NCBI GenBank assembly: GCA_950295325.1
Contig: OX485804.1
Coordinates: 68,798,033-68,862,032 of the forward strand
From: Polytrichum commune
Lineage: Eukaryota; Streptophyta; Polytrichopsida; Polytrichales; Polytrichaceae
DNA: 64,000 bases
Direction: 5' to 3'
The notes below the pieces were generated by a model, which was not told the DNA's origin, ran no database searches, and saw nothing but the letters and a program-made list of their open reading frames with translations. Shown piece after piece: positions 1-64,000 of this stretch. The position numbers and the translations under genes were made by a program. Each line of letters starts with the position of its first letter. The stretch's first letter is position 1.

Positions 1-685
1 TTCTTTACTCATATATTATCTTTGTTTTGTTGGCGCGTGTGTTTGAGAGTCGTAGATTTCTTTTGAGAGTTGCAAGTTTGCTAGAAGAGAGCTTGAGAGC
101 TACAAACTTGAAGGTTGCATACACATAAGAGTTGTTGCAAGGGTTTGTATGTAACGTGCGAGAGCTTAAGAGTGTGAGGGAGAAATGACTAATGTGAGGG
201 TGCAGTAGATTGAATTTACAATTCTGAGGTTATCGAAGTTTTTCACTAAATGAGGAAGCACAAGTTTTGGATGTATATCAATTCAACGTGCATAGTGTAA
301 TCCTCCTAAACTCACTTCCTTCACATTTTGAAATTTTTTTCATTGTTGAATTCCATGTATTTTTTTCCATGTATGTTGAGCTTTGGCATGTTTTGTTTGC
401 AAGCTTCCCCATGTTTTTCGATTTAGTGTTCTCTCACAACCTGAAACTCAATTATGTTTTCATTCGGTTGTTTCAATTTTTATCGTTCTCAAGTTTTATC
501 TTCACTTGCAGTATGCAAAGGCAGCAATTCAAGGTTGATAGGTATCAATCACAAACCAAAAGTGGTAAGATGCAATGGAGTAATTCCTGATACATATCAA
601 CCACTCCATTATAGACCAATGCATATTTGTATTTGTTTATATATGAATATAAAAAACATATGTACATGCGCAAATATCGGAGCAT
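1..685. other. No gene recognised; AT-rich sequence
   Basis: I see no convincing coding pattern on either strand. The short open frames here have no recognisable motif and no plausible splice structure. The first 200 bases carry loosely repeated GAGAG/TTGAGAG-type words such as occur in LTR leaders, but no TG...CA boundary or target duplication could be placed. Confidence 0.5.
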
Positions 686-1012
686 GTTTACGAACGGGCG
701 TTCGTAAACTTCAGCGCAACAACCAAGTGCTGCACAGTTACGAACGTGCGTTCGTAAACGTCAGCTCACGTTTACGAACGGGCGTTCGTAAATCTCGGCC
801 CACATTTACGAACGTGCGTTCGTAAACTTCTTCGCAACAACCAAGTGTTGCACAGTTACGAACGTGTGTTCGTAAACCTCGACGAGTATTTACAAATGCG
901 CGTTTGTAAACCTTGGCCAACAAGAAATGTTGCATATTTACGAACATGCAATTGTGAACTTCGGCAGAATAACCAAGGGCTGCATGTTTACGAATGCACG
1001 CTCATAAACCTT
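686..1012. repeat. Array of about eight short palindromes
   Basis: Eight copies of a 22-24 bp palindrome of the form TTTACGAACG-N-CGTTCGTAAA lie near 686-709, 737-759, 770-792, 804-827, 855-877, 887-910, 937-960 and 985-1010. Spacing alternates between about 33 and 50 bp, and the longer spacers share the word CAACCAAGTGCTGCACA. The copies decay towards the right, keeping the arms but losing exact complementarity. Another good copy lies at 2416-2439 and a degenerate one near 2356-2381, so the array may mark one end of a longer element. It is not a CRISPR array: repeats and spacers are irregular and this is a plant nuclear sequence. Confidence 0.8.
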
Positions 1013-2415
1013 GGCTACATACAATGAAAATGTGCACCACCCCCCTTCTACAATAATCAATAGCGAATAGGAGTACGTATATATGAAAGCCCATTGTTAA
1101 TGGGTGTTTGCAGTCCTTCCTTGCTATATTAACTCTTTTGTTGCTAGTCATTTCCAAGCCTTGCAAAAATACCTCCCAACCTAGTGCATCTCTAGAAAAC
1201 TCCTTTGACGTATGATCGCCTTAAACTTCCGTTTAAGGCTAAAAATATGTCCTGAACACTACCTACGAGCTCACGTTTTTGGTCTGAATGGCCAACTTTT
1301 AGATGTTGTTTCCATAATATAAGCTTAGAGCTGGCATCTCTAACCTTCTACAACCTATAGTGGAGTTTTCGGGTCCTTATGACTAGCTAACGTTTTTGGT
1401 CAAAGGTGGTTTTCGCAAACCGAATCCAGATCCAACGTTTCTAAGCTTCAACCAACCTATGGTACATTTTTCAAGTCATTCTAACTACTTGCTCTAGACA
1501 TCTGCTATGAATGTCACGTTCGTGCATACCCACCCTTTCTACTTTCTAATGCATTCTTTGTTCCTACATGACAAATTATCCAATGCACATTTTCAATAAC
1601 ACCTTCAACACCTTTGTCTTGCCAACACTAAGGACTATATTATCTTAGAAGGAGAGCAGTAATAGGAGAATGCCAACAATGAATCTACTCTTCAAATCCC
1701 TCTTTCAACACTTTGTTGCTTGTTTTCCAAGACTGTTGTCCGTTTGGACTGCCTCACATTTCTAGGTCTAAACTTACAAGCATACACACCTTCTCTAAGA
1801 GTCTAAGATATCTTCACATATGTGTACTAAGAGAGCCAAAAGGTTCTAGGACAATCTTTATATACCTAAAAACAACTACCTACTAGGTGGGTCAACTTGG
1901 TAGGTTACCACCATGTCAAAACATTGCAACTAGCTGTCCTCACGCGTTTTTGCCCTTTGTCCAATACATGACCAACTGGCACACTGAGATCATAAAAAAT
2001 GATCAACTAGTCAAAGAAATGCAATGCTATTTAATAACTTTGGACCAACAAGTCATTATTTGACCAACTAAATTATTAACACCAAATAATTACTACTACT
2101 AAATAAATTGCTCAGTAGTAAAACAGTAAAAAACCAATTAGTGGACGTTTTAACAACTAATTGCATTAGGGACAAATTTGACGTCAACTAGTAAACTAGC
2201 ATTCTTTTGCCCTTTCGGCAATTCGCGACCACCTAGTCAGTTTTTGATGGGTTGGTTTACTATGAACATTTTATGTTCTTAAAACACGGTGCTAACTTCT
2301 ACCTTAACTTCTATCTTATCTATGTTTGTGCAAATAAACGAAACCACTATACATATTTGCAAACACACATTCGTAAAAATATGTAATGTTGATTTACACA
2401 TTACACATTACATTG
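1013..2415. other. No gene; probable old transposable element sequence
   Basis: There is no supported reading frame. The stretch lies between the palindrome array and two further palindromes of the same family (2356-2381 and 2416-2439), so it may be the body of one degraded non-coding element. No terminal repeats or target duplication could be assigned. Confidence 0.4.
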
Positions 2416-2499
2416 ATTTACGAACGGTTGTTCGTAAATATGCTACCAAAATCTACTTTAACAATTGAGTGTGGATATACTTTATATTGTGCATAAAGT

Positions 2500-2805
2500 A
2501 TGGTCTTGGAGAACACGGTGCCCATTTTCAAGTTCCTCATCTGTGATCTCCCAAGCCCTTGCCTCGTTCTCGGCCAAGAAGTATGCGATGAGCTAATTGA
2601 CGAGAATGGTGTGCCAATGCCCAAGTTTGGTGGTCGAGGCGGAGGGCAACATTTCCTCAAGGTCTTGAGGTCCAGGTTGTGGCTAGAAGTCCCCCTATTG
2701 GAGGGAGTCCCCCACGGGAGCTGGCCAACTCCGGAGAACACCCTCCTCATCGACGACAACACCGCCAAGAGCCTTCTTTGTCCCCTCCTATTCTTTCACC
2801 GTTGC
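2500..2805 (+). pseudogene. Fragment resembling an FCP1/NLI-type HAD phosphatase
   Basis: The frame from 2500 reads a stretch resembling the C-terminal half of plant NLI-interacting-factor (FCP1-like, HAD superfamily) phosphatases: a LGQEVC segment where the family has a W/L-x-Q-x-x-C segment, then HFLKVL and RLW-like positions, then PENTLLIDDNTAKSLL. The last matches the family motif NTLLxDDSPxKxLL that carries the acidic Mg-binding residues. The catalytic DxDxT motif is missing, and the frame ends soon after with no family-like C-terminus. It is probably a captured or broken exon. Just downstream the locus is cut by a solo LTR. Family assignment rests on motif memory only. Confidence 0.35.
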
Positions 2806-3010
2806 TCTCATTTTCTTGCATCTGCATGTTATGCACTTTACGAGCGCCCATCCCAAACCACCCCTCCTTAATTTACCCACTCCACTCTGTCTATGATATT
2901 GCTTCACAGGTCGCTCCACGCTCGTTTGGTGGCCGACCCTCCTTGACTTCTTCATTGGAGACGCACACAACTCAAGGTTGCATCTTCCGAGTCCGATCGT
3001 TGTTTGGCCC

Positions 3011-4672
3011 TGTGAGGCCAAACCCACCACCCTTAAGCGTCCTAGTCCGGGTGATGGCTTTGAGGATCACATGTGTTGCCTAGAACTTAAAAACAAATGC
3101 GAAGTGACCCTCATGTTCAAGAGAGTGCATGTGGATTTGAATCATTGTGCTTTATTAACATTAGCCTCTTGGCTTGGGGTCATGTTGGCTGTCTCAAGAG
3201 TCCAACCCGCGGCCTTGGCCACGCACGCCCTCAAGGATATTCCCCTCGTCCTCTTTACCTTGACCTCCGTCATGGGTTGGGGACAAGGGTCCTTGACATC
3301 CTCCATCACTTGTGTAATTGATTTAGTTGGTTAAAAAGATGTAAGCGTTGAAAAACGCTATTCTCTGTAACCGCCTTTCAATTCAACTGCTTGTCACCAC
3401 CCATGCCCCTACTTAGGTTAATGTGACTACCCCTCTATCTATTGGTTTATAAATTGGGCCAACTACTAAGTGTCCTTAGCCCCATTAACTTCCAACAATT
3501 GGTGGTTATAGCACCTAATTCAATTCCTTCCCTTCCCTAACTAGCTAACTACCATGGTGGCTCTTTGGTCCCAACTTAACCCCAGCTGGACCATCTGCCA
3601 CTTAATTAAACCCCTCTTTAATCTCCCAGCCACCTTAGCTGCTCCTCCACCAGCTTCATAGTTGAGAACCCTTAGCTGCCACCAGCCACTGCACTCGGAG
3701 CACCTTCGGTGTTGACCAGTAGAAATGTAATCCAACAGGTGTAGTCCCGGCAAGCTGTAGTCCCAGCAACCGTATTTCCAGCTAATTGTAGTCCCGGCAA
3801 GCTGTAGTCCCAGCAGCTGTATTTCCAGCAGACTGTGGTTCCAGCAGCTGTATTTCCAGCAGACTGTAGTTTGGGCAGCCCTTAGCTACTAGGTTGATGT
3901 TCCAAAATCATTATAACCACAATCCTCTAACCTAGTGTCTAATCAAGCATTCCCCTAGTCCCCTAACTAATGACTAACATGTCCCACTAATTTAGCCAAA
4001 TTAACAATCACCCATAGGTGTAGTCTAATGATTCTAAACTTCCCCTCCTTATGATGGGGGTTAACTTCCTAACTTCACTAAGAACTAGCTACTCCACACA
4101 TAAAGCCTCAAGCTCTAAGAGCTCGCTCCCTTGAGAGGACTTGAGAGAGAGCTTAACTAATTAACTTCACTAAAAACTAATGACCCACACACGTGGCTCA
4201 AGCTCTTAAGAGCTTGCTCCCTTGAGAGCGCTTGATGGAGAGAGAGGAAAATGAGAGAAAAAACACCTTAAGTAGCAAAGAGGGAGAGAGGGAGAGAGGG
4301 AGAGAGAGGTGAGGATAAGGTGAGAGGATTAGCACCCCCAATCACAATCCTTTAACCTTCTCCTCCAAAGTAGGGACTAATCCCCATCCACCAAGCTTCC
4401 TTCTTCCTAAACTACCAAGGTGGATCCAAAAGTGGGCATTTAACCCACGGAGCTCACCTTGCCTCACCTTACCCCTACTCACATAATCAAGGCATTCTCC
4501 TATTGAAATCAAACCTTGAAATAACCACACAACACATTCTAATGCCTAAACTTAAATCCACACCACACTTCACTCTTTTTATGTTTTGTGAATAATCATA
4601 ACACATCAAAGTCAAACAAAAATTGGTTTCGAAGAGTTAATCACCACATGTGGGCACCATTTTGGGCTCACA
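3011..4672 (-). mobile_element. Solo LTR, copy A (1662 bp)
   Basis: The element has TG...CA ends and a perfect 5-bp target duplication GGCCC (3006-3010 and 4673-4677). On the minus strand it starts TGTGAGCCCAAAATGG and ends TTTGGCCTCACA, the same ends as the LTR at 42877-45041, so the two belong to one family in opposite orientation. No internal gag-pol or second LTR is present, as expected after LTR-LTR recombination. The interior contains an imperfect tandem array (about 3740-3890; units built on CAGCTGTATTTCCAG) and purine/pyrimidine-rich tracts near 4255-4310. A weak shared reading frame (words AALATxALKDIPL) occurs in both copies near the CA end. Clade (Copia or Gypsy) cannot be told from the LTR. 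Confidence 0.85.
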
Positions 4673-4677
4673 GGCCC

Positions 4678-4966
4678 TCCGGAGAAGTGCAAGACATTCT
4701 CTCTTGCAAATGCCTTTGTATTCCACTACAATACCACTTCGTACAATTCGGGAGCGCGTTTGGACATATTGAAGAACGACACATATTCCAGGCTAGTCAA
4801 CAAACTTGGCTATGGTTGCGGGCCGGAGATTTTCAAAGCTATAGAGGCCATTGGAGCATTACAGAGAGAAGCCACCGTAAAAGATAAGGACATGGCCGCG
4901 AGAAAAAATATAGTGGGACGTACTAGTGGGACTATAAACGCCTACGGACTCCCTAAATGTGTGTAG
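4678..4966 (+). pseudogene. Reading frame continuing past the solo LTR; family unknown
   Basis: If LTR copy A and one GGCCC duplicate are removed, the open frame ending at 3010 runs straight into this stretch and stays open to a TAG stop at 4964-4966. The part after the insertion has a coding-like composition (words ILKNDTYSRLVNKLGYG and GPEIFKAIEAIGALQRE) and ends GLPKCV. I do not recognise the family. The upstream part of that frame does not look coding, so the fragment probably belongs to a host exon or captured sequence disrupted by the LTR. Confidence 0.3.
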
Positions 4967-6959
4967 GGGTAGAGCATAGTGCTTGGTTATCCATTCTATT
5001 TGAAGGTCTTCAAGACATTAATGGTATTTCCATTATGTTTGTATTTCAAACCCGTTGAATAGATTCAATTTCCAATCATTCTCCACATCTTCCTTTCCAT
5101 TAGCAACAATTTGTCATTTTATACACATATGTTTTCATGTATGGTTCATTTTTTTGTTCACTTTGATGCATTTATGTTGATGATTATATCCAATGTTATA
5201 CGTATGGTATTTTAATGTTGTTAACATTGGCTCAAATTTGAAAACCACGTCCTTGAATAGTCTCAAAATCATCAAAAAGTCTCCGATTACCGAATATAGT
5301 GTTTAATTGTAAATTGCATGTGTATTGTCACAAATGCTAAATGTGAACCTAACATTATATGTGAATCCTTGCAAAAACAAATTGTGTTTTATAGATTTCC
5401 AATGTTGCAAGTACTGTCACTTACTAAGTGATCCTTTATATACATTTTAATCATTCGAGCAACATTTCATCACATAAATGTTAGGATGCAGAATATGTAA
5501 AAAGTAGATGAACTAAAAGTAAGTTGGCATGGCAGTATTTGCATAATTGGAAATAAGTTATTCATACAATTTGTCATTGGAAAAGTTATCACATTGACAT
5601 AAAATGGCATATGATACTAAATACAATAGTTAGTGTACAATCTTATACACCTATTAGTTTGGCCAACTATAATTTTTTCATAGCACGATAATTGTGGTGA
5701 AGGTTACTTTTCGTTAACCCAAGTCATTTTTTGTCCCACGGTATGGTTTGTTGTCCAAAACCATGTTACTTAAACAACAAAAATATGTGACATTTCACCT
5801 TCATTATTTTCATGTCACTGCTACATTAAGTCAAAGGTTTTTAGTAATCGTGTCACTCAAACATCACAACATTTCACACAACATGAAATTGAATGTGATG
5901 AATGAAAATTCTCCGTGAAAATTGTATACCTAAAATGGAATCCACTGTCATGTGCGCTTTGTCGATACCATGCATTGTTGAGGTTCATGCATATAATACT
6001 ACGCGTTTTAGTGCACTTATAATTCACCTTCAGCTTGAGTATTGTTGTTGAGTATTATTGTGCTCTTGTTTCATATGGAGCATGGTTTAAACCCCGTAAA
6101 CGGTGCTTCCCACATATACACAACGATTGCCTCAATGACTAGGGTAGAAAATGGAGCAGTTCCACATGTATAATATGCTATTACAGTGCCCAGTCCTTCA
6201 ATCGATATGGATTTCATACTAGTCGGTGAGCTCAAGGCAATCCTTGGGCTGGGGATTCGTGGCACTCAAGTAAAATCATCCATCCAAGATATCGTGGATG
6301 AAGTGGCTCCAATAAAAAAAAACCCCCTATGGGGTTGAGGGCCGATTCATTCAAATGTGACGTCACTAGACTAATTCGGGGCCTTTGACTCTATTTCCGG
6401 AATCAAATTGCCCAAAAATAGCCATTTAGATGATTCCTGTGTTTTTTTCATCCGCACGAATGATTTTACTTGAGTGCCTCGAATCCCCAGCCCAATCCTT
6501 GGGGTCAATGTATTTGAGTACATGAATATATACATCCAATAGGTGTATTCGGGTTCATGGATGTATATATCCAATACACCAATTTACTTCATGGTTTATA
6601 TATGTATGCAATTTTATTTTGTTACATCTACGTTTTTGTTGGTTATGCTATCATTGGTGGATTTGGAGACATGCCAATACTTGCGGCCCCACATTACCAT
6701 GTTTTGGAGTTGGGTGCTCCATACATAGGTGGGACCCATGATTTGTTTCCGCCCTTAATGGATGGGGTTGGGATTGTGGTATGGTATGGTATATTGGTTG
6801 TTGTTTTTTTGGGTGTCAACCCGCATTTTAAGTGCAAAGGGGCCTAGGCTTCAAATCAAGGCAAGTGCCTACATTCACATTACATCACACTCCATAGGGG
6901 TGCGACTTGTTGAGCTCTTGGCATGCATTGTGGATGTGGACAATGAGTTTCAGATATGA
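4967..6959. other. No gene recognised; AT-rich intergenic sequence
   Basis: No frame here has recognisable motifs. Around 5280-5640 there are words typical of the MITE family described at 24.7, 28.2 and 29.3 kb (for example TGATACTAAATACAAT and GTCACTTACTAAGTG), suggesting one or two degraded copies. The word TCCCCAGCCCAATCCTTGG occurs near 6485 and in reverse complement near 6236-6254, a local inverted repeat. Confidence 0.4.
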
Positions 6960-7069
6960 GAAATGATTTGCTTAATTACACTTTCTTAAGATTTTAATCA
7001 TAATTAAGCACATCATTCCTCATATCTAAATGAAATCATTGTTAATTCCAACAAGTGCATTTAATAATT

Positions 7070-7945
7070 AATTAGGCTTAATTAATTTGGTAAGCATACT
7101 TTCTAATTTAATTGGGCTAAATTAGGATTAATTATACTTAATTACATTCAATCACACTTAATTAGTTTGGATGTGTATGGATACTTTGTGAAAGTAGAAG
7201 GTTTTAACTAAACTATTATAGAATAAACATGATGATAGAAACTCCGGTCCCTTTTAAGGGGCCGGCGTGAATAAAGTGTCCGTTCGCAAATCCAATGACC
7301 CGATGCCCACCGGACAAGGGGACATTGGGACAATACTACTCTCCCCTTTCGAGGATGGACACAATAGTGACACACTATACTAGTTCCTAGCTAGCCACTA
7401 GTGCCTTGAAGATACCGGACATGGTATCCACCCAAAGGGCTTTGAGGTACCCATACAACAAGGTCCAAGGACCCCCCACCATAGTTGGGTGGACTAAGGT
7501 GGTGAGCACCACGCCGGCATGGGGAATAGAACCCACAACCTCCTCATTGGGGGCCATGAGCCCTAACCACCAAGCCAAGGCCCGTGGTGCCTTTATAGAA
7601 TAAACATACTAAAAGTAAAACACTAATTTAAGTTCCATTTTAGAATGATAAAGCCCCTTCGATGGTAAGTCACGAAAATTATAACCTCAGTACAAGTGGG
7701 AGTTTTGTTATATTTTTGACTTCCAAGTTAATTACATGCTTCATTGACGGTTTCACCTCGAAAATGAAATCCCAATCAATTGCTTATCTACCCAATGGAA
7801 GTGAACATATACATTGGATTTTGGACCTTGAAGGTGAAGTGCACTCAATATGGGTTATATGGACAAGCGGCCTTCAAGAATGCAAAGTCAATTTTATTTT
7901 TTAAAGTCAGACGGGGCGGGCACCAGTTTTTGGTTGGGATCATAT
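7070..7945 (+). mobile_element. Older, partial copy of the Mutator-like long-TIR element
   Basis: Two blocks, 7070-7215 and 7608-7945, are collinear with the right arm of the element at 9505-10827 (its segments of about 10220-10370 and 10425-10740). They are clearly diverged and carry small indels. The gap between the blocks is exactly a SINE plus its 15-bp duplicated target, so the blocks were contiguous before the SINE inserted. No left arm or terminal G-run was found; this copy is truncated or too decayed to delimit. Divergence plus the nested SINE make it older than the 9.5-kb copy. Confidence 0.7.
7231..7592 (-). mobile_element. tRNA-derived SINE, copy 1
   Basis: A perfect 15-bp target duplication TTATAGAATAAACAT flanks it (7216-7230 and 7593-7607). 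Read on the minus strand, the 5' end carries an RNA polymerase III promoter: box A TGGCTTGGTGG (7567-7577) and box B GGTTCTATTCC (7523-7533), 33 bp apart as in tRNA genes. The 3' end, near 7231, ends in a short TCTATCATC tail rather than poly(A). It is about 85-90% identical by eye to the copy at 8982-9364. It sits inside the older Mutator-like element. The 63-codon open frame inside it is incidental. Confidence 0.88.
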
Positions 7946-8492
7946 TCATTTTAATTTTTAATTTTTTTTCTATAGGCTACTTGGAGGTGCTGGATTGCGT
8001 GCCTTCACAACTTCTACTAGTTTTTTCAGGATTTGACCGGTTGCATACTTGTTGCCATTAATTTGGACCGGCCAATATCCTTTCTTTGTTTTCAAGTGCC
8101 GGCTAATTTCCTCTTCATTGTAATGACAACCAGCCAAAAACTTGGGCATTGATAAGTAAGCCGGTTTCCAATGTAGCAAAATTATATCTACAAACAACAT
8201 ACACCATTCAACAACAACGTCCAAAGTACATATCAACATACAAGAATAATATGTAATGATATCAACATCCAACAACAATGATCAACAATTCATTTACATA
8301 CAAGAAACAACAACAATGATCAACAATTTATCCATAGCAGGAGTTGAACCTGAAATAACCCATCAACTAGTTGATGGCCATAGACTTACTCTTCTATTAT
8401 ACCTAGGTCTTAAAACCTCATATTAGATTTGAGGCCACAACATGATAAAAGAGTAACTTAACATACCATACTATATACAAAAATGAAATCCA
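7946..8492. other. No clear gene; possible weak minus-strand coding remnant
   Basis: On the minus strand about 8278-7970 is open and its last third (words YWPVQINGNKYATGQILKKL) has a protein-like composition, but no family is recognised. About 8160-8330 is a simple low-complexity stretch rich in AACAACAATGATCAAC. No splice structure links this to the fragment at 8493-8672. Confidence 0.3.
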
Positions 8493-8672
8493 TCAACTGT
8501 TAGAGTCAAAATCAGCAATATCATCTTCACCTTCAAGAGGATAACACCCTTCAGGGTATCTATGTGGATGTGAAAACAACCATCTAAACTTTGTAGAGTT
8601 CCTCCATAAAGCTAAGGCTTCCATTAGTACGTTATCAAGATCACCATGAAGATCTTTCACAGACACATGCAT
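8493..8672 (-). pseudogene. Unrecognised C-terminal exon-like fragment (59 aa)
   Basis: On the minus strand a 59-codon frame starts at ATG 8672-8670 and stops at TGA 8495-8493. It has a balanced, coding-like composition, with words KDLHGDLDNVLMEALALW and RWLFSHPHRYPEGCYPL and an acidic tail EGEDDIADFDSNS. The frame stays open upstream to an AG at about 8686 preceded by a TGACGGCTAG acceptor-like context, so it may be a terminal exon. I do not recognise the family. Because the surroundings are mobile DNA, it is more likely a captured or relic exon than an active gene. Confidence 0.35.
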
Positions 8673-8981
8673 AATACATTCGAAACGCTAGCCGTCAACA
8701 ATGAAATGCCATAATGAAGCAAAAGCTTTGCCTATCCGCCATTCATCAAATCACTACAAGCCTACAACGAACACATAACCTAAACCCTAGAACTAGATGA
8801 TATCCGGTCCTAGATGAATCAAACCGGATGAAATCTGCCTATTTCACAATTCATCCGGCTAAAAATCCTCCTCCTCAAAATGGTTGCTGATTGAAATCTT
8901 TTTTTTTTAAGCACCGGTTTCACATCCTCCACTTTCCCAATTCAATCGGACTTTTCACAAAACCAACCGACCGCCATTACA

Positions 8982-9364
8982 GATAGATAGATAGATAGAA
9001 ACTCCAACCCCTTTCAAGCAAGGGGTCAGCGTGAATAAAGTGTCCGTTCGTAATGCCAATGACCCGATGCCCACTGGACAAGGGGACATTGGGACAAATA
9101 CTACTCTCCCCTTTCGAGGATGGACACTATAGTGACACACTATACAAGTTCCTAGCTAGCCACTAGTGCCTTGAAGATACCGGACATGGTATCCCCCCAA
9201 AGGGCTTTGAGGTACCCATACAACAAGGTCCAAGGACCCCCTTCCATAGTTGGGTGGACTAAGGTGGTGAGCAGTGAGCACCACACTGGCATGGGGAATA
9301 GAACCCACAACCTCCTCATTGGGGGTCAAGAGCCCTAACCACTAAGCCAAGGCCCGTGGTGCCT
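8982..9364 (-). mobile_element. tRNA-derived SINE, copy 2
   Basis: It is flanked by a 10-bp target duplication CGCCATTACA (8972-8981 and 9365-9374). On the minus strand box A is TGGCTTAGTGG (9339-9349), the canonical tRNA form, and box B is GGTTCTATTCC (9295-9305). The 3' end is a (TCTA)n microsatellite of about five units at 8982-8999, which is probably the true 3' tail of the family and is degraded in copy 1. A GTGAGCA duplication near 9269-9281 distinguishes this copy. The body beyond the tRNA-like head is unrelated to any sequence I know. Confidence 0.88.
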
Positions 9365-9504
9365 CGCCATTACACTAAATACCGGTTCTCCCCAGACATT
9401 GATCCACCTCCCCCTGAAAGTTCCCATGGGGGGTGTTTAACGTCCGCCCCAACTTGATTCTTTGCTAGAACCCCCAACAATAGTCATGGTCGCCACATTT
9501 GAAT

Positions 9505-10827
9505 GGGGGATGTTAAATACCCCCCCACGAACTTTTCGGGGGGGGGGGGGGGGCATATTCTGTCAGGGGTAGCCGCCCGTCCATTTTTCTGCACCCAACC
9601 GAAAACTGCTGCCCTCCCGCCCGACTTCGAAAAAACTATTGTACTTGCATTTTTGAAGGCTACTTGTCCACAAATCCCATATTGAGTGCACTTCATTTTC
9701 AAGGTCTCAAATCCAATATATATTTTCACTTCCATTTAGTAAATAAGCAATTGACTAGATTTCATTTTCAAAGTGAAGCGGCCAATAAAGCATGTAATTA
9801 ACTTGGAAGTCAAAAATATTGCAAAATCCTCATTAGCATTGAGGTTATAATTTTTGTCACTTACAATTGAAAGGGACTTTGTCATTCTAAAATGAAACTA
9901 AAATTAATTTATTAATTTATTAATATAATATAATATATCTAATAATATCTCATATCTAATATATATTTAATTCCTTCTACTATGACAAAGTTTTCATACG
10001 CATTTAAACTAGTTAAGTAAGACTGAATGCAACAAAGTCTAATAATTTCTTATTAATCCTAATTAAGCCCAATCAAATCAGAAAATATGCTTACCAAATT
10101 AATTAAGCCTAATTAATCATAAATTATACTTACTGGAGTTGATTCCATTATAAAATGTACTTACTGGAATTAATCATGGTTTAAATGGAATTAACTCTAG
10201 TAAATATAATTTATGAGTAATTAGGCTTAATTAATTTGGTAAGCATATTTTCTGATTTAATTGGGCTTAAATAGGATTAATCAGAATATATTAGATTTAG
10301 TTGCATTCAATCTTACTTAACTAGTTTAAATGCGTATGAAAACTTTGTCATAGTAGAAGGTATTAAATATATATTAGATATGAGATATTATTAGATATAT
10401 TATATTAAAATAAAAAATAAAAAATAAAATTTAGTTTCATTTTAGAATGACAAAGTCCCCTTCAATTGTAAGTGACAAAAATTATAACCTCAGTGCTAAT
10501 GAGGATTTTGCAATATTTTTGACTTCCAAGTTAATTACATGCTTTATTGGCCGCTTCACTTTGAAAATGAAATCTAGTCAATTGCTTATTACTCAATGGA
10601 AGTGAACATATATATTGGATTTGAGACCTTGAAAATGAAGTGCACTCAATATGGGATTTGTGGACAAGTAGCCTTCAAAAATGCAAGTACAATAGTTTTT
10701 TCGAAGTCAGGCGGGCGGGCAACAGTTTTCGGTCGGGTGCAGAAAAATGGACGGGCGGCTACCCCTGATAGAATATGCCCCCCCCCCCCCCCCCGAAAAG
10801 TTCGTGGGGGGGTATTTAATGTCCCCC
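9505..10827. mobile_element. Non-autonomous Mutator-like element with long inverted repeats
   Basis: A perfect 9-bp target duplication CATTTGAAT (9496-9504 and 10828-10836) flanks two inverted arms of about 645 bp (9505-10149 and 10183-10827) around a spacer of about 33 bp. The ends read GGGGGATGTTAAATACC on the left and, in reverse complement, GGGGGACATTAAATACC on the right. Nine-bp duplications and very long terminal repeats are the hallmarks of Mutator-like elements (MULEs). No transposase is encoded; the open frames in the arms are mirror images of each other and incidental. Each arm carries a G/C homopolymer of about 16 (near 9538-9553 and 10787-10794). The arms are close in sequence except for AT-rich indels near 9905-9960 and 10370-10435. 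Confidence 0.85.
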
Positions 10828-10836
10828 CATTTGAAT

Positions 10837-11323
10837 GATTAGGCTCCAAAAGACTAGACGCCTAATGATAACCCATGCCTAAACTAATACACATTGGAAC
10901 AAAATATGCGTCTTAGAAATCATCGGCTCCAAGCATAGTTGAAAGGCACTGGTCCCAAATGAGTGGGAGGGTAGCAAGGTTGGCTCTCATTGGCCGTTTG
11001 ACTTTCCGGACTTTCAAATCAGTTTCGTTGCATTTGAGGAAGTGTAGCCAGGCCCATCTAGGTGTACATCTTAGCACCTAAAATCAACTTAGTTGTACAC
11101 TCACCCAGCTAGGCAATGACCCAAGGCCTACTAATGCTAAGCATGGCATGGATAAGTAGATATTAAATTATATTAATATTACGGGCAGATGGCGGTAACC
11201 AAGCCCCACCTAGATTCAGATTGAACTTATTTAGATGCAGGTATATGTCATGATTGTTCCAAAATACTTTGAGCATGCCCCGGGGGTCCCATGGAACAGA
11301 TCCCCTTCCTGAGTAATGTTATG
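10837..11323. other. No gene recognised
   Basis: This is the gap between the Mutator-like element and the left arm of the large palindrome. No coding frame, RNA gene or repeat boundary is seen. Confidence 0.5.
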
Positions 11324-12079
11324 TAAGGTAGAGGGTGCTTAAACCAACACTTTAAGCCATTGCGGGTACATGTGGCCATGCTACGGGGGGAAAAGTAGTG
11401 GATCATATTAGCATTTCAATCCAAAATAGCCTCAAAGAAATAAAAAAATATTTTCAGTGGAAGTATAATTTTTTTTATGAATTGTCAAAGTCAGAACTAG
11501 TAGCTTCCTAATTCCACTAGCTAGGTCGGGCGAGTAAAGTGAGTGAGGAACCCGAGGACCAGCTCATTTATTATATAATCTCAACCTTTACTAAATACAT
11601 ACTAGGCCTACCTTATACCGGGAACCGAGCTTATAGTCTCATTAAGCCCCACCATGCAAGGCCTTAAACCAACTTGAGATTAATCATAAGCCAAGCCTAG
11701 TGGATGCATGCCAAGATCCCGACGTACCAAGTCTACCAACCGGTCCGTACATTTTAACCACTATACCTACATGACATATTCCAACCCCCTTCGTATCATG
11801 AACCAACCCCCTTGGCTTTGTGGGCCTAACTCCTTGGCAACAACCTTGACCTTGGGTACCAATCTGCGTTTTCACCATTGATTATCATTAGTACAAAATA
11901 CGGTTAAGTTATTACAAATGGTAATCGCAACTACTCATTTAGATTTAGAATGGATTTAGACTTTCATTAAGGTAGATGGATCTTAAATGGTTATTTCTAA
12001 TAGCTATTTTTTATTCTAATTGTTTAAAATAAAATTATAAAAAACATACAAACTAATCTAGCATACATTCTCTTGTAGT

Positions 12080-12736
12080 TCAACTTGGAAATGATGACCC
12101 CATTGCTAGCCACTCTCTACGAGGGGCTTCAAGATAATGCACCCAAACTGGCTCTTGCAATGGACATAATTTTTCACTAGGTATTTTTTTTGTCATAGTC
12201 TTTTTCCACATGCAAACTTTTTGATTCAACTTAAACAGTGGATGCATTGTACCACAACATGGGGCCCGGTATGTCCCCCTAGTAAGAGGTTTATTAGCCC
12301 TTATTGTCTCGTGCAATTTTACCCCAACTTCAATGCATCGTTTAGTTGGCCACATTACTCCATGTTTTTCCGCACGTTCCTCGGTCCTCACTTTCTTCTC
12401 CTTTGCCTTTTGTTTTTTTTCTTTTGCATTTCGATTTTTATTAATCTCAAGGTCAGCATTTCTCTTCTCTTTTTCTTTTGATACCTCTTTACGTCTCTCT
12501 TGCTTTTGTTCTAAAGCGGCAATGTATTCATCACTAGTCATAATTATAGATTTTGAATAGTCTATAAACGGTGTGCCACGATTCTGTCGAGGAATCGACA
12601 CCGTTTGTGGAAGGGCTAGAATTGATGTCAACCTTAACGCTGCATTCGGGTCAACTCCATTCAACTCTTGTGAAATCCTACATACCCCGTCGGTATCTTG
12701 CTCCCCCATTTCTACCCCCTCGTGTACACCCTGCAT
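12080..12736 (-). pseudogene. C-terminal transposase-like fragment, left palindrome arm
   Basis: This is a 218-codon frame: a middle region (LPQTVSIPRQNRGTPFIDYS then SIIMTSDEYIAALEQKQE), a long Lys/Glu-rich coiled-coil-like stretch (about residues 75-130), and a tail with PCCGTMHPLF and KVCMWKK. The arrangement TSDEYI followed by a charged helix resembles the region after the DDE domain in pogo/CENP-B-like transposases; this is a tentative analogy. A frame that seems to belong to the same protein lies upstream (12936-12755) but is out of phase, so the gene is broken. The DDE catalytic core itself is absent. Confidence 0.4.
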
Positions 12737-13340
12737 TGTATCCCCTCATCATCTCTCAATGCCACCATATATTAAATTCCACCTATTTGAGTTTGTGGTA
12801 CCCTTTCTCCAATAACGTCCTCCACATGCTCATCACCTACATTTTCTTCATTAACCACATCCGGAGCATTAACAAACACTTTGTTGGGTCTCATTTTGTC
12901 ATTCATGGCTGTGAGCCCAAGATTGTTCCTATATGACTTCTTAATCTTTAAAATCTATAAAAAATCGCATTCGTATTGGAAAAGTAGTTAAAAAAAATAA
13001 AAGTTTGGATTTAACTAAGCTTGGCTTAACATCCACCTTAACACCTAACACGCCAAGCTTAGTTAAATCCAAACTTTTATTTTTTTTAACTACTTTTCCA
13101 ATACGAATGCGATTTTTTATAGATTTTAAAGATTAAGAAGTCATATAGGAACAATCTTGGGCTCACAGCCATGAATGACAAAATGAGACCCAACAAAGTG
13201 TTTGTTAATGCTCCGGATGTGGTTAATGAAGAAAATGTAGGTGATGAGCATGTGGAGGACGTTATTGGAGAAAGGGTACCACAAACTCAAATAGGTGGAA
13301 TTTAATATATGGTGGCATTGAGAGATGATGAGGGGATACA

Positions 13341-13997
13341 ATGCAGGGTGTACACGAGGGGGTAGAAATGGGGGAGCAAGATACCGACGGGGTATGTAGG
13401 ATTTCACAAGAGTTGAATGGAGTTGACCCGAATGCAGCGTTAAGGTTGACATCAATTCTAGCCCTTCCACAAACGGTGTCGATTCCTCGACAGAATCGTG
13501 GCACACCGTTTATAGACTATTCAAAATCTATAATTATGACTAGTGATGAATACATTGCCGCTTTAGAACAAAAGCAAGAGAGACGTAAAGAGGTATCAAA
13601 AGAAAAAGAGAAGAGAAATGCTGACCTTGAGATTAATAAAAATCGAAATGCAAAAGAAAAAAAACAAAAGGCAAAGGAGAAGAAAGTGAGGACCGAGGAA
13701 CGTGCGGAAAAACATGGAGTAATGTGGCCAACTAAACGATGCATTGAAGTTGGGGTAAAATTGCACGAGACAATAAGGGCTAATAAACCTCTTACTAGGG
13801 GGACATACCGGGCCCCATGTTGTGGTACAATGCATCCACTGTTTAAGTTGAATCAAAAAGTTTGCATGTGGAAAAAGACTATGACAAAAAAAATACCTAG
13901 TGAAAAATTATGTCCATTGCAAGAGCCAGTTTGGGTGCATTATCTTGAAGCCCCTCGTAGAGAGTGGCTAGCAATGGGGTCATCATTTCCAAGTTGA
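13341..13997 (+). pseudogene. Same fragment, right palindrome arm
   Basis: This is identical to the frame at 12080-12736 on the other strand. Upstream, at about 13170-13300, a short frame starting MNDKMRPNKVFVNAPDVV stops just before this one in another phase, the same lesion as in the mirrored copy. The shared lesion shows that the duplication happened after the gene had already broken, or that the two arms are one sequence read twice. No promoter or splice site is assigned. Confidence 0.4.
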
Positions 13998-14753
13998 ACT
14001 ACAAGAGAATGTATGCTAGATTAGTTTGTATGTTTTTTATAATTTTATTTTAAACAATTAGAATAAAAAATAGCTATTAGAAATAACCATTTAAGATCCA
14101 TCTACCTTAATGAAAGTCTAAATCCATTCTAAATCTAAATGAGTAGTTGCGATTACCATTTGTAATAACTTAACCGTATTTTGTACTAATGATAATCAAT
14201 GGTGAAAACGCAGATTGGTACCCAAGGTCAAGGTTGTTGCCAAGGAGTTAGGCCCACAAAGCCAAGGGGGTTGGTTCATGATACGAAGGGGGTTGGAATA
14301 TGTCATGTAGGTATAGTGGTTAAAATGTACGGACCGGTTGGTAGACTTGGTACGTCGGGATCTTGGCATGCATCCACTAGGCTTGGCTTATGATTAATCT
14401 CAAGTTGGTTTAAGGCCTTGCATGGTGGGGCTTAATGAGACTATAAGCTCGGTTCCCGGTATAAGGTAGGCCTAGTATGTATTTAGTAAAGGTTGAGATT
14501 ATATAATAAATGAGCTGGTCCTCGGGTTCCTCACTCACTTTACTCGCCCGACCTAGCTAGTGGAATTAGGAAGCTACTAGTTCTGACTTTGACAATTCAT
14601 AAAAAAAATTATACTTCCACTGAAAATATTTTTTTATTTCTTTGAGGCTATTTTGGATTGAAATGCTAATATGATCCACTACTTTTCCCCCCGTAGCATG
14701 GCCACATGTACCCGCAATGGCTTAAAGTGTTGGTTTAAGCACCCTCTACCTTA

Positions 14754-17700
14754 AACAAATGGTAACTCACACTACCAGAACACAAGACTGTATCGGCCAA
14801 CGTAGTGTTTTGAAAAAAATATAAAATTCTACGTTGGGAGTCAAACTTAGTGCCATAGTGGATTTTTTTTTCTTCTTATAAGTGAATCATATCATATGAA
14901 GAGGAGAAAGAGATGTCAACCTAGAGGACATGAACAACGGAAGAGAGGGAATTATCGTATACGAGCATACCTCTCAAGGGTTGTTTATATCATGGACCAT
15001 GAAGTTGTCCCATGTCAGAAGGCATTTTTTTTCATGGTAACACTTTCATGGTCCAATTTCTAAGAAAATGCATTCTTAAAGTCTTTGGGCCTCTAACTAG
15101 GTGTAAATTGAATGTGGACCAAGAGAAGTGACCATGCACCAAAAAGTGGATGTGTTGATGTTTTAAATATATGTCCAGAATGGGCAGTTTTGGAAATGTT
15201 CTTCATGTTTGACCTTTTCCCCTTTTTTCCCCTTCTTTCCTTGTAACTATGAAAAACAAAATTGACATTATAAAAAAAAATTCAAATGTATTAAAACAAC
15301 ATTCCTCTGCCATGGTCCCTTGACATTTGTAGCAAGAGAATCTTTTGCCTCTCTCATTGCAAATCATGTTGCACCATGACAGTGGATAATGTAGGCCTAA
15401 AAATAGGCCTTTTGGGGACCTCAAGTTATGTGGTCACTCTTACTTTTTTTTCCTTGATGTAAACTAGAGTGGTACCAAGACGAGTTCAATGGCCAATCAC
15501 ATATTTTAGATGAGCAAGGGACAACTTCATGGTCCATGATGTAAACAACCCCTCATCCATCCAACATAAAAACTTGAAGCCCTATAAGTTTGTTGACTGA
15601 TTCATCTCAAATGACTTCAAAAGACTAAACCAAGATTTTGAAGCTAATTTTGATGTCAAATAAACTTTCCAAAAATAACCTTCATACTAAATATTATATC
15701 AAAGTTTTATGTTGGATAAATGAGAGGTATGGGGCATTGTGGCGGCCCAAGACTGAGCTTTGGTCTGTAATTTATGGTTTTAATGAGAAACAAGATCTCA
15801 TAAATTAAATATCGTATATATCCCATTAAATTGACAGAAGGGATAAATAAAATAAAATAAAAGTAATATTGTTGTGTGGTTTACACCAACATGAATGGAA
15901 GTCCGTTCTTCTTTGTCTTAATCATGTTTTACTAAGCAGTGGCAGAGGTGGAGAATCTATCATGGCAATAGGTTGGCAATCATTGGGGACTCCTTTTACA
16001 CATAGAATATTTGATCTTAATTTTGCCATGCATGTGCATGAGGTGGAGTCACATGTGCATTTAAGTAGCCATTCATGAATTGTGATGTTTTGAAGTCTAG
16101 GATTTGATTTCCTGCATTGATGAGGGTGTAGCATCTTGTGTGTTTGTTGGATTGGAGCTTTTGATTGTTAGATCCAAGGGTATTTATGAGATATTGTTTT
16201 TAGAGAAGATGTGTGACATACATATTTTATTAAAAGTGAGGTTCAAAAGACACCTAGAAAAAAAAGAAAAAAGAAACAATTTGGAGGTAACCAATCGTAT
16301 TTCAAATCTCTGATAGCTACTTTACCAAAATGGATATATCAATTCAAAAAATCAAAACATGAAATTATATTATATACCAATCTTGATTACCTATTTCAAT
16401 TATTATGCTTTTTGAAATATCATACCAATACACGTTGTCAAGTCTTGATCGATATTTGTGGAGTTGATAATCCTTCTCAAAAACAAAGATTTGAAGTAGT
16501 TTATAATTTACTGAGGACGACTGCGAAGTAACCGAATAAAATGTTCATTTGTACCAAACGAATGAGACGTGGTAGAAGTCTACAACGAGACGGGCACGAC
16601 TTATTTAACGGATATACTGCTAAAGACACCCAACGGAACAAACTTCCAATGGAAAACATATCATGTTGTGAAAGGGGATCGCAAGGAATAGCCAACCCAT
16701 AGGCGATACCCAACCGTGTCTTCAAGGCGCAGTTGAACGGGGAATTTGTTTATTATTATTTTATTTATTTTTTCATTTGTGAACGTGAGATGTAGGTGGG
16801 ATATTAGCCCGGGCGCGTTTGGCAAAACTCGAATGAAGTATCACAGTGTTGTGTTGAGGTGGCCCGTGGCTCTTATTATAACTATATATGGGCTTGGAGT
16901 TAAAGCATGTGGCCTCCCATGCATGTAGTTATCATGGAGGTGCTCGATCCTTTGGACATGGTTGTTGGAGAGGCATTAATATGGTTGGGGGAGTGACGTT
17001 ACAAGGTTTCGTACGATGGCGTGCATGTGTTGTTGAGACATTTGAGACTTCATGGCCGTAGTCCGGGTGACCTCTTGAATGTTGGTGAGGTGATATGTGA
17101 GGGGACACAAGGGACTTATAACTTGCATATAGAGAAGCCAAGGAAAAATGACATTAGAGTGAACAAGTGTGGCCATGTGTCTTTGATGTGGAGAGCCTAA
17201 TGAAGAATGACAATTGAGGACCATGTGCAATTCTCCACATATTGGACACATCAAAATTCGAGTTCTTGGGTGAGTTGGAATTTCAATGTCAATAATCGCT
17301 AGTGGATTTCAAAGTCATCAAACTTCACACTCCATGTTTTTGCATTATGGTGAGGACCTTAGCTACCGCTTTTGAATGTGGCCATGAGTCCATGACTATT
17401 CTAAATCCGCATCTGTTGATTCTATAAGACTAAATTGGACACTTTTGTCCATGCATCCACTTCTTCTAGGATACACATGATACATATGAGATGATCAACG
17501 TATTCAAATCGAATGACAATTTTTTCCCACTTATTGATTGATCATATAGATCCCCCGATTAATATGCTAACTTTACACCTAATCACACACCACTCAAATA
17601 TAAGTGTCCAATTAATATAAGTGATCAACGAATTAGATCCACTTATCTTAATGAAAGAGAACCGATGATAGGACTGACACAACATCCGTAGTGGGCCAAT

Positions 17701-17800
17701 GTAACTTATTTTGTACGTTGACAATGCAACTCTCAACAAACAAAATGTGTTGTGGTCAATCGCCATGTGTTTGGACTGGGAAGCTAGCCAGGGGCCGTGT
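14754..17800. other. No gene recognised between palindrome and thaumatin-like gene
   Basis: No frame in this 3-kb stretch carries recognisable motifs. At 14774 the word CACTACCAGAA resembles a CACTA-transposon terminus, but no matching inverted end was found. A repeated phrase about 'CATGGACCATGAAGTTGTC' near 14990-15010 recurs in altered form near 15525-15545. The rest is AT-rich with homopolymer runs. Confidence 0.4.
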
Positions 17801-17803
17801 TGA

Positions 17804-17877
17804 TGAGTCACGAAAGTCAAACAAGGGCTTTCGAAGACACTATTGATCATTTCATCACCGTTTGGCCACCTATAAAT
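17804..17877 (+). promoter_or_regulatory. Probable promoter of the thaumatin-like gene
   Basis: A TATA box TATAAAT lies at 17871-17877, about 110 bp before the ATG at 17988, leaving room for a leader of about 80 bp. Upstream are a bZIP/GCN4-type site TGAGTCA (17804-17810) and a W-box core on the minus strand (AGTCAA, 17815-17820, i.e. TTGACT). W-boxes and bZIP sites commonly control PR-5 genes in defence, so stress induction is a reasonable inference. The motifs are short and could occur by chance. Confidence 0.55.
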
Positions 17878-17987
17878 GCAGCATCAAGTGGCATCCGAAT
17901 CAGCTCACACTCATTTCAGTTGCTTCACCTCTCGGCCTCCAATTGCAAACACCTAAATGTGTGTTTGATCATATGTCAGGTGTCAAG

Positions 17988-20070
17988 ATGGCTTCACCAA
18001 GTTATTTGCGAGTCTCTGTCCTCCTTCCGGTTTTGGTGCTATTGATCTGCAGCAGCCTTGTCGATGGTTCGTTGCACCAGCTCCGTTATACTCCATTGTA
18101 CTTGTTGGGTAGTTCTAACAGTTGATGTGAGCATGTTGCCTAGTATGTGTCCATTCCCAAAGAGACCACCTCCAACAAGAGGCAAGAGCACATGGTCCAT
18201 AGTTTCGTTCTGAAAACCCGTCCTGAGTTTGCACATGAATATGAATCCATGTCCAAGGGTGATTTAGTGTCTCTCATTCACGTAAACTTCAGTTGGTACG
18301 TGCCATCCCTCTTTGTGTCCACTCATAAGACCATCCCTGACGAGGGGCCATATCCCTGGAACCTGCGTTGGGATTACATACAAGTAGAGACGATGTCTAG
18401 AACCGAAGTGTTTCTAATTATTCATGTAGACTCTCGGGGGTCTCCCTCTCTTTGGAATGTCTTTGTCATGAAGCTGAGATTGGGGTTTTGATGCAACCGT
18501 CACTATGAGGATGGCGTTGTGCTAACACACATTCCTGGCCACTAGTATATGGTTTTATTATCTACGATAATGATAGATTCTCAGACTGCCTTCATAAATT
18601 TTGTTACCATGATCTAGTGGATGGGAACGAGTGTTGGAACCACGTCATCGGCAGTGCATGTACGTTTAGTTGATATGGTTTTGATTGTTAGTATAAACAT
18701 AAGTTTATCACAGTTTATCAATACAATGTGTAGGGACAACTATGAATGAATTAGCTCATACCGTTGCATCCTATGGATGTACAGCCTCCAGAACAAGTGT
18801 TTTTAGAACCATCTTCATATATTTTGTAACCATGGAGTGGCTCGGAACCAGTGCTGGCTGGGACCACATCATCCCCACAGTGGTGTGTAAACTAGCTAGG
18901 TGCTGTCATTTCGAGTGTTTCCATTATCAGAGATATATTTTACGAAGTGGTCATCTAGCACACATGACACAGATTGATTAAGTCTTGCTCACATGCAATA
19001 ATTTGTCGTATGGATGTGCCACAGCCTCGACTTTCAATGTGCAGAACAAGTGCAGCCAGACCCTTACAGTGTGCGATCAATCTCAAGTCACGGCCATAAA
19101 TTGTTACGTTTTGGGCAACGGAGCCTCGCGCTATAGAGACGTGGGCTCCAACTGGCCTGGAGGTTTGTTCTGGGGGTTCCCAGGCAGCAGTGGGAGTACA
19201 GCGCTCGGAAACCAGGCGAAGCCCCAGGCTAATCTCGTGGAGGTTACCGTGACCTCACCTCAGGATTCTTACGACCTCAGCAACGTGGTAAGCTAGCGAC
19301 CATGTTATCCTTCTGATATCCTTCTCCTAGTTCTTCCAAAGTATACCAAACATCTCGTTAATCAGTGTTGGGGCCTTAAATCAGTGTGCTATGTTAATCA
19401 GTGTGCCATGGGATTAATGGCCTATGTATCTTCACTTCAACAGTAAATTGGATATCCATACGAACTCCGAAACTTATGAGATAAATGGGTACGGGCACGA
19501 TTTATATTAGCTAATCATCATGCAGTAATTGCGTGTTTCATATCCTGCGAGACGAGGGTGCAGAGAGGAAAAGGTTGTCCGTTTAAGGCCCGCTTGCCTT
19601 ATCTTCTTAATTCATAATGGCTAATTGGATGTGACAATTCGCAGTCCCATGATCGGCGAACGGCCAATAGTGTATGTGTCTATTACATAGTACTCTTAAT
19701 CAATTTACACTAGCACGATGTGGGGACTTACACAATACGATTGGCGTTGCTGCAGAATGCATGGAACCTCCCAGTACTGATCAACCCCACACAAATCTCC
19801 GGTAACCCAGCACGCAGTGGACAGTTTTGTGGAACTCCCATCTGCCAAGAAGGCAGTGTGAGCAGCTTCTGCCAATCACCCAACAGGCAAACCGGCTACC
19901 CTGGCTATGGCTGCTACAATGTGGATGGACCAAATGTAAATAGCCCCACCACAGGCACCCGCATGTTCAAGAACAATTGCCAGAGCTCGTATTCCTACTC
20001 CACGGACAACACCAACACGGTTTTCGCATGCCCAACCAACAGCGCCTATGAAATCGTTTTCTGTCCGTAA
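17988..20070 (+). CDS. Thaumatin-like protein (PR-5 family), small divergent form
   Basis: Three exons, 17988-18066, 19025-19287 and 19756-20070, join at GT-AG sites (phases 1 and 0) into 218 codons. Residues 1-27 form a signal peptide (hydrophobic VSVLLPVLVLLICSSL), so the product is secreted. The mature part begins ASTFNVQNKCSQTL, like the A-T-F-x-V-x-N-x-C start of thaumatins. The C-terminus is diagnostic: PTTGTR, KNNC, SYSYSTD, then YEIVFCP at the very end. The mature chain has 10 cysteines, as in small thaumatin-like proteins, rather than the usual 16, and is about 190 residues. The classic family signature around G-x-C-x-T-x-D-C is not evident, and the N-terminal barrel is divergent. 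Family members bind beta-glucans and act in defence; that role here is inferred. Intron 1 (958 bp) contains a partial copy of its own acceptor region near 18770-18800. Confidence 0.88.
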
Positions 20071-23000
20071 AGTTCTAAGTTACACAGAAGAGGAAGATGA
20101 AAATAAGAAGAACGTCAGTGCTCCGAGTACCAACAAGAATGCAAGTTTGTTCGCCTTTTACTGATCATGATTATCTATGATGGAGTATTTGGCTTAAGGT
20201 CTTCCTTTCGGGAGGTGGACTTCATAGTGCAATCTTGGTTATATATAAGTTATATAGTGGAGTTCATGCAAATAGTTTTGCAACTAACTTCACTTTCTAG
20301 CCTTGAGCGACTCGTGTGGGTCCTTTTTCTATGTTAGCCTTTTCAGGTGGCGGCATGTGCCTCAAGGTGTCATACAAAGGTGTTTAACCACCAGCATGGA
20401 TACGAGTCCCAATTCTGTCCCATGTGGTTCCACCGTATATGTATAATTTCGAGCTATAGATTACCTTGTTTTGAATCTATACTAGTTATGCTTGACACTT
20501 TGACTCTTGTAGTCAATGTTTATCCGACCAATTGTTGTTTACATGTGTTTTCAGCACTTTTTGTAATTAGGGGTTAAGGTTGTTTGTTCATCTTTTTAGT
20601 GGATGATGTCACAACTTGTATAAACAACTTACATTAAAAGCAAGTTAAAAACATACTATCTAGTATGCTTTGACCACCTTTGTCATATGTAAACAAGTTA
20701 CTTTCACATCCTCTTTGTCAAAGAATTATTATGTGTGAGATTTTGGATTCCATCTCATAGATGAAACAAAATTTGACATTAAAATGTGTTGAGGGCAGTT
20801 GCAACTTCGCTAATCAATCATATTAGCTTCATCACGAGAATCGCACTTTCTTCTCACTGTTATTAGTTTTTGGGCATGGGCTATAATAATGACTAGGTGT
20901 CCATCCAAAAATGACATGAACATCACAAGAATTTCCTTATGTAATAAATTAGTTGCATTCAAAGATCTCTAGAGATGGTCACTCCTTGATTCATTGGACA
21001 AAAATTGAAGTTATCAAAACTGCATTGTACCGATTGTGTGTACATTGTAATGTGTACGAAGATTATCCTCTTTGGATAAGGACTTGGGTCCATTGAAGTT
21101 ATGGTCCATTGGGCCTACCCACCCAGTTAGTGTTATGAAGCCTACCAAGTCATACCAAAGGTTACTGTATAGTTCATCACAGGTATAACGAAACTATTAT
21201 TTATTTATTTGTGCATAATCAAAATTATACTGAGGGTTCATTTTGAAACTCTTAGTAGTTCGTCATTTATATGCTACTAATGCCCCCTCCCCACCTTACT
21301 TTACCAAATAATCAAAGTTTTTCCTAAAAATCAGGTAGAGCTCCCTCGGTTATAGGGGAGGCATCCGGCTATCCCAATGTACCTACAAGAACTTGCTCTG
21401 GAGATTTTTGAGTAAAGTTTAGTTAAGTAGCTTTCACACATGTTCATGATTTTATTTATCAAGCAATGAATGTTGGATAGTTTTTGTCCCATCCCCAAAT
21501 CCCTTACTACTTATTTATCTTATCATCGGTTTTTGTTAATGGAGCTCCTCGTGCCCTCATAGCTAAGACTAAAAGCAACCAATCACAAGGGCGGGAGGCA
21601 ACACTTTTGAAGGTCCTACATTCTTGCCTCATGTCTAGGTACCGATGGGAGGGTCGGTGCTTAAGGCTTAAAACTTCCACTTTTAAACCATGCCACATCA
21701 TTTGCCAACTAGGCTTGGCACTAGATAATATTGATGGTGTGAAGGCCGTGTTTTTAGAACCAACTTTTAGGCTTAGCTAAAGTAAAGTGGGAAGGGCCAT
21801 AAGCAAGCTTCAGTTTGAATCGATCAAATTGAGCTTATTTCAATATGTTTGGATAACATGGAGGTCTTAAGATCAAAAGGAATTCACTATTAACATGCTG
21901 AGGTTTTCTTTTCCAATATGTTGTTTTCTTTTCTTTGTATGAGTTTATTAGTAAAAATTCAACATACATAGTGGGCCACCTAGACTTATTATGGCTATGG
22001 GCCAACACTCGTGAATCTTTGCCATTTTAAAAAATGATTGTTGACCAAATAAAACACTCTATTTGGTCCCTATTTTGGCATCTCCATTCTAGTCTTGACA
22101 TCTGAAGTAGATCATGTTTCTCTTTCACATTTAGACTTGTGGGCTTGCGTCATCTCTTCTCATATTGCCCTCTCAAAGTTCAATGATTGAACTTATGGGT
22201 TTGATGGTTTTCTTCAGCCATTAATCCTTCATTTTTCTATCTCAGTTGCTACATTAAATATGATATTTAGTGTCACCAATTCTAATTATCTTACTCAATA
22301 TCAATTGTAAACAGCTGTCACGGTATGCAGCGGCGGCGCCCACACCTTATCCGTCGGGCTTCATTCATTTAGGTTTGGATGGATGAATCTAGATGTGGAG
22401 AGGAAGGCTCCCAAATGAGGAGCCTCCTCCTTGGCTTGGCATTCTTGCCAAGTCAAGTCTGTGAGTGAGTGTGTGGAGAGAGTTTGTATGAGGTGAAGAT
22501 TGCATATTTTTGCAATAAATTTTGAGTTTTTTTTCCCCTACTTACACTCTTGGATTCTCCCGTGGTGGAGTGAGAGATAGCTTGACTCATTGTATGCATT
22601 TGAAGAGAGATTAGAGCTCTTATGAGTGTTTGACTCTTTTCCTTCTCACTTGGCAAGAATGCTTCATTTTTCTTTTTGTTCTTTTTTTTCTTGATTCTTG
22701 ACATTTAACGCGCAAGGGGACGCGTGGGAGCAAGGAGCGACGAAGTTCCGGAGTTTTGGAGCGGAGAAAGCCGCGGATTGTTGAAGCAACAAGAAAAAAA
22801 AATCTTGTGATTGTCACATCAAGTTGAAGTGTGGTGTTTATTAGTGATGGTTGGTACTCGATACTCTCAACGTTGCTATGTTTTAGTGTTGTTTGTTAAT
22901 GACCGTGATTGGTACTCGAGCTGCAGTGACGCACGATCGCTATTTACACGACACAGCGGTGTAGTGTCGCCGACACTAAATGTTAACCCAACATTATTTG

Positions 23001-24714
23001 TCATTCTTTTTAATATCTTTGGGAGAATATAATATTACAATGTTGCAATTACAATCACTTACCAAGTAATATTTCATCCAAATTTCCATCATCCATGACA
23101 ATATTTCATCACAAGTTGCTGACAAGAGAAGGTAGGGTTTTGGCCAATGGATGAACTCATCCATCATCCATGACAATATTTGTTCACTTATTCATAAGAA
23201 GTGTCATATGAAAAATTATTATAGTGACATAACATACCATATGACACTGAATATCACATGTAGTGTAGTTCATTGTGGTTAGATGTAAAGTTGGCCTATC
23301 TTGAAATCAAGTCATTTCCATCATGTTCTTCTTAGATCAACTGCGATTAGGATCCCTACTTATTACAAACCTCCTAAATTACTCTTACAAAAGTGGTCAC
23401 CAAAATTGTATTGCATGCTTAGAAACATGTCTCAAAGAGGTTTGTTCACCTCTCAACTTAGGGATACACAACTTCCCAAAAAGAAACTTTCTATAGTAGA
23501 GTGTGGACTGTGGCTAGAATGGATGCCACATAAGCTCTTTGCTTTTATTTAAAGAATTTTTGAAAGGGGGTTTACGAGTAGGAGAGTGGACGAGTAAATG
23601 GGGTCTTAAGCCTTCCCATGCCATCTCATGTGGTAGGAACCCAGTAGAATTGTTGGTAGTCACATTTTTATTACTTGTCCTTGGCCCCAATTTGATTTTA
23701 TTATGAATGCAATATGGATACATAACATTATTCAACTGACTTTGTTCACTGGGTGGAGTTGGGAATAAGTCATATTTTTATTTGAAATTATATTTTGTTT
23801 ATTATGTCATTAGAGCAGTGCACTAGCATATTCATGTTTTAAAAACTTGGGTGAAGCAATGTATGAATATTATTAGAATGGAACGGTTGATAGCAATGGA
23901 ATAATGTCATGCATATATAACTTTCCATATCTTCTCTGTTGATTCATCACTGTGGATTATTCTCAAAAGATCGTTGGGGGATGGTCCCAAGATTTTTGAT
24001 TGCTTTGTGCACTCCTTAGGAGAGGTTGCGTTGGCTTTCAATTGAACTTCACCTTAGATGCCGGTTGAGCCAGTTCTCCTTCAAGAGGATAATAATTATG
24101 TAAGAGATATAGCCAAGACCTTTCTTACTCGCTTCCCTTTGATGGATAGTTATCTTGCACAAAATGTTCAACTCATCCAATAAGTAGTGTGTTACCACCG
24201 CACTTAGCCGGATCTAACACCGCGCATGTGGGAGCCGGATGGGGAAGGTAGAGTCAATGCTGAAGCTTGGTGTATTTTGTTGCCAGGTGGTGAAGGCGGT
24301 GTATTATGATAGTGTTGTGATTTAGGCAAGCAATGTAACATAACTGTATATAAACAATTCATTATGCTTGGCGAGTTTTTTTCTATTGTGAGATCAGAGA
24401 ATGAAAGTTGCAAAGAACTCTATTGGATCTGAGCATGCCAACCAGTTGCCACCGATCATGCTTTCAGTGGAGCTTCCGGGGAGAGTGGGGGCTCCTTTTA
24501 GGCATCCTCATTGTTTTTCCTTTCCTTTAATAAAGTTAATTCTTCTTCACCTATGCTACCTAGTGACATGTTTTATCTCCTATGTTGTTCAATTCTTATT
24601 TTTTTGCTCACCCCTCCCCTTGATTAATACATTTGCCATTAGATACATTCCTTTCCTTTGGCATGAGTTCATCAACCTCCCAATAATCGTCCACATATTC
24701 CCTCTATAGATCAT
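20071..24714. other. No gene recognised; intergenic with repeat debris
   Basis: The 3' end of the thaumatin-like transcript lies in the first few hundred bases but no certain poly(A) signal is chosen. No other frame shows family motifs. Recognisable content is a repeat at 21830-22096 (shared with 36790-37080), degraded MITE-family words near 22237-22262 and 22970-23275, and homopolymer stretches around 22528 and 22795. Confidence 0.4.
21830..22096 (+). repeat. Diverged repeat shared with the 5' flank of the split tRNA-Glu gene
   Basis: This block is collinear with about 36790-37080. The best part is 22043-22096 against 37027-37080: both read GACCAAATAAA, then a variable word, then TTTGGCATCTCC, then a TAGTCT. 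In the 37-kb copy the end of the match is the first 15 nt of a tRNA-Glu gene; here the corresponding bases (TCCATTCTAGTCTTGA) no longer look like a tRNA and the rest of a tRNA does not follow. Either an ancient tRNA locus was duplicated and decayed, or a dispersed element ends near this point. Confidence 0.55.
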
Positions 24715-24955
24715 CTACACCATTTATGAGATTTAGCGTCACTTACTATTCGGAGCTACGCATCACTACAAATTTATGGTTTATGTGAATTCTTACTAAG
24801 TAAAGAAATTATTGTTCTATAATGTCCAAACAACCAATTAGACATTTATTTGTGAAAATTGAGAAATAAATTAAATAGTTATAGCACAACGTATTTCGAA
24901 ATAATAAGTGACACTAAATACCATAAATGGTGTAGTGGATTTGATTTCTTCTAGT
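24715..24955. mobile_element. MITE, copy 1 (about 240 bp)
   Basis: The inverted ends read CTACACCATTTATGAGATTT on the left and, reverse-complemented, CTACACCATTTATGGTATTT on the right. Beyond them the pairing continues through TAGYGTCACTTACTATT. There is no coding capacity. Two further copies with the same ends lie at 28190-28420 and 29325-29540. I could not assign a clean target duplication, so the superfamily is open. Confidence 0.65.
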
Positions 24956-27900
24956 GATCAACCGGTCAATTTTGGAACTTGACTTTGCTCTATTGATTGA
25001 AACTCTTCGACATTTGTTTGGTTGAATTGCTCTTGACATCTATTGCATGTCACCATTGCCATTGCGCCAGTGTCGTATGTTTTCAACTTTCTTCCTCTCC
25101 CTTTATGTTGTCACACTAAAAGGCTAAACATTATGCATATGTATGGGACTCACTCCTCTATCCACCCTCACACTGAGTTGATTGAAGTTGCCCTAAACTC
25201 AACTTTCAATTCCAATTTTCAAGTTGATGTTGCCTATTTTAATATACTAGCCCGACTTCATCCTACACCTCTTTCTTCTTTTCCATGACTACACCTTTTT
25301 TTTCATACATTTCCATCGGAGGCCCTACAAGTCCTAAGGACAACCTTTAGATGGTTACATCATCATGAAACTTGTCCTCTTCCAGCCATAAATCCATACA
25401 ATGCACATGTTGTGAGATTTTCTTGTCGTCTACGCCAACTTTCATAGGTCATGTTTTCATAGTACTAAGTTTCCAAATGTTATCAAAACAAGACGACGTC
25501 GGTCTAACACTAGATGATGTCTAGTTCTCCTTGGTATTAGTCCAACACTGGACAACACCATTTCAACATTGGATGATACTTAGAAGTTGAGCACATATTT
25601 ATGCCATTTATTTACTATATGTCCTATCTATGTTTCTAAGTGGTTAATTTACATTGGGGTGCTCACTACATCAAGCCTTGTTGTCAAACATGCAAGTTGG
25701 AATGTGATTGTCATTGCAATTTCTAGTAATTTAAATGTTACAAAAGTTTGATTTATTGAATATTAAATCTTGAAATATTTAAAATTTGAAAATATATGCA
25801 ATTATTTTATTTTATTTTAAAACCAAGGTTTCAACAATGATGTACTAGGTTTACAAATGCCTTAGTTTAAAACACGATAATCTCATATCCATACTCCACA
25901 CTCGTCTTTTATTCTTGGAATCAAAGTCATTTTTTGGTTCATGAATAGAAAGGTGGCCAAACCCCCCCCCCCCTCTCCCTCCCTTCAAACTTCAACTTCC
26001 CTCTATAATTTTGTCAGCCACCAATTTTTGTTCTTTGTAGGCAGATAAATGCACAATTCCATGTTGATGGGAGGTCAAGCTTGTGTCATTTAGCGTTTTT
26101 TGCTAACTTGGCCAAAAAGGATAAGCTTAGCTTCCCACAAAGAGCAAAAGTGTTTTCTTATATCTCAAAGGGTTGATCAATGGTGCTCATTGAGGGACCC
26201 ATGTGGATCTTCACATGGATTTCCTCTAAGTGCATGCCCAACTAATATCTCTCCAATCTCCCTTCAATGCGTTTAGTGGGACATAGGTAGAAACTAAGGA
26301 CCTTCCTCAACTTTGAGAAATATAAAATGAAATCGCAAGTTGATGGTGCCATAATTCAACCACCCTATTCATGGCTCCCTCATCAAACATAAACCTTGCC
26401 CTCCAATAACCCTCAAAGGACCTATTTTCACTTCAATTTAGGAGAGTCGACATCAAGCGGTGGTCTAATACTGACAAATTGTCAAGAATTTTATGGCTTT
26501 CCACATGAGCATAATGAAATCAAAGGAAACTAGAAAATTCTAGAAAATATATCAAGGCTAGCAAGTCTAATCTTTATCCAGCCATCACACATGTGATCCC
26601 AAGAAATCTCACATAGTTTACCTTTTACAAACTTTGTTGGAAGCAAAGAGTTTAAGATGCCCAAATGTCCATTATCGTGATTAGGGAGTTGGATTAGTTG
26701 CACCTTATTACCATGATGAAAACCTTTGTTTGACAACAAACTCCAAATCTTAGGATGAACTCAAATGGCAAGCTCTCCCCACCCAACACCACCTATCTTC
26801 AACATCAACACCATGGCTAGCTTCAAACAACCAAAATTTCTCCTTCCATAGAATCTTAATGTGGCTTTAAGTCTTCACAAGATATAGGGCTATTAGAAGT
26901 ATGGGGAATGCTATCATGTGAGCATTGAACGGAAGGGAAAACATGGCAATAGGGGCATTTGTACCCTATACATGTAGCATTGTGCGACTTTTTGGGAAGT
27001 GTATGGAAAATTTAGTGAGACCAACTTCATTAGAGTAGTAGAGTTTAGGACTAAATAATCAAGTTTACACAACGGAATAGGGGATAAAACATGGTTGTAT
27101 GTATAGGTAGAGGACAATGGTGAAAACACACATATAAATTAATGTCCACCAATCATGGTTATTGGGAAAACCAAAATGTAAACATCACAAAAATCGGAAT
27201 AACAAATATAATAAATGCACTTTGTATAGAATCTTGTGTTGAAGCACCATGACTATCCATGTCGTCTTCCAATCTCTAACACTCCTCACTAACTCTATGC
27301 ACCTCATTGCACTCTTGAGCTATGTCATCCACAAATGGGTGGCCATTGAGGTGTCTAGACTTGCATTAAGGTATAGGCATAGAAGGCTCTGCCATTACCT
27401 TGGCTACACTTTCAGCACATGTAGGAAACCCCACCATCATAGGAGGAGACTTGATGGACATCAACATTATGCAAACACAAAATCTAGTAGTTAGGTGACA
27501 CATCTAACAAAAAAATGTTGTGCATACAATAAATACCAATATAGGGTCCTTACAACATATGACAAGCTTACTTACTAATGGGAGAGCACTTACGATCTGG
27601 TGCATCATCATCAGCAAGGGAGCGTGAATGCATGGGATGCACTTGTAATCCAAAACGGAGTAGTAGGTGCAATTGGGCGAGAATAGTGTCATAAATGATG
27701 GAAATTCCCTCGCATGCTACCAGGTGACGACCACTCCATTTGCAAACATGGGTGTACACACCTAGAAATTTTCAACCACATAATAATTATGGATGATTGA
27801 TTTGACAATCAAACTACACACTTGCATTAACTACAAGTCTTTCTCCCTAGCACCTCTCTAAGGGACTTCTTCATTCATAAGCTAAGGACCCATTTTTGTC

Positions 27901-28189
27901 AGGTTGAGAAAAATATCATTAATCTCAATATCCGAGATAGATGCAATATTATTCTTCTAAAAATCGAAGAGCACCAAAGACATATTTCTATGCATGAACA
28001 TGACAACACAAAATTGCCAAGTTTGACAACCATTAAAAGAACTACGTTAGCAAACATTTGCCGCAAGGCACTGGCAACAAAACCAGAATCTAGAATATTG
28101 AAAAAAAATCAATTCAAGTCAAGGCATTTGCCATTTACCGTGTGAGAGCCATCAATCCTCAAACATAAAGGCATGTCATTAATGCCCCA
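24956..28189. other. No gene recognised
   Basis: AT-rich sequence without recognisable coding exons, RNA genes or clean element ends. A C-run at 25962-25974 is followed by a CT-rich tract. A sentence-like match around 25660-25700 (GTCAAACATGCAAGTTGGAA) recurs as GTTATCAAACATCCAAGTTGGAA near 51752, indicating a low-copy dispersed repeat. Confidence 0.4.
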
Positions 28190-28420
28190 CTACATTGTTT
28201 ATGGTATTTAGTGCCACTTACTATTTCAAATTACATTGTGCTATAATTTTAACTTTGGATCTCATTTTCTACCAACAAAAGTCAAATTGGTAGTTTTGAA
28301 ACTATATAATATTAATATCTTTACTTGGCAAAAATTTACATTGACAATAAAATGTTATAGTAATGCTTAAACCCCAAATATTAAATGACATTAAATACCA
28401 TACAAAATATAGTCCTTCGC
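28190..28420. mobile_element. MITE, copy 2
   Basis: The left end ACTACATTGTTTATGGTATT and reverse-complemented right end ACTATATTTTGTATGGTATT are the same terminal repeats as at 24715-24955. The inner sequence CCAACAAAAGTCAAATTGG and TTACTTGGCAAAAATTTACATTG is shared with the copy at 29325-29540, showing family identity beyond the ends. Confidence 0.65.
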
Positions 28421-29324
28421 AATTATAAATTCATAAATTCCAACATAAGTAATCACATCCTTTCTAATTACTGTGCTTTCAAGAATCACTATGAGCATGC
28501 AAACAATATCATCAAAGAATGCATGCGCAAACTCACAAGGCTTTGACGTGGCTCATCTCGTACTTGTTCCAGTCGGAAATGCACCCAAATCGGGTGGAAA
28601 CATTTGGCATTGGGAGGCCTTTGGGCATTTTGGCAATGATAAAAGCAAACTTAGAACGACCAAAGACACCTACAATTAAAACCATGACGTGGTATTAGGA
28701 AACAAACAAGGGACACTCATGGTTTATAAGAAATGTATTAATGATATATATTACATGTTTTACAAACTCCAATGTCTCTACCATGATTGGGTTTGTGTCT
28801 ATTTCATTTGACATGATTGCTATAATGGAGGTTTACTTCCTATAATAGACACACATAACAACATGACAAATTAGGTAGTTGCAACCATATTTCAATAACA
28901 TTATGTTGTGCAACCTGTTGCAAGTGAGCAAGGTGAAGGCGTTCATATCATTTGGGTAAAACATGGTTGTGTGGGAGCAATAGGTGTTTGAAATACAACC
29001 TTCAATGGGGGCTGACAATGTGGTGGATTCATGAGTAGGAAGGACAACAATTTTCTATCCACATTTGTGCTTCCCGCTCACAACTTGTAATGATGTTGGT
29101 GTCAATTGTGTATTATTGTCCATTACATCAACATCATCATGTTTTTGCGATAGCACAACTCTACATCTCTCCACTTCCTCCTTGGTTGGGTTAAATGCAA
29201 TAGGGCACTCTAAAACTAAGGGCAACTCAACAAAATTTATGTATCTCATGTCCTCAACTGTGATTTAGAAAACATACATAGAATCCTTCCTATGGAATGC
29301 ATAAGTATTTCATATGTATGTTTT

Positions 29325-29540
29325 CCATAAGTATGTGTCACTTACTATTTGGATTTAAGCAATGCTATAATTGTTCACTGTACATCTTAGTTTTCACCAA
29401 CAAAAGGTCGAATTGGGTTTTGAACATTGTAGAACATTAACTACTTCAATTGGTTAAACATGGCATTAACAATAGAAATATATAGGATTGTGTAATTCCA
29501 AATAGTAGACAATACTAAATATAATATTTAGTGTAGCTTT
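29325..29540. mobile_element. MITE, copy 3
   Basis: The left end GTATGTGTCACTTACTATTTGG and right end ACTAAATATAATATTTAGTG belong to the family at 24.7 and 28.2 kb. The inside carries CCAACAAAAGGTCGAATTGG, like copy 2. Outer boundaries are uncertain by about 20 bp. It overlaps the last codons of the minus-strand frame described next. Confidence 0.6.
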
Positions 29541-30083
29541 CTCATAAGGTACCTGCAAAGACCAACACAAGTACACAAAATCAAAATCAAAATTACTTGA
29601 AATTAACAAAATAAAAAAATCCAAAAACCCATTAGAGCATAATAAATAAATATAGGAGTATTGTGTGGACACATATTTATACATCACACAATTGATTGCA
29701 TTTCTACCCTTTGGGCATTGAGCAAGGGTAGTACACTCCGCAAAATCCATTGGCTTCCATGAACAAAGGTTGGAAAACCTTGGTCCAAACAACAATTCTT
29801 CATTATCCGCATTTGCTACAAGGAGAGGGATGTTGTCATCCCAATATACTTCACCCAACTCACTTTTCTTACCATTAGACTCGTTGATCACTGTGACCTC
29901 CATCTGCACACAAACAACTTGACCAACGAGGGAAACATTTAGGAATAATTTGTGAAGAAACAAATGAGTGAAAAAGGGGCAATGCAACACATGTGCCCAA
30001 AATGAAGCCCGAACAACCCAATTTGTTGGGTCAATTTCTTTCAGATCATCAAGTGGAAAACATATCGATTCCCTTGTCAACAC
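29541..30083 (-). CDS. Unrecognised minus-strand reading frame
   Basis: A frame open from ATG 30083 runs leftwards for about 180 codons before entering the MITE, where it stops at 29466. The first half has coding-like words (FPLDDLKEIDPTNWVVRASFW, VYWDDNIPLLVANADNEEL, CSWKPMDFAECTTL), the second half is AT-rich and looks intronic or non-coding. A second open frame 30559-30215 on the same strand lies upstream. I recognise no family. A relic of a transposon gene is the likeliest reading given the neighbourhood; a single-copy host exon cannot be excluded. Confidence 0.2.
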
Positions 30084-30559
30084 GTTCGAGTTCCATCATT
30101 GCAACCAACAATCCTTGAGGTTCTCCAACATCATATTGGGTTTAGTTGTATCACCAAAGTGTTCATTAATCTACATCATAGACTTTGTTAAAAATTAATG
30201 TTTATCAATGTAAGTCATATCTTATTAATTGTAAAAAAAAAAATGCATGCAATTATGTATAATATTTTTAATAACTTTGCAAAAAAACTCCTCCTTGTTG
30301 GTAGGGTCCCTAACCGCAAGTAGCTTCTCAAGTTCCTTGGATTTGATGGATCCAATAGCCTTTCTTGTAGCAATTTTTGTATCCAATAAGTATTTCTCAT
30401 TTTATTGTGAACAATATCCTCCATGAATGTTATTATTTCACACTGTAACAAATCCATGAAATGGTTTAGGTGACTAAGAAGAGAGTTCAAGTAAACCAAA
30501 TAGAAATGTACAAAAGGGCAAGGCCTCACCTTATACAAAAATTGTGTAAACACCTTCAC

Positions 30560-32229
30560 GGTAAGAGGATACCAACAAGAATTTTACAACGGTTCTTGCA
30601 TTTGGTGTAATCATCCGCATAGATGAGAGATTTAAACTCTTGTAGTTTAAAATTGCCAAACTTCCATCCACGGTGAAGTTTATGAACTAAATTAATATTT
30701 CATGATCACTCACAGTGGACCTACACATAACATGAATATGTATGAATGAAGTAACAAAATATAAAGAATGACACATAACAAAAATGAAATGAACATGACA
30801 AGTGAGGAATAAGAGACTTGTTAACATTATGCATGACCTCCAAAATGTTACCTACAAAGTTAGTAGGGTCAAATAAAATGCAATTGAAGGAGTAGTGCCA
30901 ATGGGCATCATCACCATGTTCATGGTCTAAATGCCTTCACCATGTAGTGTTCCTCTGATTACCCTTCCAAACAAAAAACATTTTCCCACAAATTTTTGTA
31001 AATCCTTATTTTTGGAAATCAACAACTCAAATTTGTCATTGGATGCTCTCCAATGGTCATATGAGAACATGAATTGTTCCAAGACAATGGAGTGTTGTAT
31101 GAAACTTTTATGGTTCAAAAGTCGAGAGAGGATGTGATCTATTTTTGGTCTTTGGAGCCAAGTTTGTACATAGTCATAGCATTGTCCGAGTTGGACATGG
31201 ATATGTCAACAATGTTGTTGACAAATGAATCCATCAACTATGGCACTTCAAAGTCATAGTCTTTGTATGGTTAAGTTGACCCAGATTTAAAAGATGTCAT
31301 GCTACTAAGTGATTTTGAAGAAGACATTGTGGAGGCGATGGACCCTATAGAGTTTTTTTTTTTTTTTTTTTTTTTCCATTTAAGTCTCCACTTTCATTTC
31401 AATCTTCTCCTTTTGTACATGCATCTCATGGGAATGTATCATGCATTTATGTGCTTCGGTACATAAGTGTGGCTAAACAATATCCACAATCCAAGAAACC
31501 TCCAATTCATCCAAATTCTACCCCATCGAATGTCCATATTTTGGATGTACAATAAATCACCAAGTCGCTTAGAAGATCCAAGTATGATCTCTCCCATATA
31601 GACTTTGACACCATTGTCATAAACAACATCAAGTACATGCCTTATGCCCTCAATGGGAATTTTTCATTGTACCACTTATGGATCACATAGTTCTTGATGC
31701 ACATGGCAAGTCAATGGATGGCATGAACAAGAGTTACGATGGCCATGCCTTGTAAAGAATCAACACAACAAACATCCATAATGAGTTTGGATTTTAATTT
31801 CAGGAGGTCATCATGCGTTGATTATTTGTAATGCACCAACAATTAGTATGATTACATCTCACAAAATGATGGATATTGCAATAGTACTGAATGGATTGGT
31901 ATTACACCAACATGGTTGGTGATAGCCACCAAAGCAATACATGGTTCAATGCAAGGTTTGTTGTTGCCGTCCTATTCGTCTTGCAATTTGTCGCGGAAGA
32001 ATATATGTTCATTCCCAATCTCCAAGCATGTTCCATGCATGTATCCTTTGGGTGTTCACAACCATCATGTTGCCATTGGAGTTTGTCATGAGTTGATGAA
32101 CATTGTTTTTCAATGTGTAGCCAATGTGTTGTCTAAAACTCCTACTGCAAAAATCACCGTTGGGATTGTTATGATTGCTAGTACACAAATTTTGGCTCAC
32201 TACATCCTTTAACCCTTGAGCCCGGGGGA
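30560..32229. other. No clear gene; poly(T) tract at 31362-31386
   Basis: Short frames occur on both strands, none with recognisable motifs. A T-run of about 25 at 31362-31386 could be the tail of a minus-strand retroposed sequence, but no target duplication was found. The frame 31916-32212 (+) ends just before the transposase-like remnant and might be its upstream part. Confidence 0.35.
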
Positions 32230-33080
32230 GAAGAACCCTTCACGGAGGTTCTTTGGAGGTGGTCATGGATAAATTCTCCAACCTTGCATCCCCTAAGTGC
32301 AAGAATTTTGTAGCTAGTTCAAAGCGTTTCATTTGTAGTGGGATGGGTTTTATGGATAGTATCATGATGCTTAAAGACCACCAGGGGTTCAAGCATGTGC
32401 ATGATAGTTGGTTCCCACGGAAATCCAAGGATAATAGTTTGCATTCAACATGTTTGTGGACCTTACTAGAAGTGGATTTAATCTAGTTAAGCGTATGCAA
32501 AGTGGATGAGATGTGGGAAGTTCATGGATTGTGTTTGATCATGTCAATTGCAATTTGACGATGATAGTGTGCCATGTTTATGACAATAAGCATTGCAAGG
32601 TTCTTAGCATAGCTTGCTTTGACATGCAATTGGAGGGATGCCTAGACGCAAACTATTATTGGAGAAAACTTAAATGTTGTGATGTTGGATAATAATATCC
32701 CCAACATTAACTTCGAAGGGTTCATGGTGGACAACGCACATGCAAATTAGATTGTTGTGAAGAAGATTTACCATGATGGTGATCCTTATGTTCCCATGGA
32801 AGGCCATGAACATACATGCATTTCCCATTGGTTTGTGAATTTAGATAAAATAACACCAAAACACATTAGACCTTCTTTGTAGCATCGACAATCGACTCTG
32901 TAAGGAATACAAAGACGCCAAGAATATGAAGGATGCAGAGGTCAAACACCATGTGATTCATGTTTAGTGGTTATCTTAGGTACAACAACATAGGGGACAC
33001 ATCTACATCTTATTTGAGTAGTTGGGATTTTGGCATGTTATAAACAATGGAGATGAAACGTTAGACTGTAAGAGGTCACC
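32230..33080 (+). pseudogene. Decayed transposase-like gene (possibly Mutator-type)
   Basis: Across several frames one can follow a decayed protein: DSWFPRKSKDNSLHSTCLW near 32410-32460, then CKVLSIACFDMQLEGC near 32595-32640, then GFMVDNAHAN and KIYHDGDPYVPMEGHEHTC followed by SHW near 32720-32835, then LCKEYKDAKNMKDAEVKHHV near 32895-32955. A conserved Asp in FMVDNA and a C-x-x-H pair downstream are reminiscent of the Mutator-like transposase core. Stops and frameshifts are frequent, so it is dead. The assignment is tentative; the family occurs widely in plant genomes as unnamed protein, to my recollection. Confidence 0.4.
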
Positions 33081-33184
33081 TTTTAGTTTGGGTTGGGTTC
33101 ATTATAGGCCAGGAAATACTAGTCTAAACGTTTTGAGATATCCAAGGATACGATGACATCATTTAGAAAGTGAGGCTATTAGAG

Positions 33185-34170
33185 TCATTGACAAGTTTAA
33201 TGAAGGGAACTTCAACCTTTAGAAGTTCAAAATCAAAATGTTGTTGACATCCGTGGATCTTTGGGACATTGTGGACGGATCATGAGAATGTCATCACCTT
33301 CAACATCAGGTTTATGTGTTGATTAAAAAAAGGGGGTGGATCGAATAGACACTTAATTCATGTCGGTCTCCTCCGGAGACCGAAGTTTTTCTCTTTTTTC
33401 TCTATGTGGACGGATCCGAGGACACTCCACCTTCCAACACGGATTCCTATAATAAGCGTGTGTACCTTCTCGAGGTCTACTTCCAAAACCTTAGCTGATG
33501 TGCACGAGTCATTGACACTGATCAAGTTTTCATTGCTATTCAATAATACTTGCTTATTGGAATGGCAATCCACGATAGTTAAAAATGTCATATTCAATAT
33601 CGGCCTCAATTTGGTGGACAACCAACTTGCGAACATCAAAAGTTACAAAGGACCAACGGAGGTGTGGAAGACCCTTTGCAATATCCAAGATGAAGAGTTT
33701 ATCCAAAATCATTTTTGTTCGCTGCAAATACTTCATGTTTAAGATGCAAATGACAATGATTTGTTCAACCATGTCAACAAAGTTAAGGCGTTCGCAAATC
33801 AACTTACTTGTTTGCAGGTATCCGTCAAAGACGAAAACATTGTCATGACTTGTTCGATAGCTTGCTGGTGTTGTACAAGTACTTGATCACCGCCTTAGAA
33901 ACGATGACGATAAAAGAACTTATGATGGACTATGGGACGGTGTGTTTGATGCACGAGATATCGAAGTGTAAGGAGAAGGAATCCCAAGGTGAGGATGCCA
34001 CCATGATGTTGCGACAAAACAAAGGGGGCAACTTATTTTGCACCAAAATATAAGGTCGTGCTTCTATTGTGGCAAATGGGACCACATTGCGTATTTTTGT
34101 TCCAAATAAAAAAACAAAAGCGCAAAAGCGCAAAAATGCGAAGAACGATGACGACTATGCATTTATAACA
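33185..34170 (+). pseudogene. Ty1/Copia gag remnant
   Basis: Scattered frames reproduce the order of a Copia Gag: KFNEGNFNL-stop-KFKIKMLL and DLWDIVDGS (33205-33285), then NLVDNQLANIKSYKGPTEVW and KTLCNI (33605-33690), then ACTTCATGTTT-region and NHVNKVKAFANQLTC (33765-33815), then YLITALETMTIKELMMDYG and LMHEISKCKEKESQGED (33875-33995). It ends with a CCHC zinc knuckle CFYCGKWDHIAYFC (34056-34097). Stops, frameshifts and a non-homologous piece at 33290-33560 show long decay. No protease or pol follows: the sequence ends into a Gypsy fragment of opposite orientation. Confidence 0.75.
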
Positions 34171-34389
34171 TGTAATGGGACACATTCCAAGAGCGTGTGC
34201 AAGTAGATTGTCGCAACCCTTACTAGCTTCTCTTAACTTATCTTCATCGTTTTTCAACTCTAGCAGGTGTTGTGAGCACTAACCTTGCACATCCCACACA
34301 CACAAATTATTAGCTCCTCATATAAACCTCCAAGCTTATGGTTTGGTTACCAAACCCTTTTACACATGTATTTGGAACTCTCCCCTTAG

Positions 34390-36285
34390 TAGGTAGCCAA
34401 TGGTAAGGTGCAATCATAGCAGTCCAATATTAAGTTGAACATCACGTTGTCGGAGCAATATTACAACAACCCGAAGCATACTTGGCAACAACGCCCCCAC
34501 ATTGGACCAACACGTGTGAGGTTGTGTTGTTCTGCAACGGATGGAGTCGGTTGGTAACGATATAAGTCTCTTGGCTGCATTGAAACTTAACTCCGCTAGA
34601 CCCACATAGTCCGCCCAATCTCGTTGGTCTGCACTCACAAAGTTCATCAAGTATTGGTTTAAGACTCTATTCACACACTCCGTTTGCCCATCTATTTGGG
34701 GATGGGAGGCCATGCTAAATGTTAGTTTTTTTCCAACCTTCCTAAAGAAGTGCCTCTAAAATGCAGTTGTGAACTTTGAATCTTGATCTGACATAATCAG
34801 TCTTGGCAACCCGTGGTACCTCCACCATGCATTGAGAAAGAGTTTTGCAATCTCCAACACGGTTGTGGTTCCCATAGTCGGCATCATATGTTCCAACTTG
34901 CTAAACCGATCTACCATTACAAAGATGACATCGTACCCTTGTAACTCCGGCAAACTTGTGATGAAGTCCATGGACATACTATGTCATGGCCCCGACGGGA
35001 TAAGCCATGGTTGCAAGAGGCCGGCTTGCTTTTGGTAACATATTCGATTAACTTGGCACTTTACACAAATCTTCACAAAGAGGGTTATCTCCTCCTTCAT
35101 GCACGGCCAATAATACATTTTTGACACCACCGCTATGATGGTTTTTTCTCCTCTATAGCCGGCAATGGGACTATCATGTTCTTTCTTCAAAACCAATAGT
35201 CTCAACATGTCTTGTGGCACATACATCCAATTTTGCTTATACTTGAGCAATCCGTCCACCAACTTGACCTCCTTGACCGCCTTGCCCTTGCAAAACTCAC
35301 CTAGAAGCCTTTGTGCTTCGGGGTTGTTGATATACCCCTTCCTTATCTTGCGTTGCAAATCTCATTCACCTGTGTACATTAGCCACAAGGTTTGGGTTGT
35401 GTTCATTGCTTGGAGCTCCTCCCGTCTACTTAGCACGTCCAACACCACATTGTCACGGCCCGGTTTGTGGATCAAATCCACATTCATAAACGCCAAAGTA
35501 TCGTGACACCGCAATTGTTTGGCGTTCATTTGTGCTTGTATCTCAAAACATTTCAAGGACACATTGTCCATGTACACCTTAGTCTTGTGCGATCCCAAAT
35601 AGTGTTATCACATCTTCAAGCATTGCACTACAACAAAGAGTTTTTTTTTCTCAAGAATTGGCCATCTCTTTTGACAACCATCCAACTTCTTGGTCTCAAA
35701 TGCAATGGGCCATCCCATCTTGCATCAACACTCCACCAATGGCAAACTCACTCGCATTTGTATGCACCTCAAAGGGCTTGTCAAGCTCCGGGAACTTGAG
35801 CATGCGCGGCGAAGATAACTTGCTCTTGAGCTCCCCAAAAGCTCTTGTCCAGCCTAAGTCAATTATTTGTCATCACGTAGCCCAAGTACTCAATATTTTG
35901 TCAAGCAATGTCACTATTCTCTCCGTTGGCATACAATTTGTTATCCTTTAGCCTTTGAAACACTGCCTCAAGGTGTTGTGCATGCTCCACCGTTGTTTTA
36001 GAGTATACCAAGATGTCGATGTAAACTATCATAAAGTCATCAATTTTCTCTCAAAAAATGGTGTTGATAAGGGTTGTGAATGTCGAGGGTGCACAACCAA
36101 AATGGTATCACCAAGAATTCATAAGACCCATACCTTGTGCAACACACCATCTTTTTCACATCCTCAGCCGCGATTCGAATTTGCAAGTAAATTCTTTCTA
36201 GATAACAAACCGCCTCATTGCTCATATGTCACCGCTCACTGCTCACATGCGAGCTTTCCTCGTAGAAGTCTTATATAGTAACTTG
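34390..36285 (-). pseudogene. Ty3/Gypsy pol remnant (RT, RNase H, integrase)
   Basis: On the minus strand, from right to left: RT pieces (LQIRIAAEDVKKM and TRYGSYEFLVIPFWL, 36200-36080; VYIDILVYSK where YIDDILVYS is expected), an RNase H segment ending LIHKPGRDNVVLDVLSRRE (about 35485-35425), the integrase H2C2 zinc domain (HDSPIAGYRGEKT through CVKCQVNRICYQKQAGLLQP, 35190-35010), and the integrase core (MDFITSLPELQGYDVIFVMV, SDQDSKF, then SHPQIDGQTECVNRVLNQYL at 34710-34650). Many stops and frameshifts are present, and the RT has lost one active-site Asp. No LTRs were located. It is an old, inactive insertion. Confidence 0.85.
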
Positions 36286-36789
36286 TGCTACTGGATGTTA
36301 ACAATATCCACTTTAGAGGCTTGAGTCTACATAAATAATTATGGACCACACTAGCTTCCAACTCATCTTTAGAACCTTTCATGTTCCACAAGATACTCAT
36401 AGATTCATCAAGAATATTAAGTTCAAAATGGGGTTTTACTTAAGTGTTTCCTTCCCTTTTAGTTGATTTCATCCCCCCCCCCCCCACACACACGATTATT
36501 CTCCTTACTCTTTCCACTTGCTTTTAAAGCAACAACTAGAGGGAGACCTCATCGGTAAGGGACCTAAATTGTGAGATTATCAATTGGGTTCACATTCATG
36601 TTAGCGATTTTTTTTTTAATTTTTAATTTTCAAGACAAGTCTCTTCATTTTTCCACTTCAAATTACAAAGTTCAATAACAATTTGTCACAAGCATCAGCG
36701 AGAAAGCCGTGACTATATTATGTGGAAAGGTTCATTTTGAATTTTGCAATAGTTTCATTTTATTTATGAAAGAAACCAATTATGTCTTC
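36286..36789. other. No gene recognised
   Basis: Intergenic sequence with a C-run at 36473-36485 and a T-run at 36609-36618. No coding or structural feature is seen. Confidence 0.45.
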
Positions 36790-37065
36790 ATCGAGCAAAT
36801 TGAACACATTTCAAGATTATTGGATGACATGGAACTCTTAAGATCAATTTTCAGATGAATTCATTCCTATCATAGTGGATTCTATCAATATCCTTTGACT
36901 TTATATGATGAAATATGACACAAACATATATATATATATATATATATATAGTGGACCATATATACTTGTTGTGACCATGGACTAACAATCATTATTTTCT
37001 TCCAGTGCACATTACCTAGAACCATGGACCAAATAAAGAGTTTATTTAGTGCCTAATTTGGCATC
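36790..37065 (+). repeat. Repeat forming the 5' flank of the tRNA-Glu gene
   Basis: This is collinear with 21830-22096 (see that entry), so the tRNA gene sits in, or next to, a dispersed sequence. It contains an (AT)n microsatellite at 36926-36950 that the other copy lacks. The match to the other copy continues about 15 nt into the tRNA gene. Confidence 0.55.
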
Positions 37066-37103
37066 TCCGTTGTAGTCTAGATGGTCAGGATACTCGGCTC
37101 TCA
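37066..37103 (+). tRNA. 5' half of tRNA-Glu(CTC), split by LINE
   Basis: These 38 nt are the first half of a plant-type tRNA-Glu: acceptor strand TCCGTTG (37066-37072), D-arm with box A TAGTCTAGATGG, the 5' anticodon stem CTCGG and the loop up to CTCTCA. The break is in the anticodon loop just after the anticodon CTC and A37. The other half is 10.3 kb downstream at 47450-47484. The acceptor strands of the two halves pair 7 of 7 and the anticodon stem 5 of 5, which shows that they were one gene of about 73 nt. It can no longer give a normal tRNA. Confidence 0.9.
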
Positions 37104-37281
37104 TACTCGGCTCTCAAAGGATACTCGGCTCTGGAAGGCGGAGCTCCGCAAAACCTGGGTGAGATCCGGGTTTTCAGGGAGAAGGCAAGAATGTGAGAAC
37201 TCATGCAGATAGAGAAATTTTTGAGGTTTGACGTCGTTACAGTGTGATTACAATTGTTGATCCAAGTCTATAGAGTCAGAT

Positions 37282-39278
37282 TTGACAAAAAAACTAGAAG
37301 ACGAAGGTCAACAGCCGCCACATCGTAGCATATCACAAGCGCCGGTAGGAGAGGACATCCCCCCGCAACCAGCAGCACAGATCGACCCACTCGACCACAG
37401 ATTCGACTCCATCCTCCGCACCACCAACAAACCACACCATGGACAACAACATGGATCGAGAGCCTGCCAAAGGCACAAATCCCATAGGCCCCCGTAAGCT
37501 AGTGGCAACAATACCAGAAGCTCTACTTACAACACTCCGCTCCAGCTACGCAGCAAAAACAAATCTCTCCTTCATTGGGAGGATCCAAGGTAAGCACCCC
37601 GGGCTCAAGGCTCTCACAGCTTGGGCCCGAGACACCCTACACTCTTCCTTTGCATTTCTTTCATTAAAAGCAAATAACCTATTTGAAGTTACTTTCAACC
37701 TACCGGAAGGGAGGATCCATGCTCTCACGCAAACAGACCTAGTCTGCGAACATCTCCTTCTCTAGTTGGCAGCCTCATCTAGACTCGAAGACCACACAAG
37801 CTTCAGACCAGTTAGATTCCCCGGTGTGGTTGCAAATAGTAGACCTCTGCCAGATCCTGAGAGAAGAAACCTTCCTTAGAACGATAGGGAAGCAAATAGG
37901 ACAGGTAGTAGCAATAGATAACTCAGAGGCATATAGGGCAAAACTATCCGGTCCTAGAATCAGACTCCTAGTCAAAGATCTAAATACCCTCCCACAACCA
38001 GTAGTGGTACCAAGGCTAGATGGGGATGGGGTAGTAGAATATAACCTCGAGTTTAGTGGTCTGCCGAACCAATGCGGAAGGTGCCGATCAAGAGAACATC
38101 AGGTTCGACATTGCCCAAGGAAGGAGAAACGAAGAGGAGCACCAACGCACAACAATCATCAAGGGAGACGAAATCTTCAGCCACCGCCAACACCGACCTC
38201 GAACGCCCAGCAGGAGGAGAGCAAACAAACCCTAACCCCAGAAGTCGAACACACCCGGCCGCCAACAATCCTTACGCCAACACTCCCAACAGGAGCACCG
38301 GAGGAACCACCACCACAGGCAGCTTCCGACGACCCAAAATCACCAACAGCGCCAATACTTACGCCCACACAACCCGTAGCAACACCAGCGGACTCTACAC
38401 TGAATCAAACCACCAGCGAGCCTACATCTCCGACAACAGAATCCACAATACTCCAGACCCTTCTACCTAATGAAACCAACTTCCGACACCTTCAAACACC
38501 CACACAAGCTACACCCACAAAGACACCCCCACCGAGACGAGCAAGCGAGACGGTGCCACCAAACACCTTTGTCTAGAGAATGAAACATGCAGGAGAACCC
38601 TCTACCGACAAAGGCAAAGGGAAAGGGAAACTTAGTGAGTCGGCACCACTGACCAGACAGGGGTATAGGTCGGGTCAATTAGCGGAGGACTTCTGGATAG
38701 CAGTGGGCATGCCGAACACACCACAATCCCAAAAGAAAAAGCTCAGAGTGATACCTTTCCTCATCAACCAAAAAGCAGAATACCTGGTGGACAAGAAGGC
38801 AAAACCTCTTAGTACTATTACAACAGTCCAAGTAGCGGAACAGCTGGCCGGCATCCCATGGACCACCCACAGAGCACGGCAACATGTAGTAAATGAAGTC
38901 GCACAATCTCTACATAAAGTGTTGGTCTTCAACAACACCAACACCTCCCCTTTTCAAAAATGGACACAAGGAGCATGGTACGCCAGATGGAACCAATCAG
39001 AAGGAAAACATACATGCACCCTGTACGTACATATCACAGTCACAGAGCAGAAAATCAAAATCCGCAAAGGAAGAGACCTTGAGTGGACGAGATTACCTGA
39101 AGCAACAACCACAATCTGCATCGATTCGCCACCAGAAGCTATACAAGATGGTCAAGATATGGAGAAGTATTGGAAAGACATGACGGAGTTCCCAGAACCC
39201 ACCCACCACACTGCAACGGCAGTGGCCACAAGCAACTCATTCGCGGTTTTGAGCCAAGAGGGGGCAACTACCTCCTAG
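37282..39278 (+). pseudogene. LINE ORF1 (Gag-like, DUF4283 plus CCHC), broken
   Basis: This is the RNA-binding ORF1 protein of plant L1 elements. The first part (37439-37765) reads PEALLTTLRSSYAAKTNLSF and GRIHALTQTDL, like the DUF4283 domain. A frame change near 37760 leads into 37824-39278, with a LVKDLNTLPQPVVVPRLDG segment, then a zinc knuckle CGRCRSREHQVRHC (38074-38115; C-x2-C-x4-H-x4-C), then a long Pro/Thr-rich spacer (38180-38560). A TAG at 38574-38576 interrupts the same frame, which then continues through a basic stretch (KGKGKGK) and a C-terminal region of about 200 residues with tryptophan-rich motifs (WTQGAWYARWNQSEGKH), unlike the short ORF1 tails I know. It ends just after ORF2 begins. 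Confidence 0.8.
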
Positions 39279-41461
39279 ATCAAGCCAAACACATGAAAGG
39301 AGACAGAATTACGTCAGCTACCCAAAACGTCAGGTGCTTAGGCCAAGGCTTTGCGGGTAGAAGGAAAAGAAAGGAACTGAAAGATCTTTTTAAAGATACA
39401 AACCCCCCAGCAGACGTCATACTTCTGCAAGAGACAAAAATTTCAGAGGATGCAGGACTTAACCAAGCACGCTTCATAGAACATAAAGGAGGAATTAGTT
39501 TATGGAACGAAGCTACCTTTTCAGCGCAATCTGCCCGATACAAAGGTGGGACAGGGATGATCCTCTCCGAGCGGATGGTAGAAAGTCTAACACACCATGG
39601 AGTGGTCTACCCCGGGAGAGCGCAGTATGCAACATTCCAGCTTAGTCCACATATACACATAGGAATCCTTAATGTGTATGGCTTTAGTAACACAGGGCCC
39701 CGAGCAGTCCTCTGGAATCACCTAGCTCAGGTTGAACTACCAGAAGCCATATGGATACTAGCAGGGGATTTTAACAATATAGAGCAAGCTAGAGATAAAC
39801 AGGGAGGGAACTCAAAAACAAACATTGATCGCAGAGAACTCGAAGCCTGGAACCACCTCCTCATACGACTAGGGGCTCGAGATGCCTTTAATCTAAGAAC
39901 GTTTTGCAGACAATCTGAAAAGAGATTTACATGGTCAAACACACGTAACAATGAGGTGCTGATACAATCCAGAATAGATAGAATATATGTCCCCTCCCAG
40001 ATAGAAGACATAGGTGGTACCATAGAAATCCTCCCAACACTCCCAGATGTATCGGACCATGCAAGTGTTATACTACACTTTAGTGATGAACCCAAGAGGA
40101 AACCAACCACCCCGCACTTCAACAAAGGCCTTCTGGCCAACCCTGATAGCAAAGCACAACTCTTGGCCACCTGGAAAGCCACTATAGAAGACGCCTCATA
40201 CACAACATGGAACCAGAAAGTAGTAGCAGCCAATAGCGCCATACGACAGAAGTCCATAGAACTAACCCAAAACCAAAAGAAGAAGTGGAAAGAAACTTAC
40301 CAAGCCCAATTCGAGGACATCAAGTTGGCGGAAGCAAAGCTCCAATGGAATTGGGAATCTCGGGAGGCGAGGAACCGGCTTAGCGATGCACAAGTAGCAA
40401 TACATGAGGTAAGACAACAAAAATTCCAATTTCAAGAGAGTGCTATACTTTCTAAGTGGGCGCGAGTAGGGGACAGGTGTACAAAAGAATTCTTTGAACA
40501 CCACTCAGGATCCAAGAAACCCACCAACATCACACAGATGCAAGATGGAGACAGACGCATCACAACCCAACAGGAGATCGAACAACATATACTACACTTC
40601 TACGAAAACTTATATTCCAGGGATGAACAAGTAGAAGCAAATGAAGAAGCTCGAGCGACATGCTTTAACCTAATCACCCAAACAGTGTTACCTGAACACA
40701 ATGCTGAATTAATGAAACCACTGTCGATGGAAGAGTTGAAAGAGGCGTTAAAGCAACTGCCAAGTGGGAAGGCCCCGGGCATAGATACTATACCCGCGGA
40801 ATTTTATCAGGAGGTATTGGAAGACATAGAACAGGATTTATTCAACTTCGTCTCTGAAACCATGAGCCAAGCACACATTAGTGAGGAACTCAATGTTAGC
40901 AAGATAGCCCTCCTACCCAAATCCGAAGATAGGCTACGCGTTCAAAACTATAGACCCATCTCTCTCTTGAACACCTTGTATAAAGTAGTTGCCAAAGTCT
41001 ACGCCAATCGTATGAAACCCTTGCTTCATCATTGGATACTACCGTCACAAACCGGATTCGTACCCAATAGATGTATCTTAGACAACATCTTTCTAGCTTT
41101 CGAAGCGATTGAATGGGCCCTAGAGAACAATCAGAATCTCAGCATGCTCTTACTCGACTTTGAGAAGGCATACGACAGAGTTAGCTGGACTTTCCTTAGG
41201 AAAACAATGGAAAGGATGGGATTTGTGGATACATGGATACAACAAGTGATGGCCTTGAACATCAATGCTTCGGCCACCATAATCGTTAATGGAAACCAAT
41301 CCACACCTTTCAAGCTCCAAAGGTCAGTTCGGCAAGGCTGCCCCTTAGCTCCCTACCTCTTCCTACTTACTGTCGATGTATTAGGACAGATGCTCCAACA
41401 CCCAACAAACAACGTAATTGGGCTCAAGCTACCTGATCACACCACAATAACCAACCAAATG

Positions 41462-41473
41462 TTCGCCGACAAC
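41462..41473 (+). other. Altered RT active site FADN
   Basis: The reverse transcriptase motif that normally reads F-A-D-D is F-A-D-N here, through AAC in place of GAC at 41471-41473. Both aspartates hold the catalytic metals in this family, so this copy's enzyme would be dead or strongly impaired even without the other lesions. Confidence 0.85.
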
Positions 41474-42876
41474 ACCCTCCTCCTTCTTGATGGAACACCA
41501 ACCAACATGGATAGAGCAATTGAAGTGATCAACAAATTCGGAGAAGCCTCAGGGGCAAAGCTTAATCTACATAAGTCAGTAGGACTTTGGGTGGCCACAA
41601 TAGAAAGACCGTGGCAGTGGGGGGAGGAAACAGGATTGAAGTGGCTGCAACCAGGCGAGGTTACGAGATACTTGGGGTATCCCTTCGGGATACACATACC
41701 TCAAAAAGAAAAAGACGGCAAGATGCTCGGCCAAGTCCGGAAACACCTGCATCGATGGTCCAGCGCTAAACTCTCATTAGCAGGCAGAATCATGATAGCA
41801 AACCAGGTAATTCTCTCCTCAATTTGGTATCTCGCCTCATGCACAGATCTTTCGGGACATGCACTGAAAATAGCTAGAGCCACAATCAGGAATTATGTAT
41901 GGTCGGGTAAGAAGGAGTTCAAGGCCAGAGCCAGGGTAAAATGGGACACAGTTGTATTACCAATTGTTAGAGGAGGGGTCAAACTTCTTGACCCACAATG
42001 GCAAGCAGCGGCTTTCCTAGTGAAACTTCTTATCAGGGGCTTGTCAGTAGGGTACGAACCATGGAAATCTCTGGTACAGTATCGGGTAGCGCAGACAAAG
42101 CAAACGAGAAGAGGGAAATGGCCATCTCATGCAAACTGGGTAATGAACTCACCAAAATTGGTCGGCCAAGGATCCACAATGTGGCAAGGGGTGATGAAGG
42201 CTTGGTGCACGATACAATCCGGCCTGGAACAACAAGAACCAGTCAAGTGGTCAGAAATCAACCGGCAGCCCCTGCTTGGCAACAGACTCCTTACAAATGA
42301 ACAGGGCATTCAATGGGGCCAAGATCCCAAGACAAACCTGAGAGGCTGGATGGAAAAAGGCCTCAAAACGCTACAAGACCTGGCCAGAGCAGACGGCCAC
42401 GGATGGAAATCCCTCCCAGAATTGCTCCGCTTCCGCAGATCAGCAAGAACTACCCAAACATACAACCAAATGATAGCTAGTGTCCCGTGGGAGGCAACAC
42501 CCAAACCTGCGGTAACACCACGAGAGTGGTTAGCGAGCAAAGAAGAAGGAGGAAAAATCGAGTTCGTATACCACATCACTGATGACACAAAGGCAAAGCT
42601 TTACAAAAAAAGACAAGACAGGACAACTACACCTCCTTGGCACAGATCAAAGATACCCAGCAGAAGCCCAAGAGGTCCGGATCATCCGCACAGGGACACC
42701 ACGACGAATCGTCTTCGACTACAACCCTACCGACGACACAGAGGAGGACCAATCGCTCTGGCTATGGGGTACAGACTGGATAACGAACCTAGAGTGGGAC
42801 CCCAAAAACTGGAACTGGAGACGAATTGGAGTCCTCCCAGATACCATAGTGTTGAACTACTCAACAAAACGGGGAT

Positions 42877-45041
42877 TGTGAGCCCAAAAGGGTGCCCACA
42901 TTTAGTCTTAGACCCTTGAAACGTTAGTTGATGCACTTTGAAGTAGCATGTTACTTCACAAAAATATAAAAAGAGTGAAATGTTAGTCTTAGAAGTACCA
43001 TGTTGTAAGAGGCTAGGATGTGAGTTGTTATTGTGTTTTTACCTTCGGAAGGATTTGAGTGAATGAGGATAGGTAAGGAGAACTTGGATTGAGTAGTTAG
43101 TGAGTAGGCTAGTACAAATGGATGGAGACAACCAAAGTGACTCAAGAGGCAAGTGCATTCGAATTGGGATGAATGGAGGATCACATGGAGCGCACAAGTG
43201 GACCACCTCATCATGGCCACTTAATGGGGAAGGCCCAAGGAAGAATGCAAGGTGGAGGATAAGCAAATTCTCAAAGCACCAATCAAATCACGAGTTAAGC
43301 ATCGTGGTTTGAATTAAGTGGTGAGCGACGATTTGGGAAAGTAAGGGGAGAAAGTTATGGCGGCGGAAAGCGAAGGAGGCTAAGTTTGGGTTGAAGCATC
43401 CCAAGTTTGGTAAAGTGTGGTAGGTAGAAAGCCAAGGCTAGTTAAATGTTCGAATTAGGATCCTTGTTGATCATTTGAGGGAGGAAGGCTTAGAAGATAG
43501 GATTGGCGCCTACTAAGTAGGAGGAAATCTCAAGGGCTTATCGTGAGCCTTGAGGGTGCTCACCCCCTCAAGCTTACTATATAATCCCTCATTCTTCCCT
43601 CACTCATCCTCTCTTTCCTTTGTGCTCCAAGGCACCCCACGAGTTATAAGTGTGGGTGTGGGAAGCCATATTGGAGCACATGTGTGTGCTTAGTTTTTAG
43701 TTTGAGAGCCAAGGCTTGTTAGCCTTGAAGAGGGCTTGACCTCTTGGTAGAATTAGTGTTGACGTGAAGGATTTTAAAGTTAATTCATGATTCCAATTTG
43801 TGGTACTTAAAGTTCATGTTTTGAATACACGTGGTTGCAAGTTCCATGTTTAAGAGTTGAGCACTTGATGTTGTGATGAGTGCAAAAATATACTTGTGTG
43901 GATTAATTAGTCTTAGTGAAGTTAGGAAATTCTCTCTCCCCCTCTCCTTTCTAGGATTTTAGGATTTTAGGATTAGAGAAGAATTGTGTGATTAGAAAGG
44001 GGTTGTTAGTAGAATTAGGGAAATTAGGTAGGAAGATTAGTTAAGGGCTTGAATAATTAGTGAGGTAGTTGGGGATTACAACTACAAAGTTGTGGGTTTA
44101 TGAAGGAGCTGGGTTTATGAAGGAGCTGGGTTTGTTTAGTTAGAAAGTAAAGAGCTGGGTTTATGAAGGACCTGGGTTTGTTTAGTTAGAAGCTAAGGAG
44201 CTGGGTTCATAAAGGAGCTGGGTTTATGAAGGAGCTGGGTTTGTTTAGTTAGAAGCTAAGAAGCTGGGTTTATGAAGGAGCTAGGTTTATGAAGGAGCTA
44301 GGTTTATGTAATTAGAAAGTAAAGAGATGGGTTCATGAAGGAGCTTAGTAGATAGCCTACCTAATTAGCTCATAGACAAGTAGTTAGTTACATTATGTTA
44401 GTTAGTGTTATGTGTGGCTTTCACAAGTAAATGTATTTGAGATTGACTATAGAGAATAGTGTTTTTTTTAACACTTGCATCCTCTCTTTAAAAATAAACC
44501 ACGTGCACAACTTAAGGGAGAATGTGGAGCACTCTCGCGATGGCAAGACAAAGGAAGCAAAGACCAAAGGTGCGAGGGAGAGATTGACATAAGTCACATA
44601 AGTATTTCTTAATACTTAAAGGCTTATGTACGGTATGGAGACACCAAGTGAGACCTCTTATAGTAGCGATACGGAATACACAAGTGATAGTTCAAGTGGT
44701 AGTATAGAGTCAACGGCACGGACTCCATTTAGGAGAGGGATATCCTTAAGGGCTTGTGTAGCTAAAGCAGCCGGATGGACGTTAGAAGCAAACAAAGACA
44801 AAATAGCACCCGAGCATAAGGAGGTTAAAATAACATAGTTAACTTGTGCATTCTCCACATACGTATTGAAATCGTACATTGAGTTGTTAAAAGTGAAATT
44901 CCAGTTAAATCCAAGACCACTTGAAGGGTGAACCTTGCACTATGGACTCATCCAAGTCCAAATCCAATACCGCGGAGGAATGTGAGCCCAAACCCACTAC
45001 TCGGACTACGGACGCTTAAGGGTGGGGGGTTTGGCCTCACA
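42877..45041 (+). mobile_element. Solo LTR, copy B (2165 bp), inside LINE ORF2
   Basis: Ends are TGTGAGCCCAAA and TTTGGCCTCACA, with a 5-bp target duplication GGGAT (42872-42876 and 45042-45046). Removing the LTR and one duplicate rejoins ORF2 exactly as T-K-R-G-Y-R-V-A-L. The plus-strand orientation is supported by a TATA-like CTATATAAT at 43577-43585. It shares its ends and several interior blocks with copy A (3011-4672), which is inverted and about 500 bp shorter; much of the difference lies in a variable tandem array. No gag or pol lies between. It is younger than the LINE. Confidence 0.88.
44103..44350 (+). repeat. Minisatellite inside LTR copy B
   Basis: An imperfect tandem array of GAAGGAGCTGGGTTTAT, often followed by GTTTAGTTAGAAGCTAA, with about eight units in several higher-order spacings of 17-50 bp. 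A differently composed array occupies the corresponding place in copy A, so this part of the LTR expands and changes quickly. Confidence 0.75.
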
Positions 45042-45804
45042 GGGATATAGAGTGGCACTTAGACAAAACAACCATCGCATGCAGGTTGATGAGGAATTAG
45101 AAGCTGCAGGTTATAACAGCAAGGCTAGAGCCAAATTCTTTAATAGAATTTGGCACCCTTATCTCCTACGAAAAGTATCAGCCATGCAATGGCTGATACT
45201 CACAGGGGGACTCCCTGTGGGAGCTTGGAGAGAACGCCTTGGGCTTGACAGCACGTGTCAAATCTGTCCAATCCCAGCTAGAGATACTCTTCAACACTCA
45301 TTCCTAGAATGCCCGGAAGTATCTAGAGCCTGGCCCCTATTCCGAAAAACCCGAAGCATCGCAGGCCACAGACAAGCCTACACAAGGTGGAACGAAATCA
45401 GCAGAGGTCTGCTAACGGAGCCGGACGGTCCGAGTATGGAGGAGGACCTACAATGGGATACAGCAGCAGCATTCACGCTGAACATGGAGACTCCATGGGA
45501 TATACTAAGAGCACAGCTGCTATGGGCGATATGGTGTAACAGAGTCGCTCACTCTTTTAGCGAGAAACAGTTTCATCTCGGTACAGTTCTATGGCAAGCC
45601 TGGCGCAACACTATTTATTGCGCCATGGAAGCCTATAAGGAACTATTTAGACACAAACGGAACGAAGAGAAGAGGCATGAAATGATCACCTGTTTCCAAA
45701 ACATTTGGACCACTGCGGAAATCTTCGGACGACTTGGAAACTCCGGTATCAAGTGGAATCTTACACCACATCCAGAGTTCCTTCCACCGGATCTTGGAGC
45801 CTAG

Positions 45805-46965
45805 GTAGCACAACCAATTCAAACCATTCACAGATCCCCTTCGCCGGATGCAGAGGCCGATTTCATAGCGAGGCAAGACCTTCCGGATATCATACACGAC
45901 TTCGTCCAAGACATAGGCAACAACTGGCAACCTCCCAACTCCCCCCCAGAAGAGAACATGACAGGAATCAGCCAAGCACAAGAGGAGGAGGATCCGAATG
46001 AGATAAGACTACCAGAAAACGTGGACGAAATAGATGTTGATGAAGGGCAGCATTCACCCAATGCCAACGCACAGGGTGCGATACAAACACACGCAGACAC
46101 AGGCCTACAACAGTCTAAAGTCCTACCCAAGAGCAGAAGAAAAAAGAAATGCACCTTCGGACCCCACAAGAGACAGGGGGCTAACCAGGGACAGGGGTCC
46201 CCTCCGGCTCAAGAAAGCAACACAACTGATGCGGATGAGATGAACGAACTGCTCTGAGAAATCGATGCAGTAAGGGAAGGAAGCAGTGGTGGTGAGGACC
46301 CACTCCCCCCCCAACGCACCAAACCCATCAGCCGACCGAAGAAAAAATGTACCTTCGGACCTCACCCCAGAAAACCACAAGGAGACACGTCACCTGTGAT
46401 GGTAAGCACACCTCCCACTGCAGGTAATGATGCACCTGAGCAATCTCAAGTACGGATCACTAGAGGGCAAGCACTCAATGGCAACCAGCCATCCACATCA
46501 CATCAGGGGGAGAACCCTCCCACCGACACCTATCAATTCCCAAGAGCGGACAGGGTGACACTGATGCCTCCAGGGCCATCACATCGATCCCCTCTGGACC
46601 ATTACAAGGCTACAGCGGAGAACGCCCCGCAACCCAATCCCTACCGCTTCAAACTTCAACGCCTCGGCCTCACTGAAGAAGAATTCGAACAACGAATCAC
46701 GGACGAAATCAATGAAGGGCTACGGCAAGCCAAGGCTGAACGCCTTCTCGCCCGTGTCATGCCAGAAACTGACACACCTAATCCCGTTCCCCGCATCCTC
46801 ACCAAGGAAGACTGTATGTGCCTCTTCCGTGCCACAGGGGTTCCACCTCCGGGACCTCTATGGGGAGTCTACCGTTGGGCGGCGGACCTCGGCCATGCAC
46901 GCTTCGCCTTCAGCGAAGAGCTGGAAGAGCACGAATATCACCTGCTTGATCAATATGACTGCTGA
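45805..46965 (+). other. C-terminal extension of LINE ORF2 with repeated KKKCTFGPH motif
   Basis: Downstream of zf-RVT the same reading frame stays open for 387 codons with one internal TGA (46255-46257). It has an acidic, proline-rich stretch, then two copies of a basic motif: SRRKKKCTFGPHKR (46132-46173) and SRPKKKCTFGPHPRK (46330-46374). A further spacer is followed by a compact C-terminal domain (about 46640-46965) with LQRLGLTEEEFEQRITDEI and PLWGVYRWAADLGHARF. The lysine clusters with Cys and His could be a nuclear localisation or nucleic-acid-binding module. I know no such extension in ordinary plant L1 elements. Frame conservation over 1.1 kb suggests that it was coding. Confidence 0.65.
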
Positions 46966-47449
46966 GTGATTGAAGGGAGCTTGAGTCTCCCCTCTCTCCA
47001 CGGAGTGAGAGCCGACTCGCGCTCTCCAACGATGCGCGGCTCCGATTGCGACCGCGTCCTCACTGGGAGACCGCCCTGGTGTTCTCCCGCCCCCCTCTCC
47101 GACGTCTCCACCAGGCGACAGGTGGACTTGCATCTGCCCCTCCCGCGCATCTTTTGCGTTGCCACCTTGGGTGGCCCCCACCCCTTCAGGGGTTCTCCTT
47201 TTTCCAGCACTCGGGACGACCGTCGCGAACGGGGTCCCCGGCTTGCTCTCCCTCTCCCCCGATCACAGGCCTGCCCTTCTCCTTTAGCTTCCAGGTCTGT
47301 CTGACGTTGGGTCTGGTTAGTTGAAGGTGGAACCTTGGCCTCCGTAGCTGGCTGGCAAGGCTCCCCTCTTCCCCCTCTCGGGGGCTTGTACTTTTCTGGT
47401 TACCTCTCATTAAACCTCGGTGAGGTCTTTACAGGATACTCGGCTCTCA

Positions 47450-47484
47450 CCCGAGCGACCCGGGTTCGAGTCCCGGCAACGGAA
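47450..47484 (+). tRNA. 3' half of tRNA-Glu(CTC), split by LINE
   Basis: These are the remaining 35 nt of the gene: the 3' anticodon stem CCGAG, variable bases CGAC, a perfect T-arm (CCGGG-TTCGAGT-CCCGG, containing box B GGTTCGAGTCC) and acceptor strand CAACGGA with discriminator A. It pairs with the 5' half at 37066-37103. The 18-bp duplicate immediately before it (47432-47449) repeats the anticodon arm, so an intact anticodon stem-loop plus T-arm stand here without a D-arm or 5' acceptor strand. Confidence 0.9.
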
Positions 47485-47513
47485 TCGTTGTGCTCCCGAG
47501 AATGACCATCCTC

Positions 47514-47520
47514 TTTTTTT
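47514..47520 (+). terminator. Pol III terminator of the split tRNA gene
   Basis: A run of seven T begins 30 nt after the tRNA 3' end, which is a normal RNA polymerase III stop signal. With the internal boxes it indicates that the tRNA locus was a functional gene before insertion. Confidence 0.65.
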
Positions 47521-50500
47521 GAGTTCTCCAAGTTTGTATTTCCTATTACCTAACTATTCCTTGCCGCGACCACTGTGGGCTTACGGAGCAGATAACTTAA
47601 AGTTTCTGCCATGGTATACAATGGCACTTTAAGACAACAAACTACCAACCTAGTAGTCACTAACTTAACCTATGTCCGGGAAGAACCGATCGAGTTCAAG
47701 AAATAACCGGTTGAAGTTCAAGACTTCCGGAAATTTACCGATCATTTTAGAGGAATCTATAGGAGAATATACCTCAAATGAATGAAGCAAAACCGGAAGA
47801 TGTGAACATGTAACCGGCTGGATTTAGAATCACGAGGATCTTGACCGACTATGCCCTAAAACTAACTTCCCGGGCACCGAACTTAACACTTTTGCCATCG
47901 TGTGCAGCAGAAACAGCCGCAAAAACCACAAAACCCCAAAATCAATAAAGCCATGCCTTTATCAGATCCTCATCTTATCTCCATTTAACCTCATTGGACA
48001 CTTGAGAGATTTGGCTCCCCAAAGACGGCAACGGTTGACAAGGGACCCGTCATGAACACCCCAACTTGAGGAATATGGAACTAGGCTTTAACTTACATAT
48101 GATTACCTAGCTATGGTGGTCAGGCCTCCTGATTCCCAACTAACTAATTCGGGATCGAAAAAGGTCCAATAATAACCATCTCCCACTTGCAAATTATCTA
48201 CTAAACATCCAAACATGTACCATGGCATGAGGGAGCGGTTGTGTTCTTGGTGTCATTCCCGATTCTATGTAAAGTTACAACCTCTATCACCACATAACAT
48301 TTTGAGCCGAAAGGAGTTGATTTGCATCTCCATGAGTCCATCCACACTTTCAAACACTCCTAGTTGGATTAGAATGTGTTCTAGGATAAGAGGGAACGCT
48401 CTAAGGTAGAGAGCGTGCTAAAACCAACATCCTGCTTGAAAACAACACTTTGAAATTTTGCATAATAAGTACATAATGAGTATGATAATGTTCATCATAT
48501 GAATATTAGGTCTTCCTGGCAAGTCTAGGTGACAACACAATTTTCACTTAAATTTATATATGTTGGGGGGGGGGGTACAATATACTCGGTCCTTTTTCTA
48601 CTTGGGAATTAAAAATTCAATTCATACAGCTAGCACATGTATGCCAACTACCTTACTGCCTTAGAAAAGCTCAAGAGCTTTGGTGCATCACATCCCACAT
48701 CTCCTCAATTCGTGCATTCAAACAAACAAGCCTGAACCCTAACCCTTAACCCCTAAATTCTTGAGAGACCCAAAATGACCAATTTTTTATGGTTTTTGTT
48801 TTGATTGAGACCTTTGACTTGTTTAGATGGAGGTGAAAATTTTGTAAGCATTAATAAATTACATTTTGCGTATGACGCCCAAATTTCATTGGATTTGGAC
48901 TAACCCTCATCCTAGTGAAAATTTTCAAAGTCATCCAATGCCCCAGATTCCATTGGATTTGGACTAAACCACATGATACATTAGGAAATGTGTAAGATAG
49001 GGAGGGAGGAAATAAATAAATCAACAACAACAACAACATTGCAAGGACTCTCCAAAAATCACATTTGGTGCACATACAAATTTCAAGCCTCAAAGGTTCC
49101 CAATTTAGTTGAAAATCTTATGCAAAAGTTTCCTCCCAATTGGGTCTCATCCCATCATCCATTTGATGATGTCAGTAGGGTTAAAGTTTGTTTCCAATCA
49201 TCTACCCACCCATTATACCTTCACATATGTATTATTTTTCTCATTCATATTGCCACGTGGACAATTAATATGTTTTGTAAAGCTCATGCAAAGGCCGATA
49301 TCGTAACCATATGGTTGGATGCTCAAAAACATCTACATATTGAGTCCTAAATGTTATCTCTTAGAAACAATCATTTGAGGCCGATTTTGAGGAGAATAGT
49401 GCTTAGGGATGGGGTTAAAGAATTTGATATAGTTGTTAATATAGTCTACATGACAATATCGTGATGTACAAAACCCAAACAAGTATAACAATCAAATTTT
49501 ACTTGGCACATTAGACGTGATAGTATTTAACGTCCTACTACCAAGAGGAGTACAACTTATTGTCATATGTGACTATGATTATGAGATATATTTAGTAGGT
49601 ATGTATTTGGATTTGGATCATTTATACAAACTTAAATATTCCAAACATTTCATTCTACATATATACATGTCTCAATTGGAGGAATGAAATTGATAACCAT
49701 GTTAATCCATGAACACATACACGTTGGGCACCCCGAAATGGTCTTGAAGGCCTCTCTCTCAATTGCTAACCGTATATCACATTACTTTCCACATTGAAAA
49801 CTTCATTGTCAAATCCAACCATAGAATTTCTACAATGTGTAAATGGGGAGTACCTTCAAACTTTTCAACCGTCCAAGTATCTCCAACTAGGATGTTATGA
49901 GGTTTATGTTATGAGGTGTCAAAATGAAGGAGATTATCTCACCCTAATTTCTTATCAAAATCCATACTTTGTTTAAGTGTATTGAGTTCACTATTACACC
50001 ATTATGTAGATACTAAAAAAAAAACTCCTAGCAACTTACAATCCCCTCAAATGCCGCATCTCATTTTTTTAGGACCCTTGCTATGGAAACTAGACATTGT
50101 AGGATAAAAATTTAATATTTTGATAAAGGCACTTGTGGACCTCAAAAATCCCAATGGTAGATGTGGCATAACAAACATAGAACAAATATAAAATATGGTG
50201 CATTCATTCCAAATGAGAAGGAGGTATGATCCCCAATGGTTTACACCCTAACCTAAAGCAGTGGATGAGTGGTGGCAGGAACGGAGGAGATCAGGGGAGG
50301 AGGGTTACATCGGTCAAATCTGATGGTCAAGAAAGCACAGGCAACGTGGCCTCACCAGAAGCCATAAGTTGCTTTCATCGCCTATAGACTTCTCCTCGAC
50401 CAATTGGTTGGGAGAACAACTACACTAGAATCCTGAAGGTCTCACATCTAATCTGATTCTTAAAACAATATCACCTATAAATTGAGATTCCCATGCCACC

Positions 50501-52057
50501 TAATATACTAGAATAGCAAAAACCAAACCAAACCAAACCAAAACACACACACACACACGCACGCACATCCATTTTGGCACATTTGGCTTCTTAGGTATTT
50601 AGGGGTTAAATGTTCAATTAGATGGGACCACTTTTGACACCCTCGTCTTAAAATATCAATGAGTAATTCTAAACACTCTTCTACAATATCTTGAGGCCCA
50701 CAATGAGTCTCTTGAACCTTTAATAATTAAATTGACATAGCCATTGATACTTCATAATATTATTTAGATTCATAACAATGTTTTGTAGGACTGACAATAT
50801 TTTAGCGAATATTCTTCAAACTTAGACTAGGTGTGCAAAATATTATGTGGAATATTCTCAGTCCCGCATAACATTGTTATGGGTCTGAATAATGTTATAT
50901 TGACAAAGTCTTTATTATACATAGCAAACAAACATTATTCTAGAATATACTAGCAATACAAGAGATTCTAAGGCCTTGCAGATGAAGGCGTATGCCTTCA
51001 CTTCCACCTCTCATCGCAGAGTCCATAATTGGTGAACTTGGTGAAATTGGTGAGACATAAAAACCAAAATTTGCTCTTCATCACCACCGATGTATGTTTG
51101 CCTTCACTATGCCGTCCAAGTAGTGGAACCACATTGGCAAATGCCGTGGTGAAGTGTATCGTGTGCGAAATGTTTCTCCTTACTTTAAAATTAGAAATCC
51201 AAAGTTCATATCCCTTGTTTCAAGTTGCTAATTCACGTGTACATTATTTTAGTTTTGTTTCATAATCATTGTATATTACAAAGTACTACCTTAACTCTAA
51301 ATTGTACATGGCCTTACTATAAAGTTGTAAATGTTTTGAAACCATCATGATGTACTTTCAATCCCATTAGCCTTTTTGGCTTCATGGACTTTAAAATCAA
51401 TTTCATTTCATGGACGGAAGAGTTGTACCCTAACTTAATTATAAAGTAAGCAAAGCCTACCTAGTATGTTGTATGCAGGAAGGCCACGCTTGCACTACGA
51501 ATATTATCCATGGGGGGGGGGGGGGGGCACAAAATTTCACCCCAAAGTTCACAATAGGTGTATGCTTACCATTGTGGAGGCACTCATGATCAAAGTCATG
51601 GACTAAAGGGTATACTTCCACGTGGTGGTCGTCCCAACAAAGACAAATAGGTTTTTTTTGATGTCAACGATTCAACTTGGAATGAGATCTCATTACATTG
51701 TTGGCTAAGCACTTCCCTATGCAATCGGGGGGGGGGGGGTCAATAGCTTTGTCTTGTTATCAAACATCCAAGTTGGAATGTGGTCATCATCTCATCACAC
51801 ATTATGATTGTTGATTGAGTGGATTAATTCAAAATGATATTGGTCTAGCTATATGTAGCCAAGTTACATGGGAGTTATATTAGTTAATGTCAGTTTCAGT
51901 CTTCCATTCCTCGTTCCTATGGAGAGAAACTCAAACACTTTCAAGAGAGTGATATAGAATTCTAAAATGCAAGTATGTACTTTATAACAACTTCATAAAT
52001 ATGTCCCATGTTCATCTCAAGGTGAAGCATCCTTTATTCATGCCAACCCGAGAGGGT

Positions 52058-52059
<2 letters not shown>
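47521..52059. other. No gene recognised
   Basis: No frame in this 4.5-kb stretch has recognisable motifs. There are G-runs at about 48566-48575, 51512-51527 and 51727-51738, a (CA)n tract near 50543-50558, and an inverted repeat: 50750-50800 (TAATATTATTTAGATTCATAACAATGTT region) faces 50868-50900 (AACATTGTTATGGGTCTGAATAATGTT), a possible small hairpin element. Confidence 0.4.

Positions 52060-52127
<68 letters not shown>
52060..52127. repeat. (CT)n microsatellite, about 34 units
   Basis: Sixty-eight uninterrupted bases of CT dinucleotide. Long CT/GA tracts can bind BPC/GAGA-type factors in plants, but no gene starts nearby, so this is probably a plain microsatellite. The Leu-Ser repeat frame through it is an artefact. 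Confidence 0.95.
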
Positions 52128-52129
<2 letters not shown>

Positions 52130-53699
52130 AAGGGTGAGTTAAGTCTCTCATTCATGCGACCTTTGGTTCACGTCATATCTCTCTATGCAACCCACATTGG
52201 TTTTGTTAAGAATTTATGAAGTAAATTAAATTTTGATATAAAATTGAATTAACTACATTATCATTAATTATTCCTTTAATCTCAACACAATACAAGTTAT
52301 CATAAACATGTCAAAGGAACCTTAAAAACATAGTCAATTTACTTTGGAGTGATTCTATTTCTTTGAACTGAATCATCTGAACAAAACCTATAGGTTAAAC
52401 AACAACAAAAAAACAAAGTTTATAGTTTCTTTTGGGATGGGGGACATATCTACCTATGAGTGCTGATCGTTCTAGCATAGCCAAAAAATGTTATGACACA
52501 TTGAACTTAAGTCTCAAATGACAAGAAAACCATCATGGTGCTTTGTAAGCAAGAAAACGATGTTGAATTTGATTGTTTGTTTATTGTTGTTGATAACTTC
52601 GCCTTTAGCCATTTCTTTAAAAACAACAATCATCACTGAACCAACATTATTCTTTGATTGACTAATGAAATTGAGATCAAGGTGAAAATATAGTCAAGTA
52701 ACATGAAGGAATACAACTTACAATTTTATACAACATCTAGTATTTTTAGCCACCATTTCTACACATAGTTTTTTTTGCCCTCTAAAATCACGTTGTGCAT
52801 GCTTAGTCTAAGCCTTTGAACAAAATGTCATCAAGTCATGCCTTTCTATGGCATTTGCAATCACAATCTTGTAGATGGTTTTTATGGCATCTCAAGATGT
52901 TAAATATAGCTTCCAATAGCTACACCCTTACATAAATTGAAGTGCCTCATGAAACTCGATTAGCATGTATCATGCAAAACATTGAAAAACACTTCACTAT
53001 TAGTGTCAATTTATGACACTTGGCCCTAATTATCATAAATGATGTAGTTTGCACAAATACACAGGAGCCAAGAGTCGTGACCATGAAATTGTGAGAGCTC
53101 AAAAGAAGTGTGCAAAGGCTGTCCAAGAACAACTTCCAAAATCATGTAGTGTGATCATGGGCCCCCAAGTGTAAGGTGAAGTCATATTGGACTGGGCCCT
53201 CAACCAAATACCAATTCACCAAATTTCTAGTCATGCAAAGTTCTCACACATGATAAAATACAACAAGTTAGCATGTTTGAGATTTTGGAGTGCCATGGTC
53301 TCCTTGTTTTGTGTAAGGCCTACCTCCAAGAGGTGGTTTTTAAAAAATAATCCAAGTGATTATGAAGCATGATTCATTTGATGCCATGTAGAAATCCATG
53401 TAAACTTTACATCCATCTTGCATTCACTTCCTTCATTGGTCCCTCAAGTGTAGTGTGAAGAGAACTTGGACGTGGCTTTGTCTTTTCGACCATTAAACGG
53501 CTCCTATTAGCAAGGGTCACTTTTAACTCCAATTTAACCAGTGATGGGCATTGACTGTGACCAATGCTCATAGGAATTGTTCGCTGGTGGCTAACACTAG
53601 TAAATGTGGGTGGGTTGTAACCTAATAATGCTACTTCTCCATAGCACTCCTTAGCATTGGTTCCTCTAGTAACCGGTGGTGCGGCCGGGGCTAAAGGCA
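52128..53699. other. No gene recognised
   Basis: AT-rich intergenic sequence before the GC-rich leader of the CbiA-BtuF gene. No coding or RNA feature is supported. Confidence 0.45.
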
Positions 53700-54250
53700 A
53701 GGATGCAAGAGTCCTTTCAAATTCAAGTGGCCTTGATAAAAGTTCAAGCCCGCCCGTCCGTCCGACCTACCAAAGTTGGTCCTTCCCTTCCAAAACCATC
53801 GGTCCACAATTTCGGTTCTCTTCTCGTCCACTCTCCATCCGCCACGTCACCGGATCCTCGATCACTTCGTCCCCAGCGGGGTCCTCCCAGCACCTTACTG
53901 TTAGCAGTAGGGAGAACCTCTTCTCGCGACTTCTCTCGTAGCCCAGCCCGCCTCGCCTCGCCTCGCCTCGCCTCGCCCCGCACCGCGCCCCGCCCCACCC
54001 CATCCATCCATTCACTCGTCGGTCTCTCTTCGTTCTTTACCCACTCAAACAATCTTCCTCGCCCCACGCACCCACCACAACAATCTCGCATTTCTCTTCC
54101 TGCGAAGTTTGAGCCTCGGGGCGCCCCAAACGAGCCATTCAAGCGTCGGGAAGCAAAGGGAGCCGATGTAGTAGGAATTCTTCAAGGTGAGAATCTGGGA
54201 ACACTTGAAGGCGATGGACGCAGACGAAATCTCGTAACTTAGCAGGTGCG
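53700..54250 (+). promoter_or_regulatory. GC-rich promoter/5' leader region of the CbiA-BtuF gene
   Basis: Composition switches sharply from AT-rich to GC- and pyrimidine-rich here, as in the promoters and leaders of constitutively expressed plant genes. It contains a CCTCG/CTCGC pentamer array (about 53950-53976). Good splice donors lie at 54187 (TTCAAG|GTGAGA) and 54246 (AGCAG|GTGCGT), which would allow a leader exon spliced to somewhere before the ATG at 55640. No TATA box is evident. The 188-codon open frame through this tract is low-complexity and not convincing. Assignment to the downstream gene is inferred from position. Confidence 0.45.
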
Positions 54251-55639
54251 TGGGTTTCTGATCGTGTGAAGCGTTTGGGTTGGGCAAAAAGCACCGAGGT
54301 TTAGGATTTATTATTTGTTATTTATTATTTGGGTTTATTTGGTCTTTATTCTGGTTCTGGAATAATTGAGACGACAGATTCTGGGTTTTCTTCTCTTTTT
54401 CTTTTTATTGTGCAGTGTGGATTCTTTTTTTTTGGGGGAGCGTTTGTTTTTGTTTTTGATGAGTGTGAGTGGAATGTGCGAGCTTGGTGATCATGGGAAA
54501 AGTATTGGGCGATGGGTGGGTTTAGTGGAGGTTTTTGGTGGGGTAAGTGGAGATTCGCTATGGCTGGAATATTTCTTTTTGTCATTTTAGTACGGCGAGT
54601 CTTCGAGGAAGTCGGAAAGATGACTGTGAGGAAGTGGTCGTCGTAGATTGAAATTACAACTGCTTTTCTGGCACAAGACTGCTCTTTTACTCCGAGTCAA
54701 GCGAGTGTGGATTAAGAGTGTTGGCTAAGCATGTGAGTGTGGACTGAATGAATAAATGATTCGAAAGTGGCAGCTTCGGTGTTTTTTTTTTATTAGACAA
54801 GAAGGCTGCTAATTGAGCACGAACCTTATCCGCCGCGAATTTAAAGCGGTCTGCATGGGGTTAACTTTTAGTTGTGATGATGCGGAGGAGTGACTTGGGG
54901 TTCTTAGGCGACATGGATATCAACTTGGGGTTAGGGAATTCACAGTTTTGGCATTGTTGTTTTGAGAATAAAAATGATTTAGGGGTTTTCATAGCGGTGA
55001 AAGAAGTCTGTTGAGGCAGGAAGAAGCTGGCCCTCAAGAAAATCAGCTGGCTTGGACAATTATCTCGTTGCAGTTCTTTGCAAGAGTGCTATCTTGAGAG
55101 TGAAGGTGAAGGAGTCTGGAGAAGTTTATCCTCAAATGCTTCTATGTTGTCAAGTGTAGGTCGAGGAAGAATCAGGATCCAAGAATGTGGCGCCCATTAT
55201 CAAGTTTTCAAGAGTGGATTCTAGGAAGACAAGATATTCAGAAGCCAGTTTGAAACCAGGGTATGTAGAGACATGGAATGAGGTTATGGCGGACATTGAA
55301 AACTAGTGCAGAGAAAAACTCACCCAGGGCAGTATGGAGGCATCTGTTTCCAGGAGCCAGGTTTTGGGGTCAGGATCACAAGCTCTAGTTGTAGGTATGG
55401 GTTAATTTGGCTTACCCAGAAGGCAAAGAGGGGGAAGAGATAAGAACTGCAGGGAAACCTCTGCAATAAATAAACAGGTCACATTATGACATCAGGGGTA
55501 TCGAAAATTTCAGCTCAAAGTGGAATAGGGATGGAGAGTCTGTGTTTTGTGGGATTAGAGTGGATGCCAAGGTATTGATGCTGGTTGAATCTGGCTATAG
55601 GGAAGGAAGTAGACAGGGCTAAGGCAGAAAAGGGCTACC
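54251..55639 (+). other. Probable 5' leader intron(s) or untranslated leader
   Basis: This is T-rich sequence with intron-like composition in its first half and G/A-rich sequence in its second half, with no coding frame related to either domain of the downstream gene. An in-frame TAG at 55610-55612 closes the reading frame 27 nt before the chosen start codon. Confidence 0.4.
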
Positions 55640-58600
55640 ATGAGGACCATTGTGGTGGCAGGAACATGCAGCGGGGTAGGCAAGACCTGCATTGCTGTTG
55701 GCCTTATGGCTGCCTACACCCGGCGGGGTCTGCGTGTCCAGCCTTTCAAAATTGGACCAGGTGTGTCCATAGTTTCTACTTTTCGTCTTCTATAATTCTT
55801 ACTACATCTCTGAAACGAGTTGAAGATCAATTTTGGGCATGATTTTATCAATTGTAGGAACAGTTTTCTGGAGGGATTCTGGTTGAGAGTATATCTAGGA
55901 CTGACATTAATGTCTATGTTGCAATATGGGGAAGACAGATTTCCTAGATCCCATACATCACAAGGCTGCTACTGGTCGCAACTCGTACAACCTAGATGGA
56001 TGGATGCTGAGCAGGTATACATGCACTAAAAATTGTTATTTCACTTTTGGTGTTTAGAGTTGTTCAAATGAATGAAGTTGAGTATTGCCACAACCAGGAC
56101 ATTAGGCTACAAGGTTGATATTTTGTCTTGTAAGACAAAAAGTGAGCCCAGTTATTAAACACAACCTCATCACTGTTGAGAACTGGGGGATGTTTATGGG
56201 GGTAGGTTTGCCTTCCTTGTGTGCTAATCTGTTCTTAGTGTAAGTGACTCAATGAGAAAAATGCGCGTGCTGTGTAGGGATTTGAACCTGGCCTGTTTCC
56301 AGCAGCGAATGGGAAACACAGATATTGCAATTGTGGAGGGGGTTATGGGTCTATATGATGGTCGAGATGGAAAGTCTGACGTGGGTAGTACTGCTGAAAT
56401 GGCAAAGCTGCTGTCTGCACCGGTTCTACTGGTGCTTGACTGTTGGGCTTTGGCACGCAGTGCAGCAGCCATTATTCATGGCTACACCACTTTTGATCCT
56501 GCCCTCAAATTTGCTGGTGTTGTTTTCAACAAGGTGCTTACATGCCCCACGAAGAGCTTTACTTTTGTGTGCCTTTCTTTCACTAAATTAGGTCACTTTC
56601 TGCCCCTCTTTAAAGCTGTTTGTTACAGTGGGATTACGTAGCCTCAGTTTCTGAGAAATTCATGGAGCTTTTCTGTGTATCACGCAGTTCAACTTTTCCT
56701 CTGTAGGGGTGTTTGCACACGACCACTGTTCTGATGGTTGGTGGTTGTAGTTTACTTTCTTGAGTTCTAATTGTATAAAGAGGGATTATGTGCATTAATG
56801 ACAACCACAACCATAACCACTCTGCCTTGCCCACCTACAATGGAAGGTGTAGTTGGGAGTAGCTGTGATGGTTGTAGGTTACATCTTTTGGTTCTGTATT
56901 GTTTGTAATTACTATGTGGCAACAGTAGAGAACTTCAAGGCCAAAGCATGGGGGAGGATTTTATAAGAGGCAATTGTGCTTGGACAAAATTTCCACTAGT
57001 ATCCATAGAGGGTTTGCCTCCACTCCACAGATTGCACCAATAGGAAGGATGATAATTGGGGTCAAGTCCACATCTCAAATACTTCTACACCTTGTGTGTA
57101 AATGAAAAATATTGTAGTTGTGTTGAAACTGGGCTTGAACCACAACCACAATTACTCAAGTTGTTGTGTATAAACACCCCCTGTGTGTAGGACCTCTTTG
57201 GGCTGGTAGTGGGCCAATCGTCAGTTTACAAGGAGGGTAAGTGGTTAATAAACTTTCAACTAGAATCTGTAAAGTGTGTCTCCACTCCACGGATTGCACC
57301 AATAGGAGGGACAATAGTTGAGCCAAAATTCATATTTCAACTACAACTACTTTCCTGCCAAATCTTGGCGGTGTCCACTGAAGAAAATACTCATAGTTTG
57401 AGAAACCAATCTTCAAGCTTGGGTCCAGTCTTGAGTCCGAAAGTAAGGTTCATTAAGGGATGTTTTGGACTCCGAGTTCTTTGGTCCCAGACCCTAATGT
57501 GGACCAACCCTAAGTATTATAGCGATACACACACCCACTTGCAATACTGACTTGACTCTTGGCAGGTTGGTAGTCCTGCACATGCTGCATGGCTCACGGA
57601 AGCAGTTCACACAACTGAACCTGGTATCAAAGTCCTGGGAGGGGTGCCAAAGACAGCTGGGATTCAGCTGCCGGAAAGAGACGTTGGTGCACATATACCA
57701 GAAGATGAGGACATGCCTTTAGACTACATTCAGCAGCTTGCCGATCTGGTGGAGCTTCATGTCAACCTGGATGCTGTCTTGGAGTCAGCTGCTGTATGTG
57801 AGGCTTCAAATGGGAGTTTGGTGGAGATGGATCTTGCCTTAAGTAGGGGTCCTCCATCACCGCCTCCGTATGCAAAACATGTCCGTATTGGAGTTGCACG
57901 GGATTCAGCCTTCTGCTTTTACTACCATGCCAATCTTGACCTCCTTGAAGGTAGTGCAATCTTATCATTGTACCACTCTAGGGAAATTCTATATTAAGCA
58001 GAGCTCATACTTAACAACAGTCCTGACTAGGATGTTCTGGGAATTTATGCATGGAAAGAATCTTGACTATGGTAAGTGGGCCTTCAATGGACGCTTTGGG
58101 CTCTGCACCCACCTCTTGAAGGATGTGAAACACACAATTAGTGAGAGATGATTGCCATTCCCAAATTGTGTCTCTAGCCATTTTCCTCATAATTTTTGGA
58201 GCTCATGAGTATCTTGTTCATTATCAAAGTGAAGATTCTTAAGCTCATTAAATGATCATATAGCACCCCCACCCCCACCCCCACCCCCCAATTATGTTGG
58301 CCATTGAGCCTAGAATGGTTAACAGATTTTGAGCATGTAGTCCAATTTCTTTTAAACACATGTCTTTTTGGTGTCTGTACTGTACCACTCGAGTGTAGGT
58401 GTCTAATAAAGAAAAATAACTGAGTAAGGCCCGCATACCTTAGATCCTAAATTTGGCAGTAATCAGTAGTTCATCTTGTCTGTTAGAAGTTTAAATCAGT
58501 ACCGTTTCTATATTTGCAGAAGCTGGAGCAGAGTTGGTATTTTTCTCGCCGCTGAAGGACTCCCTTCCACCAAGGCTTGATGCATTAATATTTGGAGGAG

Positions 58601-61600
58601 GTCACCCAGAACTTCATCTGGAGCAGCTTACAGTCAATAAACCATTATTGTATGCCATACGTGCTTTTGCGCTTGCAGGAGGCATTGTTTATGGCGAGTG
58701 TGGAGGTCTCATGTATTTGTCACAAGGCATTGAGGTATTCTTACTGTCATTATTCTAAATGCTTAGAATTCCCCAATGGAAATGTAATATGTTCTTGCTG
58801 TTGATACCTTTCATCATTTCACCTACTTTGCCAGATAAAACCAATATAATAATTCTGGTCAAGGGCAAAGAGTCCCTTTTGCTCATAAATCTCAATTTTA
58901 TTTATTTATCATTATTATTATTTTTTTTTCTGGTGGTTGGGTTCTTTTGTACAGGGTGCAGATGGACAGCATTTTCCCATGTGTGGTGTATTTCCTTTCT
59001 GGACACGTATTCAGCAAGTCATGCATATTGGATATGTGAAGGTACTCATGGGATTTGATAATCACGCCAGTGCAGTCATTGATGATTATTTTTTTTTGTG
59101 ATGTTCCTTCTATAGTAAACATGAGATCAAAGCTCAGGGAGGACTAAAAATTGATATGGAATCTTGATTCTCGCAGGTGACACCTCGTGATGACTGTGTA
59201 CTCTTCCCCGCAAATATTGGGGAAATTCGAGGACAAGTCTACCATTTCAGTGAGACTTTCTATCTTGCAGACAACGGCATCACTGATTGCCCTAGAGGGT
59301 ACAACACTTTTCTTTTTGATGTGCTTGTCTATATGTACACTGATTACAAGGGTCCCAGTGAAATGTCAACTCTGAATTAGAGATTGCCTAACTACATATT
59401 CTGGTTCAGAATACCTATTATGATTTCACCATTGATGTCTAGGTGCTTTTTTCTTTGGGTCAGTGTACGTTATGTTATGTTTGACAGTGTCTTAGCTGAA
59501 GCTGGTTTGAGCTGTGAGCAGGTTAACTATGAGAATTGAAAGCGACAAAGCTGTAGAGGAGCTTGAGGGTTACATGCAGGGCAATGCTATGGCAAGTTAT
59601 GTACACCTCCATTTTGGCAGCAATCCTACTGTTGCACCTGCATTTGTGGAGAGGTGCAGGTACATCTCAATTTCCATATACTTTGGACGTGAATTAGAAT
59701 TATGCAGTGCAGCAACTTCTGAAATGAAAAGCCTTAGGCTCTAGAGCTCAAACTCGCAATTTTTGGGAGTGTGATACTCGGAGTTGACAAGCTTTTATCT
59801 AAAGCTTCATGCCAAAGAATGTGAGGAAGCCCATTGGCTTGGGGCCCACAAAAAGAGTACTCAAACTCTTGATATTTCTTAGATACCTCATGGAGGTAGC
59901 TTAGGATTTTAACGGAGAGCTTCTCGAAAATGACCAAGAGCTTGTCATAGTTGTTCCACATGCGATCCAAAGATGCACAATCTAAGCGTTGTAAGCCCAG
60001 TACAAAGTATAAACTCTCAAGTTAAAATTTTGTTGTAAAGTGGATCTGAATGAACATGGGTAATAGGCTCCTTTCCACCAATGAAAAGGCTCCCTTCGTC
60101 CAGCTCTCAAGCTCTCTACATTGATCATGGTAAATATTGTGGTCCACAATATTGAGCTTGATGTCTACACTAAACACATTTGGGATGGTATTGTGGGTAC
60201 AAACTATTTACTAGGCCACACTATTCAACTTCGAAGGTCCATGTTGTAGGCTATAATATTTCTATTGGAATGAAAAGAGTGCATTTGAAAGACTTCCAAC
60301 CAAGTGGAAGGAGGTGGCTATAGCATGGGGGCCTCAGAAGGGTAACTAGGGTTGCACAACATTTTCCTATGTGATTGTGTATATTATGGGCCACACTGTA
60401 GGATTGGCAGGGTAAGAAACACTGGACAATCGGCCCACATTATTTACCATAATTAGTGTAAGGTAGATATGCCTGATTTAGTTACTTATCTTATTCAGAC
60501 ACCTATATTTGAGTGGTACATGGTTAGGTGTGGCTCAACAAATGGATACAAAAAAGACAAGTGTTTAAAAGAGATTGGACTATGTGCTCAAGATATGATA
60601 ACCATTCTAGGTTTAGTAGTCAACATAATTGGGGGGACCTAGATGAGTGTTTAATGAGCACAAGAATCTTCACATTGATAATGAATAAGATATTCATACG
60701 AGCTCCAAAGATTATGAGGAAAGTGGCTACAGTCTTGATTTGGATTTGCTAACTATCTCATACTAATCTCGTGTTATACATCCTAGGAGAAGTGGGATGG
60801 TTGGAAAAACTAACCATTTAAGACCCATCTACCATAGGGTGAAGGGGGTCTTACTCATGGTATCGTATCTATACCTCCCGCCCTACATCTATTGACCCCT
60901 CTAATGATAGATTTGTTTTGTTTTGTTTTTGGGTTACAGAACAAACACAACAAAAGCAGCTGCTGTAGCTGCTGCGTCAGCATCTGCTGTGGCAGGTGCA
61001 GGTCCTGTTGCTGCTGCTGCTGCTGGAGCTGCAGCAGCAGCAGCAGTAGCAGAGGCATTGGGGGAACAATCACAGGAGCTTATACCTTGTCATTCGGGTG
61101 TTACAATTACAGAATTTGATCCCACAGCACACTATGCAACACCACAACCACCTGCAACCAGAGCCATAATGGGGCCCCCTCAAGAGGTGGAAGCTGGCTC
61201 TCAAAGGCGCATTTTTGAGAGAGTGAGGTCTTTATCTCCCTCGACATTTTCAGATGTAATGTTTGAGGCGTCGTCGGGCCCTCAGGAACCAGGGATCCGG
61301 CGCTGTGAGTCTTTTGATTTGGGTAGACAGAGTGTAGTAGGGAACTGGGCTGCGGAAGGAAATAATAAAAACAATGGAAGGTTAGTGAGGTCAGAGTCTG
61401 AAGTGTGGAGCAAAACAGGTGGGCATATTAGTGGGAGTAGTGGTTTAAATTTAGGGCATCATCGAGGAAATAGTTTTAGTGATTACTCAAATCATAGTAA
61501 TAATAATAATCATCATGATACCTCTAGAACAACAGGGCTCTCGAATCATAGAGGTAGTGCTGATGCTGTACGTTATAGTGACGATAATCATTCAAACTCT

Positions 61601-64000
61601 AGTTTAATGATGGTAAATGGTAGAGGTAGTGGGGGACATTTCCAAAGTCATCTCAAGGCAGATGTTGCATCAGGGAAACTCAACATCCCCTCAGTGTTTT
61701 CCCCAAGCAGGAAATTAGACTTAGAAAGGCCTCAGAATGGCGAGTTGACACATAATCTCATCTCAGAAGGGGTTAATAGAGCTCGGCTTCTCAATGGGAG
61801 ACAGTATCCGCAAAGGATAGTGTCCTTATTGCCATCCGCTTCGGAAATTCTAATGCAGATTGGTAAGTTTCTATTTTTCTCTTCTTCTTCCCACTTGACT
61901 TGAACTGTCAACTGTATGATTGCAGTGCACTTCTGTAATGTGGGTGGTTGGAGGAAAATAGTTGTTTGGATCTAGAATGATAAAACCATGTTGGGAACTC
62001 CTTTCATTCGGCTCATGTTGATTTTTCTAAACCAGTGATTTCTGTTACTTTTTTGGGGCTCCTGTTAGGAGTTTGTGGACTGACATTTAGCCGATTCACA
62101 GGTGCAGGAGATCGACTGATAGGAGTTACAGATCTGTGTGACAAACCGCCTGGGGTTAGATTGAATCGCGAAGTTGTGAGTTCGTGTTACTTTTGGTTTG
62201 GTTCTATTGCTGTAGATCCCTTTCATTACTGTTCTGCTGCTTTTCGTTCTGCTGGAATTCTGTTACCTGAATAAAAAACTTGGCCTCTAAAGTCTCGAAC
62301 TTTGGTCTCCTGGGGACCAAGAAATTTAAATGTATATGGTATTCAAACACCAATCAGGCAATTCATGACCATTCAGACACTGATAGAGCATAATACAAGT
62401 ATTGATTCACTTTTGTTGGTACTTGAATAGGTGTGTTGGAGCAAGATAGACACTGCCTCTATGTCTAGCAAAAATGTGGACTTTGCGGTAAGTGATCTCT
62501 TATACCCATATTCTAGAAGTTTGAGTCAGTACACTCTATTCTTACTGTCAAGAGATTTTATGGATGAATCAAAAGGAACAGCAGTATCTGTCTCTCATGG
62601 GTTGTCAAATGTGACTTAAGGTTGGAAACTGCAGTTAGCAAAAGATTGATGCTATTCTTGTAGTGGAAAAGTAAATTAGTATATATTAAGTGAAAGTAAA
62701 TGATGTGTAAATATTCTCAATTGTGTTGGTAGCTAATCACATATGATGGGCACTGAAACAGATGAAGGCTTTAGCAGCCAAGAAGGAGAGTCCTTTTCGA
62801 CTGGATGTCTCATGGCTGAGCAAAGCAAAACCTGATCTCATCATTTCCCAGGTAGTAGTTACCTCCTTGCGGACAATTTTCTGAGCTTGACTGCGAATTT
62901 GTTCCCCACTTCTGAGTGGTATTAATTTGTATTGTCATGCTGTTTTTGTTGGAAGTAGATCGTCATGATGAGTATATGACAATGTGCCAGTTGTTTGTTC
63001 TGCAAGAAATTTATATTTTGGTTTGGTTTTGACTTCAGGATGCATGTGACAACTGTGATATTCACGACTGTACTCTCACGACTATGCTAGCAAAGGCGGG
63101 AGTTGTTGGCAAGAACTACACCAAATTGGTCAAACTTGGTCCTCGAACGGTGATAGGCTGCACTTTTTGGTCACATGATAACAATTTGCACCTGTGTTGC
63201 ACTGTTGAAATTGTCTAGATTTCATGTAAGGGTGCCAGTTTATGTGTTCCACAGTTGTGTACACCTCACTGATCACAGGAAGCCTTTACTTTCCACATAT
63301 ATATTAAAGTTATCCACAAAGTGCCAAAAGGGAGGGTCTTTCTCAAAATCCTGTTTTAAGTATTCTTTATCAAGTCCTAAAATAAACTCAAGGAAGATTT
63401 GGGTTTTGGGTCAAGAAGAGTGGATTCGTGGGTTTGGACCCAATCTAAAGTTTGAGTCAATGACCACCCCCCTGCTGGAATAGACATCACTTTCCTCCAC
63501 TAGGGCAAGTTGATGCCACCCGCTTGTTATTTGGAGTCAAAAGGAGGGTCCATGATTTAGGCTCCACATGTTACATATAGAAATCCTGAAAGTTCCTTTA
63601 CTTTCTGGATAAACTCATTCTCACCCTTAAAAACCCACTTAAGAAAGTCTGGATTCCCTCAAAACACATGGTTACTTTTAAGGATTACTCATGTCTGTTC
63701 ATAAATTTTTGCTCCTCTACTTACCTGACCTTTAAATGAGCTTCAAGTCATGAAGTTTTGAATTTACATTTCTAAAGGGCAGTTCTCTGTTCTGTGCTTA
63801 ATTCAGATAAGTGGGATGTTAGCATCAATAATCACCATAGGAGAGGCTGTCGGGCTTTATGCTGAGGCATGCTTGTTTGTCGATTCACTTCGAGCCCGAC
63901 TTCGACGAGTGGCTGCAGCTGTGGCATCTAAAACGAGGCCACGAGTTTTGTTACTGCAAGGGATTGATCCACTCCTGTTGGGCGGCCACTGGGTTTATGA
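55640..64000 (+). CDS. Cobyrinate a,c-diamide synthase fused to BtuF-like corrinoid-binding domain (3' end beyond window)
   Basis: Exons: 55640-55760, 55939-56014, 56278-56533, 57566-57950, 58520-58734, 58955-59041, 59177-59298, 59522-59659, 60940-61862, 62102-62175, 62431-62487, 62762-62851, 63039-63149, 63807-64000+. All 13 introns are GT-AG and phases agree, giving 949 residues so far. Residues 1-467 are a full CbiA/CobB enzyme, which in bacteria amidates the a and c carboxylates of cobyrinate using ATP and glutamine. Residues 468-755 are a low-complexity linker. From 757 a BtuF-type domain follows. The start is set by an upstream in-frame stop and by the P-loop beginning six residues in, so there is no transit peptide in this model and a cytosolic product is inferred. 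All catalytic residues are retained and no frame break exists. A bacterial origin by ancient transfer is likely, and contamination is excluded by the introns. The plant function is unknown. Confidence 0.9.
56985..57350 (+). repeat. Direct repeat in intron 3 of the CbiA-BtuF gene
   Basis: Two diverged copies, about 56985-57095 and 57232-57350, share CTCCACTCCACAGATTGCAC / CTCCACTCCACGGATTGCAC followed by CAATAGGA and a similar 40-base tail. The upper copy lies 250 bp from the lower one. They are non-coding and may be remains of a mobile sequence duplicated within the intron. Confidence 0.65.
58160..58415 (-). repeat. Dispersed repeat in intron 4, inverted relative to 60490-60735
   Basis: On the minus strand this reads the same sequence as 60490-60735 on the plus strand: shared words include AAAAGA-ATTGGACTA, AACATAATTGGGGG, TCTTCAC-TTGATAATGA and AAGATTATGAGGAAA, in that order. 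The two intronic copies, 2.3 kb apart and inverted, could pair in the pre-mRNA around exons 5-8. A poly-CCCCCAC run (58265-58288) is private to this copy. Confidence 0.75.
60490..60735 (+). repeat. Dispersed repeat in intron 8, inverted partner of 58160-58415
   Basis: See the intron 4 entry for the shared words. The copy lies in the longest intron (59660-60939, 1280 bp), which otherwise shows no coding content. No terminal repeats or target duplication could be assigned, so the element type is unknown. Confidence 0.75.
60940..61800 (+). other. Low-complexity interdomain linker (exon 9)
   Basis: Exon 9 opens with an alanine-rich tract (about residues 473-508, with runs of five and six Ala), then a polar region rich in Ser, Asn, His and Gly. 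It includes basic-Ser motifs that look like kinase or 14-3-3 sites: [14 protein letters not shown] and RSLSPS. Its frame is maintained and its splice sites are normal. Bacterial homologues of either domain have no such linker, so it arose in the plant lineage. The GCA/GCT repeats also create a glutamine-rich antisense frame, which is an artefact. Confidence 0.8.
61799..64000 (+). other. BtuF-like cobalamin-binding domain (exons 9-14, residues 757 on, incomplete)
   Basis: The sequence [19 protein letters not shown], then [19 protein letters not shown] is the start of the periplasmic-binding fold of BtuF and related corrinoid-binding proteins (family words RIVSLxPSxTE, LGxGDRLVGV, CDYPP). It continues with [20 protein letters not shown] (family LxxLxPDLVxxQ), [15 protein letters not shown], then [20 protein letters not shown] and [20 protein letters not shown] (family RVLxLEWLDPLxxAGHWV). 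In bacteria such proteins carry a signal peptide and feed BtuCD; here the domain is internal and has no secretion signal. Its end lies outside the window. Confidence 0.88.

Follow-up and report, generated by a model that had tools for sequence, protein, structure and literature searches.

Among the described proteins most comparable to the one reported here are two enzymes and two binding proteins. The cobyrinate/hydrogenobyrinate a,c-diamide synthase CobB/CbiA (PRK01077, TIGR00379) and the Ni-sirohydrochlorin a,c-diamide synthase CfbB (NF033195) share enzyme family and chemistry: both act on the a and c side chains, CobB/CbiA amidating those of corrin and CfbB those of Ni-sirohydrochlorin (PMC7242693, extract). 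BtuF is the periplasmic B12-binding protein. The algal cobalamin acquisition protein CBA1, which we liken to the present case by its description, is eukaryotic and has a BtuF-like structure, but it carries a predicted signal peptide and is membrane-associated, and the extract describing it mentions no CobB domain (PMC10828217). According to the same extract, almost 80% of the streptophyte species examined carry CBA1-like sequences, most of them without METH, and these homologues have no known role, a tetrapyrrole ligand being suggested by the authors. In another survey, CBA1 was not found in mosses or liverworts, and METH in land plants was accepted for hornworts only; its main text covers METE, METH and 11 further B12 proteins, and the words "BtuF" and "cobyrinic" are absent from it (PMC11439496). 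The accessible portions of PMC7242693, PMC9490259, PMC12713380 and PMC2667541 hold nothing on a plant CobB.

The DNA analysed (hereafter, the window) is a stretch of 64,000 nucleotides from the moss Polytrichum commune (contig OX485804.1, positions 68,798,033 to 68,862,032, forward strand), in which an initial annotation had recognized a gene fusing a CobB/CbiA enzyme to a BtuF-type domain. The general view is that land plants neither make B12 nor use it, which makes the fusion surprising. The initial annotation knew of no description of it, and we found none either among the matches listed in the open-licence literature, represented mostly by titles and the beginnings of abstracts. Enzyme family, fold and bacterial partner family all belong to known kinds; their fusion in a land plant is new as far as this literature goes, though it may be present, unremarked, in plant gene annotations.

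The 14-exon model with consistent phases that had been proposed was rebuilt from the sequence and gave 949 complete codons up to base 64000. Exon 14 extends 148 bases past the window, and the final exon after it, 258 bases long, closes with TAA, so that the complete spliced model comprises 15 exons with an open frame of 1084 residues, and all 14 introns are GT-AG. The exons lie on the forward strand. Exon 1 (55640..55760) contains the start codon and the P-loop GTCSGVGKT of the CobB domain, which continues in exon 2 (55939..56014; D41 and D44 in DFLDP), exon 3 (56278..56533; E86 and D93 in EGVMGLYDG) and exon 4 (57566..57950). The CobB glutamine amidotransferase domain occupies exon 5 (58520..58734; Cys340 in GECGGLMYL), exon 6 (58955..59041) and exon 7 (59177..59298; His403 in YHFSE), and the CobB domain ends with ASYVHLHF in exon 8 (59522..59659). 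Exon 9 (60940..61862) encodes a linker (about 60941-61807) and, from about 61808, the start of the BtuF-like domain. The latter extends through exon 10 (62102..62175; the first family cysteine, 787, in LCDKPP), exon 11 (62431..62487), exon 12 (62762..62851), exon 13 (63039..63149; the cysteine pair 851 and 854 in DACDNC) and exon 14 (63807..64000 and the 148 bases beyond; GGHWVYE, also supported by a search of the moss genome), whereas exon 15 is outside the window (L002:752-1009, stop codon included).

An in-frame stop at 55610-55612, upstream of the first ATG, rules out a contiguous N-terminal extension, and no transit peptide is visible at that ATG. An upstream exon adding N-terminal sequence is possible, and the protein is probably cytosolic. 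A search of the genome (408 Mb, 64 contigs; E 0.001) with the protein gave 15 matches, all 15 at this locus, and the gene is thus single-copy at the sensitivity of such a search. GRAS sequences bear out that it is a plant gene, as originally proposed: the genome gave 53 exon-level matches, confined to contigs C1 to C7, whereas 14 prokaryote controls gave none. Seven such contigs would suit a moss with seven chromosomes. Contamination or an assembly artefact might be suspected, since the nearest relatives found are bacterial and a perfect palindrome elsewhere in the window could reflect an assembly fault. However, the gene has 14 GT-AG introns, it is on a 70 Mb contig, the same window holds LINE-like frames, and the searches made disclosed no close bacterial match (about 40% identity for the BtuF-like half and at most 49% for the CobB half); we give this explanation practically no credence. 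Most likely, judging from these sequence features, this is a genuine nuclear land-plant gene of bacterial ancestry encoding one protein of 1084 residues, and we are highly confident that the gene and its anatomy are correct.

By sequence, residues 1-467 form a complete CobB/CbiA a,c-diamide synthase. In the Pfam check proposed with the initial annotation, this half reached 68.2 bits with CbiA (cut-off 25.4; E 8.6e-19) and 106.8 bits with GATase_3 (cut-off 27; E 1.4e-30), and among NCBIfam models it scored 456.8 bits with the CobB model PRK01077 (cut-off 254; E 7e-137) and 408.3 bits with TIGR00379 (cut-off 261.4). With the CfbB model NF033195 the score was 382.9 bits, below the cut-off of 560, and CfbB identity of the enzyme half was rejected; for comparison, a CobB from an acidobacterial corrinoid operon scored 555.8 bits with the CobB model and 469.3 bits with the CfbB model. 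A stretch of 21 residues highlighted by the initial annotation, Cys340 and His403 were all found where it had placed them. Across 70 bacterial CobBs, 54 columns are near-invariant (conservation of at least 95%). The plant protein keeps 49 of these, including GKT 14-16, D41, D44, E86, D93, C340 and H403, and departs at residues 190, 191, 193, 400 and 402. The P-loop, the Asp/Glu motifs, the cysteine and the histidine are taken to be catalytic, and amidotransferase activity has probably been kept. The plant version thus resembles CobB/CbiA in having both domains, a score over the cut-off and these motifs, but differs in being nuclear, intron-bearing and fused, in the five replaced residues and in that other corrin genes were sought in the genome and none was found, which is a weak negative.

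The CobB domain is joined in frame to the BtuF-like domain, as previously proposed, and the frame is intact, with the splice phases as the evidence for continuity between the domains. The linker of about 289 residues lies entirely in exon 9; it is Ala-rich and then Asn/His/Ser-rich, and matched no NCBIfam family at E 0.01. By eye, repeated Arg/Ser stretches were noticed in it (window 61200-61420), which are possible kinase sites. The junction bears on the alternative that the locus holds two neighbouring genes, of which the first, for CobB, would end shortly after exon 8 and the second would begin in exon 9 or before it. Read-through past the exon 8 donor would add 27 residues after Arg467 up to a stop at 59744, near the point where bacterial CobBs end, in-frame ATGs occur within exon 9 (the first at 61169 and 61259), and intron 8 is the longest (1280 bases). 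Against this, exon 8 has no stop of its own, its donor (CAG|gtacat) and the exon 9 acceptor keep the phase, the resulting frame stays open along the whole of exon 9, intron 8 contains neither AATAAA nor ATTAAA, and CobB and BtuF-like proteins adjoin in a few bacteria. On this balance, two separate genes are improbable, and we proceed with the single chain.

The C-terminal half (residues 757-1084) was less clear-cut than the initial annotation, which had called it a BtuF-type domain, supposed. In the Pfam check, Peripla_BP_2 (PF01497) reached 25.4 bits, just below the cut-off of 27.5, while tblastn against the bacterial loci was clear, with best E values of 5e-71 and 7.8e-59 (relative to the candidate loci only). 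What stood is the relationship to a bacterial BtuF-like family; what did not is periplasmic BtuF itself, whose model PRK03379 gave 18.9 bits against a cut-off of 234. Compared with the Chloroflexota locus L011, the half showed 39.9% identity over residues 3-327 of its own numbering, and it shares with the Chloroflexota members the CxxC and a common tail. Among columns conserved in at least 90% of the 87 relatives, all of which were used, 33 of 41 are kept in the plant and eight are replaced, E936Q, C989L and R1030T among them. The plant has three of the four family-invariant cysteines (787, 851 and 854), the fourth being L989, and, as a further difference from the family, its domain is fused to CobB. 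These replacements, together with a long branch, mean that its ligand may differ. The domain is internal in the plant model, and no secretion signal precedes it.

When bacterial and archaeal genomes were scanned once with a three-row alignment as query, at least 578 relatives of this domain were disclosed, of which the best 80 were kept; the best of these were Chloroflexota proteins at 37-41% identity, and in several of them the match takes in the tail as far as residue 327. In 45 of 87 relatives the match is preceded by no more than 15 open codons, and in 83 of 87 the nearest start codon lies within eight codons of it. The bacterial BtuF-like relatives thus look leaderless from their sequences. 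All four cysteines were invariant in the 57 aligned bacterial rows (of the 80 loci, 59 were drawn by choice, L046 was omitted and L039 was dropped for a stop in the cut), and the CxxC loop of the family corresponds to a gap in the two secreted BtuFs compared, which are from the same operons. Plasmid records annotate family members as "cobalamin-binding protein" or "ABC transporter substrate-binding protein", and the two bacterial members scanned, L011 and L170, reached no NCBIfam cut-off.

An AlphaFold2 model of the relative L011 (pLDDT 96.1) was used in a structure search, in which the heme-binding protein 2r79 (Z 24.2; 2.8 A over 267) and BtuF 1n4a (Z 23.3; 2.5 A over 239) were tied, with siderophore and iron binders close behind. 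A profile search of the PDB gave Vibrio BtuF as the best match, at 98.8 bits. According to the predicted model, the fold of the family is of the periplasmic binding protein type for heme, B12 and iron complexes, yet the family is leaderless. The likeness of the family to BtuF is one of fold and profile, and a difference is that 45 of the 87 relatives lack room for a signal peptide. Classic BtuF identity was rejected on account of the missed cut-off, the leaderless relatives and the family-specific CxxC loop.

The genomic context of the bacterial proteins connects them with corrinoid genes in some cases. In the acidobacterial locus L170 the order is PduO, BtuF, BtuC, BtuD, BtuF-like, CobB, CobQ, CbiR, CobU, CobT and CobS, with PduO, CobB, CbiR, CobU and CobT over the NCBIfam cut-offs and BtuC, BtuD, CobQ and CobS named by reading; its secreted BtuF missed the NCBIfam cut-off. 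The BtuF-like and cobB frames of this locus share a 4-base overlap, which suggests that they could be translationally coupled. The Chloroflexota locus L169 has cobB diverging from the BtuF-like gene, the two being 22 bases apart by match, with BtuF, BtuC, BtuD and CobQ (named by reading) beyond the pair, and the acidobacterial locus L020 has both genes in one cob cluster whose CobQ is over the cut-off. Both domains were within 3 kb of each other in 3 of 49 genomes having both, among the matches listed, and not near in the other 46; the figure of 49 is a lower bound, from a hand tally of searches of 149, 201 and 79 genomes. In genomes of several megabases, such closeness should arise by chance much less often than 3 times in 49. 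Flanks of up to 8 kb, many of them shortened by contig ends, contained one or more of eight corrinoid-biosynthesis genes at 6 of the 80 BtuF-like loci and none of the eight at the other 74. Of 42 of the 80 genomes, chosen by us, 18 gave a CobB match at E 1e-30 and 24, many of them MAGs, gave none; the long frames of L043 and L088, inspected by eye, included no CobB. The link between CobB and the BtuF-like family is real in places and not general. Corrinoid loci with a secreted BtuF plus a leaderless BtuF-like protein (L170, 4654-5631; L169, 6879-7781) were an observation apart, which points to a possible undescribed cytosolic partner in corrinoid metabolism. The plant fusion suggests that members of the leaderless family can act together with CobB instead of belonging to an importer.

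Each half was placed in a tree. In a quick CobB tree of 74 rows (without L111, L108 and L110, which are repeat or split genes, and with L109 and L165 below the coverage filter; the column count additionally left out L104, L107 and L118), the plant grouped (13 rows; SH-aLRT 96, no bootstrap) with a single Chloroflexota row, with acidobacteria and Nitrospira, and with four rows of the cyanobacterial phylum that are separate from the main cyanobacterial CobBs. In a careful BtuF-like tree of 44 rows, including 43 of the 87 relatives chosen by us, the plant was in a clade with eight Chloroflexota rows (100/99). Two origins were rejected by AU tests of groups that had been named after inspection of the quick tree: a main-cyanobacterial (plastid-type) origin of the CobB half, as a grouping with eight such rows (p 0.0007), and one Dehalococcoidia donor for both halves, as a grouping of CobB with seven rows (p 0.0015). 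The plant end branches are long (0.88 in the CobB tree and 1.81 in the BtuF-like tree) and the exact sisters of the two halves are for this reason unsure. The idea of a transferred bacterial module holds in so far as the two proteins adjoin in a few bacteria, but not in that the nearest relatives of the halves differ and the Dehalococcoidia grouping is rejected. Different nearest kin among the rows sampled would imply either that two transfers were followed by fusion or that the donor is missing from the sample.

We searched the moss genome for possible users of a corrinoid with a mixed query made of pieces of E. coli MetH, MetE and mutase and of bacterial PduO, CobB, CobQ and CobT. The 16 matches comprised five long METE matches on C1, nine short METE matches and two CobB exons from the window, and MetH, mutase, PduO, CobQ and CobT gave no match, a weak negative given that only two of the eight CobB exons were detected. 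A Pfam search of the genome for MetH and the PduO-type transferase likewise gave none, also weakly, as introns split genes; the PF01497 search missed the BtuF-like domain of the window itself, split by exons, and an MMACHC query had no match in any control. The lack of a MetH match agrees with the restriction of METH to hornworts in the survey cited above (PMC11439496, in the parts available). With no corrinoid user or other cob gene found, all weak negatives, no use for a corrinoid product is known in this moss. Given that the searches of this genome found no B12-dependent enzyme, the retention of a complete and apparently intact corrinoid-pathway enzyme would indicate new tetrapyrrole chemistry, or corrinoid handling, in land plants.

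In our view the gene most likely encodes a cytosolic a,c-diamide synthase for tetrapyrroles that carries a ligand-holding domain of its own. A tetrapyrrole or corrinoid acid whose acetate side chains are free would sit in the cleft of the C-terminal domain and be kept near the N-terminal enzyme, which would use ATP to activate the carboxylates and glutamine-derived ammonia to amidate the a and c acetates. The chances that the gene is real, makes one chain and is an active tetrapyrrole amidase are, in our estimate, somewhat better than even. As ligand, we rank a corrinoid from associated microbes first and the plant's own sirohydrochlorin second; the corrinoid is preferred because the known bacterial context of CobB, and in part that of the BtuF-like family, is corrinoid genes. 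Even so, we regard a corrinoid as the natural ligand only tentatively, at a little under even chances. The wider proposal, that some land plants possess a cytosolic enzyme with a built-in ring-binding domain and, with it, an undescribed tetrapyrrole-amidating activity yielding an a,c-diamide from a microbial corrinoid acid or from sirohydrochlorin, is rather doubtful. The product would be a modified tetrapyrrole not known in plants.

The same evidence could be read without any corrinoid, the enzyme half amidating sirohydrochlorin or another intermediate of the siroheme pathway and the BtuF-like half binding that ring or heme. CfbB, of the same enzyme family, amidates Ni-sirohydrochlorin (PMC7242693, extract), MetH, mutase, PduO, CobQ and CobT remained unmatched by a query that did match METE and CobB, the L011 model fits heme binders as well as BtuF, and several near-invariant positions are replaced in both halves. 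We nevertheless consider this unlikely, since the score stayed under the CfbB cut-off and since siroheme synthesis is plastidial, whereas no transit peptide is visible at the first ATG, which an in-frame stop closely precedes (an upstream exon being possible). Less probable again, and in our judgement very improbable, is that the protein is a catalytically idle relic or sensor, the fusion being kept for binding or regulation, or decaying. The long branch of the BtuF-like half, its replaced C989, E936 and R1030 and the lack of a partner pathway in the mixed query would fit such a fate, but the 1084 codons contain neither stop nor frameshift, and neutral decay is not expected to leave 49 of 54 near-invariant CobB columns together with the motifs taken as catalytic. 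The preferred reading is, then, that of the active amidase.

Other features were noticed in the window and its genome. Frames resembling those of LINE-type elements, a zinc-knuckle protein followed by a long endonuclease and reverse-transcriptase-like frame, lie at 37743-46965 (by reading only), and 44103-44345 and 687-945 are arrays of tandem repeats whose units measure 34 to 118 bases. At 11319-14758 there is a perfect inverted repeat with two arms of 1707 bases, 100% complementary and 26 bases apart, each of which carries the same 221-residue frame in opposite directions; it is either a very recent inverted duplication or a fold-back artefact of the assembly. Outside the window, four of the long METE matches (C1:74.586-74.671 Mb) mirror each other exactly around about position 74,628,351, which suggests a large inverted duplication or an assembly fold-back.
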